Positions 1-64,000 of a stretch of DNA of 64,000 nucleotides are shown here, piece by piece (position 1 is the stretch's first letter; each line of letters opens with the position of its first letter). The stretch spans positions 248,001 through 312,000 of the forward strand of contig NZ_AULN01000014.1 in assembly GCF_000422305.1 (NCBI RefSeq). The letters run 5' to 3'. Both the position numbers and the translations under genes were made by a program. Below the pieces are notes generated by a model, which saw only the letters and a list, made by a program, of their open reading frames with translations, did no database searches and had not been told where the DNA came from. The DNA is from Luteimonas mephitis DSM 12574. Its GTDB lineage: Bacteria; Pseudomonadota; Gammaproteobacteria; Xanthomonadales; Xanthomonadaceae.

Positions 1-557
1 CCGTCGAACTGCAGCTGCGGGTCGAGCTCGCCGAAATCCTTGAGCTCCGACAGCGGCGGCAGTTCGTCCAGGCGCTTGAGGCCGAAGTAGTCGAGGAAGC
101 CGCGCGTGGTGCCGAGCAGTTCCGGGCGGCCCGGGATGTCGCGGTGGCCGACGACGCGGATCCACTCGCGTTCTTCCAGCGCCTTGATGATATTGCTGTT
201 GACCGCCACGCCGCGCACCTGCTCGATCTCGCCGCGGGTGATCGGCTGGCGGTAGGCGATCAGGGCCAGGGTCTCCAGCGTGGCGCGGGTGTACTTGGTC
301 TGGCGTTCGGTCCACAGACGCGCCACCCATGCGTGCACGTCGGCCTTGACCTGGTAGCGCCAGCCGGAAGCCAGTTCGACCAGTTCCACGCCACGTTGGG
401 CGCATTCGGCCTGCAGCGATTCCAGCGCCTGGGGGATGCTGCCGTCGGGCGCGGGTTCGTCCAGCGGGAACAGTGCCTGCAGCTGCACCACGGTCAGCGG
501 CTGGTTGGCGGCGAGCAGGGCCGCCTCGACGATGCGTTTGATGAGTTGTTGATCCAT
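1..557 (-). CDS. scpB: Segregation and condensation protein B, 3' end missing
   Basis: ScpB binds ScpA and stimulates the SMC condensin that compacts and segregates the chromosome. Read from ATG at 557, the frame stays open to the window edge, so only the first 185 codons are present. The product starts MDQQLIKRIVEAALLAANQP and contains the conserved winged-helix stretch YRQPITRGEIEQVRGV followed by GHRDIPGRPELLGTT, both typical of ScpB. It lies 198 bp downstream of scpA on the same strand, a wider gap than in genomes where the two genes touch or overlap. The third subunit, Smc, is encoded at 25.6 kb in this window. Family and start are clear; the C-terminus cannot be seen. Confidence 0.93.
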   Translation of the reverse strand, partial: MDQQLIKRIVEAALLAANQPLTVVQLQALFPLDEPAPDGSIPQALESLQAECAQRGVELVELASGWRYQVKADVHAWVARLWTERQTKYTRATLETLALIAYRQPITRGEIEQVRGVAVNSNIIKALEEREWIRVVGHRDIPGRPELLGTTRGFLDYFGLKRLDELPPLSELKDFGELDPQLQFD

Positions 558-755
558 GAAGTCTTGTTCGTCAGCGGTGTGGTTTTCGCGGCCGTTGCCG
601 CGAATGCGGGAACCGGGGCGCTTTTTTGCCAGTGGTGCGTGGAAGTGCTCGTCGTTATTCCAGGAACCCGTGAGAACCGGGCGTGTTGCCGGCATGGGCT
701 GTAATCCCGGCGGGTTCCCGCCTTCTCGGCCATGACAGGCGAAACGCAGAGCGTC

Positions 756-1676
756 CTATCGCTCCGCATCGTCGTTGGCCGCGCCGTCGTCCTCGTCGAA
801 CTCGCTCGACAGCTCCAGCGCGGCGATGTCGCCGTCGCGGGTGGCCAGCGACTTGAGGTAGATCGGGCCGAGCGCGACTTCCTGCACGATCTCGAGCAGG
901 CGTTCCTTGGCCAGTTCCAGGATCGACAGGAAGGTGACCACCACGCCGAGCCGGCCTTCGCGGGCCTCGAACAGCGACTCGAAGCGGTGGAAGCTGCCGT
1001 CCTCAAGCCGGGTCAGCAGCTCGCCCATGCGCTGGCGCACGCTGAGCGCGTCGCGCTTGATCGCGTGGCCGGTGAAGAGCTCGGCGCGCTTGAGCACGTC
1101 GTGCAGTGCCAGCAGCATCTCGCGCAGGTCGACCGGCGGCGGCAGCCTGACGCTGGCGCGGTCGGGCACAAACGCGGCGGCCGGCGTGGTGTCGCGGTCC
1201 TGGCGGGGCAGGGCGTCGAGGTCTTCGGCGGCCTGCTTGAAGCGTTCGTACTCCTGCAGGCGCCGGACCAGGTCGGCGCGCGGGTCGTCCTCCAGCGCTT
1301 CGTCCTCGGTCGAGCGCGGCAGCAGCATCCGCGACTTGATCTCGGCCAGGATCGCGGCCATGACCAGGTACTCGGCAGCCAGTTCGAAGCGCAGGTCCTG
1401 CATCACCCCGATGTAGTCGACGTACTGCCGGGTGATCTCCGCGACCGGGATATCGAGGATGTCCAGGTTCTGGCGCCGGATCAGGTACAGCAGCAGGTCC
1501 AGCGGACCCTCGAACGCATCGAGGATGACTTCCAGCGCGTCCGGCGGGATGTACAGGTCCTGCGGGATCTGCAGCACGGCCTGGCCATGCACCACCGCCA
1601 GCGGCATTTCCTGCTGCTGCGGGTGCAAGGCCGCCTGGTGTTGCACAGGCACGGCGGACGCGGTGTCTTCGGTCAT
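756..1676 (-). CDS. scpA: Segregation and condensation protein A (kleisin)
   Basis: ScpA is the kleisin that bridges the Smc head domains and recruits ScpB. The 306-residue product has the family's core near residues 45-70 ([19 protein letters not shown]) and the following [11 protein letters not shown], then [18 protein letters not shown]. The C-terminal winged helix includes [16 protein letters not shown]. The frame is open about 120 bp further upstream, but that extension is arginine/proline-rich and unlike the family, so the ATG at 1676 (MTEDTASAV) is preferred. The N-terminal 40 residues before the core are longer than in many homologues. The gene precedes scpB in the same direction and is probably co-transcribed with it. 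Confidence 0.93.
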
Positions 1677-2018
1677 GCGGTTCGCAGCCCCCTTGGGCCA
1701 CATGATGGGCGTTGGCGCGCGGCGGGGCCGCGGCCGGTTTGCAGCATTGCGGCGATGGGAGTCGCCAGTTCGAAGCGGATGGCAGCCGGACGCCAATGTG
1801 CGGCTCGCGCCGCGCGGTGTCGCGGCGTGGGACGGTGGAAGGTCGTCGGACTGGACCGGTGGGAACAGCGGGTCGGGCGTCCGGGGACGGGCCGCTGCAG
1901 GATCCCGGTCATGAAACCGGAAGCCAGAGTACGGTCTCGCACAGATCGTGTCCAGCGCGTGGCTGAATGCAGGCAGCTACAATTCGAAGCCTCCTCCAGC
2001 CCAAGGGAAACGCACCGC
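1677..2018. other. Divergent intergenic region, scpA to yciI-like gene
   Basis: These 342 bp separate two divergent genes and hold no convincing ORF. Two features suggest a promoter for the rightward gene: a TACAAT hexamer at 1978-1983 and a purine-rich AAGGGAAA about 10 bases before the ATG at 2019. No matching -35 box is obvious. Nothing else stands out beyond GC-rich sequence. Confidence 0.4.
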
Positions 2019-2318
2019 ATGTGGTACGCGATCGAAGGCCATGACGGCAGCGACGTGCTGGCGCGGCGCAAGCAGGCCCGCCCCGAGCACCTGGCGCGGC
2101 TGGCCGCCCTGCGCGACGCCGGCCGCCTGCTGGTGGCCGGTCCGTGCCCGGCCATCGATGCGCTGGATCCGGGGCCGGCCGGTTTCAGCGGCAGCATCGT
2201 GATCGCCGAATTCGGATCGCTGGAACAGGCGCGTGCCTGGGCCGACGCCGATCCCTACGTCGCCGCCGGCGTCTACGCCCGGGTCGACGTGCGCCCCTTC
2301 AACGCGGTGCTGCCGTGA
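2019..2318 (+). CDS. YciI-like (DUF/YCII domain) small protein
   Basis: This 99-residue protein has the ferredoxin-like YCII fold signature: [18 protein letters not shown] at the N-terminus, [22 protein letters not shown] in the middle, and a C-terminal [22 protein letters not shown]. YciI proteins are small, probably dimeric, and mostly of unknown reaction; a conserved His-Asp pair has been suggested as an active site. The ATG at 2019 follows an AAGGGAAA Shine-Dalgarno-like stretch, and upstream in-frame codons look non-coding. Its TGA overlaps the GTG of the next gene by two bases, implying translational coupling with the BolA-like gene. That pairing is common in proteobacteria near septation or condensin genes. 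Confidence 0.85.
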
Positions 2319-2608
2319 CGGCCGCGGGGCCGCTGCCGCGCGACCGGCGCGTCGCCGCCATCCGCGCAGCCCTGCAGGCGGCGTTCGCGCCGACCGCGCT
2401 TGAAGTACGCGACGACAGCCATCGCCACGCCGGCCATGCCGGTGCCCAGGACGGACGCGGGCACTTCGACGTGGAGATCGCCAGCGAGGCGTTTGCCGGC
2501 CTGTCGCCCCTGGCCCGGCACCGTGCGGTCTATGACGCGCTCGGTGACCTGATGGTCACCGACATCCACGCCTTGTCCATCCGCGCGCGAACGCCGGCAG
2601 GCGATTGA
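2315..2608 (+). CDS. BolA family protein
   Basis: BolA proteins bind monothiol glutaredoxins and [2Fe-2S] clusters, and some act as transcription factors. The 97-residue product shows [15 protein letters not shown], then [32 protein letters not shown] and DIHALSI, the complete class II KH-like BolA fold with the conserved His and the RH..VY segment. The start is GTG at 2315, overlapping the stop of the YciI-like gene. The frame extends further upstream but there it only reads across the yciI gene. Whether it corresponds to BolA or IbaG/YrbA cannot be told from this sequence alone. Confidence 0.88.
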
Positions 2609-2722
2609 CTCACGGCAGCGGTGACTGCTGCGTTGCAGCATCCGAAAAGCCTGTTTTTGCGGCGTATCGCGACCCGGCGGAACCAAGGCACGCTGCCGTT
2701 ACATCGGCTTTACATTGATCGA

Positions 2723-2736
2723 TGGAAACGATTACA
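2723..2736. promoter_or_regulatory. Putative LacI-family operator upstream of the regulator gene
   Basis: The 14-mer TGGAAACGATTACA fits the two-fold symmetric pattern TGNAANCGNTTNCA with the central CG typical of LacI-family operators. It lies 33 bp before the regulator's GTG start, where a TTTACA (2709-2714) could serve as a weak -35. A second match lies at 19995-20008. Autoregulation is an inference. Confidence 0.6.
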
Positions 2737-2768
2737 GTCCGCCGCAGTGAACCGGCGCGGGAGGGCGG

Positions 2769-3827
2769 GTGAGCGTCACGATCAAAGACGTCGCGAAGCA
2801 GGCGAACGTATCCGTGGCGACGGTCTCGCGGGCCCTCAACGGCCATGAGAACGTGGCCGAGGCCGTGCGCGAGCGCGTGCTCAGCGTCGCCAACGAGCTG
2901 CGCTACAGCCCGCACCACGCTGCGCGCAGCCTCAGCAGCCGCCGCACCCACACCATAGGCGTGGTGCTGCCGGACCTGTACGGGGAGTTCTTCTCGGAGC
3001 TGATGCGCGGGATCGACCAGGGCGCCCGCGAGCGCGGCCTGCACCTGCTGGTCTCCAGCTACCACGGCAACCCGGCCGAACAGGGTGCGGCCTTGCGCGC
3101 CATGCGCGGGCGAGTCGACGGCCTGCTTGTCATGTCGCCGTTCGTGGGCGACACCGGAATGGTGCGCGACAACCTCAGTCCCGGGATGCCGGCGGTGCTG
3201 ATGAACAGCAGCGTCGCCGAAACCGGCCTGCGGGCGGTCAGCATCGACAACTACGGGGGCGCACGCGAAATGGTGCGGCACCTGGTGGCCGCGGGCCATC
3301 GCCGGATCGCCTTCATCGCCGGCCCGGACAACAATTTCGACGCCTCCGAGCGCCTGCGCGGCTACCGCGACGAGCTCGCCGCGAGCCTGCCCGATGCGCG
3401 GCCGTGGATCCTCGAAGGCGACTTCCACGAGGCCTCCGGCCATCGTGCCGGCGGCGAACTGCTGGTCGGTCCCGAGCGGCCGGACGCGGTGTTTGCTGCC
3501 AACGACATGATGGCGCTGGGCTGCCTGTTTGCGCTCAACCACGCCGGCGTCCAGGTGCCGCGCGACATCGCGATTGCCGGTTTCGACGATATCCCCCTTG
3601 CACGCTACGTGCACCCGTCGCTGACCACGATGCGCGTGGACATCGCCGCGCTCGGCGGCCGTGCGCTGCACATGCTGCTCGACAGCATTGCCGGGACACG
3701 GGCGGAGCCGGGCGATGGCATGGAGCAGGGGGAACCACTGGTTCCGGGATTGATGGTGCGTGACTCCAGCGTCGCCGGAGCAGGAGGAAGCATGGCGCGC
3801 GCGTCCGCCGCTGCCGCCGAGGCCTGA
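2769..3827 (+). CDS. LacI-family transcriptional regulator of the sugar locus
   Basis: The 352-residue protein begins with a textbook LacI helix-turn-helix (VTIKDVAKQANVSVATVSRA, residues 3-22) and the hinge-helix region RYSPHHAARSLSSRRTHTIG. A periplasmic-binding-protein-like sensor domain follows, with GVVLPDLYGEFFSELMRGI, AIAGFDDIPLARYVHPSLTT and MDIAALG-type signatures. The start is GTG at 2769. Such repressors usually respond to a sugar or sugar phosphate. It is the first gene of the carbohydrate locus, directly before the TonB receptor, and an operator-like 14-mer sits upstream of it and again at 20.0 kb before the beta-glucosidase. The effector is unknown. The C-terminal tail after about residue 335 (alanine-rich) is probably disordered. 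Confidence 0.92.
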   Translation: MSVTIKDVAKQANVSVATVSRALNGHENVAEAVRERVLSVANELRYSPHHAARSLSSRRTHTIGVVLPDLYGEFFSELMRGIDQGARERGLHLLVSSYHGNPAEQGAALRAMRGRVDGLLVMSPFVGDTGMVRDNLSPGMPAVLMNSSVAETGLRAVSIDNYGGAREMVRHLVAAGHRRIAFIAGPDNNFDASERLRGYRDELAASLPDARPWILEGDFHEASGHRAGGELLVGPERPDAVFAANDMMALGCLFALNHAGVQVPRDIAIAGFDDIPLARYVHPSLTTMRVDIAALGGRALHMLLDSIAGTRAEPGDGMEQGEPLVPGLMVRDSSVAGAGGSMARASAAAAEA

Positions 3828-3925
3828 AACGGCAGGCGGCATCTGGACGCAGAAATCACGGCAACTACAAAAAGATCATCGTTGGCAGATGTCCCACATT
3901 GACCGGCCCTGGGAGGGGAGACGTC

Positions 3926-6900
3926 ATGAAGTCCACGCATCGTTCCACACGCAGACACAACCGCACGCTGCTGGCCTGCGCGCTGGCCAGCTGCATGCTG
4001 CTGGCCGCGCCGCAGGTCCTGGCGCAATCCACCTCGGCCACGATCCGCGGCCAGGTGTCCGCCGACTCGACCCCCGCGGGCGGCGCCACCGTGAAGGCAA
4101 CCAACCTGGCCACGGGCCTGACGCGCAGCGTGCAGAGCTCGGGCAGCGGCAGCTACTCGCTCGGCGGCTTGCCACCGGGCACTTACCGGCTGGATGTCAC
4201 GGCCAACGGCCAGACGAACACGCAGAACATCACCCTGCAGGTCGGCCAGACCGCGACCTTGAATCTCGGCGTCGGCGGCGTTGCCGAAACCGCGCCGGCG
4301 GGCGAGGCGACCACGCTGGAAGCGGTGCACGTCACGGCGCCGCTGGCGGTGGAGACCAAGACCTCCGAAGTCGCGACTTACGTGTCGCAGAAGCAGATCG
4401 AGGCGCTGCCGCAGGCCTCGCGCAACTTCCTGGCCTTCGCCGACACCGTGCCCGGCATGATCTTCGAGACCGCTGCGAACGGATCCAGCAAGCTGCGCAG
4501 CGGCGCGCAGAACTCGAATGGCATCAACGTCTTCATCGATGGCGTCGGCCAGAAGAACTATGTACTCAAGGGCGGCGTGAGCGGCCAGGACTCTTCCAGC
4601 GGCAGTCCGTTCCCACAGCTCGCGATCGGCGAGTACAAGGTCATCACGTCCAACTACAAGGCCGAATACGACCAGATCAGCAGCGCGGCGGTCACGGCGG
4701 TGACGAAGTCGGGTACCAATGAGTTTTCCGGGGACTTCTTCTGGGACCGCACCAGCGATGGGTGGCGAGACCCGACTTTCTCGGAGGAAATGCGCGGCAG
4801 CAAGGTGCCCTCGAGTGAAGAACAGTACGGCGCGGCACTCGGCGGGCCGATCATCCCCGACCGCCTGTTCTTCTTTGCGACCTACGAGCGCAAGGAGATC
4901 AATCGCCCGCGTGAGATCCGGTTGGGAACGAGCAACTTCGACCCGGCCTACATCACGCCGGAAATCCTGTCCTACCTTGGCTCGGCCAACGCCGCCTTCG
5001 AGCAGGACAACTACTTCGGCAAGCTGACGTGGCAGGCCAGCGACGATCACCTGATCGAGCTGTCGGCCAAGAGGCGCGAAGAGAATGAAGTCACCAACGT
5101 GGGCGACGGCCCCAACGTGCCCTCGTACGGAACGAGGAAGGCCAACGACAGCACTCGCGTCGACCTGCGCTGGCAGTGGAGTGGTGACACTTGGCTCAAC
5201 GACCTGCACCTGACGTCGGAAGATGACTTCTGGAGCCCGCGTCCGATCACCATCGGCCCGGGCAAGTCGATCCGCTCCACGCTGAGCAACTTCAACGACG
5301 GCGATACGCTGCTGAATATCGGCGGCGGGCCCGATTACCAGGACAAGGGCCAGAAGGGCCAATCCCTGCAGGACGACTTCACCTTCACCGGGTTCGACAG
5401 CCACACGATCAAGGCCGGCATCAAGTACAAGTCGGTCAAGATCAACGCATTCGAGCAGCAGCCATACAACCCGTTGTTCCGCTATGACCTCGCCGAGAAC
5501 ATCGACGACGGACGGACGGCCATCGCGGACTTCCTCCCGTGGCGGGTGGAATTCGGCGCGCCGCTGCCGGGCGTCGGTGATCGCGATGTCGAATCGCGCA
5601 ACAAGCAGTACGGGATCTACATCCAGGACGACTGGGCCGTCACCGAAAAGCTGATGCTGAACCTGGGCGTCCGCTACGACTTCGAGAAGACGCCCGGTTT
5701 CGAGAACTACGTGACCGATCCGACGCTGGTCGCTGCGTTGCGGAACTGGAGCAACATCCACGGACCGAACGTGGACTACGACATCGAGGACTACATCAGC
5801 AATGGCAGCAACCGCGACGCCGACAAGAACAATTGGGCACCGCGGCTGGGTTTCTCGTACGACCTGTTCGGCGACCAGCGCCACGTGATCTTCGGCGGTG
5901 CCGGCCGTTCCTACGACCGCAACCTGTTCGACTACCTGGCGCTCGAGCAATCGAAGAGCACGTTCCCGCGCTACACGTACTTCTTCGGCACCACCGACCA
6001 CCCCTGCGCCGCGGGCGCCGCGAACTGCGTGGCGTGGGATCCGGCCTACTATGACGTGGCGAACCTGTATTCGCTGGTGGCGGCCAATCCCAACCTCGGT
6101 TCCGAGGTCAACATGATCAAGAACGACCTGGAGACGCCGTACTCGGACCAGTTCAGCCTGGGCATGCGCAACACCTTCACCGTGTGGGAACACGACTGGA
6201 ATACTTCGGCGGCGATTGCGCATGTCAGGAGTTACGACGGCATCGTGTTCTCGCTGGGGAATCGCTGGCCGGATGGCAGCTTCCGGGATCCGGCCAAGCC
6301 GGGTGCGACCTGGGGCAGCCAGCCGTGGGGCTTCCCGATCCCCGGATACGGCACGCTGATCCTCGCCGAGAACGGGATCGAAACCAGGCTCAACCAGTTC
6401 CTGCTGTCGATCGAGAAGCCGTATACCAACTCTTCGCCCTGGGGCGTGACGATCGCCTACACCTACAGTGATGCCGAGGAGAACCGCCTCAACGCGGCGA
6501 ACAGCGACGAGCACTACAACTTCGACTATCCCAACCTCGATGGACTGCCGTTCATCACTTCGGTCGGAATCCCGAAGCACCGCCTGGTCGCGACCGGATT
6601 CGGCGACTTCTGGGGGATGACGTTCTCGAGCAAGCTCACGCTTGCCAGTCCCAACCCGAAGGATTCAACGAACTGCTACAACACGACGAGCACCGATAAT
6701 TGCTACTTCGACTCCTTCATCCCGGACGGGACGATCGGATTCAAGCAGCTCGATGTTGCGCTCCAGAAGACCTGGAACACGGGTACCGACCTGGAGTTCT
6801 ATGTCCGCGGCGACGTGTTCAACGTGTTCAACTGGAAGAACTACACCGACTACGACACCTGGCGTGGCGTACCCGGCAACGCGAACCCGAACTTCGGGAA

Positions 6901-6967
6901 CCGGAACGGCGTTGGCACGGTCTGGCCGCCGCGGATGTTCAAGTTGTCGTTCGGCCTCCACTGGTAA
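3926..6967 (+). CDS. TonB-dependent outer-membrane receptor with carboxypeptidase-regulatory-like N-terminal domain
   Basis: This 1013-residue protein should import a large substrate across the outer membrane using TonB energy. It has a cleavable signal peptide (basic start, hydrophobic LLACALASCMLLAAPQVLAQ), then a beta-sandwich CarboxypepD_reg-like module (about residues 33-115), a plug domain (about 130-270, containing QIEALPQASRNFLAF and VFIDGVGQKNYV), and a long beta-barrel ending in KLSFGLHW with a terminal aromatic residue. The ATG at 3926 is preceded by GGGAGGGGAG. This OAR-like architecture is abundant in Xanthomonadaceae sugar loci. Position between the LacI regulator and a glucanase implies oligo- or polysaccharide uptake; the ligand itself is inferred only from neighbours. 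Confidence 0.93.
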   Translation: MKSTHRSTRRHNRTLLACALASCMLLAAPQVLAQSTSATIRGQVSADSTPAGGATVKATNLATGLTRSVQSSGSGSYSLGGLPPGTYRLDVTANGQTNTQNITLQVGQTATLNLGVGGVAETAPAGEATTLEAVHVTAPLAVETKTSEVATYVSQKQIEALPQASRNFLAFADTVPGMIFETAANGSSKLRSGAQNSNGINVFIDGVGQKNYVLKGGVSGQDSSSGSPFPQLAIGEYKVITSNYKAEYDQISSAAVTAVTKSGTNEFSGDFFWDRTSDGWRDPTFSEEMRGSKVPSSEEQYGAALGGPIIPDRLFFFATYERKEINRPREIRLGTSNFDPAYITPEILSYLGSANAAFEQDNYFGKLTWQASDDHLIELSAKRREENEVTNVGDGPNVPSYGTRKANDSTRVDLRWQWSGDTWLNDLHLTSEDDFWSPRPITIGPGKSIRSTLSNFNDGDTLLNIGGGPDYQDKGQKGQSLQDDFTFTGFDSHTIKAGIKYKSVKINAFEQQPYNPLFRYDLAENIDDGRTAIADFLPWRVEFGAPLPGVGDRDVESRNKQYGIYIQDDWAVTEKLMLNLGVRYDFEKTPGFENYVTDPTLVAALRNWSNIHGPNVDYDIEDYISNGSNRDADKNNWAPRLGFSYDLFGDQRHVIFGGAGRSYDRNLFDYLALEQSKSTFPRYTYFFGTTDHPCAAGAANCVAWDPAYYDVANLYSLVAANPNLGSEVNMIKNDLETPYSDQFSLGMRNTFTVWEHDWNTSAAIAHVRSYDGIVFSLGNRWPDGSFRDPAKPGATWGSQPWGFPIPGYGTLILAENGIETRLNQFLLSIEKPYTNSSPWGVTIAYTYSDAEENRLNAANSDEHYNFDYPNLDGLPFITSVGIPKHRLVATGFGDFWGMTFSSKLTLASPNPKDSTNCYNTTSTDNCYFDSFIPDGTIGFKQLDVALQKTWNTGTDLEFYVRGDVFNVFNWKNYTDYDTWRGVPGNANPNFGNRNGVGTVWPPRMFKLSFGLHW

Positions 6968-6974
6968 ACCCATC

Positions 6975-7002
6975 GCCGGCCACGCACGCATGCGTGGCCG
7001 GC
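6975..7002 (+). terminator. Strong hairpin between receptor and glucanase genes
   Basis: A perfect 12-bp stem (GCCGGCCACGCA paired with TGCGTGGCCGGC) closes a four-base CGCA loop just after the receptor stop. No U-tract follows, so it is more likely a transcript-stabilising or partial-termination hairpin than a full intrinsic terminator. It would allow higher expression of the receptor than of downstream genes. Confidence 0.6.
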
Positions 7003-7035
7003 CTTCATCCGACCTGATCGAGGTACTGGCCCCCG

Positions 7036-8916
7036 ATGTTCCGCCGCAGTTTCTCCGCAATCTTCTACCTGCCCGTTTGCCTGTTGCTGGTCCTGTCGGC
7101 ATGCAAGAAGATCGAAGAGCCCGAGCGGTCACCGCCGCCACAGCAATCACCCGCATCGGAACCCGCGGTGCCCGTGGCCGACCGGCCGGCGCCGGAGCCG
7201 GAAACCGCCGGCCAGCCCGCGCTGCCGCCGCTGTTCAAGGACATCGAGAAGCGCACGTTCCAGTTCTTCTGGGACACCACCAACGAAGTCAACGGGATGA
7301 CGCCGGACCGCTTCCCGTCGCGGCCGTTCGCGTCCATCGCGGCGATCGGGTTCGCGCTGACCGCGTATCCGATCGGCATCGAGAACGGGTGGGTGAGCCG
7401 GCGCCAGGCGGTCGACCGCACCTTGACCACGCTGGAATTCCTGCGTGACGCGAAGATGGGGCCGCAGAAGGAAGGCACCTCGGGCCACCGCGGTTTCTAC
7501 TACCACTTCCTCGACATGCAGAAGGGCCAGCGCTACGAGCCGTGGGTGGAGCTGTCGAGCGTGGATACGGCGCTGATGATGATGGGCGTGCTGTTCACGC
7601 GCGGCTACTACGACCATGACGACCCGCGCGAGGCGGAAATCCGGAAGATCGCCGACGAGTTGTACCGGCGCGTCGACTGGCCCTGGCTGCAGGTGCGCTC
7701 GCCGCTGATCTCGATGGGCTGGTATCCGGAAACCGGATTCATCGAGCACGACTGGGAAGGCTACAACGAGGCCATGCTGGTCTACATCCTGGCGCTGGGT
7801 TCGCCCACGCACCCGATCGAGCCGGACGCCTGGGCCGCGTGGACCAGCACCTACGACCGCGGCTGGGGCCAGTTCGAAGGCCAGGAGTACCTGAGCTTCG
7901 CGCCGCAGTTCGGCCACCAGTACAGCGAGGTGTGGATCGACTTCCGCGGCATCCAGGACGAGTACATGCGCGCGCGCGGCATCGACTACTTCGAGAACAG
8001 CCGCCGCGCGACGCTGGCGCAGCGCACCTACGCCATCGAGAACCCGATGAAGTGGAAGGGCTACGACGAGAACGTCTGGGGGCTGACCGCTTCGGACGGG
8101 CCGCAGCGCACGACGCAGCTGTACAACGGCGAGGAGCGCGAGTTCCGCCACTACAGCGCCCGCGGCGCGGGCCTGCGCGATGCCTATGACGACGGCACCA
8201 TCGCGCCGACCGCGGCGCTCGGTTCGCTGGTGTTCGCGCCGGAGGTGGTGATTCCGGCGGCGGTGGAGATGCACGAGCGATACGGCGACTTCCTGTACTC
8301 GAGCTACGGCTTCCTCGACTCCTTCAACCCCAGTTTCGACTACGACATCCCGCTCAAGACTGGCCGCCTGGTGCCGGGCAAGGGCTGGGTGGCGAGCGAT
8401 TACATCGGCATCGACCAGGGCCCGATCCTGGCCATGATCGCCAACTATCGCAACGAGTTCGTGTGGAACGTCATCAAGCGCGACCCCTACGTCCGCCTCG
8501 GCCTGGAACGCGCGGGTTTCACCGGAGGCTGGCTGGAGGCGGGCAAGGACGGGACGCAGGCGGAAGCGGAGCCGGGCGCAAGGACGCCCGCGCAGGATGT
8601 CGGCGGCAAACCCGGCAGCCACGCGCCGGCGCCGGTGAGGCCGCCGCTCAAGGCGCCGCCCGCGCCGCAACCGAACCTGCAATCGCTGCGGATACACTGC
8701 CAACATGCGCCAAGCCAAGCCATCGCCACGACGCTGCATCCCTCATGCGCCGCGGATGCTGGCCGGCTGGCGCGCGCTCGGATGCCTGCTGGCCATCGTG
8801 CTGCTGTCGGCCTGCGCACGGCAGCAGGCGCCGGCGCGCGAGACCATCACGTTCTGGGTCATGGGCTTCGAGGGCGAGCAGGTCGCGCGACTGCTGCCGG
8901 AGTTCGAGCGGCGTAA
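7036..8916 (+). CDS. Glucoamylase-domain lipoprotein (GH144-like, candidate endo-beta-1,2-glucanase)
   Basis: The product (626 codons to the first stop) starts with a lipoprotein signal, CLLLVLSAC with Cys23, so it should be membrane-anchored. Residues about 70-510 form an (alpha/alpha)6-barrel of the PF10091 'putative glucoamylase' type: FFWDTTNEVNGMTPDRFPS, GHRGFYYHFLDM, LSSVDTALMMMGVLF, YNEAMLVYILALGSP and DYIGIDQGPILAMIANYRN. Characterised members of this family include GH144 endo-beta-1,2-glucanases, so that activity is the best guess, not a demonstration. The last 70 or so codons (from about 8705) run out of frame over the next gene's signal peptide and look like accidental translation. 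A TGA at 8636-8638 in another frame may mark the ancestral end. The ATG at 7036 is preceded by a weak CGAGG. Confidence 0.85.
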   Translation: MFRRSFSAIFYLPVCLLLVLSACKKIEEPERSPPPQQSPASEPAVPVADRPAPEPETAGQPALPPLFKDIEKRTFQFFWDTTNEVNGMTPDRFPSRPFASIAAIGFALTAYPIGIENGWVSRRQAVDRTLTTLEFLRDAKMGPQKEGTSGHRGFYYHFLDMQKGQRYEPWVELSSVDTALMMMGVLFTRGYYDHDDPREAEIRKIADELYRRVDWPWLQVRSPLISMGWYPETGFIEHDWEGYNEAMLVYILALGSPTHPIEPDAWAAWTSTYDRGWGQFEGQEYLSFAPQFGHQYSEVWIDFRGIQDEYMRARGIDYFENSRRATLAQRTYAIENPMKWKGYDENVWGLTASDGPQRTTQLYNGEEREFRHYSARGAGLRDAYDDGTIAPTAALGSLVFAPEVVIPAAVEMHERYGDFLYSSYGFLDSFNPSFDYDIPLKTGRLVPGKGWVASDYIGIDQGPILAMIANYRNEFVWNVIKRDPYVRLGLERAGFTGGWLEAGKDGTQAEAEPGARTPAQDVGGKPGSHAPAPVRPPLKAPPAPQPNLQSLRIHCQHAPSQAIATTLHPSCAADAGRLARARMPAGHRAAVGLRTAAGAGARDHHVLGHGLRGRAGRATAAGVRAA

Positions 8917-10048
8917 TCCCGGCATCCGTGTCGAACTGCAGCAGATGCCGGTGCTGTCGGCGCACGAGAAGCTGCTGACCGCGTTCGCCGGCGATTCGTT
9001 GCCGGACGTCACTCCGCTGGGCAACACCTGGATCCCTGAATTCGCGCTGCTTGGCGCGCTGGCGCCGCTCGACGACCGGATCGCCGCCACGCCCGGGTTC
9101 GACGTCGCCGACTATTACGCGGGTGCCTGGGACAGCGGCGTCATCGATGGCGTCACCTATGCCGTGCCTTGGTACGTGGAAACACGCTTGCCGTTCTACC
9201 GCGTCGACCTGTTGCACGAAGCCGGGATCGACGGGCCTCCGACCGACTGGGACGAATGGCGCACGGCGATGGCCGCGGTCAAGCGCGAGGTCGGGCCGAA
9301 GCGCTACGCGATCCTGCTTCCGCTCAACGAGTTCGAGCCGCTGCTCAACCTCGCCATCCACGATCCGCTGCTGCGCGACGGCGGCCGCTACGGCAATTTC
9401 CGCAGCGCGGGGTTCAGGCGCACGCTGGCGTTCTACAAGGAAATCTTCGACAAGGACTGGGCGCCGAGGGTCGGCAATACCGCGATCTCCAATGTCTGGG
9501 ACGAGTTCGGCAAGGGCTACTACACGTTCTACATCAACGGTCCCTGGAACATCGCCGAGTTCAGGAAACGCCTGCCGCCCGAGCTGGCCGGCACCTGGAT
9601 GACGATGCCGCTGCCGGGGCCCGACGGGCCGGGCGCGTCGGTGGCCGGCGGCACCAGTTTCGTGGTGTTCCGCAAGTCGGCGCACAAGGAAGCCGCGTGG
9701 AAGCTGGTTGCGTACCTGTCCGATCCGGCGGTGCAGGTGAAGTTCCACGGCATGACCGGGAACCTGCCGCCGAGGCGCTCGCCATGGAAGAATCCGGCGC
9801 TTGCGAACGACCCGTATGCGCGCGCGTTCCGCGACCAGCTCGAACGCGCGGTCTCGACACCCAAGGTGCCGGAATGGGAGCGCATCGCGACGGAACTGAA
9901 GCTGGTGGGTGAACTGGTCGCCAACGACCGCATGAGCGTCGACGAAGCGGCCGTGGAGCTGGACCGCCGCACCGATGCGATCCTGGAAAAGCGGCGATGG
10001 ATGCTCGACCAGGGCAACGGCCACGCGGTGACCGGAGCGATGCCGTGA
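8705..10048 (+). CDS. Extracellular solute-binding lipoprotein (family 1) of a sugar ABC importer
   Basis: The 447-residue product has a long basic N-region, a hydrophobic core and lipobox (CLLAIVLLSAC, Cys at about residue 37), so it is a lipid-anchored periplasmic binding protein. The mature part has the family 1 sugar-binding fold: ITFWVMGFEGEQVARLLPEFERRNPGI, LPDVTPLGNTWIPEF, VPWYVETRLPFYRVDLLHEAG, GGTSFVVFRKSAHKEAAWKLV. It would deliver an oligosaccharide to the two permeases that follow. ATG 8705 lacks a clear Shine-Dalgarno; an in-frame ATG at 8756 is an alternative and would remove most of the overlap with the upstream gene. Its TGA overlaps the GTG of the next gene. Confidence 0.92.
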   Translation: MRQAKPSPRRCIPHAPRMLAGWRALGCLLAIVLLSACARQQAPARETITFWVMGFEGEQVARLLPEFERRNPGIRVELQQMPVLSAHEKLLTAFAGDSLPDVTPLGNTWIPEFALLGALAPLDDRIAATPGFDVADYYAGAWDSGVIDGVTYAVPWYVETRLPFYRVDLLHEAGIDGPPTDWDEWRTAMAAVKREVGPKRYAILLPLNEFEPLLNLAIHDPLLRDGGRYGNFRSAGFRRTLAFYKEIFDKDWAPRVGNTAISNVWDEFGKGYYTFYINGPWNIAEFRKRLPPELAGTWMTMPLPGPDGPGASVAGGTSFVVFRKSAHKEAAWKLVAYLSDPAVQVKFHGMTGNLPPRRSPWKNPALANDPYARAFRDQLERAVSTPKVPEWERIATELKLVGELVANDRMSVDEAAVELDRRTDAILEKRRWMLDQGNGHAVTGAMP

Positions 10049-10923
10049 CGCGTTCGCTCGCAGGCTGGACCTTCGCCGCGCCGGCGCTGCTGGTGATCGT
10101 GGTGTTCTTCTTCCTGCCGGTGCTCGCCGCGCTCGCGCTGAGCGTCACCGACTTCGACATCTACGCGCTGGCCGATATCGACAACCTGCGCTTCGTCGCT
10201 CTCGACAACTACATCGGCCTGCTGCACAACCCGCTGTTCTGGAAGACGCTGGGCAACACGCTGTACTTCGTGATCGTCGGCGTGCCGCTGTCGATCGTGG
10301 TGTCGCTGGGCGCCGCGCTGCTGCTGCATTCGAAGCTCGGACGCTTCAAGGGCTTCTATCGCACCGCGTTCTTCGCCCCGGTGGTGACCACCGTGGTGGC
10401 GGTGGCGGTGATCTGGCGCTACCTGTTCCATACCCGCTACGGGCTGGTGAACTGGGGCCTGTCGTCGATCGGCATCGAACCGGTCGACTGGCTCGGCGAC
10501 CCACGCTGGGCAATGCCGACGATCATCCTGTTCGCGGTGTGGAAGAACTTCGGCTACAACATGATCATCTTCCTCGCCGGGCTGCAGTCGATCCCGGAAG
10601 ATCTATACGAAGCCGCGCGCATCGACGGTGCCGGTGTATGGCGGCAGTTCCGCCACGTCACCCTGCCGATGCTGGGGCCGGTGCTGCTGCTGGTCGGCAT
10701 CCTGACCATGTCCGGCTACTTCCAGCTGTTCGCCGAGCCCTACGTGATGACCCAGGGCGGGCCGCTGGAAAGCACCAAGAGCGTGCTGTACCTGATGTAC
10801 GACGAGGGCTTCAAGTGGTGGAACCTGGGCAACGCGTCGGCGGTGGCGTTCCTGCTGTTCGTGCTGATGGTTGCGGTGACCAGCGGGCTGCTGTGGTTCG
10901 CGCGCAGGAAGGGCGTGGAATGA
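10045..10923 (+). CDS. Sugar ABC transporter permease, MalF/UgpA type
   Basis: This 292-residue inner-membrane protein carries about six hydrophobic segments, starting with FAAPALLVIVVFFFLPVLAALAL. It also has the cytoplasmic EAA loop that contacts the ATPase, EAARIDGAGVWRQFRHVTLP. The start is GTG at 10045, inside the stop of the binding-protein gene (GTGA), and its own stop overlaps the ATG of the second permease. Together they form one half of the importer's transmembrane channel. The 'Ala-Pro-x-Leu' N-terminus and EAA loop place it in the CUT1 family of di- and oligosaccharide importers. The sugar cannot be deduced from the sequence. Confidence 0.93.
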   Translation: MTRSLAGWTFAAPALLVIVVFFFLPVLAALALSVTDFDIYALADIDNLRFVALDNYIGLLHNPLFWKTLGNTLYFVIVGVPLSIVVSLGAALLLHSKLGRFKGFYRTAFFAPVVTTVVAVAVIWRYLFHTRYGLVNWGLSSIGIEPVDWLGDPRWAMPTIILFAVWKNFGYNMIIFLAGLQSIPEDLYEAARIDGAGVWRQFRHVTLPMLGPVLLLVGILTMSGYFQLFAEPYVMTQGGPLESTKSVLYLMYDEGFKWWNLGNASAVAFLLFVLMVAVTSGLLWFARRKGVE

Positions 10924-11741
10924 AGCGTCCCCTTGCGACCGCCGTGGTCAACGGACTCCTGATCGCGCTGGCCGTGATCAGCCTGGCGCCGCTGCTGTGG
11001 ATGCTGTCGGTCTCGTTCATGCAGACCGGCGAAGCGGCGCATTTCCCGCCGCCGCTGCTGCCCGCCGCGCCCACGCTGGGCAACTACCACGAGCTGTTCG
11101 CCAAGGCGGGCATGGGCCGTTACCTGTTCAACAGCTTCCTGGTCTCGGCCTGCGTGACGCTGCTGGCGCTGCTGTTCAACACCATGGCCGGCTACGCGTT
11201 CGCGAAGCTGAAGTTCCGCGGACGCGAGCGGGTGTTCCGGCTGCTGCTGGCGGCGCTGGTGATCCCGGCGCAGGTGGCGATGATGCCGCTGTTCCTGTTG
11301 CTCAAGCAGATGGGGCTGGTGAACACCTACATGGGCGCGATCGTGCCGGGCATGGCGACGATCTTCGGCATCTTCCTGGTGCGGCAGTATGCGCGTTCGA
11401 TCCCCGACGAGCTGCTCGAAGCCGCGCGCATCGACGGCGCCGGCGAGATGCGGATCTTCTTCCAGATCGTGCTGCCGGCGCTCAAACCGATCATCGTCAC
11501 CCTGGCGATCTTCAGCTTCATGGCGGCGTGGAACGACTTCATGTGGCCGCTGATCGTGCTCAGCGACCAGGGCCTGCAGACCCTGCCGGTGGCGCTGGCC
11601 TCGCTGTCGCGCGAGCACGTGCAGGACAACGAACTGATGATGGCCGGCTCGGTGGTGACCATCGTGCCGGTGCTGCTGCTGTTCCTGGCGCTGCAGCGGC
11701 ACTACATCCAGGGTTTGCTGCTCGGGAGCGTGAAGGGGTGA
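10920..11741 (+). CDS. Sugar ABC transporter permease, MalG/UgpE type
   Basis: The 273-residue protein is the second channel subunit. It has an N-terminal hydrophobic helix (NGLLIALAVISLAPLLWMLSVSF), five further membrane segments, and the EAA loop EAARIDGAGEMRIFFQIVLPALKP. Near the C-terminus is the family's WNDFMWPLIVL segment. The ATG at 10920 overlaps the previous stop. The matching ATPase is not next in line but lies 8.4 kb away at 20151, after the minus-strand glucosidase/zwf block; such a split is common for MsmK/UgpC-type ATPases that can serve several importers. Confidence 0.93.
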   Translation: MKRPLATAVVNGLLIALAVISLAPLLWMLSVSFMQTGEAAHFPPPLLPAAPTLGNYHELFAKAGMGRYLFNSFLVSACVTLLALLFNTMAGYAFAKLKFRGRERVFRLLLAALVIPAQVAMMPLFLLLKQMGLVNTYMGAIVPGMATIFGIFLVRQYARSIPDELLEAARIDGAGEMRIFFQIVLPALKPIIVTLAIFSFMAAWNDFMWPLIVLSDQGLQTLPVALASLSREHVQDNELMMAGSVVTIVPVLLLFLALQRHYIQGLLLGSVKG

Positions 11742-11742
11742 G

Positions 11743-11777
11743 CCATCGCGCTTGCGAAACATCGGTTCGCGCGATGG
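11743..11777 (+). repeat. Nine-bp-stem inverted repeat after the second permease gene
   Basis: CCATCGCGC at 11743-11751 pairs perfectly with GCGCGATGG at 11769-11777 across a 17-base loop. It starts two bases after the permease stop. No U-tract follows. The loop contains GCGAAACATC, a string that also occurs in the 88-bp repeats near 46.2 kb. Confidence 0.5.
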
Positions 11778-11890
11778 CGAACGCACCGCCATGGCCGGGC
11801 CGGGCGTTCCGGAGCCTGCGAGGTCGCGCCATGGATGGCCAAACCGATACCAATTGAGCGAGATCCAATCAATGCCCAGCATCCCCACGC

Positions 11891-12012
11891 CGTCATTTCC
11901 GCGCAGGCGGAGTTTTCAACCGGCGAATGTCTTGCCATCCACGGACCTTGCTTTGACGGCATCTGTTCGAGAACAGCAACGTCCCTGGATCCCCGCCTGC
12001 GCGGGGATGACG
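11891..12012. repeat. REP-like inverted-repeat element overlapping a gene start
   Basis: Two inverted arms flank about 78 bp: CGTCATTTCCGCGCAGGCGG at the left and CCGCCTGCGCGGGGATGACG at the right, with about 19 of 22 positions matching as reverse complements. The right arm is itself a hairpin (CCCCGC-CTGC-GCGGGG). When translated, the right arm gives the peptide RPWIPACAGMT, seen in over-extended gene calls across bacteria carrying this repeat. The ATG inside its GGGATGACG end is the probable start codon of the next gene. Confidence 0.75.
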
Positions 12013-15000
12013 ATTGGGAAGGTCATTCTGATTCTTTGCACGCTCGTGTTTGCCCCCGCAAACGCCCAGGAGGTCCTGGGCGAGCCGCGGCTGCTCGACG
12101 GTTTCGAAGACGCCACTCCCTGGCGCGTGGTCACCTCCAACCAGGTCAGCGGCAAGCTGCGCGTGGTCGACGGCACGCAGGGCAGGGCGCTGTGCCTGGA
12201 TTACGATTTCAATGGCGTCTCCGGCTACGCCGGCATCCAGCGCGACCTGCCGATCGACTACCCGGACAACTACGCGTTCGCGTTCGAGATGCGCGGCGAC
12301 TCGCCCCACAACGACCTGGAGATGAAGTTCGTCGATGCCAGCGGCGACAACGTCTGGCGGGTGAAGCGGGATGCCTATCGGTTCCCCGCGCAATGGACGC
12401 CGGTGCGTTACAAGAAGCGCCACATCGACAAGGCCTGGGGGCCGAGTCCGGACCGGGTGCTGCGCCACAGCGCGAAGCTGGAGTTCGTGGTCGCCAACCG
12501 GGTCGGCGGGAAGGGCTCGGTCTGCTTCGACGCATTGCGGATGGAGCAGCTGGCAGCGGCCGACGACAGCCCGTTGGACGCGACTTCGACTGCCCCGGCA
12601 GGCAATGCATCGGCGGCCGTCGATGGCGATCCGCGGACGGCGTGGGAAACGCGCGATGGTGGGCGCCTGGTGCTGGACCTGGGCAGCGTGCGCGAGTTCG
12701 GCGGACTGACCCTGCATTGGGGCGAGGGCGCGCAGGCGTCGCGCTACGCGGTGCAGTTGTCCGCGGACGGCAAGACCTTCCGCGACGTGCGCCAGGTGAC
12801 GCAGGGCAACGGCGGCACGGACTGGATCGCGCTGCCGGAGTCGGAGGCGCGCTACGTCGGCATCGTGGTGCAGGGCGGGCCGGGGCAGGCGCGTCGACTG
12901 CAGGAGGCCAGGGTCGAGCCGCTGTCGTACGCGGCCACGCCCAACGACTTCATCCGCTCCGTGGCCGCCCAGTCGCCGCGGGGGCTGTTTCCGCGCGGCT
13001 TCAGCGGCGAACAGCCGTACTGGACGATCGTCGGCGTTGACGGCGGCAGCGACCAGGGGCTGATCGGCGAGGATGGTGCCGTCGAGGTCTCGCGTGGAGG
13101 CTTCCGCATCGAGCCGTTCGTGCTGCTGGGAGACAGGCTGGTCGGTTGGGCTGACGTGGAAGCGTCCCAGTCCCTGCAGGACGGCTACCTGCCGATTCCG
13201 AGCGTGGCGTGGACGCATCCGGGCTTCGCACTGCACGTCACCGCGTTCGCCCACGGCAACGCAGGCCGGGCGCAACTGGTTGCGCGTTACCGGCTGGAGA
13301 ACACCACCGACCGGCCGCAGGCGTACACGCTGGCGCTTGCGGTGCGACCGCTGCAGGTCAATCCGCCAAGCCAGTTCCTGAGCACGGTCGGCGGCGTCAG
13401 TCGCATCGACAGTCTTTCGATCGGCCCCCGCGTCATCGAAGTCAACGGCCGGCCGCGGCTGTTCGCGCGGCAGCCGCCGGACGCACGCTTCGCAAGCAGC
13501 TTCGACGGCGGCATGGCCGCCAGCCTGCTGGATGCCGGTACCCGGCCGGGCGCAACCGTTGCGAATGATCCCGAAGGCCTCGCCTCCGGCGCGCTGCTTT
13601 ACGAAGCCAGGCTCGAGCCGGGGGAGTCGCGCGAAGTGGACCTGCTGGCACCGCTGATCGGTGGGGCGCCACCATCGAGCGACGACTGGCACGCGGCGGC
13701 GTGGCAGGACGAGACGGCGCGCGAATGGCGGCAGAAGCTCGACCTGGTCCGCATCCAGGTGCCGCAGGCGGGCCAGGGGCTGGCCGACACCCTGCGCACC
13801 GCCACCGCGCACATGCTGATCTCGCGCGTCGGCCCGAGACTGCAGCCGGGTACCCGCTCATACGCGCGCAGCTGGATCCGCGACGGCGCGATGATCTCCG
13901 AAGGCCTGCTGCGGATGGGGCGCACCGACGCGGTACGCGAGTACGTGGACTGGTATGCGCCGTACCAGTTCAGGGACGGCATGGTGCCGTGCTGCGTCGA
14001 CGACCGCGGCAGCGATCCGGTACCGGAAAACGACAGCCACGGCGAACTGATCTTCAACATCGCCGAGCTGTACCGCTACGACGGCGACAAGGCGTTCCTG
14101 GGAAAGATGTGGCCGCACGTGCTCGCCGCGTTCGAGTACATGGAAAAGCTGCGCCTGAGCGAGCGCACCGAAGCCAACCGCGTCAGGAACCCGGCGTTCT
14201 ACGGACTGATGCCGGTGTCGATCAGCCACGAGGGCTATTCGGCCAAGCCGATGCATTCGTACTGGGACGACTTCTGGGCGCTGCGTGGCTACAAGGATGC
14301 GGTGGAGATCGCGCAGGCGCTTGGCAAGGACGACGAAGCGCGGCGGATGGCGGCTTCGCGCGACCAGTTCCACGCCGACCTCCAGGCCTCCCTGTTCGCG
14401 GCGGTGGCGCAGCACGACATCGACTACCTGCCGGGCGCTGCCGAACTGGGCGATTTCGACCCGACTTCCACCACGATGGCGTTGGCGCTCGACTTGGGGC
14501 CCGTGGGAGCGCCTGGCGACTGGCTGCACTATGCCGGGCTGCTGCACGGCACCTTCGAGCGCTACTGGCGCGAGTTCCGCCAGCGCGAAACCGGCCAGCG
14601 CGAATGGAAGGACTACACACCGTACGAGTGGCGCAACGTCTCGGCCTTCGTGCGCCTGGGCTGGCGCGAGCGGGCATGGGACGCGACGCAGTTCTTCTTC
14701 AAGGATCGCGCGCCGCAGGCTTGGAACCAGTGGGCCGAAGTGGTCTCGAGCACGCCGCGCAAGCCGTTCTTCGTCGGCGACCTGCCGCATGCCTGGGTGG
14801 CATCGGATTTCGTGCGCTCGGCGCTGGACATGTTCGCCTACGCGCGCGAGTTCGACGACAGCATCGAACTGGCGGCGGGAATTCCGATCGACTGGTTCCA
14901 GGGCAAGGGCGTGGCGATCCACGGACTGCGCACGTCGCAAGGCACGCTGGGATACTCGCTGCGACGCGACGGCAACCAGCTGCGGCTGGATATCGATGCG

Positions 15001-15171
15001 GATACCGGGCTGCCGACCGGCGGGCTCGTGTTTTCGTGGCCTTACTCCGGCAAGCCGGGCAAGGCGACAGTGAATGGCGAGCCCGTGCGCTGGCAGGGCC
15101 AGGAGTCGGGATTCACTCCCGCGCTGCGCATCCATGCCGTGCCCGCGAAGCTCACCATCCAGGTCGAGTAA
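12007..15171 (+). CDS. Secreted multidomain six-hairpin glycosidase with discoidin (F5/8 type C) domain
   Basis: From ATG 12007 the product has 1054 residues and starts with a signal peptide (KVILILCTLVFAPANAQE). Residues about 25-190 resemble a CBM11/CIA30-like jelly roll (LLDGFEDATPWRVVTS). Residues about 195-300 form a discoidin-type domain (NASAAVDGDPRTAWETRDGG, LVLDLGSVREFGGLTLHWG). A linker beta-domain follows. From about residue 610 there is an (alpha/alpha)6-type catalytic region with SWIRDGAMISEGLLRMGRTD, DSHGELIFNIAELYRYDGDK and PYEWRNVSAFVRLGWRERA. It was not assigned to a numbered GH family. Context suggests it acts on oligosaccharides reaching the periplasm. Codons upstream of 12007 come from the REP-like element and are rejected as coding. 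Confidence 0.82.
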   Translation: MTIGKVILILCTLVFAPANAQEVLGEPRLLDGFEDATPWRVVTSNQVSGKLRVVDGTQGRALCLDYDFNGVSGYAGIQRDLPIDYPDNYAFAFEMRGDSPHNDLEMKFVDASGDNVWRVKRDAYRFPAQWTPVRYKKRHIDKAWGPSPDRVLRHSAKLEFVVANRVGGKGSVCFDALRMEQLAAADDSPLDATSTAPAGNASAAVDGDPRTAWETRDGGRLVLDLGSVREFGGLTLHWGEGAQASRYAVQLSADGKTFRDVRQVTQGNGGTDWIALPESEARYVGIVVQGGPGQARRLQEARVEPLSYAATPNDFIRSVAAQSPRGLFPRGFSGEQPYWTIVGVDGGSDQGLIGEDGAVEVSRGGFRIEPFVLLGDRLVGWADVEASQSLQDGYLPIPSVAWTHPGFALHVTAFAHGNAGRAQLVARYRLENTTDRPQAYTLALAVRPLQVNPPSQFLSTVGGVSRIDSLSIGPRVIEVNGRPRLFARQPPDARFASSFDGGMAASLLDAGTRPGATVANDPEGLASGALLYEARLEPGESREVDLLAPLIGGAPPSSDDWHAAAWQDETAREWRQKLDLVRIQVPQAGQGLADTLRTATAHMLISRVGPRLQPGTRSYARSWIRDGAMISEGLLRMGRTDAVREYVDWYAPYQFRDGMVPCCVDDRGSDPVPENDSHGELIFNIAELYRYDGDKAFLGKMWPHVLAAFEYMEKLRLSERTEANRVRNPAFYGLMPVSISHEGYSAKPMHSYWDDFWALRGYKDAVEIAQALGKDDEARRMAASRDQFHADLQASLFAAVAQHDIDYLPGAAELGDFDPTSTTMALALDLGPVGAPGDWLHYAGLLHGTFERYWREFRQRETGQREWKDYTPYEWRNVSAFVRLGWRERAWDATQFFFKDRAPQAWNQWAEVVSSTPRKPFFVGDLPHAWVASDFVRSALDMFAYAREFDDSIELAAGIPIDWFQGKGVAIHGLRTSQGTLGYSLRRDGNQLRLDIDADTGLPTGGLVFSWPYSGKPGKATVNGEPVRWQGQESGFTPALRIHAVPAKLTIQVE

Positions 15172-15195
15172 ACGTAACTGAACCCGCTCCCCCAA

Positions 15196-15939
15196 TCACG
15201 GACACCAGTGCACCCGCAGCCGCGCGCCCGGCGTGGTGAAGGCGAGGCGGATCGGGAGTTCCAGCGGGTCGGTGCCGTCCATCGCGCGTTCGAACACGCG
15301 GCGCTTGTGCTCGCCGCGGATCAACAGCAGCCGCATGCGCGAAGGCGCGAGCCCGGCCGGCGTCAGGCTGATGCGGCGAGGCCAGGGGCCGGCGCCGGGA
15401 CAGCCTGTGGCATCGACGGAGACGTAGGCCTTGGCGCTGGCGAGCAGCTGGTCCAGCCCGCGCAGGCCGGGGAACAGCGATGCGGTGTGGCCATCGTCGC
15501 CCATGCCGAGCACCACCGCGTCGGCGGCCTGGTTGGCGTGCAGGTTGGCCGTGGCCACGGCTTCCTCGATGCTGCGGCCGGGGCGCGTCAACGTCTCGAA
15601 GCGCGCGTTGGCCGCCTTGTCGTGCAGCAGCGTGCTGCGCACGAGGTGGGAATTGCTGTCGGGGTCGTCCGGCCGCAGCCAGCGTTCGTCGACGAGGGCG
15701 ACGTCGATCCGCTGCCAGTCCAGCGGCGCGCGCGCCAGCGCTTCGTAAACCGGGCCTGGCGTCGAGCCGCCCGACAGCAGCAACCGTGCGCGCGGACGCT
15801 GTTCCAGTGCGCGCCGCAGTTCGCCGGCCAGGATGACGGCGCTGGCCCAGGCCCACTGCTCCGCGCTCTGGTAGGACAGGAAATGCACGCGCGAGCCCTT
15901 GATTTCCATGTCCGGCCGGTGGTCGTCGTGCTCGATCAT
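15196..15939 (-). CDS. pgl: 6-Phosphogluconolactonase
   Basis: Pgl hydrolyses 6-phosphoglucono-delta-lactone, the product of Zwf, to 6-phosphogluconate. The 247-residue protein shows the SugarP_isomerase/NagB-like signatures LLLSGGSTPGPVYEAL, ALVDERWLRPDDPDSN and LGMGDDGHTASLFPG, all expected in bacterial Pgl. The ATG at 15939 overlaps the stop of glk (ATGA), so zwf-glk-pgl form one tightly coupled minus-strand unit. Its 3' end converges on the large glycosidase gene, only 24 bp away, with no clear bidirectional terminator. Edd and Eda, which would complete the Entner-Doudoroff route, are not in the window. Confidence 0.94.
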   Translation of the reverse strand: MIEHDDHRPDMEIKGSRVHFLSYQSAEQWAWASAVILAGELRRALEQRPRARLLLSGGSTPGPVYEALARAPLDWQRIDVALVDERWLRPDDPDSNSHLVRSTLLHDKAANARFETLTRPGRSIEEAVATANLHANQAADAVVLGMGDDGHTASLFPGLRGLDQLLASAKAYVSVDATGCPGAGPWPRRISLTPAGLAPSRMRLLLIRGEHKRRVFERAMDGTDPLELPIRLAFTTPGARLRVHWCP

Positions 15940-16958
15940 GTCGTGGTCATAGTCGTCGCGCCCGATTGCCGTGCAATGACCGCACAGCCGAGCAGGCCGG
16001 CGTGCGGATGCAACACTGCCATCGATGGTACCCGAGCCATGTTCGGCGAGAACCGTCCCTTGTGCTCGAATCGCTGGCGGAAGCCGGAGTGCTGCAGTGC
16101 ATGCAGCATCTTCGGGACCACGCCGCCGGCCAGGAACACGCCGTCCCAGGCGCCGGTGGTCAAGACCAGGTCGCCGGCGATGGCGCCGAATACCGCGCAG
16201 AAAACGTCGACCGCGCGCATGCAGCGGACGTCGCCTGATTCCGCGCCGGCGGTGATGTCCGCCGGCTGCATGGGGCCCGGGTCGACGCCGGCGATTTCGC
16301 TCAGGGCGCGATGGATGTTGACCAGCCCGGGCCCGCAGACGAGGCGCTCGTTGGAAACCCGCCCGAACTGCGCAGACAGTCGCTCGAGGATGGCGATCTC
16401 CTCAGGTGTCCCGGGCGGGAAGCTGACGTGGCCGCCTTCGGTTTCGAGCGGCCAGCAACGGCCATCGCGCACCACCAGGATGCCGACGCCCAGGCCCGTA
16501 CCGGGGCCCATGACGGCGTAGATGCGATCAACCGGCGTGGTGTCCGGACTCCAGGTCGCGCCGCCAACGGCGACCACTTCGCCTTCGCGCAGCGCCGGGA
16601 TCGCCATCGATTGCGCGGCGAAATCATTGACCAGGCGCAGGGCGGAGAAACCAAGCATCTCGCGGATGCGCGGCGCGGAAATCACCCACGGGTGGTTGGT
16701 GATGCGGGCGTGCCCGCCCTCGACGCGCCCGGCCACGGCGAACACGCCGCCGCGGACCGGTTCGCCGCCGGCCATCGCGCTGCCGCCATCGGCGAGGTAG
16801 CGCTGTGCGGCATCGCCCAGCGAGGGGAAGTCGGCGACGGCGTACTCGATCACGCTGTCTTCGCGCAGCGGCATCCGCGCCGCAGTATCGGCCAGCGCGA
16901 ATCGCGCGTTCGTGCCGCCGATGTCGGCGAGCAGCACGTGCTGGCCGATGTCGCTCAC
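15936..16958 (-). CDS. glk: Glucokinase
   Basis: Glk phosphorylates intracellular glucose with ATP. The 340-residue product has the N-terminal phosphate-binding motif LLADIGGTNARFALAD, the sugar-binding VNDFAAQSMAIPAL, the second phosphate loop MGPGTGLGVG, and ETEGGHVSFPPGTPEE, all characteristic of proteobacterial Glk (PF02685). A GTG start at 16958 is chosen because it forms GTGA with the zwf stop and places the ADIGGTN motif 10-15 residues in. Further in-frame codons upstream lie inside zwf. In this operon it links the glucose released by the beta-glucosidase to glucose 6-phosphate. Confidence 0.95.
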   Translation of the reverse strand: MSDIGQHVLLADIGGTNARFALADTAARMPLREDSVIEYAVADFPSLGDAAQRYLADGGSAMAGGEPVRGGVFAVAGRVEGGHARITNHPWVISAPRIREMLGFSALRLVNDFAAQSMAIPALREGEVVAVGGATWSPDTTPVDRIYAVMGPGTGLGVGILVVRDGRCWPLETEGGHVSFPPGTPEEIAILERLSAQFGRVSNERLVCGPGLVNIHRALSEIAGVDPGPMQPADITAGAESGDVRCMRAVDVFCAVFGAIAGDLVLTTGAWDGVFLAGGVVPKMLHALQHSGFRQRFEHKGRFSPNMARVPSMAVLHPHAGLLGCAVIARQSGATTMTTT

Positions 16959-18409
16959 GCGGCCGGTTTCCCGGTCTGTTTCCCGCCCTGCTTCCGCTGC
17001 CCCCTGGTTGAAAGGGTCACCGGCAGGAAGTCCGAGGCCGCGGCCGGTCCCCAGGAGCCGGCGGGGTAATTGTGCACCGGCGTCGCGGCCTCCTGCCACG
17101 CGCTGCTGACGCTGTCGATCCAGCCCCACGCCGCCTCGACTTCATCGTCGCGCACGAACAGCGTCTGGTCGCCCTTGAGTGCGTCTACCAGCAGTCGCTC
17201 GTGGGCGATGCGACGAGCGGGCGTCGGCGACATCGACAGGTCCAGCGACATCGGCTGCAGCTCGGTCGCACCCCATTCCGGCGCCGCCAGGCTGCCCATC
17301 AGTCCGAGTTCGATCGTCTCCTCCGGCTGCAGGCGCATGCGCAGGCGGTTGGGCCGCGCGCGTTCGCGGTCGGGGCGTTCGAATACCCAGTGCGAGACCG
17401 GCTTGAACGACACCACCACCTCGGTGGTGCGCGAGGGCATGCGCTTGCCGGTGACCAGGCGGAACGGCACGCCGGCCCAGCGCCAGTTGTCGATGTACGC
17501 GCGCAGGGCGACGAACGTCTCGACGTCGCTGTCGTGGGTGAAGCCGTTGACCGCCTCGCCCTCGACCACGCCGGTGTCGTAGCGCCCGCGCACGCTGTCG
17601 ATGGCCACGTCCCTTGCCGTCATCGGCCGCAGCGCGCGCAGGACCTTGGTCTTCTCGTCGCGGACGGTGTTGGCGCTCAGCTCCGACGGCGGCTCCATGG
17701 CGACCAGCGCCAGCAGCTGCAGCATGTGGTTCTGCACCATGTCGCGCAGCGCGCCGTAGTTGGCGTAGTAGCCCTCGCGTCCGTCGACGCCGGCGGTCTC
17801 GGCGACCAGGATGTCCACCGAGGCGATCCAGCGGTGCTGCCACACCGCTTCCATCAGCGTGTTGCCGAAGCGCAGCGCCAGCAGGTTCTGCACCGGCGCC
17901 TTGCCCAGGTAATGGTCGATGCGGAAGATCCGGGATTCGTCGAGCGCCGAGCCCAGCGTGGCGTTGATCGCGCAGGCGCTGGCCAGGTCGCGGCCGATCG
18001 GCTTTTCCAGCACCAGCCGCGACTGCCCTTCGAGCAGCCCGGCGGCCTTCAGCCCGCGGCAGGCGGGTACGAACAGATCGGGTGGCGTCGACAGGTAGCT
18101 GACGCTGGGCCGGTCCGCGTACTGCGACAGGGCGGTGCGCATCGCCTCGGGATCGTTGAGGTCCAGCGACAGGTAGCGGGTGCGCGCGAGCAGGTCGTCG
18201 AGCACGTCGGCGTCGCGGCCGTCGCCGTCGTCGAGCCGCTCGCGCAGCCATTGCCCGAAATCGGCATCGTCAAGCCCGGTACGCCCCACGGCCACCACCC
18301 GGAACGTCGGCGGCAGCAGCCGGTCGCGCAGCAGATGCAGCAGTGACGGGAACAGGTAGCGCTGGGCCAGGTCACCGGTCGCGCCGAACAGCAGCAGGGT
18401 GTCGTGCAT
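16955..18409 (-). CDS. zwf: Glucose-6-phosphate 1-dehydrogenase
   Basis: Zwf oxidises glucose 6-phosphate to the lactone with NAD(P)+. The 484-residue product starts MHDTLLLFGATGDLAQRYLFPS, containing the nucleotide-binding GxxGDLA(Q/K)R motif. It has LEKPIGRDLASA and the signature RIDHYLGKAPVQNLLALRF with the catalytic His. Length matches the family. The open frame continues upstream through the heptad-repeat DNA (giving IPNPQSPIPNPQSP), which is clearly not coding; ATG 18409 is the natural start. It precedes glk and pgl and follows the beta-glucosidase gene, from which it is separated by the 158-bp repeat-bearing spacer. Confidence 0.95.
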   Translation of the reverse strand: MHDTLLLFGATGDLAQRYLFPSLLHLLRDRLLPPTFRVVAVGRTGLDDADFGQWLRERLDDGDGRDADVLDDLLARTRYLSLDLNDPEAMRTALSQYADRPSVSYLSTPPDLFVPACRGLKAAGLLEGQSRLVLEKPIGRDLASACAINATLGSALDESRIFRIDHYLGKAPVQNLLALRFGNTLMEAVWQHRWIASVDILVAETAGVDGREGYYANYGALRDMVQNHMLQLLALVAMEPPSELSANTVRDEKTKVLRALRPMTARDVAIDSVRGRYDTGVVEGEAVNGFTHDSDVETFVALRAYIDNWRWAGVPFRLVTGKRMPSRTTEVVVSFKPVSHWVFERPDRERARPNRLRMRLQPEETIELGLMGSLAAPEWGATELQPMSLDLSMSPTPARRIAHERLLVDALKGDQTLFVRDDEVEAAWGWIDSVSSAWQEAATPVHNYPAGSWGPAAASDFLPVTLSTRGQRKQGGKQTGKPAA

Positions 18410-18417
18410 GGGAGCCG

Positions 18418-18560
18418 GGATTGGGGATTGGGGATTCGGGATTGGGGATTGGGGATTCGGGATTGGGGATTGGGGATTGGGGATTGGGCAGTAAAAGACG
18501 GGATCCGGATCGCGGCGAGGATGCTGCCCTACCGAATCCCCAATCCCCAATCCCCAATCC
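18418..18560. repeat. Heptad repeat array (GGATTGG)n with inverted counterpart
   Basis: Ten consecutive 7-bp units run from 18418 to 18487, mostly GGATTGG with GGATTCG at the third and sixth units. After a 45-bp spacer, four units in opposite orientation (CGAATCC and three CCAATCC) occupy 18533-18560. The two blocks can pair into a long hairpin. The array fills the space between the bgl stop and the zwf start on the minus strand. Similar GGGATT heptads are known in Xanthomonadaceae genomes. Confidence 0.9.
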
Positions 18561-18567
18561 TGTGCTT

Positions 18568-19953
18568 CTAGGGCAACGGCTCCGCCAAAACGCCACCGTG
18601 GCTCGCGATCACTCGAGAATACCAGCGGCCGGAGTCCTTGATCGTGCGCTCCTGGGTGCCGTAGTTCACGTGCACGATGCCGAAGCGCTTGCCGTAGCCC
18701 AGCGACCATTCGAGGTTGTCCATCAGCGACCACGCCATGTAGCCGCGGATGTCGACGCCCGCTTCGATCGCGTCATGGATCGCCGACAGGTGCTTTTGCA
18801 GGTAGTCGGTGCGCAGCGGATCGCGCACGCGGCGCGCGCCCGAAGCGTCCACGCCGGCCACCGGCGGGTCGAAGAACGCGGCGCCGTTCTCGGTGATGTA
18901 CAGCGGGATGTCGCCGTAGGTCTGCTTGAACCACAGCAGCAGGTCGGTCAGGCCCTGGGGAAAGACTTCCCAGCCGGTTTCGGTGTAGGTACCCAGCGGC
19001 TGTTTCACGGCGCAGGCATCCAGCGGGTAGCTGTCGGTCGCCTCGGTCACGCTGCGGGTGTAGTAGTTGATGCCGATGAAGTCCAGCGGCTGGGCGATCA
19101 GCTTGAAGTCCTCGGCCGGGAACCGAGGCCACGCATCGCCGAAGATTTCCTGCAGTTCCGGCGGATAGCGGCCGAGCAGGGCGGGGTGCAGGTACTGCTC
19201 GTTCATGTAAGCGTGCGCGCGCTTCACCGCCGCCGCGTCGTCGGCCGAATCGCTGGCCGCGTACTTGGGTTCGATGTTCACCACCAGCCCGATCTCGTGC
19301 TTGCCGGTCGCGCGATACGCCTGCACCGCGGCGCCATGCGCGCGCATCAGGTTGTGGCTGGCGATGGGCGCTTCGTACTTGCTGCGGTGGCCGGGGGCCA
19401 GCGCACCGTGCAGGTAGCCGCCGTCGGTGATCACCCACGGCTCGTTGAGCGTGACCCACTTCTTCACCCGGCCGTCGAGCGCGCGGTACAGCACGTCGCC
19501 GTACTCGGCGAACCAGTCCGCGCAGTCGCGGTTGAGCCAGCCGCCGCGGTCGTCGAGCGCTGCCGGCAGGTCCCAGTGGTACAGCGTGAGCAGGGGCTCG
19601 ATGCCGTTGGCCAGCAGTTCGTCGACCAGCCGCGAGTAGAAGTCCACGCCGGCCTGGTTCACCCGGCCGGTGCCCTCGGGCAGGATCCGCGACCACGACA
19701 CGCTGAACCGATAGGCCTGCAGGCCGAGTTTGCGCATCAGGCGCACGTCGTCCTTCCAGCGCCGGTAGTGGTCGCAGGCCACGTCGCCGGTGTCGCCGTT
19801 GACGGTCATGCCCGGGGTGTGGGCGAAGCGGGTCCAGATGCTCGGCCCGGCGCCGTCGGCCAGCGGTGAACCCTCGATCTGGTGGGCGGCAGTGGCCGCT
19901 CCCCACAGGAATCCCTTTGGAAAGGAAAAGTCCTTTTGCTGCGTTTGCGCCAT
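18568..19953 (-). CDS. GH1 beta-glucosidase, probably cytoplasmic
   Basis: The 461-residue protein is a complete glycoside hydrolase family 1 (beta/alpha)8 barrel. It has the N-terminal signature FPKGFLWGAATAAHQIEG, the acid/base motif WVTLNEPWV and the nucleophile motif YITENGAAF, plus the C-terminal GYMAWSLMDNLEWSLGYGKRFG. No signal peptide is seen, so it would act on imported beta-linked disaccharides or oligosaccharides. The ATG at 19953 is preceded by GAGGAAG at proper spacing. A second in-frame ATG at 19995 would overlap the operator. A LacI-type operator lies 42 bp upstream of the start. The gene heads the unit bgl-zwf-glk-pgl, delivering glucose to Glk and Zwf. Confidence 0.94.
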   Translation of the reverse strand: MAQTQQKDFSFPKGFLWGAATAAHQIEGSPLADGAGPSIWTRFAHTPGMTVNGDTGDVACDHYRRWKDDVRLMRKLGLQAYRFSVSWSRILPEGTGRVNQAGVDFYSRLVDELLANGIEPLLTLYHWDLPAALDDRGGWLNRDCADWFAEYGDVLYRALDGRVKKWVTLNEPWVITDGGYLHGALAPGHRSKYEAPIASHNLMRAHGAAVQAYRATGKHEIGLVVNIEPKYAASDSADDAAAVKRAHAYMNEQYLHPALLGRYPPELQEIFGDAWPRFPAEDFKLIAQPLDFIGINYYTRSVTEATDSYPLDACAVKQPLGTYTETGWEVFPQGLTDLLLWFKQTYGDIPLYITENGAAFFDPPVAGVDASGARRVRDPLRTDYLQKHLSAIHDAIEAGVDIRGYMAWSLMDNLEWSLGYGKRFGIVHVNYGTQERTIKDSGRWYSRVIASHGGVLAEPLP

Positions 19954-19994
19954 CGGTAATGCTTCCTCGGGTGGTCCGGGCTGCCCGGTCTTCA

Positions 19995-20008
19995 TGAAAA
20001 CGATTACA
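19995..20008. promoter_or_regulatory. Putative LacI-family operator between bgl and the ABC ATPase gene
   Basis: TGAAAACGATTACA fits TGNAANCGNTTNCA in full and differs at one base from the site at 2723-2736. It sits in the divergent promoter region. A TATTCT hexamer on the minus strand (20013-20018) could be the -10 box for bgl, which would put the operator across the transcription start. Repression by the LacI-type regulator at 2.8 kb is inferred. Confidence 0.7.
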
Positions 20009-20150
20009 TGCCAGAATACCGTATCGAATCGGGCGAGTGTAATGTCGGGAAGCGCGAGAACCGGCGCTTCGGCAGGGGTTCGCCCGGCCTTCGCCGGAAC
20101 CGTGACGGCCGACGACAATGCGGGGCGCCGACCCGCGAACCGGAGAACGC

Positions 20151-21263
20151 ATGGCCAGCGTCAAGCTCGACAACCTGCGCAAGGTCTACCCCAACGGCTA
20201 CGTCGGCGTGGCCGACGCCAGCTTCCAGGTCGCCGACGGCGAACTGCTGGTGCTGGTCGGGCCTTCTGGCTGCGGCAAGTCGACCTTGTTGCGCATGATC
20301 GCGGGGCTGGAAACGATCACGTCGGGCACGTTGAAGATCGGCGACCGCGTGGTCAATGACGTCTCGCCGAAGGACCGCGACATCGCGATGGTGTTCCAGA
20401 GTTACGCCCTGTACCCGCACATGACGGTGGCCGAGAACCTCGCGTTCGGGCTGAAGCTGCGCGGCCACGACAGGGCCGCGATCGCCGGGCGCGTGGCGGA
20501 AGCCGCGAAGACGCTGGAGCTGGACGAGTTGCTCGACCGCAAGCCCGGAGCGCTGTCCGGCGGCCAGCGCCAGCGCGTCGCGCTCGGCCGCGCACTGGTG
20601 CGCAAGCCGCAGGTGTTCCTGCTCGACGAACCGCTGTCCAATCTCGACGCCAAGCTGCGCATGTCGATGCGGGTGGAAATCGCGCGCCTGCACCGCCAGC
20701 TCGGCGCGACCATGGTCTACGTCACCCACGACCAGATCGAGGCAATGACCCTCGGCCAGCGGATCGTGGTGCTCGACAAGGGGCTGATCCAGCAGATCGA
20801 CACGCCGATGGCGCTGTACGAGAAGCCGGCGAACGTCTTCGTCGCGACTTTCCTGGGCAGCCCGAAGATGAACCTGCTGCAGGGCGAGCTCGTCGAAGGC
20901 GGGAGTGAGCGCGATCGCGGGTTGTGGCTGCGCATCGCCGGCGATATCGAGCTGCCGCTGTCGCCGGAGGATTTCATGCGTGATGCGTTGCGGTCACGGC
21001 TTGGACAGCGACTGGACATGGGCCTGCGGCCGGAAGACATGCGGATCGTCGACGGCAGCGACCGCGCGCAATTGCCGGCGCGGGTCGAAGCGGTGGAGCC
21101 TGTCGGCAACGAAGCCTTCGTCAACCTGCGCTGCGGCGACAGCGAGATCATCCTGCGCCAGCCTCCCAACGACCTGCCGACGCCGGGCGACGTCGTGCAT
21201 CTTGCGTACGCGCCGGGACGTGCGCACTTTTTCGACAGCGACACTGGCGCGCGAATCGGCTGA
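20151..21263 (+). CDS. Sugar ABC transporter ATP-binding protein, MalK/UgpC/MsmX type
   Basis: The 370-residue ATPase should energise the importer encoded at 8.7-11.7 kb. It has Walker A GPSGCGKSTLLRMI, Q-loop VFQSYALYPHMTVAENLAFG, signature LSGGQRQRVALGRALVR, Walker B VFLLDEPLSNLDAKLR and the switch His in VYVTHDQIEAMTLG. A C-terminal OB/TOBE regulatory domain follows (LRPEDMRIV). This layout is typical of CUT1 ATPases. The ATG at 20151 opens at MASVKLDNLRKVYPNG. It is divergent from bgl and shares the operator-bearing region, so the two are probably co-regulated. Such ATPases can serve several importers, so dedication to this one is not certain. Confidence 0.94.
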   Translation: MASVKLDNLRKVYPNGYVGVADASFQVADGELLVLVGPSGCGKSTLLRMIAGLETITSGTLKIGDRVVNDVSPKDRDIAMVFQSYALYPHMTVAENLAFGLKLRGHDRAAIAGRVAEAAKTLELDELLDRKPGALSGGQRQRVALGRALVRKPQVFLLDEPLSNLDAKLRMSMRVEIARLHRQLGATMVYVTHDQIEAMTLGQRIVVLDKGLIQQIDTPMALYEKPANVFVATFLGSPKMNLLQGELVEGGSERDRGLWLRIAGDIELPLSPEDFMRDALRSRLGQRLDMGLRPEDMRIVDGSDRAQLPARVEAVEPVGNEAFVNLRCGDSEIILRQPPNDLPTPGDVVHLAYAPGRAHFFDSDTGARIG

Positions 21264-21402
21264 GGGTTCACGCACTGCATCAGCGGCGATCGGCGATGCG
21301 GCAGGCATTTGTCGCGGGTGCATCGAGACCCGGGCCGCAGGCGCCGAGCTTGCCCCGCGCATCGATGCACGTGCGACGATTCACGCTGAATTTACGGCTC
21401 CG

Positions 21403-21419
21403 CGTTCCATGATGGAACG
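21403..21419. repeat. Palindrome at the otsB start
   Basis: CGTTCCAT-G-ATGGAACG is an eight-base perfect inverted repeat with a one-base centre. It includes two candidate ATG codons (21409 and 21412) and ends two bases before a third (21421). It could be a protein-binding site or a translational hairpin; no binding protein is identifiable. Confidence 0.45.
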
Positions 21420-21420
21420 A

Positions 21421-22218
21421 ATGCACAACCAAGATCAGAAACAAGACGCAGTCTCCAGTCCTATTGCGGCGCCGCAAGATGCGCCGCCACCGCCCGCGGA
21501 CGATTGGGCGCTGTTCCTCGATGTCGACGGCTCTCTGCTCGACTTGGCCGGCACCCCCGATGGGGTCGTCGTTCCCGACGGGCTGCGCGAGCAGTTGGAG
21601 GCATTGCAGCTGCGCCTGGACGGAGCGCTGGCGCTGGTGAGCGGGCGCACCATTGCGACGCTCGACTCGCTGTTCGCGCCGTCGCGCTTCAATGCGGTGG
21701 GGCTGCATGGCGTCGAGCAGCGCCGCGGCGGCGTCGAGTCTCCGACGGAGCACGCGCCCGAACTGGACGATGTGCGCAAGGCCGCCACGCGCCTGGCCGC
21801 GGTCTATGACGGCACCGTGGTCGAGGACAAGGGGCGAGCCCTGGCGCTGCACTGGCGCCGCGCGCCTGATGCGGAGCCGGCGCTGCTGGCGTTCGCCGCA
21901 CACTCGCTCGAACAGTTGCCCGGCTACCGGCTGCAGCACGGCAAGCAGGTCGTCGAGTTGTACCCCGGCGGCAACGGCGACCACCCGATCGACAAGGGAG
22001 GGGCCATCGCCGGCCTGCTCGACAGCCCGCCGTTCCGGGGGCGGCTGCCGGTGTTCGCCGGCGACGACCTCACCGACGAGAGCGGCTTCGAAGTGGTGAA
22101 CGCGCGCGATGGCGTGAGCGTGCTGGTGGGCGATCGCGCACCGAGCGCCGCGCGCCATCGCCTGCGCGATCCGGCGGCGGTCCGCGGATGGCTGGGAGTC
22201 GCGCATGGAGCGGAGTGA
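21421..22218 (+). CDS. otsB: Trehalose-6-phosphate phosphatase
   Basis: OtsB dephosphorylates trehalose 6-phosphate to trehalose. The 265-residue HAD-family protein has the nucleophile motif ALFLDVDGSLLDLAGTP, the motif II segment LVSGRTIATLD, and the acidic metal-binding motif FAGDDLTDESGFE near the C-terminus, with YPGGNGDHPIDKGGAI between them. Start choice is uncertain among three in-frame ATGs (21409, 21412, 21421); none has a strong Shine-Dalgarno, and the first two are inside a palindrome. The N-terminal 25 residues are polar and proline-rich, likely disordered. It is the first gene of an otsB-GH15-otsA run with overlapping or near-overlapping junctions. Confidence 0.93.
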   Translation: MHNQDQKQDAVSSPIAAPQDAPPPPADDWALFLDVDGSLLDLAGTPDGVVVPDGLREQLEALQLRLDGALALVSGRTIATLDSLFAPSRFNAVGLHGVEQRRGGVESPTEHAPELDDVRKAATRLAAVYDGTVVEDKGRALALHWRRAPDAEPALLAFAAHSLEQLPGYRLQHGKQVVELYPGGNGDHPIDKGGAIAGLLDSPPFRGRLPVFAGDDLTDESGFEVVNARDGVSVLVGDRAPSAARHRLRDPAAVRGWLGVAHGAE

Positions 22219-22222
22219 TCCG

Positions 22223-24025
22223 ATGACGGAGTCGCTGCAACCCCCACGACCACAGGACCTCGCGCTCGGCCTGGTCGGCAACGGCAGTTTTGGCGCTTTG
22301 TTCGACGCGCATGCGCGACTGGTGTGGTGCTGCCTGCCCGCATTCGACGGGGACCCGGCGTTCTGTTCGCTGCTGCAGCCGCGTTTGGATGGCGGCTCCT
22401 GGGACCTCGAACTGGAAGGCATGGCGTCGTCCGAGCAGTCCTACGACAAGAACACCGCCATCCTCCGCACGGTCCTGCGCGACGGTACCGATGGCGTGAT
22501 CGAGATCATCGACTTCGCGCCGCGCTGGCACCAGCACGGGCGCTTCTACCGCCCGGTGATGCTGGCGCGCCGCGTGCGCGTGCTGTCAGGCAGCCCGCGG
22601 GTGCGCGTGCGCCTGCGGCCGCTGGCCGACTGGGGCGCGCGCGTGCCCGAACACACCTGGGGTAGCAACCACATGCGCTTCGTGCTGCCAGGCATGGTGC
22701 TGCGCGTGACCACCGACATGCCATTGCGCGCGCTGCGCGACGAGCTGTCCATCGTGCTCGACCGCGACCTGCACTTCGTGCTCGGCCCGGACGAGACGCT
22801 CACGCGGCCGGTCGACGAGTTCGTGCGAGAAGCCGAACTGCGCACCCGCGGCTACTGGCACGAATGGGTGCGCTATCTGTCGATCCCGGCCGAGTGGCAG
22901 GATGCGGTGATCCGCAGCGCGATCACGCTCAAGCTCTGCCAGTACGAGGACAGCGGCGGCATCATCGCCGCGCTGACCACGTCCATCCCGGAGGCGCCCG
23001 GCACGCAACGCAACTGGGATTACCGTTACTGCTGGCTGCGCGACGCCGGGTTCGTGGTGCGCGTGCTCAACCGGCTCGGCGCGACCCGGTCGATGGAGGA
23101 GTACATCCACTACATCTTCAACCTCGCCACCGGCGAGGACGGAGACATGCAGCCGGTGTACGGCATTGCCTACGAAGGCGAACTGGCCGAAGAGGAAATG
23201 CCGGCGCTGCGCGGCTACCGCGGCATGGGGCCGGTGCGCCGCGGCAACCTGGCGTGGCTGCAGAAGCAGCACGACACCTATGGCAGCGTGATGCTGGCCT
23301 CGGCGCAGATGTTCTTCGACCGGCGGCTGGACAACCCCGGCGACGAAGCCGCCTTCCGCCGCCTCGAGCCGCTGGGCGAACGCGCCTGGGCGCTGCACGA
23401 CAAGCCCGACGCGGGCCTGTGGGAATTCCGCGGCCGCGCCGACGTGCACACCTATTCCAGCGTGATGTGCTGGGCCGCCTGCGACCGGCTGGCGATGATC
23501 GCCGATGCGCTGCGGCTCGACGAACGCAGCCGGATGTGGCGCGGGCGCGCCGACACCATTCGCGCCCTGGTTCTCGAGCGCGGGTGGAACGCAACGCTCG
23601 GGCACTTCGTCGACGTGTTCGACGGCGAGCGCCTGGATGCCTCGCTGCTGCTGCTCGCGGACCTGGGCTTCGTGAAGGCGGACGATCCGCGCTTCATCGC
23701 CACCGTCGAGGCGATCGGCCGCACCCTCAAGCGCGGCGACGGCCTGTATCGCTATTTGGCCGAGGACGACTTCGGCACTCCGGAAACCAGTTTCACCATC
23801 TGCACGTTCTGGTACATCGATGCGCTCGCCGCCATCGGCCGCAGGGACGAGGCGCGTGAGCTGTTCGAGCGCGTGCTGGCGCGCCGCAACCACCTCGGGC
23901 TGCTGTCGGAAGACCTGTCGTTCGAAACCGGCGAAGCCTGGGGCAATTTCCCGCAGACGTATTCGCACGTCGGCCTGGTGATGGCCGCGATGCGCCTGTC
24001 GCGGCCGTGGCAGGATTTCTCGTGA
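22223..24025 (+). CDS. GH15 family glucoamylase/trehalase-like enzyme
   Basis: The 600-residue product has the two-domain form of cytosolic GH15 proteins: an N-terminal beta-sandwich (LGLVGNGSFGALFDAHARLVWCC) and a C-terminal (alpha/alpha)6 barrel. The barrel carries NWDYRYCWLRDAGFVVRVL and the C-terminal glutamate region LLSEDLSFETGEAWGNFPQTYSHVGL. Relatives include glucan 1,4-alpha-glucosidases and acid trehalases. Its placement between otsB and otsA is recurrent in proteobacteria and suggests a role in trehalose turnover, but substrate is unproven. No signal peptide is seen. ATG 22223 has GGAG about eight bases upstream; ATG 22205 is a possible longer start overlapping otsB. Confidence 0.9.
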   Translation: MTESLQPPRPQDLALGLVGNGSFGALFDAHARLVWCCLPAFDGDPAFCSLLQPRLDGGSWDLELEGMASSEQSYDKNTAILRTVLRDGTDGVIEIIDFAPRWHQHGRFYRPVMLARRVRVLSGSPRVRVRLRPLADWGARVPEHTWGSNHMRFVLPGMVLRVTTDMPLRALRDELSIVLDRDLHFVLGPDETLTRPVDEFVREAELRTRGYWHEWVRYLSIPAEWQDAVIRSAITLKLCQYEDSGGIIAALTTSIPEAPGTQRNWDYRYCWLRDAGFVVRVLNRLGATRSMEEYIHYIFNLATGEDGDMQPVYGIAYEGELAEEEMPALRGYRGMGPVRRGNLAWLQKQHDTYGSVMLASAQMFFDRRLDNPGDEAAFRRLEPLGERAWALHDKPDAGLWEFRGRADVHTYSSVMCWAACDRLAMIADALRLDERSRMWRGRADTIRALVLERGWNATLGHFVDVFDGERLDASLLLLADLGFVKADDPRFIATVEAIGRTLKRGDGLYRYLAEDDFGTPETSFTICTFWYIDALAAIGRRDEARELFERVLARRNHLGLLSEDLSFETGEAWGNFPQTYSHVGLVMAAMRLSRPWQDFS

Positions 24026-25389
24026 GTCGCCTGGTCATCGTCTCCAACCGCGTTGCCGCGCCGGGCGAGAACCGGGCCGGAGGGCTCGCGGTGGCGCTGC
24101 AGGCAGCGCTGCGCGAGCGCGGCGGGCTCTGGTTCGGATGGAGCGGCAAGGCCGTGCGCGATGCCAGCGGTGCCCTGCACGAAGCGCGGGAAGGCGATAT
24201 CCGCTACGTCACCCTGGACCTGTCGCGCGCCGACCTCGATGCCTACTACAGCGGTTTCTCCAACCGCACCCTGTGGCCGCTGCTGCACTTCCGGCTCGAC
24301 CTGGTCGACTACGACCGCGAGACCCGGGTCGGCTACGGCCGGGTCAACCAGCTGTTCGCCGACAGGCTCGCGCCGCTGCTGCGCGAGGACGACATCGTGT
24401 GGATCCACGACTACCACCTGATCCCGCTCGCCAGCCTGCTGCGCGAACGCGGCATTGGCTGCCGGATGGGCTTCTTCCTGCACGTGCCGATGCCGTCGGC
24501 GGACATGGCCGCGGCGCTGCCCGACCACGCCCGCCTGTTCTCCACGCTGTACGCCTACGACCTGGTGGGCTTCCAGACCGGCCGCGACGTCGAACGCTTC
24601 CAGGACTACGTGCGCCTGTTCGGCGGCGGCCGGGTGCTCGAGGACGGCGTGCTGGAGGCGCCTGACGGTCACCGTTTCCGCGCTGCTGCATTCCCCATCG
24701 GCATCGACACCGCGCACATCGCCGCGCAGGCCCGGCAGGCGATGTCCAAACCCACCGTGCGTTCGCTGCGCGAAAGCGTGAAGCCGCGCCAGCTGGTCAT
24801 TGGCGTTGACCGCCTCGACTACTCCAAGGGCCTGCCGGAGCGTTTCCGCGGCTTCGAGCGCTACCTGCAGCGGCACGCCGACCAGAAGGGCGGGCTGACC
24901 TACCTGCAGATCGCGCCGATCTCGCGCGGCGAAGTCGCCGAGTACCAGCTGCTACGCAACGAACTCGAACAGATCGCCGGCCACATCAACGGCCAGCATG
25001 CGGCGCCGGACTGGACGCCGCTGCGCTACGTCAACCGCAACTTCGCGCACGCCACCCTGACCGGCTTCTACCGGGTGGCGCGGATCGGCCTGGTCACCCC
25101 GCTGCGTGATGGAATGAACCTGGTGGCCAAGGAATTCATCGCCGCCCAGGATCCGGACGACCCGGGCGTGCTGGTGCTGTCACAGCTGGCCGGCGCCGCG
25201 TACGAACTGCGCCAGGCACTACTGGTCAACCCGTACGACTTCGAAGGCGTCGCCGACGCCATCGCCACCGCCGCGCACATGCCACGGCCGCAGCGCATCG
25301 AACGCTGGCAGGCGATGATGGACCACCTGCGCGAGAACGACATCGACGCGTGGCGGCAGCGCTACCTCGCCGCGCTGCGCGCAGCGTGA
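24022..25389 (+). CDS. otsA: Trehalose-6-phosphate synthase (UDP-forming type)
   Basis: OtsA joins a nucleotide-activated glucose and glucose 6-phosphate to make trehalose 6-phosphate. The 455-residue GT20 enzyme has the N-terminal RLVIVSNRVA and glycine loop NRAGGLAVAL, the WIHDYHLIPLA segment, YDLVGFQTGRDVERF, the catalytic core GVDRLDYSKGLPERF and the donor-binding LRDGMNLVAKEF. The start is GTG at 24022, overlapping the stop of the GH15 gene (GTGA), so synthesis is translationally coupled. Together with otsB it gives complete trehalose synthesis, using glucose 6-phosphate that glk upstream could supply. The choice of UDP- over ADP-glucose as donor is by family analogy. Confidence 0.95.
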   Translation: MSRLVIVSNRVAAPGENRAGGLAVALQAALRERGGLWFGWSGKAVRDASGALHEAREGDIRYVTLDLSRADLDAYYSGFSNRTLWPLLHFRLDLVDYDRETRVGYGRVNQLFADRLAPLLREDDIVWIHDYHLIPLASLLRERGIGCRMGFFLHVPMPSADMAAALPDHARLFSTLYAYDLVGFQTGRDVERFQDYVRLFGGGRVLEDGVLEAPDGHRFRAAAFPIGIDTAHIAAQARQAMSKPTVRSLRESVKPRQLVIGVDRLDYSKGLPERFRGFERYLQRHADQKGGLTYLQIAPISRGEVAEYQLLRNELEQIAGHINGQHAAPDWTPLRYVNRNFAHATLTGFYRVARIGLVTPLRDGMNLVAKEFIAAQDPDDPGVLVLSQLAGAAYELRQALLVNPYDFEGVADAIATAAHMPRPQRIERWQAMMDHLRENDIDAWRQRYLAALRAA

Positions 25390-25645
25390 GTCCACGGGTG
25401 GCCGCAGCCGTCCCCAGTGACACATGCGCTGTACCCACCGGCGTGAGGCTCGCCGACATCTGCGACAGGGGGGCGAGGTCGAGTCGTGGGCATGCGTCCC
25501 GGCCGTTATACTCACCTGTGATTGCAGTCTACGGATCGCAATGTTGCCAGTTCAATCAATGAGTTGGCGGCACAACTACATCCCGTCTCTCACCTAGAAT
25601 GCGGCATCGGGCCTGCCCGGAGCCGCCGAGGCAAGCAAACGCCGC

Positions 25646-28600
25646 ATGCGCCTGTCCACGATCAAGCTGTCCGGCTTCAAATCCTTCGTCGATCCCACCA
25701 CGCTGCACCTGCCGACCAACATGACCGGCGTGGTCGGACCGAACGGCTGCGGCAAGTCCAACATCATCGACGCGGTGCGCTGGGTGATGGGCGAAAGCTC
25801 GGCCAGCCGCCTGCGCGGCGATTCGCTGACCGACGTGATCTTTTCCGGCTCCGCCGCGCGCAAACCGGTGTCGCAGGCCACGGTGGAGCTGATCTTCGAC
25901 AACTCAGACCACGCCATCGGCGGCGAGTACGGGGCGTTCAACGAGATATCGGTCAAGCGCTCGGTCTCGCGCGACGGGCAGAGCAACTACTACCTCAACG
26001 GCGGCAAGTGCCGTCGCCGCGACATCACCGACCTGTTCCTCGGCACCGGCCTTGGCCCGCGCAGCTACTCGATCATCGAGCAGGGCATGATCAGCCAGAT
26101 CATCGAGGCCCGGCCCGAAGACCTGCGCGTATATCTGGAAGAGGCCGCCGGCATCTCCAAGTACAAGGAGCGTCGCAAGGAAACCGAGACCCGCATCCGC
26201 CACACCCGCGAGAACCTCGAGCGCCTGACCGACCTGCGCGACGAGGTCGGCAAGCAGTTGCAGCACCTGGCCCGGCAGGCGAAACAGGCCGAGCAGTACA
26301 CGCAGATCCAGGCCGAGCGGAAGATCCGCGATGCCGAATGGAAGGCGCTCGAGTACCGCGGCCTCGATGCGCAGCTTGCCGCGCTGCGTGAGGGGCTGTC
26401 ACAGGAAGAAACGCGGTTGCAGCAGCTGATCGCCGAACAGCGCGAGGCCGAGCGCGAGATCGAGACCGGCCGCGTGCGCCGCGAGGAAGCCATGGAGGCG
26501 CTGAACAAGGCGCAGGCCGAGGGCTACGAAGTGGGTGGCAACCTGGCCCGGATCGAACAGCAGATCGCGCACCAGCGCGAAATGGCCCAGCGCCTGCAGC
26601 GTGCCCGAGACGAAGCGCAGGCCGCGCTGGCCGAGATCGGCGAGCACATCCAGGGCGACGAATCGCGGCTGCAGGTGCTGCAGGAAGCGATCGCCGATGC
26701 GCAGCCGCAGCTCGAGCAGCTGCGCGAGGAGGACAGCGTGCGCCAGGACGCCCTGCGCGACGCCGAGACCGCGCTGGCCGACTGGCAGCAGCGCCACGAC
26801 GCCCACGCCCGCGAGCAGGCCGAGGCCGCGCGCGCCGGCGACGTCGAGCGCACCCGCGTCGATTACCTCGACCGGCAGGCGTTCGAAGCCGATCGCCGCC
26901 GCGAACAGATGGCCAGCGAGCGCGCCGCGCTCGACTTGGCCGCGCTGGCCGAAGCCTTCGCCGGCATCGAGGCGCAGCACGAGGAACAGAAGGCCTCGCT
27001 TGACACCCTCGGCAGCGAACTGGAACAGCGCAAGCAGGCGGTCACCGAACTGCAGGACCAGCAGCGCACCGCGCAGACCGAGCTGGCCGAGGTGCGCAAG
27101 CAGGCGCAGGAAAAGCGCGGCCGGCTGTCGTCGCTGGAAACCCTGCAGCACGCCGCGCTGGGCCAGGAGCAGGGCGCCGCGGTCGAATGGCTGCGCCAGC
27201 ACGGCCTGGACTCCGCCGCGCGCGTGGGCGAGCGCCTGCAGGTGGAAGCGGGCTGGGAGAACGCAGTCGAAGGCGCGCTCGGGCAACTGATCGAAGGCGT
27301 GCTGGTCGACAGCCCCGAGGCGCTGGTCGAGGCGCTGGGCGACCTCGGCGAAGGCCGGCTGGCGCTGGTGTCGTCGGCAGGCGGCAATGCCGATTTCGCA
27401 TCGACCTCGCTGGCCGCGAAGGTGCAGGGTCCGCTGGCGATCCGCCAACTGCTGGCGCGCCTGCACGTGGCCGAGACGCTGGATGAGGCGCGCACGCTGC
27501 AGGCGCGGCTGGGCGAGGGCGGACATGCCGATCATTCCGTCATCACCCGCCACGGCGAGCGCCTCGGCGCCGGCTGGGTGCGGGTGCTGCGCTCGGGCGC
27601 GGCGAAGCAGGGCGCGCTGCTGCGCGAACGCGAGATCCAGTCGCTGCGGGTCGAGATCGAAACGCTGCAGGAGCGCGAGCACGAGCTCGAACGCGGCATC
27701 GCTGCCTGGCGCGACCGCCTGCTGGCTGCCGAACAACAGCGCGAGGACGCGCAGCGCGGGCTGTACATGGCCCACCGCAGCGTGTCCGAACTCGCCGGCC
27801 AGCTGCAGAGCCAGCAGGGCCGGCTCGAATCCGCGCGCAACCGCATCGCCCGGATCGACGCCGAGGTCGAGCAGCTGGTCGAGACGCTCGACACCAGCCG
27901 CGAGCAGTCGCGCGAGGCGCGCACCCGGCTCGAGGACGCGGTGTCGCGCATGGCCGAGCTGGAAGGCGCGCGTCAGGCGCTGGAATCCGAACGCCGCAGC
28001 CTCGTCGATGCCCGCGACCAGGCGCGCGCCGTCGCCCGTGAATCGCGCGAAACCGCGCATGCGCTGGCGCTGACGCTGGAATCGCAGCGCACCCAGGTCA
28101 ACGCGCTGACGCAGTCGCTCGCGCGCATGGGCAGCCAGCGCGGCCAGCTCGACAACCGGCTGGGCGAACTGGCCACGCAGCTGGCATCTGGCGAGGAAGA
28201 CCCGGCCGAGGCGCTGGAACGCCAGCGCCAGGTGGTCCTCGAACAGCGTGTCACCGCCGAAAGGGCGCTGGCCTCGGCGCGCGCCGCGCTCGAAGGCATC
28301 GACAACGAGCTGCGCGAATTCGAACAGACCCGCCACCAGCGCGACGAACAGTCGCTGGCCCAGCGCGAGGCGATCTCGCAGCGCAAGCTCGACCAGCAGG
28401 CGCTGGTGATCCATGCCGAGCAGCTGTCGTCGGCGGTGGCCGAAGCGGGCTTCGTGCTCGACGACGTGGTCGCCGGCCTGGCCGCCGAGGCCGAAGCGTC
28501 GGCCTGGGAAAAGATGGTCACCGATTTCGACGCCAGGCTGCGGCGGCTGGAGCCGGTCAACCTTGCCGCGATCGCCGAACACGCGGAGGCCGCGCAGCGC

Positions 28601-29164
28601 AAGGAGTACCTCGACGCGCAGGACACCGACCTCACCACCGCGCTGGAAACGCTGGAAGACGCGATCCGCAAGATCGACCGCGAGACCCGCGGTCGCTTCA
28701 AGGACACGTTCGACCGGGTCAACTCCGGCGTGCAGGAGCTGTATCCGCGGCTGTTCGGCGGCGGCCATGCCTACCTCGAGCTCACCGGCGAGGACCTGCT
28801 CGATACCGGCGTGGCGATCATGGCGCGCCCGCCCGGCAAGCGCGTGTCCAACATCACCCTGCTGTCCGGCGGCGAGAAGGCGATGACCGCGGTGGCGCTG
28901 GTGTTCGCGATCTTCCGCCTCAACCCGGCGCCGTTCTGCCTGCTCGACGAGGTGGACGCGCCGCTCGACGAAGCCAACGTCGGCCGTTTCACTGCGATGG
29001 TGTCGGAGATGAGCGAGCACGTGCAGTTCCTGTTCGTCACCCACAACAAGGCGACGATGGAGGCCGCGCAGCAGCTGTCCGGCGTTACCATGCGCGAGCC
29101 GGGCGTCAGCCGCCTGGTATCCGTCGACCTCGCCGAAGCCGCACGCCTGGCCGGCGCTGCCTAA
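25646..29164 (+). CDS. smc: Chromosome segregation ATPase Smc
   Basis: Smc is the core motor of bacterial condensin, acting with ScpA and ScpB (0-1.7 kb here). The 1172-residue protein has the N-terminal MRLSTIKLSGFKSFVDPTT and Walker A GPNGCGKSNIIDAVRWVMGE (about residues 32-51), and two long coiled coils rich in Glu, Gln, Arg and Ala. The hinge domain is at about residues 510-650 (GQLIEGVLVDSPEAL). The C-terminal head has signature LLSGGEKAMTAVALVFAIF (about 1072) and Walker B CLLDEVDAPLDEANVGRF (about 1095). Length is typical. The ATG at 25646 is well supported. Transcription probably begins in the 256-bp upstream gap and continues into zipA. Confidence 0.97.
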   Translation: MRLSTIKLSGFKSFVDPTTLHLPTNMTGVVGPNGCGKSNIIDAVRWVMGESSASRLRGDSLTDVIFSGSAARKPVSQATVELIFDNSDHAIGGEYGAFNEISVKRSVSRDGQSNYYLNGGKCRRRDITDLFLGTGLGPRSYSIIEQGMISQIIEARPEDLRVYLEEAAGISKYKERRKETETRIRHTRENLERLTDLRDEVGKQLQHLARQAKQAEQYTQIQAERKIRDAEWKALEYRGLDAQLAALREGLSQEETRLQQLIAEQREAEREIETGRVRREEAMEALNKAQAEGYEVGGNLARIEQQIAHQREMAQRLQRARDEAQAALAEIGEHIQGDESRLQVLQEAIADAQPQLEQLREEDSVRQDALRDAETALADWQQRHDAHAREQAEAARAGDVERTRVDYLDRQAFEADRRREQMASERAALDLAALAEAFAGIEAQHEEQKASLDTLGSELEQRKQAVTELQDQQRTAQTELAEVRKQAQEKRGRLSSLETLQHAALGQEQGAAVEWLRQHGLDSAARVGERLQVEAGWENAVEGALGQLIEGVLVDSPEALVEALGDLGEGRLALVSSAGGNADFASTSLAAKVQGPLAIRQLLARLHVAETLDEARTLQARLGEGGHADHSVITRHGERLGAGWVRVLRSGAAKQGALLREREIQSLRVEIETLQEREHELERGIAAWRDRLLAAEQQREDAQRGLYMAHRSVSELAGQLQSQQGRLESARNRIARIDAEVEQLVETLDTSREQSREARTRLEDAVSRMAELEGARQALESERRSLVDARDQARAVARESRETAHALALTLESQRTQVNALTQSLARMGSQRGQLDNRLGELATQLASGEEDPAEALERQRQVVLEQRVTAERALASARAALEGIDNELREFEQTRHQRDEQSLAQREAISQRKLDQQALVIHAEQLSSAVAEAGFVLDDVVAGLAAEAEASAWEKMVTDFDARLRRLEPVNLAAIAEHAEAAQRKEYLDAQDTDLTTALETLEDAIRKIDRETRGRFKDTFDRVNSGVQELYPRLFGGGHAYLELTGEDLLDTGVAIMARPPGKRVSNITLLSGGEKAMTAVALVFAIFRLNPAPFCLLDEVDAPLDEANVGRFTAMVSEMSEHVQFLFVTHNKATMEAAQQLSGVTMREPGVSRLVSVDLAEAARLAGAA

Positions 29165-29177
29165 GGAGAACCGCACA

Positions 29178-29924
29178 ATGTCCGACGCCTGGCTGCTGCG
29201 TACCGGGATCCTCGTCGCCGGCGTGGTCCTGATCGCCGCGATCTACTTCTTCGGGCGTCCGCGCCGCAAGGACCAGGGCCGCCGGCTCAAGCCGGAAGAA
29301 CGCGGTGGCCGCACCGAGCCCACGCTCGGCGCACAGATCGAAAGCGAACTGGCCGAAGCGCCGGAGACCGGCAGCGACGCCGTGGTGCAGGCGGAGATGG
29401 AACTGCTCGACCGCGCCGTGGGCAGCACCGCGGCGATGGCCGCCAGCGAGGTCGGCAAGCGCGAGAACGACGACTTCGACAAGATCGTGACCCTGTACAT
29501 CGCCGCCAAGGCCGGCAACGTGCTGCGCGGTCCGGACATCGTGGTCGCCGCCGAAAAGGCCGGCCTGACCTACGGCCACATGAACGTGTTCCACCGCCTT
29601 GTCGAAACGCATCCCGAGCGCGGCCCGATCTTCAGCGTGGCCAACATCATGAAGCCGGGCAGCTTTGACATGGCCCACATCCAGTCGCTGGAAACCCCGG
29701 CGATCGCCTTCTTCCTGACCCTGCCCGCGCCGGTCAACGCGCTCGACGCCTGGGAGGCGATGGAACCCACCGCCCGGCGCATGGCCGAGCTGCTCGACGG
29801 CGTGGTGCTGGACGAATCGCGCAATGCCCTGGGCCGCCAGCGCATCTCCCACCTGCGCGAGGAGCTGCGCACCTACGACCGCCAGCACGAAGCGCCGCCG
29901 ATCACGCGCAGCCCACGCTGGTAA
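29178..29924 (+). CDS. zipA: Cell division protein ZipA
   Basis: ZipA anchors FtsZ protofilaments to the inner membrane. The 248-residue protein has one N-terminal transmembrane helix (LLRTGILVAGVVLIAAIYFFG) followed at once by basic residues, a short charged linker, and a C-terminal FtsZ-binding domain from about residue 95 (IVTLYIAAKAGNVLRGPDIV, YGHMNVFHRLVE, IFSVANIMKPGSFDM, FFLTLPAPVNALDAWEAM). The linker lacks the long Pro/Gln region of E. coli ZipA, so the protein is shorter (248 versus about 328). It starts 13 bp after smc with AAGGAG before the ATG, and ligA follows, an order conserved in related genomes. Confidence 0.95.
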   Translation: MSDAWLLRTGILVAGVVLIAAIYFFGRPRRKDQGRRLKPEERGGRTEPTLGAQIESELAEAPETGSDAVVQAEMELLDRAVGSTAAMAASEVGKRENDDFDKIVTLYIAAKAGNVLRGPDIVVAAEKAGLTYGHMNVFHRLVETHPERGPIFSVANIMKPGSFDMAHIQSLETPAIAFFLTLPAPVNALDAWEAMEPTARRMAELLDGVVLDESRNALGRQRISHLREELRTYDRQHEAPPITRSPRW

Positions 29925-29947
29925 CGCGCGCAACCCCCGCTGGACTC

Positions 29948-30058
29948 GCAGGAGCGGCTTCCGTCGCCCCCGCAGCCCGCGCGTCACCCCCCGCGAAGAT
30001 TGGGGTTCCTGAGCCTTCATGGGCTGGCAGGAAAACTCGCGGCTGAAGCCGCTCCTAC
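29948..30058. repeat. Palindromic intergenic repeat, zipA-ligA (GGAGCGGCTT family)
   Basis: GGAGCGGCTTCCG at the left is matched inversely by CGGCTGAAGCCGCTCCTAC at the right, about 80 bp apart. Relatives occur at 38304-38384, 45965-46073 and 54826-54898. It fills most of the 166-bp gap before ligA. Confidence 0.7.
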
Positions 30059-30082
30059 GGGTGTCGGGCACAGGTGCCATAG

Positions 30083-32440
<2,358 letters not shown>

Positions 32441-32498
32441 GCGCGCCTAGTGGTCGATGCCGGGAAGGCCGGTTCCGCCGCGGCTCCGGGCCCACCTC

Positions 32499-33491
32499 GT
32501 GAGTACCTGGCGGCCTTCGGCATCCTTCGACGCCCTGCACCTGCGCGCGCGACTCAACGCCGCGGTCCGCGATTTCTTCGCGCAGCGCGGCGTGCTCGAG
32601 GTCGAGACGCCGATCCTGTCGCGGGCCGGCAACACCGAGCCCAACATCGCCTCGTTTTCGCTGGAGTTCTCCGGCCGCACGGACGGCGCGCCGCGCACGC
32701 GCTGGCTGCGGACCTCGCCCGAGCACCCGCTCAAGCGCCTGCTCTGCGCAGGCGCTGGTGACTGCTACGAACTGGGCCGCGTGTTCCGCGACGGCGAAGC
32801 CGGCGGACGCCACAACCCCGAGTTCACCATGCTCGAGTGGTACCGGCTCGGCATCGACCACGTGCAACTCGCGGCCGAAACCGTGGAGCTCGTACGCATG
32901 GCACTGGCGCTGGTGGGGCGCGATGCGAGCGTCGAGTCCGTGACCTATCGCGAACTTTACCTGCGCGAACTCGGCATCGATCCGATGACCGCGCCCGGCG
33001 ACGCGCTGTGCGGCGCGCTCGGCGACATCGCCATCGATCCCGACGGCCTGGTGCGCGACGACTGGCTCGACCTGCTGATGACCCATCGCATCCAGCCCGC
33101 ATTGTCGGCCGACGCGATTCTGGTCGTGCGCGACTATCCGGCGTCGCAGTGCGCGCTCGCGCGCATCCGAGAGCCCGCTGCCGCGCAGGCCGGGGACGAC
33201 TGGCCGGTTGCCGAGCGCTTCGAGCTTTACCTCGGTCCGCTCGAGCTGGCCAACGGTTACCACGAATTGCTCGACGCCAGCGAGCAACGCTCGCGCTTCG
33301 AACGCGATGTCGCCGTCCGCCGGAGCCGCGGCGTCCCGGCGCCGGCGGTCGATGCGCGCCTGCTCGCCGCGCTCGCGCATGGCCTGCCGGCGTGCGCGGG
33401 CGTTGCCTTGGGCGTGGACCGGCTGCTGATGGCCATGTTGCGCACGACGTCGATCGCCGACGTGCTCGCGTTCGACTTTACGCGTGCCTGA
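32499..33491 (+). CDS. epmA: EF-P lysine ligase EpmA-like (GenX/PoxA)
   Basis: EpmA attaches beta-lysine to elongation factor P; it is a truncated class II lysyl-tRNA synthetase with no tRNA-binding domain. The 330-residue product has class II motif 1 (FFAQRGVLEVETPILS), motif 2 (ELGRVFRDGEAGGRHNPEFT, then MLEWY), and motif 3 (GVALGVDRLLMAMLRTTSI), with no N-terminal OB fold. This length and layout match GenX. The start is GTG at 32499 (VSTWRPSASFDALHLRARL). EF-P itself and EpmB, the aminomutase that makes beta-lysine, are not in the window. It lies 58 bp after ligA. A lysyl-tRNA synthetase paralogue of other function is less likely. Confidence 0.9.
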   Translation: MSTWRPSASFDALHLRARLNAAVRDFFAQRGVLEVETPILSRAGNTEPNIASFSLEFSGRTDGAPRTRWLRTSPEHPLKRLLCAGAGDCYELGRVFRDGEAGGRHNPEFTMLEWYRLGIDHVQLAAETVELVRMALALVGRDASVESVTYRELYLRELGIDPMTAPGDALCGALGDIAIDPDGLVRDDWLDLLMTHRIQPALSADAILVVRDYPASQCALARIREPAAAQAGDDWPVAERFELYLGPLELANGYHELLDASEQRSRFERDVAVRRSRGVPAPAVDARLLAALAHGLPACAGVALGVDRLLMAMLRTTSIADVLAFDFTRA

Positions 33492-33588
33492 ACGTAAAAC
33501 CGGCGTTGTCATCGCAGCCCGCGGTTTTGCGTTTCCGTTCACGCAAAGGTTGTAGATTCATCTCCATCCGCCACGAGGGGGCTTGTCC

Positions 33589-34182
33589 ATGCACATGGCC
33601 ATTCGGTTCGTCATCGCCCTGGCAGCTGCCTGCCTTGCCGGCTGCGTCGGCTACGGATATCCGGGCGACGGTTACGGCGGATATCCGCCCGGCAACCCTT
33701 CCGGCTATCCGGATTACGGGTATCCGGGCAACGGCTATCCGGGCAACTCCTATCCGGGCGACGGCTACAGCAGCAACATCCGCTGCGAATCCCAGGACCG
33801 GCGCACGCGCCATTGCGACGCCGACACGCGCGGCGGCGTGCGGCTCGGTCGCCAGCTCTCGAAGGCCCCCTGCGTGCAGGGGCGGAGCTGGGGCTACGAT
33901 CGTCGCGGCATCTGGGTGTCCGAGGGCTGCCGCGCGGAGTTCATCGTCGGCGCGGGTGGTGGCTATGGCCCGGGTGATCGCCCCGGCAACCAGTACGGCC
34001 AGCTCGTGCGGTGCGAGTCGCAGAAGGGGCGGCAGCAGCGCTGCAACGTGGCCGTGCGCCGCGGCGTGGACATCGTTCGCCAGCTGTCGAAGACGCGCTG
34101 CGTGCAGCGCCAGAACTGGGGCTGGGACCGTGGCGGCATCTGGGTCGACGGCGGTTGCCGCGCGGAATTCCGCGTGCGCTGA
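33589..34182 (+). CDS. Putative lipoprotein with YPG repeats and two DUF3011 domains
   Basis: The 197-residue protein has an N-terminal hydrophobic signal ending in a lipobox-like CLAGC, so it is probably lipidated. Residues about 20-60 are low-complexity Gly/Tyr/Pro with YPG-type repeats (GYPGNGYPGNSYPGDGY). Two repeats of roughly 55 residues follow, each with RCES.., a C-D/N-V-A/D core, RQLSK..CV and GRSWGYDRRGIWVSEGCRAEF or its close variant, matching DUF3011, each with four cysteines. Function of DUF3011 is unknown. ATG 33589 lies nine bases after GAGGGGG; ATG 33595 is possible. It stands alone between epmA and mtnA. Confidence 0.8.
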   Translation: MHMAIRFVIALAAACLAGCVGYGYPGDGYGGYPPGNPSGYPDYGYPGNGYPGNSYPGDGYSSNIRCESQDRRTRHCDADTRGGVRLGRQLSKAPCVQGRSWGYDRRGIWVSEGCRAEFIVGAGGGYGPGDRPGNQYGQLVRCESQKGRQQRCNVAVRRGVDIVRQLSKTRCVQRQNWGWDRGGIWVDGGCRAEFRVR

Positions 34183-34226
34183 CTCCTGCGCGGCGCGGGT
34201 GACGCGGCGCCGGGTAAAATGACCCG

Positions 34227-35300
<1,074 letters not shown>

Positions 35301-35643
35301 TCGCAGCCGTTGCCCGTCGCGCCGGGCAGTTCCCGACCTGCATGCCGCTGCAGGGGCGCTCCATGGGCGCGATCGCTCTCGCGGGCGCGCAATCGCGCCC
35401 ATGGGGCGCTCCTGCGGACGCCGTGTCTGGCCTCCGGACGCGTTCGGGCACATCGGCGGGAGACGCCATGTCACGCCGGCGCAGACCAACCCAGAAAGTA
35501 CGCGCAAGTGCTTGTTTCCGCGTGGAATCCGCTGCCATCGGAAGACGCTTTCGTGATACAATTCCGCCCTTGTGCTGAAGCTCGCGCGAAGCAGTTTTGC
35601 GCGGTGCACGGCACGCTCCCGATCCACATCGAAAAGAGTTGCA
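35301..35643. other. mtnA-gyrA intergenic region
   Basis: These 343 bp hold no likely gene. They contain the palindrome at 35347-35416 and, nearer to gyrA, a TACAAT at 35557-35562 that is a plausible -10 box, giving an 80-base leader before the gyrA ATG. No good -35 box is seen at the right spacing. An in-frame upstream extension of gyrA from 35572 exists but lacks family similarity. Confidence 0.5.
35347..35416. repeat. Palindromic intergenic repeat, mtnA-gyrA (GGGCGCTCC variant)
   Basis: CAGGGGCGCTCCATGGGCGCGAT is matched inversely by ATCGCGCCCATGGGGCGCTCCTG with a short loop, giving a long imperfect hairpin. The core differs from the GGAGCGGCTT family but the layout is the same. Confidence 0.65.
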
Positions 35644-38244
35644 ATGGCCGAGCTCGCCAAGGAAATCATCCCCGTCAATCTCGAAGACGAGATGCGCCGC
35701 AGTTACCTCGATTACGCCATGAGCGTGATCGTGGGGCGAGCGCTCCCCGACGTCCGGGACGGCCTGAAACCAGTCCATCGCCGCGTGCTGTACGCCATGA
35801 ACGAACTCGGCGCGCACAGCAACAAGCCGTACTACAAGTCGGCGCGCATCGTCGGTGACGTGATCGGCAAGTACCACCCGCACGGCGACCAGTCGGTGTA
35901 CGACACCCTGGTGCGCATGGCACAGCCGTTCTCGCTGCGCTACATGCTGGTGGACGGGCAGGGCAACTTCGGTTCGGTGGACGGCGACTCGGCCGCTGCG
36001 ATGCGCTACACCGAGGCGCGCATGTCGCGGCTCACGCACGAGCTGATGGCCGACATCGACAAGGAAACCGTCGATTTCCAGCCCAACTACGACGAGAAGG
36101 AGCTGGAGCCGACGGTCATGCCGACACGGTTCCCGAACCTGCTGGTCAACGGCTCGGCCGGCATCGCGGTGGGCATGGCGACCAACATTCCGCCGCACAA
36201 CATGTCCGAGGTGATCGACGCGCTGATCGCGCTGATCAACGATCCATCGATCGACATCGACGGGCTGATGGAATACATCCCCGGTCCGGATTTCCCCACC
36301 GGCGGCATCATCAACGGCGTCGGCGGCATCCACCTGGCCTACCGCACCGGCCGCGGCCGCGTGCGCATGCGCGCGCGCGCGGAGATCGAGGTCGCCGACA
36401 ACGGCCGCGAGGCGATCGCGGTCACCGAGATCCCGTACCAGGTCAACAAGGCGAAGCTGATCGAGAAGATCGCCGAGTTGGTCAAGGAAAAGAAGCTCGA
36501 GGGCATCAGCGAGCTGCGCGACGAGTCCGACAAGGACGGCATGCGCATCTACATCGAGGTCAAGCGCGGCGAATCGGCCGACGTGGTGCTCAACAACCTC
36601 TACCAGCAGACCCAGATGGAGTCGGTGTTCGGCATCAACATGGTGGCGCTGGTCGACGGCCGCCCCCAGTTGCTGGACCTCAAGCAGATCCTCGAAGCCT
36701 TCGTGCGCCATCGCCGCGCGGTGGTCACCCGGCGGACGATCTTCGAGCTGCGCAAGGCCCGCGCCCGTGCCCACGTGCTCGAAGGCCTGACCGTCGCGCT
36801 GGCCAACATCGACGAGATGATCGAGCTGATCAAGACCTCGGCCAATCCCAACGAGGCGCGCGAACGCATGCTGGCGCGCACCTGGGAACCAGGACTGGTG
36901 GGCGCGCTGCTTGCCGCCACCGGCAGCGATGCGTCGCGGCCCGAGGACCTGCCCGCCGGCGTGGGCCTGCTCGACGCGGGCTACCAGCTGACCGAGACCC
37001 AGGCCCAGCAGATCCTGGAGATGCGCCTGCACCGCCTGACCGGGCTGGAGCAGGAAAAGCTCACCGAGGAATACCGGCTGCTGCTGGAGACCATCCGCGG
37101 CCTGATCGAGATCCTCGAGGATCCGGACGTGCTGCTGGAAGTGATCCGCACCGAGCTGCGCAACGTCAAGGAAGAGTTCGGCGACGCGCGCCGCAGCGAG
37201 ATCCGCGCCAGCGAGGAAGACCTCGACATCCTCGACCTGATTGCGCCCGAGGACGTGGTGGTCACGCTTTCGCACGCCGGCTACGCGAAGCGCCAGCCGG
37301 TCAGCGCCTACCGCGCGCAAAAGCGCGGCGGCCGCGGCCGCAACGCGGCGGCGACCAAGGAAGAGGATTTCATCGACCAGCTGTGGCTGGTCAACACCCA
37401 CGACACCCTGCTGACGTTCACCAGCGCCGGTCGCGTCTTCTGGCTGCCGGTGCACCAGCTGCCGGAGGCCGGTTCGCACGCGCGCGGCCGCCCGATCATC
37501 AACTGGATCCCGCTGGAGGCCGACGAGCAGGTGCAGGCAGTGCTGCCGGTGCGCGAATACCGCGAGGACCTGTTCGTGTTCTTCGCCACCCGCAGCGGCA
37601 CGGTCAAGAAAACACCGCTGACCGAGTACGCCTATCGCCTGCAGCGCGGCAAGATCGCGATCAACCTCGCCGACGGCGACGCACTGGTCAACGCCGAGCT
37701 GTCGGACGGCCATCGCGACATCATGCTGTTCGCCAGCAACGGCAAGGCGGTGCGCTTCGCCGGCAGCACCGTGCGTCCGATGGGCCGTACCGCCACCGGC
37801 GTGCGCGGCATGAAGCTGGCCGAAGGCGAGGAAGTGCGCAGCCTGATCGTGGTCGACGGCGATGGCGACATCCTCACCGCCAGCGAACGCGGCTACGGCA
37901 AGCGCACGCCCGTGGCCGAGTACCCGCGCAAGGGCCGCGGCACCCAGGGCGTGATCGCGCTGCAGACCACAGCCCGCAACGGCAAGCTGGTCGGGGCGAT
38001 CCAGCTGTCGGACAGCCACGAAGTGCTGCTGATTTCCGACGGCGGCACCCTGGTGCGCACCCGCGCCTCGGAAATCTCGCAGGTCGGCCGCAACACCCAG
38101 GGCGTGACCCTGATCCGGCTGGCCGCCGACGAAAGCCTGCAGGCGATCGAGCGCGTCGATGCTTCGCTGGACGACGAGAACGGCGCGGATGTCATCGAGG
38201 ACGTCGCCGCCCCGGAGACGGAGACGCCCCCACCCGCGGGCTGA
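35644..38244 (+). CDS. gyrA: DNA gyrase subunit A
   Basis: GyrA cuts and rejoins DNA in the A2B2 gyrase that introduces negative supercoils. The 866-residue protein aligns in number with E. coli GyrA at its N-terminus: [15 protein letters not shown] occupies residues 78-92, and the catalytic tyrosine is Tyr122 in MRYTEARMS. Position 83 is Gln where E. coli has Ser, and Asp87 is kept. The C-terminal beta-pinwheel begins with the GyrA box QKRGGRGR (about residue 560). It ends in an acidic tail. ATG 35644 gives the canonical [19 protein letters not shown] perfect terminator hairpin follows. Confidence 0.97.
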
Positions 38245-38267
38245 GCCCTCCCGCACGACGCAATGGA

Positions 38268-38290
38268 AAGCCCGGTTCGCCGGGCCTTTT
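38268..38290 (+). terminator. Rho-independent terminator of gyrA
   Basis: AGCCCGG-TTCG-CCGGGCC forms a GC-rich stem with a stable four-base loop and is followed by TTTT, 24 bp after the gyrA stop. Confidence 0.85.
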
Positions 38291-38303
38291 CATTGAACAG
38301 CAC

Positions 38304-38384
38304 GTAGGAGCGGCCCATGGCCGCGAGCTTTCGTATTGCGGTGGATGCCCTGACGAAAAGCTCGCGGCCATGGGCCGCTCCTAC
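38304..38384. repeat. Palindromic intergenic repeat after gyrA (GTAGGAGCGGC family)
   Basis: GTAGGAGCGGCCCATGGCCGCGAGCTTTCGT pairs inversely with the closing arm ending in GGGCCGCTCCTAC. The 30-base arms are near-perfect and leave an 18-base loop. It lies between the gyrA terminator and the macroglobulin gene. Confidence 0.85.
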
Positions 38385-38467
38385 CAAGGCTGCCGACCAT
38401 GCGTGGCGACCCCAAAAACCTGCAATGTCCGTCATATACTCGGGACAACCCGGGAGATGGACCTGAC

Positions 38468-41400
38468 ATGCACAAGCGCGACTTGGTGGTGGCCGCGGCC
38501 GTAGCAAAATGGATTTTCGTGCTGATGCTTGCGATCGGGCTGGTGGCCTGCAAGCGCAGCCCGCACGGGCAGCTGCCGGAAGTCAGCGGCGAGCCGGTCA
38601 AGGCCGAGCGCGCCAAGGTCGAGGGCTTCGTGCTGCTGCGCGCCTACCCGGACCAGGGCCGCGACTCGCTGGCCATCGCACTGGAGTTCTCGCAGCCGCT
38701 GGTCGGCACCCAGGATTTCGACAAGCTGCTGACGTTCGCCGAGCCGGTGGGCGACAAGAGCAGCTGGTCGCTCGCCGACGACGGCAAGACCCTGCGGTTC
38801 CCGTTCGTCGAGGCCAACAAGAACTACACGCTGCGCATCTCGGGCGCACTCACTGCCGCGGACGGCAGCAAGCTCGGCAAGGACATCGAGCAGAAGGTGT
38901 TCACCGGCGAACTCGATCCCGCCGTGGGCTTCGCCTCGCAGGGCAGCGTGCTGCCGGCGAAGGAGTCGCGCGGGCTGCCGGTGGTGTCGGTCAACGTCGA
39001 CGAGGTCGACGTCGAGTTCCTCCGCGTGGAAGAGAAGTCGCTGGCGCAGTTCTTCAGCGAATACCAGCGCGGCGGGCGCCGCGGCAGCTGGGAACTGGAG
39101 CGCGACTACAACGGGCACGTGCCGCTGTCGAAGTTGGCCAGGTCGGTCTACGTGAACCGCTTCGTGCTCGGCGGCAAGCGCAACGAACGCGCGCTGACCT
39201 ACCTGCCGGTGCAGAACATCCCGGAGCTACAGGAGCCGGGCCTGTACTTCGCGGTGATGAAGCGATCGGGCCAGTTCCAGGACCAGTTCGAGACCGCGTT
39301 CTTCACCGTCAGCGACATCGGCCTGCATGCGCGCGCCTACAAGGACAAGCTGTACGTGCATACCGCGTCGCTGCGCGATGGCGGCTCGGTCGGCGGCGTC
39401 GAGCTGCGCATCCTCGACCCGCAGGGCGATACGTTCCTCAAGGGCGAGACCGACGGCAACGGCAACGCGCTGCTGAACTACAAGCTGCAGTCCGGCCACG
39501 TGCTGGTCGCGCGGCGCGGCAGCGACATCTCGCTGCTGCCGTTCAACCAGCCGGCGCTGGACCTTTCCGAGTTCGCGGTCGCCGGCCGCGAGTCCGCGTG
39601 GTTCGACGTGTTCGCCTGGTCCGGCCGCGACCTGTACCGGCCCGGCGAGACGGTGCGCGTGTCGGCGCTGTTCCGCGACAACGACGGCAAGCCGGTCGCG
39701 GCGAAGGGCAAGGCTGCGCAACCCCTGTTCGTCCGGCTCAAGCAGCCTGACGGAAAGACCTTCCTCGACAGCCGCATCGAGGCCGGCGAGCTGGGCTACT
39801 TCAAGTTCGAGAAAACCATCCCGGTGGACGCGCCGACCGGGCGCTGGCGGGTGGAATTCCGCACCGATCCCGCGAGCGCGGAAGCGGTCGAGGGCATGAC
39901 GCTGCGGATCGAGGAATTCCTGCCCGAACGGATGAAGCTCGACCTGGCCACCGCCGACGCCGCCCTCAAGCCGGGCCAGCCGTTCCGGCTGGAAGCCACC
40001 GGCGCCTACCTGTACGGTGCGCCGGCCGCGGACAACCGCTTCAGCGCCAGGCTTGCGGTGGCGGTGGAGCAGCACCCGCTCGAGCAGCTGCCCGGCTACT
40101 TCTTCGGCGACCCGACGGTCGAATTGCCGAGGGAAGCGAAGGACGTCATCGACGCCAAGCTCGATGCCAGGGGCAGGCTCGCGCAGGACATCCCGCTGCC
40201 CGACGAGGTCAAGCCGGTCACGCCGGTGGCGGTGGTGGTCTCGGGCAGCCTGTACGAAACCGGCGGCCGCAGCGTCAATCGTTCGCTCAAGCGGGTGATG
40301 TGGCCGGCCGAGGCATTGGTCGGCGTGCGCCCGCTGTTCAATGACGAGGACGGCGCCGACAGCAACGGCAATGCCGGCTTCGAACTGGTGCGCGTGGGCA
40401 GCGACGGCAAGCCGCGCCCGGGCAAGGGCCTGAAGGTCACGCTGGTGCGCGAGCACCGCGACTACCACTGGAACTACGACGAGGACGACGGCTGGGACTA
40501 TGACTTCACCCGCCGCTTCGAGAACGTCGAAACCAAGACGATCGATTCCGCGGCAACCGCCGTGCGCCTGGACTTCCCGGTGGAGTGGGGCGAGTACCGC
40601 GTCGACGTGCTTGACCCTGCGACCGGCCTGACCATGCGCTACCCGTTCCGCGCCGGCTGGAGCTGGAACGACGACAACCGCGGGCTGGACGCGCGCCCCG
40701 ACAAGGTCAAGCTGTCGCTGGACAAGACCGGTTACAAGGCCGGCGACACGCTCAAGGTCACGATCACGCCGCCGCATGCCGGCAAGGGCGTGCTGCTGGT
40801 CGAAAGCGACAAGCTGCTGTACGTGCAGGACATCGAAGTCAAGGCCGGCGACATCAAGGGCGGCGGCGGCACGTTCGCGATCCCGGTGACCAAGGACTGG
40901 GAGCGGCACGATGTCTATGTCACCGCGCTGGTGTTCCGCGGCGGCAGCGTGCCCAGCAAGATCACGCCGGCGCGCGCGGTCGGCGTGGCCTGGGTGCCGA
41001 TGGACCGCAAGGCGCGCCGCGTCGCGGTCGGGCTGAAGGCGCCGGAACGGATGCGGCCGGAGCAGCCGATGCGGGTGATCGTGAGCGTGCCCGAACTCGC
41101 CGGGCAGCAGGCCTACGCGACGGTGTCCGCCGTCGACGTCGGCATCCTCAACATCACCCGCTTCCCGGTGCCCGACGCCAACAAGCACTTCTTCGCGCAG
41201 CGGCGCCTGGGCGTTGACGCCTATGACCTGTACGGCCGCGTGATCGAGAGCTTCGAGGGTGGAATGGCGAAGCTGCGCTTCGGCGGCGACATGGCGCTGG
41301 CGGCACTGCCGCAGGCGCGGCGGCCGACGGCACGCGTGCAGACGGTGGACCTGTTCGCCGGCCCGGTGAAGCTCGATGCCAGGGGCAACGCGCGCATCGA

Positions 41401-43408
41401 CCTGCCGGTGCCGGACTTCAACGGCACCCTGCGGGTCTCGGCGCTGGTGTTCTCGGCCGACCGCTACGGAAACCGCGACGTCGAAACCGTGGTGCGCGCG
41501 CCAATCGTCGCCGAGGCCAGCCTGCCGCGCGTGCTTGCGCCCGGCGACAGCAGCACGATCACCCTCGACCTGACCAACTTCACCGGCAAGGCGGGCGACT
41601 TCAAGGTGCGCGTGGACGGCATCGGCCCGGTATCGATCGGCGACAACGCGCGCGACGCGAAGATCGCGGTGGAGGGCAAGTCGACGCTGAGCTTCCCGTT
41701 GACCGCGAAGGAGGGCTACAGCACCGCCAACGTGCGCGTGCGGGTCGAGGGCAACGGCTTCAAGGTCGACCGGCGCTACGACCTGCCGGTGCGCCCGGCC
41801 TGGCCGAGCGTGCTGCGCGCGCGGACCCAGGTGCTGGACCAGCTGGCCGCGGTGTCGCTCGACACCGACTTCGCCAGCGGCCTGATGCCCGGTTCGGTCA
41901 ACGCGCGGATGACGGTCAGCGCGATCCCGCCGATCCCGTTCGCCAGCGCGCTGCAGGGTGCATTGAACTATCCCTATGGATGCGCCGAACAGACCGCCAG
42001 CAAGGGCTACGCCGCACTGGAGCTCGATCCGGAGACGGCGAAGATGCTGGGTGCCACCGGACTGGACGCCGGGAAGCGCCGTGCGCGGATGGAGGGTGCG
42101 CTCGGCCGCCTGGCCTCGATGCAGGTCAGCTCCGGGCATTTCTCGATGTGGGGTGACGACAGCTACGTCAGCCCCAACCTGACGCCGTACATCGTCGAGT
42201 TCCTGCTCGATGCCCGCGAAGGCGGCTTCCAGGTGCCGGACAACGTGCTGCAGAAGGCGCTGCAGCGGCTCAACGAGGACCTGCTGGCCGGCGGCAACGA
42301 GTTCTATGGCCGCGACCACCGCTCGCACCTGAAGTTCGCCTACCAGGCGCACGCCGGCTACGTGCTGGCGCGGGTCAACCGCGCACCGCTCGGCACGCTG
42401 CGCGCCCTGTACGACAACGACCGCAAGAAGACGCTGACCGGGCTGCCGCTGGTCCACCTCGGGCTTGCGCTGGCGATGCAGGGCGACAAGACCCGCGGCG
42501 AGAAGGCGATTGCCGAGGGCTTCGCGTTCAAGGGCGACCGCCCCGGCTACCTGGGCGATTACGGCAGCCCGCTGCGCGACATCGCGCTGATGATCGCGCT
42601 GACCCATGAGCGCGGTTACGCCAAGCCGGCGTACGACGCGCGTGCGGTCGACCTGGGCCGCGAGCTGGACGCGCGGCGCAACAGCCGCTGGCTGTACCTG
42701 AGCACCCAGGAGCAGGTGGCGCTGGCGCGGCTGGGCAAGTCGCTGATGGCCGGGCAGGACAAGCGCGTGTCCGGCACCTGGCACGTGGGCGAGACGGAAG
42801 ACGCGGCGGGCGCTGCGAAGATCGTCGGCCGCATGTTCGATTACGACACCCTGGCCCGTGGCGTGCGCTTCGATCCCGAGGGCACGCCGCCGCTGTATGC
42901 GAGCCTGGAAGTCGCCGGCGTGCCGCGCACCGCGCCGGCGCCCGACTTCAGCCAGATCAAGGTCGAGCGCAAGTGGTACGGCACCGACGGCAAGGCGTGG
43001 AAGCCCGGCCCGCTGAAGGAGGGCGAAGCGCTGATCGTCGCGGTCAGCATGACCGCAGACCGTGACATGGCCGATGCGCTGCTCACCGACCTGCTGCCGG
43101 CGGGCCTCGAAGTGGAGAACTTCAACCTCGGCGATGCGAAACAGTGGGCCGACGTGGTGGTCGACGGCATCGAGATCACCGACCGTGCCAGTGCCGCGAA
43201 CGTGGTGCACGAGGAATATCGCGAGGACCGCTACGTGGCCGCCTTGAAACTGGATGCGGGCAACACCGCGCGCGTGTTCTATCTCGTGCGCGCGGTCACG
43301 CCGGGCACGTACACCGTGCCGCCGCCGCTGGTCGAGGACATGTATCGCCCCGAGCTGCGCGGGGTGGGCAAGTCGGTGCCGGCGGACATCACGGTGGTGC
43401 AGCCGTGA
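38468..43408 (+). CDS. Bacterial alpha-2-macroglobulin lipoprotein (thioester type)
   Basis: The 1646-residue protein is a periplasmic protease trap. A hydrophobic N-terminus ending LMLAIGLVAC is a lipobox, so it should be anchored to a membrane. Macroglobulin-like MG domains fill the first 900 residues (for example LSEFAVAGRESAWFDVFAWSGRDLYRPGE). The complement-type thioester motif YPYGCAEQTASK has Cys about 1172 and Gln 1175, so the reactive thioester looks intact. A helical TED domain (YIVEFLLDAREGGFQVP) and receptor-like end follow (LLPAGLEVEN). ATG 38468 is preferred; upstream codons are non-coding. As in E. coli yfhM, pbpC follows, a linkage suggesting defence of cell wall after protease attack. 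Confidence 0.92.
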   Translation: MHKRDLVVAAAVAKWIFVLMLAIGLVACKRSPHGQLPEVSGEPVKAERAKVEGFVLLRAYPDQGRDSLAIALEFSQPLVGTQDFDKLLTFAEPVGDKSSWSLADDGKTLRFPFVEANKNYTLRISGALTAADGSKLGKDIEQKVFTGELDPAVGFASQGSVLPAKESRGLPVVSVNVDEVDVEFLRVEEKSLAQFFSEYQRGGRRGSWELERDYNGHVPLSKLARSVYVNRFVLGGKRNERALTYLPVQNIPELQEPGLYFAVMKRSGQFQDQFETAFFTVSDIGLHARAYKDKLYVHTASLRDGGSVGGVELRILDPQGDTFLKGETDGNGNALLNYKLQSGHVLVARRGSDISLLPFNQPALDLSEFAVAGRESAWFDVFAWSGRDLYRPGETVRVSALFRDNDGKPVAAKGKAAQPLFVRLKQPDGKTFLDSRIEAGELGYFKFEKTIPVDAPTGRWRVEFRTDPASAEAVEGMTLRIEEFLPERMKLDLATADAALKPGQPFRLEATGAYLYGAPAADNRFSARLAVAVEQHPLEQLPGYFFGDPTVELPREAKDVIDAKLDARGRLAQDIPLPDEVKPVTPVAVVVSGSLYETGGRSVNRSLKRVMWPAEALVGVRPLFNDEDGADSNGNAGFELVRVGSDGKPRPGKGLKVTLVREHRDYHWNYDEDDGWDYDFTRRFENVETKTIDSAATAVRLDFPVEWGEYRVDVLDPATGLTMRYPFRAGWSWNDDNRGLDARPDKVKLSLDKTGYKAGDTLKVTITPPHAGKGVLLVESDKLLYVQDIEVKAGDIKGGGGTFAIPVTKDWERHDVYVTALVFRGGSVPSKITPARAVGVAWVPMDRKARRVAVGLKAPERMRPEQPMRVIVSVPELAGQQAYATVSAVDVGILNITRFPVPDANKHFFAQRRLGVDAYDLYGRVIESFEGGMAKLRFGGDMALAALPQARRPTARVQTVDLFAGPVKLDARGNARIDLPVPDFNGTLRVSALVFSADRYGNRDVETVVRAPIVAEASLPRVLAPGDSSTITLDLTNFTGKAGDFKVRVDGIGPVSIGDNARDAKIAVEGKSTLSFPLTAKEGYSTANVRVRVEGNGFKVDRRYDLPVRPAWPSVLRARTQVLDQLAAVSLDTDFASGLMPGSVNARMTVSAIPPIPFASALQGALNYPYGCAEQTASKGYAALELDPETAKMLGATGLDAGKRRARMEGALGRLASMQVSSGHFSMWGDDSYVSPNLTPYIVEFLLDAREGGFQVPDNVLQKALQRLNEDLLAGGNEFYGRDHRSHLKFAYQAHAGYVLARVNRAPLGTLRALYDNDRKKTLTGLPLVHLGLALAMQGDKTRGEKAIAEGFAFKGDRPGYLGDYGSPLRDIALMIALTHERGYAKPAYDARAVDLGRELDARRNSRWLYLSTQEQVALARLGKSLMAGQDKRVSGTWHVGETEDAAGAAKIVGRMFDYDTLARGVRFDPEGTPPLYASLEVAGVPRTAPAPDFSQIKVERKWYGTDGKAWKPGPLKEGEALIVAVSMTADRDMADALLTDLLPAGLEVENFNLGDAKQWADVVVDGIEITDRASAANVVHEEYREDRYVAALKLDAGNTARVFYLVRAVTPGTYTVPPPLVEDMYRPELRGVGKSVPADITVVQP

Positions 43409-43425
43409 CGTCCGTGATTCCTCCT

Positions 43426-43482
43426 GCCCCCGGAAGACGGTGCCCGAAGCGACCGTCCCCGGGCTGCACCTTGCCCGGGGGC
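43426..43482 (+). repeat. Nested inverted repeats between the macroglobulin and pbpC genes
   Basis: GCCCCCGG at 43426-43433 pairs with CCGGGGGC at 43475-43482, and inside it GACGGT (43436-43441) pairs with ACCGTC (43452-43457). No U-tract follows, so it looks like a structured leader or mRNA-processing element rather than a terminator. Confidence 0.5.
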
Positions 43483-43519
43483 GAATGAGGGCGGGGGCTT
43501 CGCGGATCGAAGAGCTTCC

Positions 43520-45943
43520 ATGGCCCTGAAAGTCCTTTCCCTCGCTCGACGCTTCGCGCCAGCTTCTCCCGATGCGAGAAGCAAAGGCTGGCGTCGTTGC
43601 CTGCCGTGGCTGCGCTGGGGCACGGTGGCGGTGCTGCTGTCGCTGCTGGTCCTCGATTTCGCCTTCCCGCTGCCGCTGCCCGAAAAACGCGACACCAGCA
43701 CGCTGGTCGTCGCGCGCGATGGCACGCCGCTGCGCGCGTTCGCCGATGCCGACGGCGTGTGGCGCTACCCGGTCACGCCGGAGCAGGTCTCGCCGCTGTA
43801 CCTGCAGGTGCTGCTGAACTACGAGGACCGCTGGTTCTGGCGCCATCCCGGCGTCAATCCGGTGTCGCTGCTGCGCGCCGCCCGGCAGTGGCTGCTGCGC
43901 GGACACATCGTGTCAGGCGGGTCGACGTTGACCATGCAGGTCGCGCGCATTCTCGACCGGCCCGCCAACGGCCGGCACCCGCGCACGCCCTGGGTCAAGC
44001 TCAGGCAGATCCTGCGCGCCGTGCAGCTTGAAGCGCACCTGTCCAAGGACGAGATCCTGACCCTGTACCTGGAACGCGCGCCGTTCGGCGGCACCATCGA
44101 GGGCGTGGAAACCGCGAGCCGCGCCTACCTCGGCAAACCGGCCTCGCGCCTGTCGCACGCCGAGGCGGCGTTACTGACGGTGCTGCCGCAGGCGCCGAGC
44201 CGCTGGCGCCCGGACCGGCATCCGGATGACGCGCGCGTGGCCCGCGACAAGGTGCTCGACCGCATGGCCGAGCTCGGCGTCTGGACGCCGGCGCAGGTCC
44301 GTGACGCGAAGATCGAGGCGGTGGTCTCGCGCAGCCTGCAGGTGCCGCTCTCGGCGGCGCTGCTGGCGCAGCGATTGCGCAACGAGACCCCCGCATCGGC
44401 GCGCATCCGCTCGACCCTCGACGCCGCGCTGCAGCGCACCCTTGAAGAGCGCGTCACGGCCTACTTCTCCGACCTTCCGCCGCGCACCTCGGCGGCGCTG
44501 CTGGTCGTCGACAACGCCACCCTGGAAGCGCGTGCGTACGTCGGTTCGGTTGCGTTCGCCGACAAGGACAGGCTCGGCGACGTTGACATGGTGCAGGCAT
44601 GGCGTTCTCCCGGCTCCACGCTCAAGCCGTTCCTGTACGGCATGGCGCTGGACGACGGCCTGGTCCATTCCGAAAGCCTGCTGGTCGACGCGCCGCAGTC
44701 GTTCGACGGCTACCGGCCGGGCAACTTCGACGCGGCATTCAACGGACCGGTCGGCGTGGCCGAGGCGCTGCGGCTGTCGCTCAACATCCCCGCGGTCGAC
44801 CTGCTGGATCGCGTCGGGCCTGCGCGCTTCTCCGCGCGCCTGGACAACGCCGGGATCTCGCTCAGGTATCCGCGCGGGGCCAGGCCCAACCTGTCGATCA
44901 TCCTCGGCGGAACCGGTGCAAGGCTGGAGGACCTGGTGGGCGCCTACGCAGCGCTCAATCGCGACGGCATTGCCGGGCGCGTGCGCTACACGCCTTCCGA
45001 CCCACGCATCGACCGGCGCGTGATGTCGCCGGGCGCGGCGTGGATCGTGCGCACGATGCTGGAAGCCAATCCGCGCCCCGGCGAGCGCGCGGACACGTTC
45101 GATCGACGCGGCCGGCCGCGGGTTGCCTGGAAAACCGGCACCAGCTACGGCTTCCGCGATGCATGGGCGATCGGCGGCACGCGCCGCCATACGGTCGGTG
45201 TCTGGGTGGGGCGGCCCGACGGCACGCCGCTGCCGGGACAGTACGGCGCGGTCACGGCGCTGCCGCTGATGTTCGAGGTCATCGACAGCCTTCCGCGCAC
45301 GCGTGGCGACAATGCGTCGCGACCGCCGCCGCCGAGCGTCGCCGAAACCGAGGTCTGCTGGCCGCTCGGGATCGCGGCCGATGCGCAGCCGCCCGCGCTG
45401 TGCCAGCGACGGATGAAGGCGTGGACGCTGGACGGCGTCGTGCCCACGACTTTCGCCGAGCGCGGTGCGCGGTTGTGGAATGCCGGGCGCGAACGCTTCG
45501 ATGTCGACGTGCAGACCGGCGAGCGGGTGTCGGCGGCTTGTTCGTTGCCACACGAAACACGGAGCATCGAGATCGCGCGCTGGCCCGCGCTGGCGTCGCC
45601 GTGGCTGTCGGCGGCGGAACGGCGAGCGTCACGGCTGCCGCCGCTGGCCGCCGACTGCATGCAGGACGGGCGTGGCGCGGCCGAGGAGCTGCGCATCGAG
45701 GGCATCAACGACCGCGCGACGCTGGCGCGCGCGCCGGGCAGCCAGCACGCGGTGCGGCTGTCGCTGCGTGCGCTGGGGACAGGTTCGCGCGTGCAGTGGC
45801 TGCTGGACGGGCGCCGGATCGGCGAGTCCGAGGGCGCCCGGCCGTTCGCGCATGATTTCGGCGACGCCGGCGAGCACACGTTGACCGCGCTCGCGGAAAG
45901 CGGGGCGTGGGCCAGCCTGCAGTTCCGCGTGCTTCCTCCCTAG
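43520..45943 (+). CDS. pbpC: Penicillin-binding protein 1C (bifunctional)
   Basis: PbpC polymerises glycan strands and carries a penicillin-binding transpeptidase domain. The 807-residue protein has a short cytoplasmic tail and one membrane anchor (WGTVAVLLSLLVLDFAFPL). The GT51 domain contains LLNYEDRWFWRHPGVNP, GGSTLTMQVARI and LYLERAPFGGTIEGVETAS. In the transpeptidase domain the SxxK active site is Ser366 to Lys369 (SPGSTLKPF) and the KTG motif is KTGTSYGFRDAWAIGG. The C-terminal BiPBP_C domain has ESAGARPFAHDF-like beta strands. The ATG at 43520 follows a structured 111-bp gap after the macroglobulin gene. This gene pair is conserved across proteobacteria. Confidence 0.95.
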   Translation: MALKVLSLARRFAPASPDARSKGWRRCLPWLRWGTVAVLLSLLVLDFAFPLPLPEKRDTSTLVVARDGTPLRAFADADGVWRYPVTPEQVSPLYLQVLLNYEDRWFWRHPGVNPVSLLRAARQWLLRGHIVSGGSTLTMQVARILDRPANGRHPRTPWVKLRQILRAVQLEAHLSKDEILTLYLERAPFGGTIEGVETASRAYLGKPASRLSHAEAALLTVLPQAPSRWRPDRHPDDARVARDKVLDRMAELGVWTPAQVRDAKIEAVVSRSLQVPLSAALLAQRLRNETPASARIRSTLDAALQRTLEERVTAYFSDLPPRTSAALLVVDNATLEARAYVGSVAFADKDRLGDVDMVQAWRSPGSTLKPFLYGMALDDGLVHSESLLVDAPQSFDGYRPGNFDAAFNGPVGVAEALRLSLNIPAVDLLDRVGPARFSARLDNAGISLRYPRGARPNLSIILGGTGARLEDLVGAYAALNRDGIAGRVRYTPSDPRIDRRVMSPGAAWIVRTMLEANPRPGERADTFDRRGRPRVAWKTGTSYGFRDAWAIGGTRRHTVGVWVGRPDGTPLPGQYGAVTALPLMFEVIDSLPRTRGDNASRPPPPSVAETEVCWPLGIAADAQPPALCQRRMKAWTLDGVVPTTFAERGARLWNAGRERFDVDVQTGERVSAACSLPHETRSIEIARWPALASPWLSAAERRASRLPPLAADCMQDGRGAAEELRIEGINDRATLARAPGSQHAVRLSLRALGTGSRVQWLLDGRRIGESEGARPFAHDFGDAGEHTLTALAESGAWASLQFRVLPP

Positions 45944-45964
45944 AAACCGTCGGCAGAAGCCCTT

Positions 45965-46073
45965 GCAAGAGCGGCTTCAGCTGCGAGCTTTCGAACCGGG
46001 GAAGGTGGGCGCGCTGCAGCGGATGGCTTTTCGGCGATGGCGCGAAGAGCTCGCGGCTGAAGCCGCTCCTACG
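45965..46073. repeat. Palindromic intergenic repeat after pbpC (GAGCGGCTTCAG family)
   Basis: GCAAGAGCGGCTTCAGCTGCGAGCTTTCG is matched inversely by GAAGAGCTCGCGGCTGAAGCCGCTCCTACG. The arms are separated by about 50 bp. Confidence 0.8.
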
Positions 46074-46184
46074 AAAAGAAAAGCGTGCGATCTCCGACTT
46101 TGCAGGCGGCCGCGCGCGCGCGGCGGGCAACTGCGCGTGCAACCGACGCCGACAGGGCATCTCGTTGTTTCGATTGATTTGACT

Positions 46185-46380
46185 GCGGCCATCCGTGGCG
46201 AAACATCCGGGCTTCGGGTCGCCCGGCCCGGCCGTCCATGGCCGGGCGATCACCAAGGCGCGCGGCAGTGCCCGTTTCCTCGATCAGACATCGCGGCCGT
46301 CCATGGCGAAACATCCGGGCTTCGGATCGTCCGGCCCGGCCATCCATGGCCGGGCGTTCGCCAAGGCGCGCGGCAGTGCC
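46185..46380. repeat. Two 88-bp direct repeats
   Basis: Unit 1 (46185-46272) and unit 2 (46293-46380) both start GCGGCC and end GCGCGGCAGTGCC, differ at only a few positions, and are spaced by 20 bp (period 108). Each contains an internal hairpin of GCCCGGCC paired with GGCCGGGC around a CCATGG-type centre, and the string GGCGAAACATCCGGGCTTCGG. Confidence 0.85.
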
Positions 46381-46396
46381 GCGCAGTCGCCTTGGC

Positions 46397-46966
46397 TCAC
46401 CCCACCCATCCGTCGAGCAGGTCGGAGAACTCGTCCGCATGTTCCTCTTCCTGCGTCAGGATTTCCTCGAGGATGCGCTTGGTCGTGGTGTCGCGGTCGC
46501 CGACGTAGTTGATCATCTCGCGGTAGCTGTCGATTGCGATGCGCTCGGCGATCAGGTTCTCCTTGACCATGTCGCGCAAGTCCTTGCCTTCCTTGTATTC
46601 GGCGTGGGAGCGCGCGGTCAGCGTGTCGGGATTGAGGTCGGGTTCGCCGCCGAGCTGCACGATGCGTTCAGCCAGCTTGCCGGCATGCGCCTGCTCCTGC
46701 TGGGCATGTTCGAGGAACTCGGCCTTGACCGAGTCGGCCAGCATGCCCTTGGCCATGAAGTAGTGGCGGTAGTAGCGCAGCACGCAGACATACTCGGTGG
46801 CGAGCGCGTCGTTGAGCAGGCGGATCACCATCTTGCGGTCGGCGGCATAGCTGTCGGTGATCGCACCGTCTTCGATGTTCTCGCGCGCCCGCGCGCGCAG
46901 GGTGGCGGTGGCGGTGATCGGCGAGGCCGGGCTGGCGGCGGTCTTGTCGGCGGCTTGCTTGGCCAT
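46397..46966 (-). CDS. Ferritin-like / bacterioferritin-family protein
   Basis: The 189-residue protein is a four-helix ferritin-like protein. All expected di-iron ligands can be seen: Glu in LNDALATEYVCVLRYY, Glu and His in EHAQQEQAHAGKL, Glu in ENLIAERIAIDSYREM, and Glu and His in QEEEHADEF. An N-terminal extension of about 35 residues (KTAASPASPITATATLRA) is longer than in classical Bfr (about 158 residues). Iron storage or protection from oxidative damage is likely. ATG 46966 is preceded by CGAGGAGC. It lies next to a peroxiredoxin gene in the same direction, 16 bp apart, consistent with an oxidative-stress pair. Confidence 0.82.
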   Translation of the reverse strand: MAKQAADKTAASPASPITATATLRARARENIEDGAITDSYAADRKMVIRLLNDALATEYVCVLRYYRHYFMAKGMLADSVKAEFLEHAQQEQAHAGKLAERIVQLGGEPDLNPDTLTARSHAEYKEGKDLRDMVKENLIAERIAIDSYREMINYVGDRDTTTKRILEEILTQEEEHADEFSDLLDGWVG

Positions 46967-46982
46967 GGAATGGCTCCTCGGG

Positions 46983-47462
46983 TCAGGAAATCTGGTTGAG
47001 CAGGTATTCGGCCGACGACACGCGGAACTCGCCCGGTGCCTCGACGTTGACGATGCGGACGACGCCGTCCTCGGCGTACAGGGAGAACCGCTTCGCGCGC
47101 ATGCCCATGCCGTAGGCGCTTGCGTCCATCTCCAGCCCGAGTGCACGGGCGAATTCGCCGTTGCCGTCGGCCAGCATCAGCAGGCCTTCCGGCGCGTGCT
47201 GGCTTTGCCCCCAGGCCTGCATCACGAACGGGTCGTTGACCGACATGCACAGCACTTCGATGCCGCGCTTGCGGAACTCGTCGAAGTTCTGGATGAAGCC
47301 GGGCAGGTGTTTCTCCGAGCAGGTGGGCGTGAACGCGCCGGGGACGGCAAACAGCACCACCTTCTTGCCTTCGAACAGGGTGGGGGTATCGATGATCTCG
47401 ACGCCTTCGTCGATGCGCTGGAGCCTTGCTTCTGGAATCGGGTCGCCGGGCTGGATGGGCAT
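46983..47462 (-). CDS. Peroxiredoxin, Prx5-type
   Basis: The 159-residue thioredoxin-fold protein reduces peroxides via a peroxidatic cysteine in VPGAFTPTCSEKHLPGF. Other Prx5 features are VLFAVPGAF, VLCMSVNDPFVMQAWGQ and AKRFSLYAEDGVV. The second Cys in EVLCMS could be resolving or structural; the reductant (glutaredoxin or thioredoxin) is unknown. ATG 47462 is preceded by a purine-rich GGAGGGATC-type site on the minus strand. It is transcribed with the ferritin-like gene and diverges from the Hsp20 gene 144 bp away. Confidence 0.92.
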   Translation of the reverse strand: MPIQPGDPIPEARLQRIDEGVEIIDTPTLFEGKKVVLFAVPGAFTPTCSEKHLPGFIQNFDEFRKRGIEVLCMSVNDPFVMQAWGQSQHAPEGLLMLADGNGEFARALGLEMDASAYGMGMRAKRFSLYAEDGVVRIVNVEAPGEFRVSSAEYLLNQIS

Positions 47463-47606
47463 GGGAGGGATCCTGTTGAAGTGAACGCAGTCTAGCCGCG
47501 GGGAGGAAAGACGGCGTCAAGGCGGGCTTGAAATCCGCCGGCGCGCACCTACGTCGTGGACATCGCGGCGACTGGTGCCGCCCCAGCAATGCAGAGGAAT
47601 CGCAGC

Positions 47607-48014
47607 ATGAACATCGTCCATTACCGCCAGTGGCCCGCCAGGCGCCCGGGCAACGCCATTGCCGATGCCGCCACCCCTTGGCAACCGCAGGTCGACATCC
47701 GCGAGGAAGCGGACCGTTTCGTGATCCGGGCCGACCTGCCGGGCATCGACCCGCAGGACATCGAAGTGCAGATGGACAAGGGCATCCTGTCCATCCAGGG
47801 CGAGCGCAAGGCCGACATCGCCGCAGAGGGCGTTCATTACACGCTCGTCGAGCGTCGCAGCGGAACCTTCCACCGCCGCTTTGCGCTTCCCGACAGCGCC
47901 GACGCCGACGGCATCGTGGCCAGCGGCCGCAACGGCGTGCTCGAGGTCAGCATCCCGAAGAAGCCGGAAACCACGCCGCGCCGGATCCGCGTCGGCACCG
48001 AGACCATGCAATAG
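47607..48014 (+). CDS. Small heat-shock protein, Hsp20 family
   Basis: The 135-residue protein is an ATP-independent chaperone with a full alpha-crystallin domain: WQPQVDIREEADRFVIRADL, GIDPQDIEVQMDKGILSIQG, and the ending GRNGVLEVSIPKKPE with the conserved A/G-x-NGVL motif. ATG 47607 has AGAGGAA ten bases upstream; ATG-initiated extensions from 47556 look non-coding. It is followed 89 bp later by a DnaJ-like CbpA gene, a chaperone pairing common in this group. Confidence 0.93.
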   Translation: MNIVHYRQWPARRPGNAIADAATPWQPQVDIREEADRFVIRADLPGIDPQDIEVQMDKGILSIQGERKADIAAEGVHYTLVERRSGTFHRRFALPDSADADGIVASGRNGVLEVSIPKKPETTPRRIRVGTETMQ

Positions 48015-48103
48015 GCCTTTCACCGCGGTTGTGGGCGGAAGGCGGATAATCCCGGCTCGCGGCGGCAACGTCGCGGGCCGCTTCCGCAGGGGATACCAAC
48101 ACG

Positions 48104-49021
48104 ATGCAGTTCAAGGACTATTACGACATCCTCGGGGTGGAGCCGAGTGCGGGCGACGCCGAGATCAAGACTGCGTATCGGCGGCTGGCGCGCAAGTACC
48201 ATCCCGACGTCAGCAAGGAATCCGGAGCCGAAGAGAACTTCAAGGCGGTCAACGAAGCCTACGAGGCGCTGCGCGATCCGCAGAAGCGCGCCGCCTACGA
48301 CCAGCTGCGCGCGCGCGGCTATCGCCCCGGCGACGAAGTGCAGCCGCCGGCCGGCGGTTACGGGCACGGCGGCGGAGGCGGGGATTTCGACTTCGACGAA
48401 GTCTTTGCCGGTGGCGGCGCGGGCGGCGGCTTCAGCGACTTTTTCGAGAGCCTGTTCCGGCGCCAGGCCGGCGGTGGATATTCGCAACAGCAGCAGGCGC
48501 GCGGCCGGCCGGGACCCGCCGACCTGCGCGCGCGCCTGGCGGTGTCGCTGGAGACGGTGTATCGCGGCGACAGCGTCCGCGTCGGGCTCAACGGCAAGAC
48601 GTTCGAGGTACGCGTGCCCAAGGGCATCAAGCCGGGACAGGCGATCCGGCTGGCCGGGCAGGGCACCGGTGGCGGCAACCTGTTGCTGGAGGTCGAGTAC
48701 GCCGCGCATCCGCAGTTCGAGGTCGACGGCCGCAACATCATCTACACGCTGCCGGTCGCGCCGTGGGAAGCGGCGCTCGGTGCGACGATCAGCGTGCCGA
48801 CGCTGGGCGGCAAGGTTGAACTGAAGATCCCGGCCAACTCCGAAGCCGGCCGCAAGCTGCGCCTGCGCGGCCGCGGGTTGCCCAACGGCGCCGCCGGCGC
48901 CGCGGCCGGCGACCAGATCGTCGAGCTGGAAGTGCAGGCACCGACGCCCCATGGCGACGCCCAGCGCGCGGCCTACGAGAACCTGCGGGATGCCTTCGCC
49001 GGCGACTGGCGCAGGGAGTAG
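48104..49021 (+). CDS. cbpA: DnaJ-class co-chaperone, CbpA-like
   Basis: The 305-residue protein has an N-terminal J domain (residues 1-68, DYYDILGVEPSAGDAEIKTA and the HPD motif in RKYHPDVSKES), a Gly/Phe-rich linker (GGYGHGGGGGDFDFDEVF) and two C-terminal substrate-binding beta domains (KTFEVRVPKGIKPGQAIRLAG, VDGRNIIYTLPVAPWEAALG). It lacks the cysteine-rich zinc-finger region, so it is CbpA/DjlB-like rather than DnaJ. It would stimulate DnaK. The ATG at 48104 is canonical. Confidence 0.92.
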   Translation: MQFKDYYDILGVEPSAGDAEIKTAYRRLARKYHPDVSKESGAEENFKAVNEAYEALRDPQKRAAYDQLRARGYRPGDEVQPPAGGYGHGGGGGDFDFDEVFAGGGAGGGFSDFFESLFRRQAGGGYSQQQQARGRPGPADLRARLAVSLETVYRGDSVRVGLNGKTFEVRVPKGIKPGQAIRLAGQGTGGGNLLLEVEYAAHPQFEVDGRNIIYTLPVAPWEAALGATISVPTLGGKVELKIPANSEAGRKLRLRGRGLPNGAAGAAAGDQIVELEVQAPTPHGDAQRAAYENLRDAFAGDWRRE

Positions 49022-49184
49022 GGGGTCACGGCCGGTGGCAAAACCGGCGCCTGTGACAGCAAGCAGGGGGACGCGTTCTGCAGCCGTGGGGACCCATCGA
49101 GTGGCCCGCGGCAGGCCCGGGGCCGGGCGGGCATCGGAGAGCCGCGCGGCGCCGTATCCGGCGCATCGCGCGCGCCAGGATTTG

Positions 49185-49592
49185 TCAGGCGGCGGTGAGC
49201 GGCGGTTCGGGCGGACTGTCGGGCGAGCCGGCACCGATCGTGCCAATGATGGTCTCCGCCAGTTCCGATTCCGAGAACGGCTTGGTCAGGTAGGCCTTCG
49301 CACCCTGGCGCATGCCCCAGACCCGATCGGTGTCCTGGTCCTTGGTGGTCACCAGCACCACCGGGATGTGCTTCGTGCTCGGGTCGCGGGTGATCGAGCG
49401 GGTGGCCTGAAAGCCGTTGAGGTTCGGCATCACCACGTCCATCAGGATCAGGTCGGGCAGTTCGCGCCTGGCGACCTCGACGCCGGCGGCGCCGTCTTCG
49501 GCCGTCAGCGCTTCGTGGCCCAGCTTCTCGACGATGCGCCTGATCCCCATCAGCTGCGAGGGCGAATCGTCCACGATCAGAATGCGCGCCAT
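49185..49592 (-). CDS. Single-domain response regulator, PilH/CheY-like
   Basis: The 135-residue protein is a lone receiver domain: acidic pocket ILIVDDSPSQ, phospho-acceptor Asp in LILMDVVMPNLNGFQ, Thr in VLVTTKDQDTDRVW and Lys in AYLTKPFSESEL. The motif PSTKHIPVVLVTTK and RQGAKAYLTKPF closely resemble PilH, which controls type IV pilus retraction in twitching motility. The rest of a pil-chp cluster is absent here, so the partner kinase is unknown. ATG 49592 is the natural start; a longer frame lacks family similarity. The C-terminus has a proline-rich tail. Confidence 0.88.
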   Translation of the reverse strand: MARILIVDDSPSQLMGIRRIVEKLGHEALTAEDGAAGVEVARRELPDLILMDVVMPNLNGFQATRSITRDPSTKHIPVVLVTTKDQDTDRVWGMRQGAKAYLTKPFSESELAETIIGTIGAGSPDSPPEPPLTAA

Positions 49593-49654
49593 GATGTTCC
49601 CCGTTGGATGCGTGGAGATTGTAGCCGGGGCCGTGGTGGCCGCAAGCCGGCCGG

Positions 49655-50668
49655 TCACGCGCCTGCTGCGACGGCTTCGCGAAGGTTGACCAGCGTTCGC
49701 CCCATCGAACCGCCGGCCAGCATGGTGTCGAACACGCCGGGCAGCTGTTCCAGCGTCGCTTCGCGCGTGCAGATGCGGTCGAGGTGGCGCGGCTTCCAGT
49801 CGCCGGCCAGCCGGCGCCAGACTTCGTCGCGGATGTCGCGCGCGGTGCCGGCCGAGGCCACGCCCAGCAGCGACACGCCGCGGATAATGAAGGGCATCAC
49901 CGTGGCGGGCAGGTCATGGGTGGCGGCCAGGCCGGCGCTGGCGACGTTGCCGTAGGCCGCGGTCTGCGCCAGCAGGCTGGCGAGCATCGGCCCGCCGACG
50001 TTGTCCAGGCCGCCGCCGAAACGCGTGGAATCCAGCGGCCTGGCGGTGGCCAGCGCATCGCGACCGAGGATCTCGCTGGCGCCGATGGCCTTCAGGTATC
50101 CGGCGTGCTCGGGCTTGCCGCTGATCGCGTGCACCTCGTAACCGGCGCGGCTGAAGATGTCGACCGCCAGCGAGCCGACGCCGCCGGTGGCACCGGTGAC
50201 CGCCAGCGGTCCGAGCGCCGGCGCCTGCCGGTTTTCCTCCATCCGCAGCAGCGCCAGCGCGGCGGTGAACCCGGCGGTGCCGAGGATCATGCTTTCGCGC
50301 AAGCTCAGCCCGGAGGGCAGCGCAACCGCCCAGCGGGATTCAATCCGCGCGTACTGCGCATAGCCGCCGTCCCGGGTTTCGCCCAGGCCCGAACCGGTGA
50401 CCAGCACCGCGTCCCCCTCGCGGAACGTCGCATCGGTCGACGCCACCACGTGGCCGGCCACGTCGATGCCGCCCACCAGCGGAAAGCGGCGCAGGATCTT
50501 GCCCTTGCCGGTGCCCGCCAGTGCGTCCTTGAAGTTGACCGAGGAATGCGCGACCTTGACGACGATTTCGCCGGGCGCCAGGTCGTCGAGCGACACCCGT
50601 TCGATGCCGGCGTGGTACCCGGCAGCATCGTTGTGGATGCGGAAGGCCTTGAAGGTGTCGGGGATCAT
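49655..50668 (-). CDS. Zinc-independent alcohol dehydrogenase family, AcuI/YhdH-like quinone oxidoreductase
   Basis: The 337-residue protein is a medium-chain reductase of the YhdH/AcuI group, whose characterised members reduce acrylyl-CoA with NADPH. Features are AHSSVNFKDALAGTGKG at the substrate side, GIDVAGHVV, GETRDGGYAQYARI and the cofactor loop VTGATGGVGSLAVDIFSRAGY. Zinc ligands are absent. ATG 50668 gives the canonical MIPDTFKAFRIHNDA. The upstream end lies 235 bp from the divergent 5'-nucleotidase gene. Physiological substrate is uncertain. Confidence 0.9.
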   Translation of the reverse strand: MIPDTFKAFRIHNDAAGYHAGIERVSLDDLAPGEIVVKVAHSSVNFKDALAGTGKGKILRRFPLVGGIDVAGHVVASTDATFREGDAVLVTGSGLGETRDGGYAQYARIESRWAVALPSGLSLRESMILGTAGFTAALALLRMEENRQAPALGPLAVTGATGGVGSLAVDIFSRAGYEVHAISGKPEHAGYLKAIGASEILGRDALATARPLDSTRFGGGLDNVGGPMLASLLAQTAAYGNVASAGLAATHDLPATVMPFIIRGVSLLGVASAGTARDIRDEVWRRLAGDWKPRHLDRICTREATLEQLPGVFDTMLAGGSMGRTLVNLREAVAAGA

Positions 50669-50903
50669 GACGGAGCGGCGTGGTGGAGGGGGAGCCTGGA
50701 TGATGCCCGCGAACTTCGCGCCCTTCCACTTTGCAGGCTGCGTGGGCCGCGATGCCGGCCTCGTCTCCAGGCCCCAGCCGCCGGCCAGGCTGCGACGAAT
50801 GCCCCTGGCCGGCTGCTCCGGCACGGGCATCGCGACCGTGGCTGCTCGCGCAAGGCGCGCGGCCGTCGCAGCCGTTGCGACCGATTCGCGGCACAATGCC
50901 GCC

Positions 50904-51824
50904 ATGTCCGATGCGCCTGCCGACCTCCTGACCGTCGCGATTTCCTCGCGCGCATTGTTCGACCTCGAGGAAAGCAACAGCCTGTTCGAGGCGCAGGGCA
51001 TCGACGCCTACGCCGCGCACCAGCGCAGCCGCGAGGACGACGTGCTCGAACCGGGCATCGCCTTCCCGCTGGTGCGCAAGCTGCTCGCGCTCAACGAGGG
51101 CGCGCCGGCCGATTCGCCGCGGGTCGAGGTGATCCTGCTCTCGCGCAATTCTTCCGATACCGGGCTGCGCGTGTTCAATTCGATCCAGCACCACGGCCTT
51201 GCGATCTCGCGCGCCACCTTCACCTCCGGCGCGCCGACCTGGCCGTACATCAAGCCGTTCGGCGCGCAGCTGTTCCTGTCGGCCAATGCGGAATCGGTGC
51301 GCGGTGCGCTGGAGAACGGCGTGGCGGCGGCGACGATCCTGCCCGCGGCCTCCATGGCGAAAGCCGTGCCGGCGCACCGCCACGACCAGCTGCGCATCGC
51401 CTTCGATGGCGATGCGGTGATCTTCGACGACGAAGGCGAGCGCGTGTCGCAGGAAGGCGGGATCGAGGCGTTCCACCGCCACGAGCGCGAACGCGCGCAC
51501 GAACCGCTGCCGGGCGGGCCGTTCCGCGGCTTCCTCGACGCGCTGCACCGGCTGCAGGCCGCCTATCCGCCGGGCGAAGATTCGCCGATCCGCACTGCAC
51601 TGGTCACCGCGCGATCGGCGCCGGCGCACGAACGCGTCATCCGCACCCTGCGCGAATGGGGCGTGCGGCTGGACGAGGCGCTGTTCCTCGGCGGGCGCGC
51701 CAAGGGCCCGTTCCTCGACGTGTTCGGCGCCGACATCTTCTTCGACGATTCGCTGCACAACATCGATTCGGCGCGCCAGCACGTGGCCACCGGGCACGTG
51801 CCGCATGGCGTGTCGAATCCGTAG
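50904..51824 (+). CDS. Cytosolic 5'-nucleotidase (PF06189 type)
   Basis: The 306-residue protein is related to cytosolic 5'-nucleotidases of the NT5C1 kind, which dephosphorylate nucleoside monophosphates. Visible family segments are VAISSRALFDLEESNSLFEA, VILLSRNSSDTGLRVFNSIQ, APTWPYIKPFGAQLFLSAN, LRIAFDGDAVIFDDEGE and DEALFLGGRAKGPFLDVFGADIFFDDS. HAD-like DxD and DD residues are present. ATG 50904 follows weak translational signals; the open frame reaches further upstream, into the acuI-like gene, without similarity. Its TAG stop is the TAG of the palindrome at 51821-51893. Confidence 0.92.
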   Translation: MSDAPADLLTVAISSRALFDLEESNSLFEAQGIDAYAAHQRSREDDVLEPGIAFPLVRKLLALNEGAPADSPRVEVILLSRNSSDTGLRVFNSIQHHGLAISRATFTSGAPTWPYIKPFGAQLFLSANAESVRGALENGVAAATILPAASMAKAVPAHRHDQLRIAFDGDAVIFDDEGERVSQEGGIEAFHRHERERAHEPLPGGPFRGFLDALHRLQAAYPPGEDSPIRTALVTARSAPAHERVIRTLREWGVRLDEALFLGGRAKGPFLDVFGADIFFDDSLHNIDSARQHVATGHVPHGVSNP

Positions 51825-51893
51825 GTCGGGACTACGCCCCCGACGCCGACGATTGTCCAGGCGACACGCGTCGGGGGCGTAGCCCCGACCTAC
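51821..51893. repeat. Palindrome that supplies both convergent stop codons
   Basis: GTAGGTCGGGACTACGCCCCCGACG is matched inversely by CGTCGGGGGCGTAGCCCCGACCTAC, 24 of 25 bases. The left TAG (51822-51824) is the stop of the 5'-nucleotidase gene, and the right CTA (51890-51892) is the TAG stop of the DUF2939 gene on the minus strand. It can act as a bidirectional terminator hairpin. Confidence 0.85.
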
Positions 51894-52429
51894 AGCGGCA
51901 ACCGGATGTCCGACAGCTTCCAGTCCATGCCGTGCCGCGTCATCACGAACACCACCGGCCGGCCCTGGTCGTCGTGGACCGTGGCGGTGAAGCGCGACAG
52001 CGATTCGTAGCGGTACTGCGCGTCCTGCAGCGGGCGCGGCTCGGACGCATCGCGTGGCTCGTCACTCGATGGCGGCGGCAGGCCGCTGGCGCGGTCCCAG
52101 ACCTTGCGGCCCTCCATCATCGCGCCGAGCCCCGCGGGCGTGACCATCGTGTCCACCAGCCCGCCGACCAGTCCGTTGGCGATGCCGAGCCCGAACACCG
52201 CGAAGGGATTGTCCGGCGCCGGCGCACCGACCTCGCCCAGCAGGTGGCCTCCAAGCTGCGCCTTCAGGCTGCTGCGCAGGGCCGGGAAGTCGACCTGTTT
52301 CGCCATCGCTGCCGCGTCGCGCGCCCGGGCGGCGTCGCGGATGGCGTCGAAGGTCCGGTAGGGGCCGATGGCCGTCCAGGCAAACAGGACAACCAGGACC
52401 GCGGCGGCGAGCCAGAGCCATTTCTTCAT
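51890..52429 (-). CDS. DUF2939 protein, single membrane anchor
   Basis: The 179-residue protein starts with a hydrophobic segment (WLWLAAAVLVVLFAWTAIGPY), which looks like an uncleaved anchor, and continues with RTFDAIRDAARARDAAAMAKQVDFPALRS as a helical pair, a small beta region and the C-terminal HGMDWKLSDIRLPL. The layout of membrane helix, then a domain about 130 residues long, matches DUF2939. Its role is unknown. It converges on the 5'-nucleotidase gene with a 65-bp gap wholly filled by the palindrome. ATG 52429 is the natural start. Confidence 0.85.
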   Translation of the reverse strand: MKKWLWLAAAVLVVLFAWTAIGPYRTFDAIRDAARARDAAAMAKQVDFPALRSSLKAQLGGHLLGEVGAPAPDNPFAVFGLGIANGLVGGLVDTMVTPAGLGAMMEGRKVWDRASGLPPPSSDEPRDASEPRPLQDAQYRYESLSRFTATVHDDQGRPVVFVMTRHGMDWKLSDIRLPL

Positions 52430-52494
52430 CGCGTCGATGCTCGAGGGAATCGTGCCGCGATTCTAGGACGATCCCGCTGCCCTCGCAGGAGCGC

Positions 52495-52556
52495 CCCGCG
52501 GGCGCGATCGGATGTGCAGGGAATGCCCGATCACGCCGGCGGGCCGCTCCCGCGGG
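52495..52556. repeat. Imperfect palindrome between DUF2939 and DUF2461 genes
   Basis: GCAGGAGCGCCCCGCGGGCGCGATCGG is partly matched inversely by CCGATCACGCCGGCGGGCCGCTCCCGCGG. It is a diverged relative of the GGAGCGGC family. Confidence 0.45.
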
Positions 52557-52560
52557 TCTT

Positions 52561-53247
52561 TCAGAACTCCAGGTCCAGCGCCGCGCACAGGTAGTCGACG
52601 AACGGCCCCAGCGCCTGCAGGTCCTTCGCCAGCGCCTGCCGCAGGCGTGGACCGGTCATCACCGCGTCCTCGACCGCGCGCGAGGCGACGAAGTTCTTGT
52701 GGCGCATGTCGTCGATGAAGGCGAAATCCGGCGGGAATCCGCGCGGCGGACGCACCAGCATCTCGTCGGTTTCGAGCTCGAACCGGCGGCGAAAGGCCGG
52801 CGCGTGCGCGGCCCGCTGCCAGCTGCCGGGGTTGTCGAAGATGAACTGCCGCACCCGTCGCTGCGTCGCCGTCTCGGGATGCCACAGCCCGGCGCCGACG
52901 AAGCAGCTGCCCGGCTGCAGGTGCAGGTAGAACGAAGGCGCCGGCACCTGGCGCGAGCGTTCGTGGAACAGGCGCGCGCCCTGCCACGACTTGTACGGCG
53001 TCTTGTCGTTGGCGAAGCGCGTGTCGCGCTGGATGCGGAACAGCGAGCCGCCGACGGTCTTGGGCTCGGCGCGGAAGTGTTCGCTCACCGTGCGCAGGTC
53101 CGGCTGCAGGTCCGCCAGCAGCGCCTGGAATGGCGCGCGCACGTGCGCTTCGTAATCGGCCTTGTGCGCCTGGAACCACGCACGCTCGTTGTTGCGGGCC
53201 AGCGCGCGCAGGAACCGGAAGCTCTTGTCGGTGAAGTAGGTGGTCAT
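52561..53247 (-). CDS. DUF2461 family protein
   Basis: The 228-residue protein begins YFTDKSFRFLRALARNNERAWFQAHKADYE, contains RIQRDTRFANDKTPYKSWQGARLFHERS and SFYLHLQPGSCFVGAGLWHPE, all hallmarks of DUF2461 (conserved Arg, Asp-Lys and the FYLHLQP strand). The biochemical role is unknown. ATG 53247 is canonical. It lies 99 bp downstream of the sbcB stop on the same strand, with no transcription signal seen. It may be co-transcribed, but nothing ties its function to the exonuclease. Confidence 0.9.
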   Translation of the reverse strand: MTTYFTDKSFRFLRALARNNERAWFQAHKADYEAHVRAPFQALLADLQPDLRTVSEHFRAEPKTVGGSLFRIQRDTRFANDKTPYKSWQGARLFHERSRQVPAPSFYLHLQPGSCFVGAGLWHPETATQRRVRQFIFDNPGSWQRAAHAPAFRRRFELETDEMLVRPPRGFPPDFAFIDDMRHKNFVASRAVEDAVMTGPRLRQALAKDLQALGPFVDYLCAALDLEF

Positions 53248-53346
53248 GGCAGGAGGATCATCGGGTGCTGAAGTTGCGTTAATTCCCGCAGGAGCGCTTC
53301 GTGGACGCGAAGGGCCTTGCCCGCCGGACGGGCGTTCCAGCGAAGG

Positions 53347-54789
53347 TCAAGGCAATGATGCGCGCAACTGTCCACCCCAGTCCTGCAGCCTGTCGAGCAG
53401 CACCTGTTTCGCGCCGTCACCGGCATGGACGGCGCGCAGCTCCGCGATCTGCGCATCGAACTGCGTGAACGTCACCTCGGACAGGCCGGAATCGTCGATG
53501 AGGCGATGGCGGCGGTACGCGTCCCAGCGCCCGCGCTCGTCGGCGGACAGCGTTTCCGGCCAGTTGCGCGCCCGGTAGCGGAACAGCAGCTCCACCAGCC
53601 GCGCATCCTGGAAGCCGAAATCGCGGCTGCCCAGCGCCTCCGGCGGCGTCGCGCGGACATCGGCGCAGCGGCGCTTGTCGCCGTCGCCGATGAAGCCGTC
53701 GTAGAGCGATGCATCCGCGTCGGCCGGCTCGCGCTCGGCCGCGCCGGCGAAGACGCGGCGGACTTTTTCGGCCAGCGCCGGCGCCGCCGTCCGCAGCCGC
53801 GCGGCGCGGGCTTCCACCACGGCCGGATCGATGCCCAGGCGCTGGAAGTCGGGGTCGCGCAGGTGCGCCCACTGGATCAGCGCCGGGCAGCGGTTGAGGT
53901 GGACTTCCTTCAGCGGGATTCGCGACTCGCCCTCGGGCAGGTCGGCGGCGCGCACGTACAGGCGGTCCGCGATGGCGTCGGCATCGAGGTCCAGCAGCGC
54001 GTCGGGCTCGCTGTCGAGGTCGAACACGATCACCCGGCTGTCGATGCGCGGGTGGCGCGCCAGCGGCAGCACCGCGGCGGCGCACAGGCGCGAGGCCGGA
54101 TAGCGCTGCGAGACGTGCAGCACCGGCGTCATCGCGATGGTGTCGAGCAGGGTTGCGGCGTAGCGCTTGTCGCGCAGCCGTGCGACGTGTTCCCACAGTC
54201 GCGGCTGCGCCTGCCGCAGCAGGCGTGCCATGCCGATCAGCGCGCGCACGTCCGACAGCGCCTCGTGCGCGTCGCCGATGCGCACGTCGTTTGCGGCGGC
54301 GAGGTGTTCGAGGCGAAAGGAAGTCGCGCCATCGTCGCGCTTCGGCCACGCGATGCCGTCGGGCCGCAGCGCGTGGGCCAGGCGCATCACGTCGAGCAGG
54401 TCCCAGCGCGAGTTGCCGCCGCGCCACTCGCGTTCGTAGGGATCGCGGAAGTTGCGGAACAGGCCGTAGCGGACGAACTCGTCGTCGAAGCGCAGCGAGT
54501 TGTAGCCCAGGGTGCAGGTGTCCGGGCGCGCCATTTCCTCGAAGATGCGGGCGAACGCCTCGGTTTCGGCCACGCCGTCGCGCAGCGCATCCTGCGGCGT
54601 GATGCCGGTGACCAGCGTGGCCATCGGCGATGGCAGCAGGTCGTCGGCCGGCTTGACGAAGAACTCGACCGGCGCCTCCACCTCGTTCAGCTGCGCATCG
54701 GTGCGGATCGCCGCGAACTGCGCGATGCGGCTGCGGCGCGGGTCGGTGCCGAAGGTTTCGAGGTCGTAGAAGAGGAAGCTGGCGGGCAT
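53347..54789 (-). CDS. sbcB: Exodeoxyribonuclease I
   Basis: ExoI degrades single-stranded DNA from the 3' end and acts in repair and recombination. The 480-residue protein has the DEDDh exonuclease signature (FLFYDLETFGTDPRRSRIAQF at the N-terminus, LGYNSLRFDDEFVRYGLF, and HEALSDVRALIGMARLL), then the SH3-like and C-terminal helical domains (LAEKVRRVFAG, RYRARNWPETLSADERGRW). The ATG at 54789 gives MPASFLFYDLETFGTDPR. The length is that of E. coli SbcB. Confidence 0.95.
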   Translation of the reverse strand: MPASFLFYDLETFGTDPRRSRIAQFAAIRTDAQLNEVEAPVEFFVKPADDLLPSPMATLVTGITPQDALRDGVAETEAFARIFEEMARPDTCTLGYNSLRFDDEFVRYGLFRNFRDPYEREWRGGNSRWDLLDVMRLAHALRPDGIAWPKRDDGATSFRLEHLAAANDVRIGDAHEALSDVRALIGMARLLRQAQPRLWEHVARLRDKRYAATLLDTIAMTPVLHVSQRYPASRLCAAAVLPLARHPRIDSRVIVFDLDSEPDALLDLDADAIADRLYVRAADLPEGESRIPLKEVHLNRCPALIQWAHLRDPDFQRLGIDPAVVEARAARLRTAAPALAEKVRRVFAGAAEREPADADASLYDGFIGDGDKRRCADVRATPPEALGSRDFGFQDARLVELLFRYRARNWPETLSADERGRWDAYRRHRLIDDSGLSEVTFTQFDAQIAELRAVHAGDGAKQVLLDRLQDWGGQLRASLP

Positions 54790-54825
54790 GGGCTCGGATC
54801 TGCGGGGAAGTTCCTGCGGTCCTTC

Positions 54826-54898
54826 TAGGAGCGGCTTCAGCCGCGAGCTTCTTGCAACGATGACAAAGGCAAGAGCTCGCGGCTGAAGCCGCTCCTAC
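54826..54898. repeat. Palindromic intergenic repeat, kmo-sbcB (TAGGAGCGGCTTCAG family)
   Basis: TAGGAGCGGCTTCAGCCGCGAGCTTCTTGC is matched inversely by GCAAGAGCTCGCGGCTGAAGCCGCTCCTA, near-perfect over 29 bases with a 15-base loop. It sits between the kmo stop and the sbcB start on the minus strand. Confidence 0.9.
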
Positions 54899-54957
54899 AA
54901 GGGCGAGTTGCGGCCATCTTGCCGCAAGCCCGTCGCAGGCGTCGCGACAGGCTCCTG

Positions 54958-56343
54958 TCAGGCATCGTCGGCCAGCGGCGTCAACTGTCTCTCGACCTGC
55001 GCGTCCACCGCGGCCCAGTCCACGCCGTCGAGCGAATCCAGCCCGCGCGTGGCCGCCACGAGGATTGCACGTTGGACGTTGCTGCGCTCGAGCGCCACCG
55101 AGTAGGGAATCCGCATGAACGTCACCATCGAGTAGTGCGGTATGAAACGGCCCGGGTGGCGCTCCTGCAGCTTGCGTTCAAGCGATTGCTGGAGCAGGAA
55201 GTCGGGATCGTCGACCAGGTCGCGCATCTCGATGTAGTTCTCCAGCGCCATGTCCTGGATCGCGCTGGCATCGGGCTTGCGCGCGGCCTCGAAGGCGGCA
55301 AAGGCTTCGGCCAGGCCGGCGTGGGACTTGATGCAGTCCGCCAGCGCGACGCAATCCTCGAACGCGCAATTCATGCCCTGGCCGTGGAACGGCACCATCG
55401 CGTGCGCGGCGTCGCCCAGCAGCACCGCGTCGCCGCCCAGGTGCCAGCGGTCGAGGCGCAGGGTGGCGAGGCTGCCGATCGGGTTGGCTTCGAAGTCGCG
55501 TTCCAGCTCCGGGATCAGCGGCAGGGCGTCGGCGAAATCGCGTTCGAACAGCGCGCGCGCGTCAGCGGCGGTGGCGACCGAATCGAAATCCGGATCATCG
55601 TTGCTGCCGTCTCCGTGCAGCGCCATGAACAGGGTGACGGTGAAATTGCGTTCGTCGTTGGGCAGTGCGATGCACATGTAGCGGCCGCGCGGCCAGATGT
55701 GCAGCGCGTTGGGCTCGATGCGGAAGCCGCCGTCGCGCGCGGGGGGGATCTCGAGTTCCTTGTAGCCGTGGCCGAGCCATTCGGTGCGTTCGCCGAGGTC
55801 GCGGCGCGCCGCCATCTGCGCGCGCAGCGTGGAGCCGGCGCCGTCGCAGCCGAGCAGGGCGTTGAACGGATGCGTGTGCAGTTTCCGGTCGCCGCGGTAG
55901 CTGGCGGTGCGCCCATCGAAATCGACGGACTCGAGGCCCCGGTCGAAGTGCAGCGTGGCGCCGGCCGCTTCGGCGGCGTCGATCAGGGTGATGTTGAGTT
56001 CGCCACGGGCAACCGACCAGATGACCTCGCTGTCGTCGCGGCCGTAGCGCTGAAGCTGCGGCTGCCCGTGCAGCGGATGCACCATGCGTCCGCGCATCAT
56101 CACCGCCTGCTTCAACACCGCATCGGCGGCGTCTGCGGCACGCAGCGCGTGCAGGCCGCGTTCGGCCAGGGCGAGATTGATCGAACGCCCACCGGCGTAG
56201 CCGTGCAGGCGCGGGTCGCCGCGCCGCTCGAATACATCAACCCGCCAGCCGCGCTGCGCGAGCAGGGTGGCCAGCAGGGCGCCAGCGAGGCCGGCGCCGA
56301 CGATGGTGAGGGATCTTGGATCAGTGCCTGTCACGTCGCTCAT
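54958..56343 (-). CDS. kmo: Kynurenine 3-monooxygenase
   Basis: KMO hydroxylates L-kynurenine to 3-hydroxykynurenine using FAD and NADPH. The 461-residue protein shows the FAD Rossmann motif LTIVGAGLAGALLATLLAQR at residues 12-31, GGRSINLALAERGLHALR typical of KMO, the DGAGS motif, and the FAD-ribose motif GDAAHAMVPFHGQGMNCAFED. The C-terminal region may be membrane-associated. ATG 56343 is chosen (MSDVTGTDPRSLTIV). It is the last gene of the minus-strand kynurenine cluster, 73 bp after kynU. Other flavoprotein aromatic hydroxylases lack the GRSINLALAERG segment, so the assignment is firm. Confidence 0.95.
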   Translation of the reverse strand: MSDVTGTDPRSLTIVGAGLAGALLATLLAQRGWRVDVFERRGDPRLHGYAGGRSINLALAERGLHALRAADAADAVLKQAVMMRGRMVHPLHGQPQLQRYGRDDSEVIWSVARGELNITLIDAAEAAGATLHFDRGLESVDFDGRTASYRGDRKLHTHPFNALLGCDGAGSTLRAQMAARRDLGERTEWLGHGYKELEIPPARDGGFRIEPNALHIWPRGRYMCIALPNDERNFTVTLFMALHGDGSNDDPDFDSVATAADARALFERDFADALPLIPELERDFEANPIGSLATLRLDRWHLGGDAVLLGDAAHAMVPFHGQGMNCAFEDCVALADCIKSHAGLAEAFAAFEAARKPDASAIQDMALENYIEMRDLVDDPDFLLQQSLERKLQERHPGRFIPHYSMVTFMRIPYSVALERSNVQRAILVAATRGLDSLDGVDWAAVDAQVERQLTPLADDA

Positions 56344-56416
56344 CCGAATCAGTCATCCGAAATCGCCATCTCCGCGAAAACGGGAGTGACGGCCATGACG
56401 CATGCGCGGAAGGGCG

Positions 56417-57703
<1,287 letters not shown>

Positions 57704-57780
57704 TGGGTCTCCGGGTGGCGCGTCATGCCGCGCGGCGGGAAGTTGCAGGGGTTTGCGCGCGGCGATGTTCCCACGCACGG

Positions 57781-58806
57781 TCAGGCGAACCGCGATTTCG
57801 GCAGCCCCAGCCATTCGAGCGCGGTGCCGTGGAACAGGCGGGCCTTGCCGGCCTCGTCGAGATCCATCGCGTCGATGCCGGCGCCCGGGGTCTGCTCGCC
57901 GAGCGGGAACGGGTAGTCGGTGCCGAGCATCACCCGGTCCGTGCCGCAGGTGTCGAGCAGGTACTGCAGCGCGCGCGAATCGGCGACCCACGAGTCGAAG
58001 TACAGGCGTTCGAGGTACTCGCGCGGATTGCGCGGGTTGTCGGTGGCGACCAGGTCCGGGCGCATGTTGAACCCGTGCTCGATTCGGCCGATGGTGTAGG
58101 GGAAACTGCCGCCGCCGTGGGCGAGGCAGACCTTGAGCTTCGGCAACCGCTCCAGCACGCCGCCGAACACCAGGCAGCAGGCCGCGCGCGACTGCTCGGC
58201 CGGCATCCCGACCAGCCACGGCAGCCAGTACTTGGGCATCGACTCGGTGCCCATCATGTCCCAGGGATGCACGAGGATCGCGGCGCCAAGGTCGGCGGCG
58301 GCCTCGAAGAACGGGAACAGCTCCGGCGCATCGAGGTTCCAGTGCACGCCATCGGCAAGCTGGATGTGCGAACCGATCTGCACGCCCTGCAGGCCGAGTT
58401 CGTCGATGCAGCGCTCAAGCTCCTGCACCGCCAGCCGCGGCGACTGCAGCGGCACGGTGCCGATGCCGGCGTAATGGCGCGGATGCGCGCGCAGGGTCTC
58501 GGCCATGTGGTCGTTGAGCGCAGCGTGCAGTTCCAGCGCGTGGTGCGGCCTGGCCCAGTAGCTGAACATCACCGGCACGGTGCTGATCACCTGCACCTGG
58601 ACGCCGAAGCGCGCGTACTCGTCGATGCGCTCCTGCGCGTCCCAGGTATTCGACCAGATCTCGCGGAAGAACCTGCCGTCCTTGTAGATGCGATGGCGGC
58701 CGTCGTCGGTGTGGTGGATGACCGGGAAGCGGTCGTCGCCGTACTTCTTCGCCAGGTCCGGCCAGTCACGCGGCAGGTAGTGGGCGTGGATGTCGATCTT
58801 GAGCAT
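57781..58806 (-). CDS. acmsd: 2-Amino-3-carboxymuconate-6-semialdehyde decarboxylase
   Basis: ACMSD removes CO2 from the ring-cleavage product ACMS, giving 2-aminomuconate 6-semialdehyde and so diverting flux away from quinolinate. The 341-residue amidohydrolase has the metal-binding DIHAHYLPRDWPDL, VISTVPVMFSYWA, the His in AAILVHPWDMMG, LVFGGVLERLPKLKVCLAHGGG and the catalytic Asp in VMLGTDYPFPLGEQTPG. ATG 58806 (MLKIDIHAHYLP) lies only 10 bp after the FUSC stop. Presence of this enzyme implies catabolism of tryptophan or 2-aminobenzoate-type compounds rather than only NAD synthesis. Confidence 0.94.
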   Translation of the reverse strand: MLKIDIHAHYLPRDWPDLAKKYGDDRFPVIHHTDDGRHRIYKDGRFFREIWSNTWDAQERIDEYARFGVQVQVISTVPVMFSYWARPHHALELHAALNDHMAETLRAHPRHYAGIGTVPLQSPRLAVQELERCIDELGLQGVQIGSHIQLADGVHWNLDAPELFPFFEAAADLGAAILVHPWDMMGTESMPKYWLPWLVGMPAEQSRAACCLVFGGVLERLPKLKVCLAHGGGSFPYTIGRIEHGFNMRPDLVATDNPRNPREYLERLYFDSWVADSRALQYLLDTCGTDRVMLGTDYPFPLGEQTPGAGIDAMDLDEAGKARLFHGTALEWLGLPKSRFA

Positions 58807-58816
58807 GCCGTGCAGT

Positions 58817-60931
58817 TTACCCGGCCGGCCCGGGGACCGCTTCGGCATCGCGCTTGCGGGCCTGGCGCAGCAGGTGGGCGAGCGTGTCGATGCTGTCGGT
58901 GATGCGGTCGCAGGTATCGGCCAGGGCCATGCCTGCCGGGCTGGCGGCCAGCGTTTCGTCGCGGGCCAGCGCCTTGGCCAGCTGGCGCTCCGCCTGGCGC
59001 GGCGAACGGACCCGCGGTGGGGTACGGCTGCGCAGGGCATCGGCGATCGCCGCGAGCGCATCATCGACCTGGCTGGCGAACGTGGCCAGTTCGGGCAGTC
59101 GGGGCAATGAACCTTCGTCGCGCAGCGCCGCCTCCAGCGACAGCGAGGTGCGGATCAGGCGGTGGGCGTTGGCGAGGAAGGATTCGGACGTGGCCAGTTT
59201 GTCGGCGCGGGTGCGGCCGGGTTCGGCGCGCAGGCGGTCGAACGACGCCAGCACGCGGGTGCGCGCGGCGCGCGCCGCGGTGCGGGTTTCGCGCAGGGCC
59301 TCGATGTCGTTGCCGAGCACCGCGCGGATGTGCGCGCGGTAGCCGTCGACCAGCCGGGCCAGCGCGATGTTGGCGCGCTGGCCTTCCCAGGTCGGCCACA
59401 GCAGGTAGGCGACCAGCGCCAGTGCGCTGCCCAGCGTGGTGCCCAGCACGCGCATGTGGATGGCCTCGCCGGGGGGGATTCCGTCGAAGGCCAGCAGCAG
59501 TACCAGCATGCCGGTGAGCATGGCCACGCCGATGCCGTAGTTGACCGTCGCGAGCATCCGGAACCCGAAACACAGCAGCGTCATCAGCAGCAACGACGGC
59601 AGCACGTCGTCCACCACCAGGTGCACCAGCAGCGAAGTCAGGAGCAGGCCGCCGAACGTGCCTGCCACGCGCAGCAGGCCGAAGCGCAGGGTGCCGCCGA
59701 AGTCGGGCCGCAGCACGATCGCGGCGGTCATCGGGATCCAGGCGCCGTGCGGGATTTCCAGCAGGCGCTCGCAGGCAACCGCGACGCCCAGGCACGCCGC
59801 GCAGCGGATCGCATGGCGCAGTGCCACCGAGGACAGGTCGAGGTTGGCGCGCAGGGTCTGCAGCGGATTGCCGGGGCGCAGCGCCGCCGGCAGCTTCGCA
59901 TCGGCGAGTTCGGCGCGGATCTCGCCGCGGCTGCTGGCCCAGTCGCTGTTGCGCACCAGCGCGCGCAGCTGGCCGGCCAGTCCCTGCGCGCGCATCGCGG
60001 CGATCCGCAGCAGGCGACGGTCGCGGGTGCCGGGCACGGTGTCGACCGCCTGCACCAGCGCGTCGACGCGGCTGCCGAGCGTGGCCACCTCCTGCTCGGC
60101 GCGCAGCGGCTTCTCCGCCGCCCGCATCGCATCGGAGAGGTGGCCGAGGATTGCTTCCGCATTGGCCAGGACGTCGCCGATGCGGGCGACGGCGCCGGGG
60201 TCTTCGACGCGGACGAACAGGTCGCCCAGCGACAGCAGGTCGATGCGCACGCGTTCGCACAGTTCTGCGATGATGCGGAAGGACTGCATCGCCCGGCCGC
60301 GCGAGCGGTATTCGCCGTGCAGGGTCTCGAGCGCGTCCATGGCGGCGATCGAAACCGGCGGCGGCTGCGAGGCGTCCGGGCGGGAGCGTGCGACTTCGGC
60401 CAGCTGCCGCAGCACGGTGGCCAGCGCGAAGCGCTCGGGCCGGTAGCGCTGCAGCGGCCAGGCTGCGACCGCCATCAGCATCTGCAGCACGCCGCCGGCG
60501 AAGATCAGCGCCGCCACGCCCGGTGCGTGCGCGGTGGGCACCTGCATGTCGGCGGTGATGATCAGCACGATCATGCTGGTCATGCCCACGCGCGCGATGA
60601 CCGGCCCGAGCGCCACCAGCAGGCCGCCGAGCAGGCCGGCCAGCGCAGCGGCCAGCACGAACAGCCAGGTGTGCCCGCCGACCAGGATGCCGAGCAGGGC
60701 GGACAGCCCCGCCGCGGCCGCCGACATCAGCATGTGCTGCATGCGCTGCCGGTACGGGCCGGGCTGGTCGGTGAACATGGTATTGATCGCACCGGTGGTC
60801 ATCGCCAACCCGGCGGGAACCTGGTCGATGGCCAGCCCGACCGCAAGCGGCGCAACCACCGCGACGGTGTTGCGCAGCGCGACCCGGAACGGGACGTCGC
60901 GGGGCTTGATGTCGATCAGCGAGCGCAGCAA
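58817..60931 (-). CDS. FUSC-family membrane protein, candidate aromatic-compound exporter
   Basis: The product (about 704 residues from a tentative TTG at 60931) contains two blocks of membrane helices. The first includes LRNTVAVVAPLAVGLAIDQVP, LFVLAAALAGLLGGLLVALG and MTSMIVLIITADMQVPTA; the second starts at about residue 400 with IRCAACLGVAVACERLLEIP, GAWIPMTAAIVLRPDFGGTL and NYGIGVAMLTGMLVLLLAFDG. Soluble alpha-helical domains lie between and after them. This is the FUSC/AaeB/YccS layout. AaeB exports p-hydroxybenzoate, so export of an aromatic intermediate is a reasonable hypothesis. Start is uncertain: no ATG and no good Shine-Dalgarno is seen near the family start. The gene is embedded in the kynurenine operon immediately before acmsd. 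Confidence 0.85.
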   Translation of the reverse strand: MLRSLIDIKPRDVPFRVALRNTVAVVAPLAVGLAIDQVPAGLAMTTGAINTMFTDQPGPYRQRMQHMLMSAAAAGLSALLGILVGGHTWLFVLAAALAGLLGGLLVALGPVIARVGMTSMIVLIITADMQVPTAHAPGVAALIFAGGVLQMLMAVAAWPLQRYRPERFALATVLRQLAEVARSRPDASQPPPVSIAAMDALETLHGEYRSRGRAMQSFRIIAELCERVRIDLLSLGDLFVRVEDPGAVARIGDVLANAEAILGHLSDAMRAAEKPLRAEQEVATLGSRVDALVQAVDTVPGTRDRRLLRIAAMRAQGLAGQLRALVRNSDWASSRGEIRAELADAKLPAALRPGNPLQTLRANLDLSSVALRHAIRCAACLGVAVACERLLEIPHGAWIPMTAAIVLRPDFGGTLRFGLLRVAGTFGGLLLTSLLVHLVVDDVLPSLLLMTLLCFGFRMLATVNYGIGVAMLTGMLVLLLAFDGIPPGEAIHMRVLGTTLGSALALVAYLLWPTWEGQRANIALARLVDGYRAHIRAVLGNDIEALRETRTAARAARTRVLASFDRLRAEPGRTRADKLATSESFLANAHRLIRTSLSLEAALRDEGSLPRLPELATFASQVDDALAAIADALRSRTPPRVRSPRQAERQLAKALARDETLAASPAGMALADTCDRITDSIDTLAHLLRQARKRDAEAVPGPAG

Positions 60932-61259
60932 GGGGCGATTCCCGGCAGGTTTCCGTGCATTCTCCGCGATCCGTCCCGCTGGTGCTGAGGTCGGAGTGGT
61001 TCCGGTTGCGCGACGTGCTGGTGAATGCCGGGTCTTCGACTGATTCTTACGGACGAGCTTGCGTTCGTTGTCTGATGGCGCGCGTCGTCGCGACCTGGCG
61101 GGCCCCGGTGCGCATGCGCCTGAATGCGAAATCAGGGAGGAGGCGTCTGCCGGTCGTCGACGCCGGAGGACATTCGCATCCAGGGGCACTCGCACCCGGC
61201 GCCTGGGAGTTGCAACGCCGTGGCTCGCGCCGGCACACGCGATCCCGCGGGCACGGCGA
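60932..61259. other. Gap inside the kynurenine cluster
   Basis: These 328 bp between haaO and the FUSC gene are the largest gap in the cluster. No credible ORF, RNA gene or clear hairpin is seen. It could hold a second promoter driving FUSC-acmsd-kynU-kmo, but no convincing -10/-35 pair was found. Confidence 0.4.
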
Positions 61260-61790
61260 TCAGGTATCCGGGAATTCGTACTTCGAGGGTGCCGGGTTCA
61301 GGTGCCCGCACTGCTTGCAGGTGCGGTGCTCGCGCGAGGCGTAGAAGCGTTCGAACACCGGCGGGAAGTCCTTCTCGATGTCGTGCAGGAAGAAATATTC
61401 CTCGTACAGCTTGTGGTTGCACTTTTCGCAGAACCACAGCAGGCCGTCGTCCTCGTGCGGCAGGCGCTTGCGCTCGATCACCAGCCCGATCGAGTCGGGC
61501 ATGCGCTGCGGCGAATGCGGCACCCGTGGCGGCAGCAGGAAGATCTCGCCGGCCTTGATCGGGATGTCGCGCGGCTTGTCGTCCTCCTGGATGCGCAGCA
61601 CCATCTCGCCTTCGAGTTGGTAGAACCACTCGGGGCCTTCGTCCCAGTGGTAGTCGGTGCGCGCATTCGGGCCGCCGACCACCATCACGATGAAGTCACC
61701 GGCGTAGATCACCTTGTTGCCGACCGGGGGCTTGAGCAGGTGGCGGTGTTCCTCGATCCAGGCCTGCAGGTTGAGCGGGGCGGGCAGCAT
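61260..61790 (-). CDS. haaO: 3-Hydroxyanthranilate 3,4-dioxygenase
   Basis: HaaO opens the ring of 3-hydroxyanthranilate with O2, producing ACMS. The 176-residue cupin has the Fe(II) ligand region [21 protein letters not shown] (first His, then Glu), the second His in [20 protein letters not shown], and a C-terminal rubredoxin-like metal site with CEKCN and CKQCG pairs, as in bacterial HAO. ATG 61790 starts [19 protein letters not shown]. It begins three bases after the RidA gene ends. Quinolinate for NAD could form spontaneously from the product if ACMSD is limiting. Confidence 0.96.
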
Positions 61791-61793
61791 GGC

Positions 61794-62219
61794 TTACTCC
61801 TTGAATGCAGCGATGCACTTGAGTTCGATCGCGATCGGCGTGGGCAGCGCGTCGATGCCGAGGGTGGTGCGGCAGGGCGCGCTGGCCGGGTCGGGGAAAT
61901 GTTCGGCCCAGACCGCGTTGTAGGCCTTGAAATCACGCGCCATGTCGGTGAGGAAGACGGTCACGTCGACCAGGTCCTCCCAGCGCGAACCGCTGGCTTC
62001 CAGCACCGCGCGCACGTTGGCGAACACCGCGCGCGTCTGCGCCACGATGTCGTGGGAGACGAGGTGCCCTTCGGCATCGTGTTCGTTGCCGGGCACGGCG
62101 TTGGTTGCCGGGTCGCGCGGACCGATGCCCGACATCAGCAGCAGGTTGCCGACGCGGCGCGCATGCGGGTACGCGCCGACCGGCTTCGGTGCGCCACCGG
62201 CGTCGATCGATCCGCTCAC
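61794..62219 (-). CDS. RidA/YjgF-family protein, candidate 2-aminomuconate deaminase
   Basis: The 141-residue protein has the RidA fold with GAYPHARRVGNLLLMSGIGPRD, FANVRAVLEASGSRWEDLVDV and the C-terminal CRTTLGIDALPTPIAIELKCIA, including the conserved Arg. In 2-nitrobenzoate and 3-hydroxyanthranilate catabolic operons, RidA-like AmnD/NbaF hydrolyses 2-aminomuconate to 4-oxalocrotonate and ammonia, and this context makes the same role likely here. It could instead be a generic enamine/imine deaminase. Start is GTG 62219, overlapping the carbonic anhydrase stop (GTGA). Confidence 0.85.
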   Translation of the reverse strand: MSGSIDAGGAPKPVGAYPHARRVGNLLLMSGIGPRDPATNAVPGNEHDAEGHLVSHDIVAQTRAVFANVRAVLEASGSRWEDLVDVTVFLTDMARDFKAYNAVWAEHFPDPASAPCRTTLGIDALPTPIAIELKCIAAFKE

Positions 62220-62884
62220 GGGGCCTCCTCGACCCGGCGCTCGCACAGCAGCGAAAGCGCGCGCGTGTACGCCGGCATCAGCGCGGCGGCGGAATCCACG
62301 TCCATGCCCAGCTCGCGCACGCGGCCGTCGTGCAGGCTGTACACCCACCCGTGCACCGAGAGCTTCTGTCCGCGCGCCCATGCGTCCTGGACCACGGTCG
62401 TCAGGCAGACGTTCTCGGCCTGTTCGATGGCATTGAGCTCGCACAGGCGGTTGGGGCGTTGCTCGGCGGGAAATCCCTCCAGCAGCGCGGCATGCTTCTG
62501 CGCGACGTCGCCGACGTGGCGGATCCAGTTGTCGGACAGGCCGATGCGCAGGCCGTTGAGCGCGGCGTTGACGCCGCCGCAGCCGTAGTGGCCGACGACC
62601 AGGATGTGTTCGACCTTGAGCACGTCGACCGCGAACTGGATCACCGACATGCAGTTCAGGTCGGTGTGCACCATCACGTTGGCGATGTTGCGGTGGACGA
62701 ACACCTCGCCCGGCGCCAGGCCCATGATCTGGTTGGCCGGCACGCGTGAATCGGAGCAGCCGATCCACAGGTACTTGGGCGCCTGCAGCTGTTCGAGCCG
62801 CTCGAAGAACTCCGGGTCTTCCTCGCGGACGTGATCGGCCCATGTGCGGTTGTTGTGGAGCAGTTTTGCCAGTGCTTGTTTCAT
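62216..62884 (-). CDS. Beta-class carbonic anhydrase
   Basis: The enzyme interconverts CO2 and bicarbonate. The 222-residue protein has both zinc-binding signatures, WIGCSDSRVPANQIMGL (Cys, Asp-Arg pair) and HILVVGHYGCGGVNAAL (His, Cys), and is close in length to E. coli Can (220 residues). ATG 62884 overlaps the ALDH stop and its own stop overlaps the RidA start, so it is translationally coupled within the kynurenine operon. That association suggests it handles CO2 released by ACMSD, but it may be the cell's main carbonic anhydrase carried there by chance. Confidence 0.94.
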   Translation of the reverse strand: MKQALAKLLHNNRTWADHVREEDPEFFERLEQLQAPKYLWIGCSDSRVPANQIMGLAPGEVFVHRNIANVMVHTDLNCMSVIQFAVDVLKVEHILVVGHYGCGGVNAALNGLRIGLSDNWIRHVGDVAQKHAALLEGFPAEQRPNRLCELNAIEQAENVCLTTVVQDAWARGQKLSVHGWVYSLHDGRVRELGMDVDSAAALMPAYTRALSLLCERRVEEAP

Positions 62885-64000
62885 GTCAGTGAGATGCCGA
62901 TGTTGCGTGGTTCGGTGAAAAAGCGCATCGCTTCCAGCCCGCCCTCGCGGCCGAGCCCGGACTGGCCCATGCCGCCGAAGGGCGTGCGCAGGTCGCGTAC
63001 CAGCCAGCAGTTGATCCAGACGATGCCGGCCCGGATGCTGGCGGCGAGGCGATGGGCGCGGTTGAGGTCACGGGTCCAGATCGACGCGGCCAGGCCGTAG
63101 TCGCCGGCGTTGGCGAGCGCGAGTGCGTGGGCGTCGTCGTCGAAGGGCTGCAACGTGGCGACCGGGCCGAAGATTTCCTCGCGATTGGTCGCGCAGTCCG
63201 GGCCGAGGCCTTCGATCAACGTGGGTGCCACGAACCAGCCGGGGCGGTCGAGCGCGTTGCCGCCGCACAGCACGCGGCCGCCTTCCTCGCGGGCGCGGGC
63301 GATCCCGGCGACGACCTTGTCGAAATGCGCCTGCGACACCAACGGGCCCATCCGCGCGTCCGGGTCCATCGGGTCGCCGATGCGCAGCGCCAACGCGCGT
63401 TCGACCAGCGCGTCGCGGAACTCGGCGTAGATGCTGCGTTCGACCAGGATGCGCGAGCCGCACAGGCAGATCTGGCCGGAATTCTGGAACGCCGAGCGCA
63501 CGATGGTGTCGAGTTGCGCACGCCAGTCGCTGTCGGCGAACACCAGTGTGGGATTCTTGCCGCCCAGCTCGAGCGACACTTTCTTCAGCATCGGTGCCGC
63601 GACGCCGGCGATGCGGCGGCCGACCGCAGTACTGCCGGTGAACGACACCGCCTTGACCTGCGGATGCGCCACCATCGCCTCGCCGACGCTGGGGCCGAGG
63701 CCGTGCACGATGTTGAGCACGCCCGACGGGAATCCGATGCCCGCGGCGAGTTCGCCAAGCATCGTCGCGGTCATCGGCGTGACCTCCGAGGGCTTGGCGA
63801 CCACGGTGTTGCCGGCGGCCAGCGCCGGCGCGATCTTCCAGGTGAACAGGTACAGCGGCAGGTTCCACGGCGAGATCGTGGCGACCACGCCCAGCGGCTG
63901 CCGCAGGGTGTAGTTCAGCCCGGCTTGGCCGTGGTGCGATTCACTGGCGAACTGGGTGGCGGCGTGCGCGAAGAAGCGCAGGTTCGAGATCGCGCGCGGG
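62881..64000 (-). CDS. Aldehyde dehydrogenase, probable 2-aminomuconate-semialdehyde dehydrogenase, N-terminus outside window
   Basis: The visible 372 residues belong to the ALDH superfamily: [42 protein letters not shown] with the general-base Glu, the catalytic Cys in [17 protein letters not shown], and [14 protein letters not shown]. The two-cysteine ICLC motif is shared with hydroxymuconic- and aminomuconic-semialdehyde dehydrogenases. With ACMSD upstream in the pathway and the RidA deaminase next, oxidation of 2-aminomuconate 6-semialdehyde is the probable reaction. The reading frame is open to the window edge. It is the first visible gene of the operon in transcription order; more genes may precede it. 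Confidence 0.88.

Follow-up and report, generated by a model that had tools for sequence, protein, structure and literature searches.

A secreted glycosidase-like protein from a GH144 β-1,2-glucan locus of Luteimonas mephitis as a candidate α-1,6-glucosidase for cyclized β-1,2-glucans

An α-1,6-cyclized β-1,2-glucan helps Xanthomonas evade plant immunity. Excerpts of a 2024 report (PMC11228985) describe an enzyme making α-1,6-cyclized β-1,2-glucan, a Xanthomonas infection factor; they present the chemistry of XccOpgD (GH186), formation of the α-1,6 closure, as demonstrated, and give W/Y76-D343-R477 as the signature of α-1,6-cyclizing GH186 enzymes. The GH144 enzyme XCC2207 (XcSGL) has been demonstrated to cut β-1,2-glucan (PMC12102758), and Lin1841 is a binding subunit for Sop3-5 according to excerpts of PMC12369401. 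For the α-1,6 bond of the cyclized glucan, no cleaving enzyme is described in the portions of the open-licence PubMed Central literature that our search covered. Here we analyze a gene from a 64,000-nucleotide stretch of Luteimonas mephitis DSM 12574 (hereafter the window), whose product we propose, with a probability of about one half, to be a secreted inverting α-1,6-glucosidase for α-1,6-cyclized β-1,2-glucans or the fragments that GH144 leaves. XccOpgD is a different, biosynthetic enzyme, which makes the closure that this protein is proposed to open.

The gene occupies 12007-15171 on the + strand, where the initial annotation had placed it, and translates to an uninterrupted protein of 1054 aa with 0 internal stops. 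Its reading frame is open upstream as far as 11752, and the exact start is uncertain because the start codon lies within a repeat-like stretch. Relatives in named genomes number 438, from which 80 loci were kept; since the homologues at these loci are nearly full-length (best-segment identity to the target, 59-67%), the gene is no chance ORF. Residues 1-20 (MTIGKVILILCTLVFAPANA; 12007-12066, + strand) form a likely signal peptide, as judged by eye from the translation and the DNA, in keeping with the earlier description of a secreted, glycosidase-like protein, and a scan of the protein returned no Pfam or NCBIfam glycosidase family at the curated cut-off.

Upstream on the same strand lie a TonB-dependent receptor (3899-6967, Pfam), which is the proposed first gene of the operon and whose true start is probably inside the ORF; a GH144 endo-β-1,2-glucanase with a lipoprotein-like start by eye (7036-8916, PF10091); the sugar-binding lipoprotein (SBP) of an ABC importer (8705-10048, Pfam; true start inside the ORF); and ABC permeases 1 (9997-10923) and 2 (10920-11741), both recognized by Pfam and NCBIfam. 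The GH144 closely matches XCC2207/XcSGL (8xul_A, E 3.3e-261); it is a protein distinct from the target, its operon partner, and shares its presumed substrate class. The SBP matches 3uor (E 1.8e-157) and then Lin1841 (5ysb, E 1.4e-53). Downstream, the − strand carries genes for 6-phosphogluconolactonase (15196-15939, PF01182), glucokinase (15936-17129, PF02685), glucose-6-phosphate dehydrogenase (16955-18733, PF00479/PF02781) and a GH1 β-glucosidase (18568-20118, PF00232, E 2.5e-157); the last three have their true starts inside the ORFs, and the GH1 enzyme has no signal peptide evident by eye. A MalK/UgpC-type ABC ATPase on the + strand (20118-21263; Pfam, NCBIfam) is the probable partner of the operon's importer.

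The assignment of the gene to a sugar locus with GH144 extends well past the window: the series GH144-SBP-permease-permease-target keeps its order and strand at 78 of the 78 testable loci (L059 and L071, on contigs too short for the count, complete the 80), with a permease-to-target gap of estimated median 9 bp, extrapolated from match ends. A TonB receptor match, listed ahead of GH144, occurs at 74 of these 78. This setting suggests the substrate class of the target. Among more distant homologues, one (L148) lies directly downstream of two MdoG/GH186 genes, where similarity to window proteins revealed no importer. Another (L150) is flanked by an NdvB-like GH94 gene and the importer, and GH1 and MdoG genes are nearby. 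Beside the homologues of L147, L149, L151 and L152, no β-1,2-glucan gene was recognized among the neighbors scanned, which weighs against the proposal. A distant group of sequences, mostly 750-900 aa long and 20-26% identical, has the same invariant residues. Since detection relied on similarity to window proteins, unlike operon genes in the distant loci may be missed.

The protein combines, in order, a jelly roll, a discoidin/CBM32 domain, a β-sandwich, an (α/α)6 barrel and a β-tail, all encoded on the + strand. The initial annotation had read a CBM11-like jelly roll, a discoidin domain, a linker and a barrel; that order stands with two corrections: what was called a linker folds as a β-sandwich, and C-terminal to the barrel there is a β-rich tail. 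The N-terminal jelly roll (~residues 21-185; 12067-12561) is seen in the strands of the structure model, and its CBM11 label is only weakly backed, by the CBM11 of endoglucanase H (2lro/1v0a, E 0.06). The discoidin/CBM32-type domain (residues 191-290; 12577-12876) is secure, with a PF00754 match at E 1.3e-14 (54.8 bits vs. a cut-off of 28.2) and structural counterparts 5zu6 and 4zz5. The β-sandwich (~residues 339-551; 13021-13659), delimited from the models and alignment ranges, lies N-terminal to the barrel and falls inside the structural alignments to both GH15 and GH94 enzymes. The catalytic domain is predicted to be the (α/α)6 barrel itself (~residues 563-943; 13693-14835), as delimited by the model and the 9ju0 alignment, and the β-rich tail (~residues 944-1054; 14836-15168) is likewise taken from the model. 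Sequence searches against solved structures matched binding-domain types only and gave no match to the barrel, so the barrel is placed by modeling: two AlphaFold2 models, with mean pLDDT of 86.0 and 85.1, both contain it, in agreement with the barrel half annotated earlier. Local confidence drops below 50 at the E742 stretch in the full-length model and, in the shorter model, at its residues 609-619, past E911, which weighs against the proposal.

As first annotated, the protein has no strong match to a named GH family in the libraries searched (Pfam and NCBIfam), with GH78 at the borderline. GH78 α-L-rhamnosidases, which share the (α/α)6 barrel, were considered because of the PF17389 scores (22.4 and 23.2 bits by hmmscan and 24.8 bits in a whole-genome search, cut-off 24.5); this identity was set aside, since the seven clear PF17389 matches of the whole-genome search score more than 10 times higher (282-377 bits vs. 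24.8). GH15 enzymes (9ju0, glucodextranase 1ug9 and glucoamylases) combine a β-sandwich with an (α/α)6 barrel and carry a W-x-R-D motif, as does the target, whose models reproduce the GH15-type fold. VIA-align gives its best match to the GH15 dextran dextrinase 9ju0, at Z 29.6 and 3.6 Å over 547 aligned residues that span sandwich and barrel, followed by 7c24/5z3b/5z3c/7c25 (Z 26.1-26.6), which we take to be isomaltose glucohydrolase; this list covers only chains ranked by Foldseek, and other families may fit too. The target differs from GH15 in its extra jelly roll and discoidin domain, in its β-1,2-glucan setting and in lacking a match to PF00723, the Pfam model for GH15, at E<=1; weak PF00723 matches occur in 10 of 38 aligned relatives (best E 0.0034).

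The closest profile likeness is to the GH94/NdvB phosphorylase domain, which also belongs to β-1,2-glucan metabolism. GH94 enzymes act on β-bonds. By hhalign, the GH94 set scores best of four (1.4e-10 vs. 5.6e-8 for GH15), values that are only roughly comparable because the sets differ in size (GH15, GH94, GH78 and GH65 with 29, 20, 6 and 14 sequences, the GH15 set including the window and the GH94 set coming mostly from CGS-sized frames). Foldseek likewise puts GH94 at the top, above GH15, and this shared ranking of a β-acting family runs counter to an α-1,6-glucosidase. In the alignment with GH94, the target is unlike GH94 at two motifs: GDWND, whose Asp we take to be the GH94 catalytic residue, has no counterpart, and TG(S/T)AxW, presumably the phosphate-side motif, is absent, the target having LPHAWVAS there.

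Residue conservation was read from two alignments, A1 (55 of the 81 available sequences, the window plus 80 loci) and A3 (a chosen 38, extending to ~20% identity). E742, E911, R625 and D626 are invariant in both (55/55 and 38/38), and it is by this conservation that the putative catalytic carboxylates were assessed. W623-I-R625-D626-G627 (13873-13887, + strand) aligns with GH15 WLRDA and would supply the Arg-Asp pair of a -1 subsite. For the putative general base, E911 (WAEVV; 14737-14739, + strand), hhalign gives the "LSED" Glu of GH15 as counterpart, presumably the GH15 general base, in the α11-α12 loop. The putative general acid, E742 (SHEGYS; 14230-14232, + strand), is unaligned by hhalign and comes into register with the GH15 acid, of the α5-α6 loop, in a gapless by-eye motif comparison. 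With E911 placed by alignment at the last loop and E742 by eye ahead of helix 6, the arrangement would resemble GH15 as portrayed in excerpts of PMC12446779. Among the three motifs first highlighted as conserved, RDG is invariant throughout the 55 sequences; DSHGEL is so at D, S, H and L, with G and E at >=90%; and WRNVSAF is mostly kept within the 55 and drifts beyond them.

If the α-1,6-glucosidase proposal is right, the TonB receptor would take the glucan in, GH144 would cleave its β-1,2 bonds, and the target, a periplasmic or cell-surface enzyme, would remove the single α-1,6 block, with E742 in the general-acid role, E911 in that of general base and R625-D626 holding the -1 glucose. The ABC importer would then take up β-1,2-oligosaccharides, which GH1 β-glucosidase, glucokinase, glucose-6-phosphate dehydrogenase and lactonase would convert to 6-phosphogluconate. 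We infer the stereochemistry, the bond cut, the roles of both glutamates and the order of steps. Because the α-linked glucose carries a chain on O2, the -1 site of the target would have to tolerate a 2-O-substituted glucose, unless the enzyme acts once trimming has taken place. GH15 pockets bind terminal glucose, and the O2 substitution here runs counter to an α-1,6-glucosidase of that kind.

The distribution of the gene was examined in a class sample of 274 genomes, in which a carrier is a genome with a strong target match (n = 9; of 18 genomes with any match, the other 9, whose weak and distant matches reach E 8.7e-13 at best, were left out). MdoG, denoting GH186 genes of opgG/opgD type, occurs in 42 of the 274 and PF10091, denoting GH144/CGS-type genes, in 30, and all 9 carriers have both (in carriers G068 and G196, frames of 690 and 728 aa match PF10091 in part). 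Among PF10091-positive genomes, the target is present in 9 of 13 with MdoG vs. 0 of 17 without (p 5e-5), and by family in 6/9 vs. 0/17 (p 3.6e-4, hand count); shared ancestry is handled only by this family collapse, in which any carrier makes a carrier family. The W/Y76-D343-R477 signature is found in 6 of 9 carriers vs. 2 of 32 non-carriers (p 4.5e-4; 4/6 vs. 1/24 by family, p 0.0026, hand count), with G260 and its fragmented MdoG left out, and the weaker W/Y76 + D343 test gives 6/9 vs. 5/32 (p 0.006). An aromatic-at-76 test was dropped as non-discriminating, since most GH186 proteins read have Tyr there. The two signature-bearing non-carriers are G160 and G199, the latter sharing a genus label with carrier G068. 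Three of the 9 carriers have MdoG without the cyclase signature; the window's own genome is among them, an observation counter to an α-1,6-glucosidase. Half of the orthologue carriers (11/22) have no MdoG at all, which also runs counter to the proposal; of the 5 such loci examined, 4 have a GH144-importer locus, which we read as scavenging, and the fifth ends at a contig edge. Overall, the evidence points to GH186-type (α-1,6-cyclized) β-1,2-glucans as the substrate class, where the initial annotation had gone no further than GH144 products.

The lead of GH94 in the four profile sets and in Foldseek could instead reflect GH94-like descent, with Glu911 replacing phosphate; the protein would then be an inverting exo-hydrolase of β-1,2-glucooligosaccharides that releases glucose or sophorose and cuts no α-bond. 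The constant GH144 partner (78/78 testable loci) and the L150 homologue adjoining an NdvB-like GH94 would suit such an enzyme. We nonetheless regard it as doubtful: GDWND and TG(S/T)A are without counterpart in the alignment, the GH15 dextran dextrinase leads the VIA-align ranking by 3 Z units, a further β-1,2 enzyme is less needed beside GH144 and GH1, and both the 0/17 among PF10091-positive genomes lacking MdoG and the cyclase-signature link would go unexplained.

An α-bond is retained if the imported sugars are maltose, trehalose or of isomaltose type, the protein being a general α-glucosidase that acts on them and the importer a maltose/trehalose system, as the annotation of the X. citri importer homologue Xac-MalE and the GH15 and OtsA genes downstream in the window would allow. 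This is unlikely given the GH144 gene in the operon at all 78 testable loci, the L148 homologue that follows two MdoG genes with no importer found by similarity, and the second SBP match, Lin1841, the Sop3-5 binding subunit in excerpts of PMC12369401. The top VIA-align match, a dextran dextrinase, and the biosynthetic MdoG setting of L148 would also be consistent with a retaining α-transglucosylase that modifies or re-links glucans instead of hydrolyzing them, and excerpts of PMC12446779 state that GH15 mechanism is indistinguishable from sequence alone; the commonest setting, with importer and GH144, is however catabolic, and we judge this reading improbable. That the protein has lost catalysis and serves in carbohydrate binding or structure, as its discoidin domain and jelly roll might suggest, is very improbable, since 38/38 sequences, down to ~20% identity, keep E742, E911 and the RD pair unchanged.

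Building on the α-1,6-glucosidase proposal, we suggest more tentatively, at somewhat less than even odds, that the protein is the founder of a new glycosidase family, an enzyme dedicated to opening the α-1,6 closure of cyclic β-1,2-glucans of the OpgD type (a "ring opener"), which takes an O2-substituted glucose at -1 and which producers use for turnover and scavengers for feeding. The α-1,6-glucosidase proposal, if right, would explain the whole operon, add one more glycosidase family with a testable activity and provide a tool for detecting, quantifying and linearizing α-1,6-cyclized β-1,2-glucan.

Translation of the open reading frame at 12007-15171 on the plus strand, initially annotated as a glycosidase outside any numbered family, gives 1054 aa, and it is the only match to this target in its own genome. 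In protein scans, every glycosidase match in Pfam (PF17389, a borderline 22.4 bits, cut-off 24.5; PF06202, 14.1 bits, cut-off 21) and the single weak match in NCBIfam (TIGR01577, oligosaccharide amylase, 26.8 bits, cut-off 820.7) fell below threshold; a discoidin domain was recognized by Pfam (PF00754, 1.3e-14). Two structural models (model 1, residues 21-1054, pLDDT 86.0, pTM 0.85; model 2, a β-sandwich plus barrel construct, pLDDT 85.1, pTM 0.89) predict a jelly roll, discoidin domain, β-sandwich, (α/α)6 barrel and β-tail, which preserves the annotated order of jelly roll, discoidin and barrel but replaces the supposed linker with the β-sandwich and adds the tail. The geometry of parts of the active site is unreliable in these models, where pLDDT drops below 50 at model-1 positions 721-726, the stretch containing E742, and at model-2 positions 307-312 (before the Arg-Asp pair) and 609-619 (after E911). 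Among 438 relatives found in named genomes, the best 80 were retained as near-full-length matches (59-67% identity over the best segment), almost all titled as Lysobacteraceae genera; one record titled Bacillus subtilis shows the Lysobacteraceae order of GH144, importer and target genes, and its title probably reflects contamination or mislabelling. Close copies in four genomes of a family that we take to be Rhodanobacteraceae gave no match across the discoidin stretch, so this domain may be dispensable.

By Pfam and NCBIfam, the genes 5' of the target on the same strand encode a TonB receptor, a member of GH144, a sugar-binding lipoprotein and a pair of permeases. Against XCC2207 (8xul), reported to be a β-1,2-glucanase and solved with the β-1,2-glucooligosaccharide Sop7 (PMC12102758), the GH144 protein scores an E-value of 3.3e-261. 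The order GH144, binding protein, permease, permease, target recurs in all 78 testable loci of the 80 retained, 74 of which also have a match to the TonB receptor. On the opposite strand 3' of the target lie genes for 6-phosphogluconolactonase, glucokinase, G6PDH and a GH1 β-glucosidase, beyond which a MalK-type ATPase is encoded on the plus strand. The permease-target gap is 265 bp in the window, longer than the estimated gap in 64 of the 78 relatives (estimated median 9 bp). This interval holds a repeat-like stretch with a GC-rich hairpin (11890-12020), presumably resembling a REP element, which overlaps the target's likely start codon; no second clear copy was seen within the 64-kb window. 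The lipoprotein (8705-10048) most closely matches Xanthomonas citri Xac-MalE (3uor), described as a putative maltose/trehalose-binding protein of unknown specificity (PMC7676653); the operon setting suggests that it binds β-1,2-glucooligosaccharides.

In one sample of 274 genomes drawn evenly from the class, 42 carry MdoG (the opgG/opgD-type GH186 gene) and 30 match PF10091, the Pfam model of GH144, in GH144-sized or CGS-sized frames. All nine genomes with a strong target match carry both (hypergeometric p = 2e-8 for MdoG and 7e-10 for PF10091). More telling than this raw co-occurrence is the comparison within the 30 PF10091 genomes, where the target occurs in 9/13 with MdoG vs. 0/17 without (p = 5e-5; 6/9 vs. 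0/17 when counted by family). W76 (or Tyr), D343 and R477 are described as marking GH186 enzymes that close an α-1,6 ring (PMC11228985). Of the 42 genomes with MdoG, 41 were read at these positions, and the full signature is present in 6/9 carriers of the target and 2/32 non-carriers (p = 4.5e-4). Against the link count the three carriers that lack it (G174, G196 and the target's own genome) and the orthologue carriers without MdoG, 11 of 22 in a second set, which comprised 28 genomes chosen by hand; among five loci fetched from these 11, four (G289, G637, G767 and G701) are GH144-importer loci and the fifth (G632) ends at a contig end. The sole MdoG/GH186 match of the own genome (L163:1387-2916) reads Y/A/Y at the signature positions. 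This pattern resembles clade 4 as described in PMC11228985, and the organism's glucan may therefore differ from α-1,6-cyclized β-1,2-glucan (CβG16α).

Farther afield, the target lies beside the same importer and GH144 in four loci (L153, L154, L155 and L161; two from outside the class, one from the same order and one from the same family). In other families of the class it occurs with the importer, GH1, an NdvB-like GH94 and MdoG (L150) or directly 3' of two MdoG genes (L148). No adjoining β-1,2-glucan genes were recognized among the neighbors examined in L147, L149, L151 and L152; the gene immediately 5' of the homologue in L151 encodes an SbmA/BacA-like transporter. Relatives of the same order also contain a paralogue group (L156, L157, L158 and L161:17282-19603) of ~1050 aa and 33-36% identity. 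Its L161 member lies near the target operon, encoded on the other strand, and its L157 member has a discoidin domain near its start and, as the sole GH144-operon-gene match among its neighbors, a weak ABC-ATPase; no GH144-operon genes were found next to the paralogue in L156 or L158. A more distant group (L159:8206-10488, L162:9231-11501 and others), mostly of 750-800 aa, retains the RD pair as well as both glutamates; its one member scanned alone gave no Pfam match at 1e-4.

Across 38 aligned sequences, comprising orthologues (40-70% identity to the target), paralogues (33-36%) and the distant group (20-24%), R625, D626, E674, D676, E742, D754, E911, D925, H928 and W930 are invariant. hhalign aligns the target's WIRDGA with GH15 WLRDA, and E911 with the Glu of GH15 LSED, which we take to be the general base. 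The presumed general acid, the Glu of WEFRG, pairs with E742 by eye, in a gapless register up to a common His-x-Tyr; hhalign does not make this pairing. For dextran dextrinase, PMC12446779 names Glu671, Glu858 and Arg542-Asp543, and the loop positions that it gives agree with these acid/base roles. In VIA-align, dextran dextrinase is the top match to either model (Z 26.4 for model 1; Z 29.6 for model 2, 547 aligned, 3.6 Å); for model 2, the next four entries bear the title "Glycosidase" (Z 26.1-26.6) and are presumably isomaltose glucohydrolase, and GH65, GH78 and others come within a few Z units. GH94 leads by E-value in both Foldseek and hhalign (for hhalign 1.4e-10, followed by GH15 at 5.6e-8, GH78 at 1.8e-5 and GH65 at 2.2e-5). 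A phosphorylase is unlikely, as the alignment shows no counterpart of the GH94 motifs GDWND and TG(S/T)A. The target is best called a separate family close to GH15 and GH94.

The own genome holds a second β-1,2-glucan cluster outside the window (G000:C4:406001-419815), with a PF10091/GH144-sized protein at 406001 (minus strand), a 1330-aa GH94 frame at 409822 and a 2961-aa CGS-like frame at 415325-419815. Within the accessible text of open-licence PubMed Central, we found no description of an enzyme for the α-1,6 bond of CβG16α; the available part of a symposium report (PMC12471234) lists a 2025 talk on cyclic β-1,2-glucan synthesis and degradation and does not name one. Looking up the guessed locus tags XCC2211 and XAC2311 gave no match.

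Taken as a whole, we consider it very probable that the target plays some part in β-1,2-glucan metabolism. We give a roughly even chance (about 0.5) to the proposal that it acts on the α-1,6 bond of the cyclized glucan; its GH15-like site and its tie to α-1,6-cyclizing GH186 both fit. Because the operon already has an endo-β-1,2-glucanase, with a β-glucosidase close by, opening this bond would be the chemical task left unmet, and the target would fill it.
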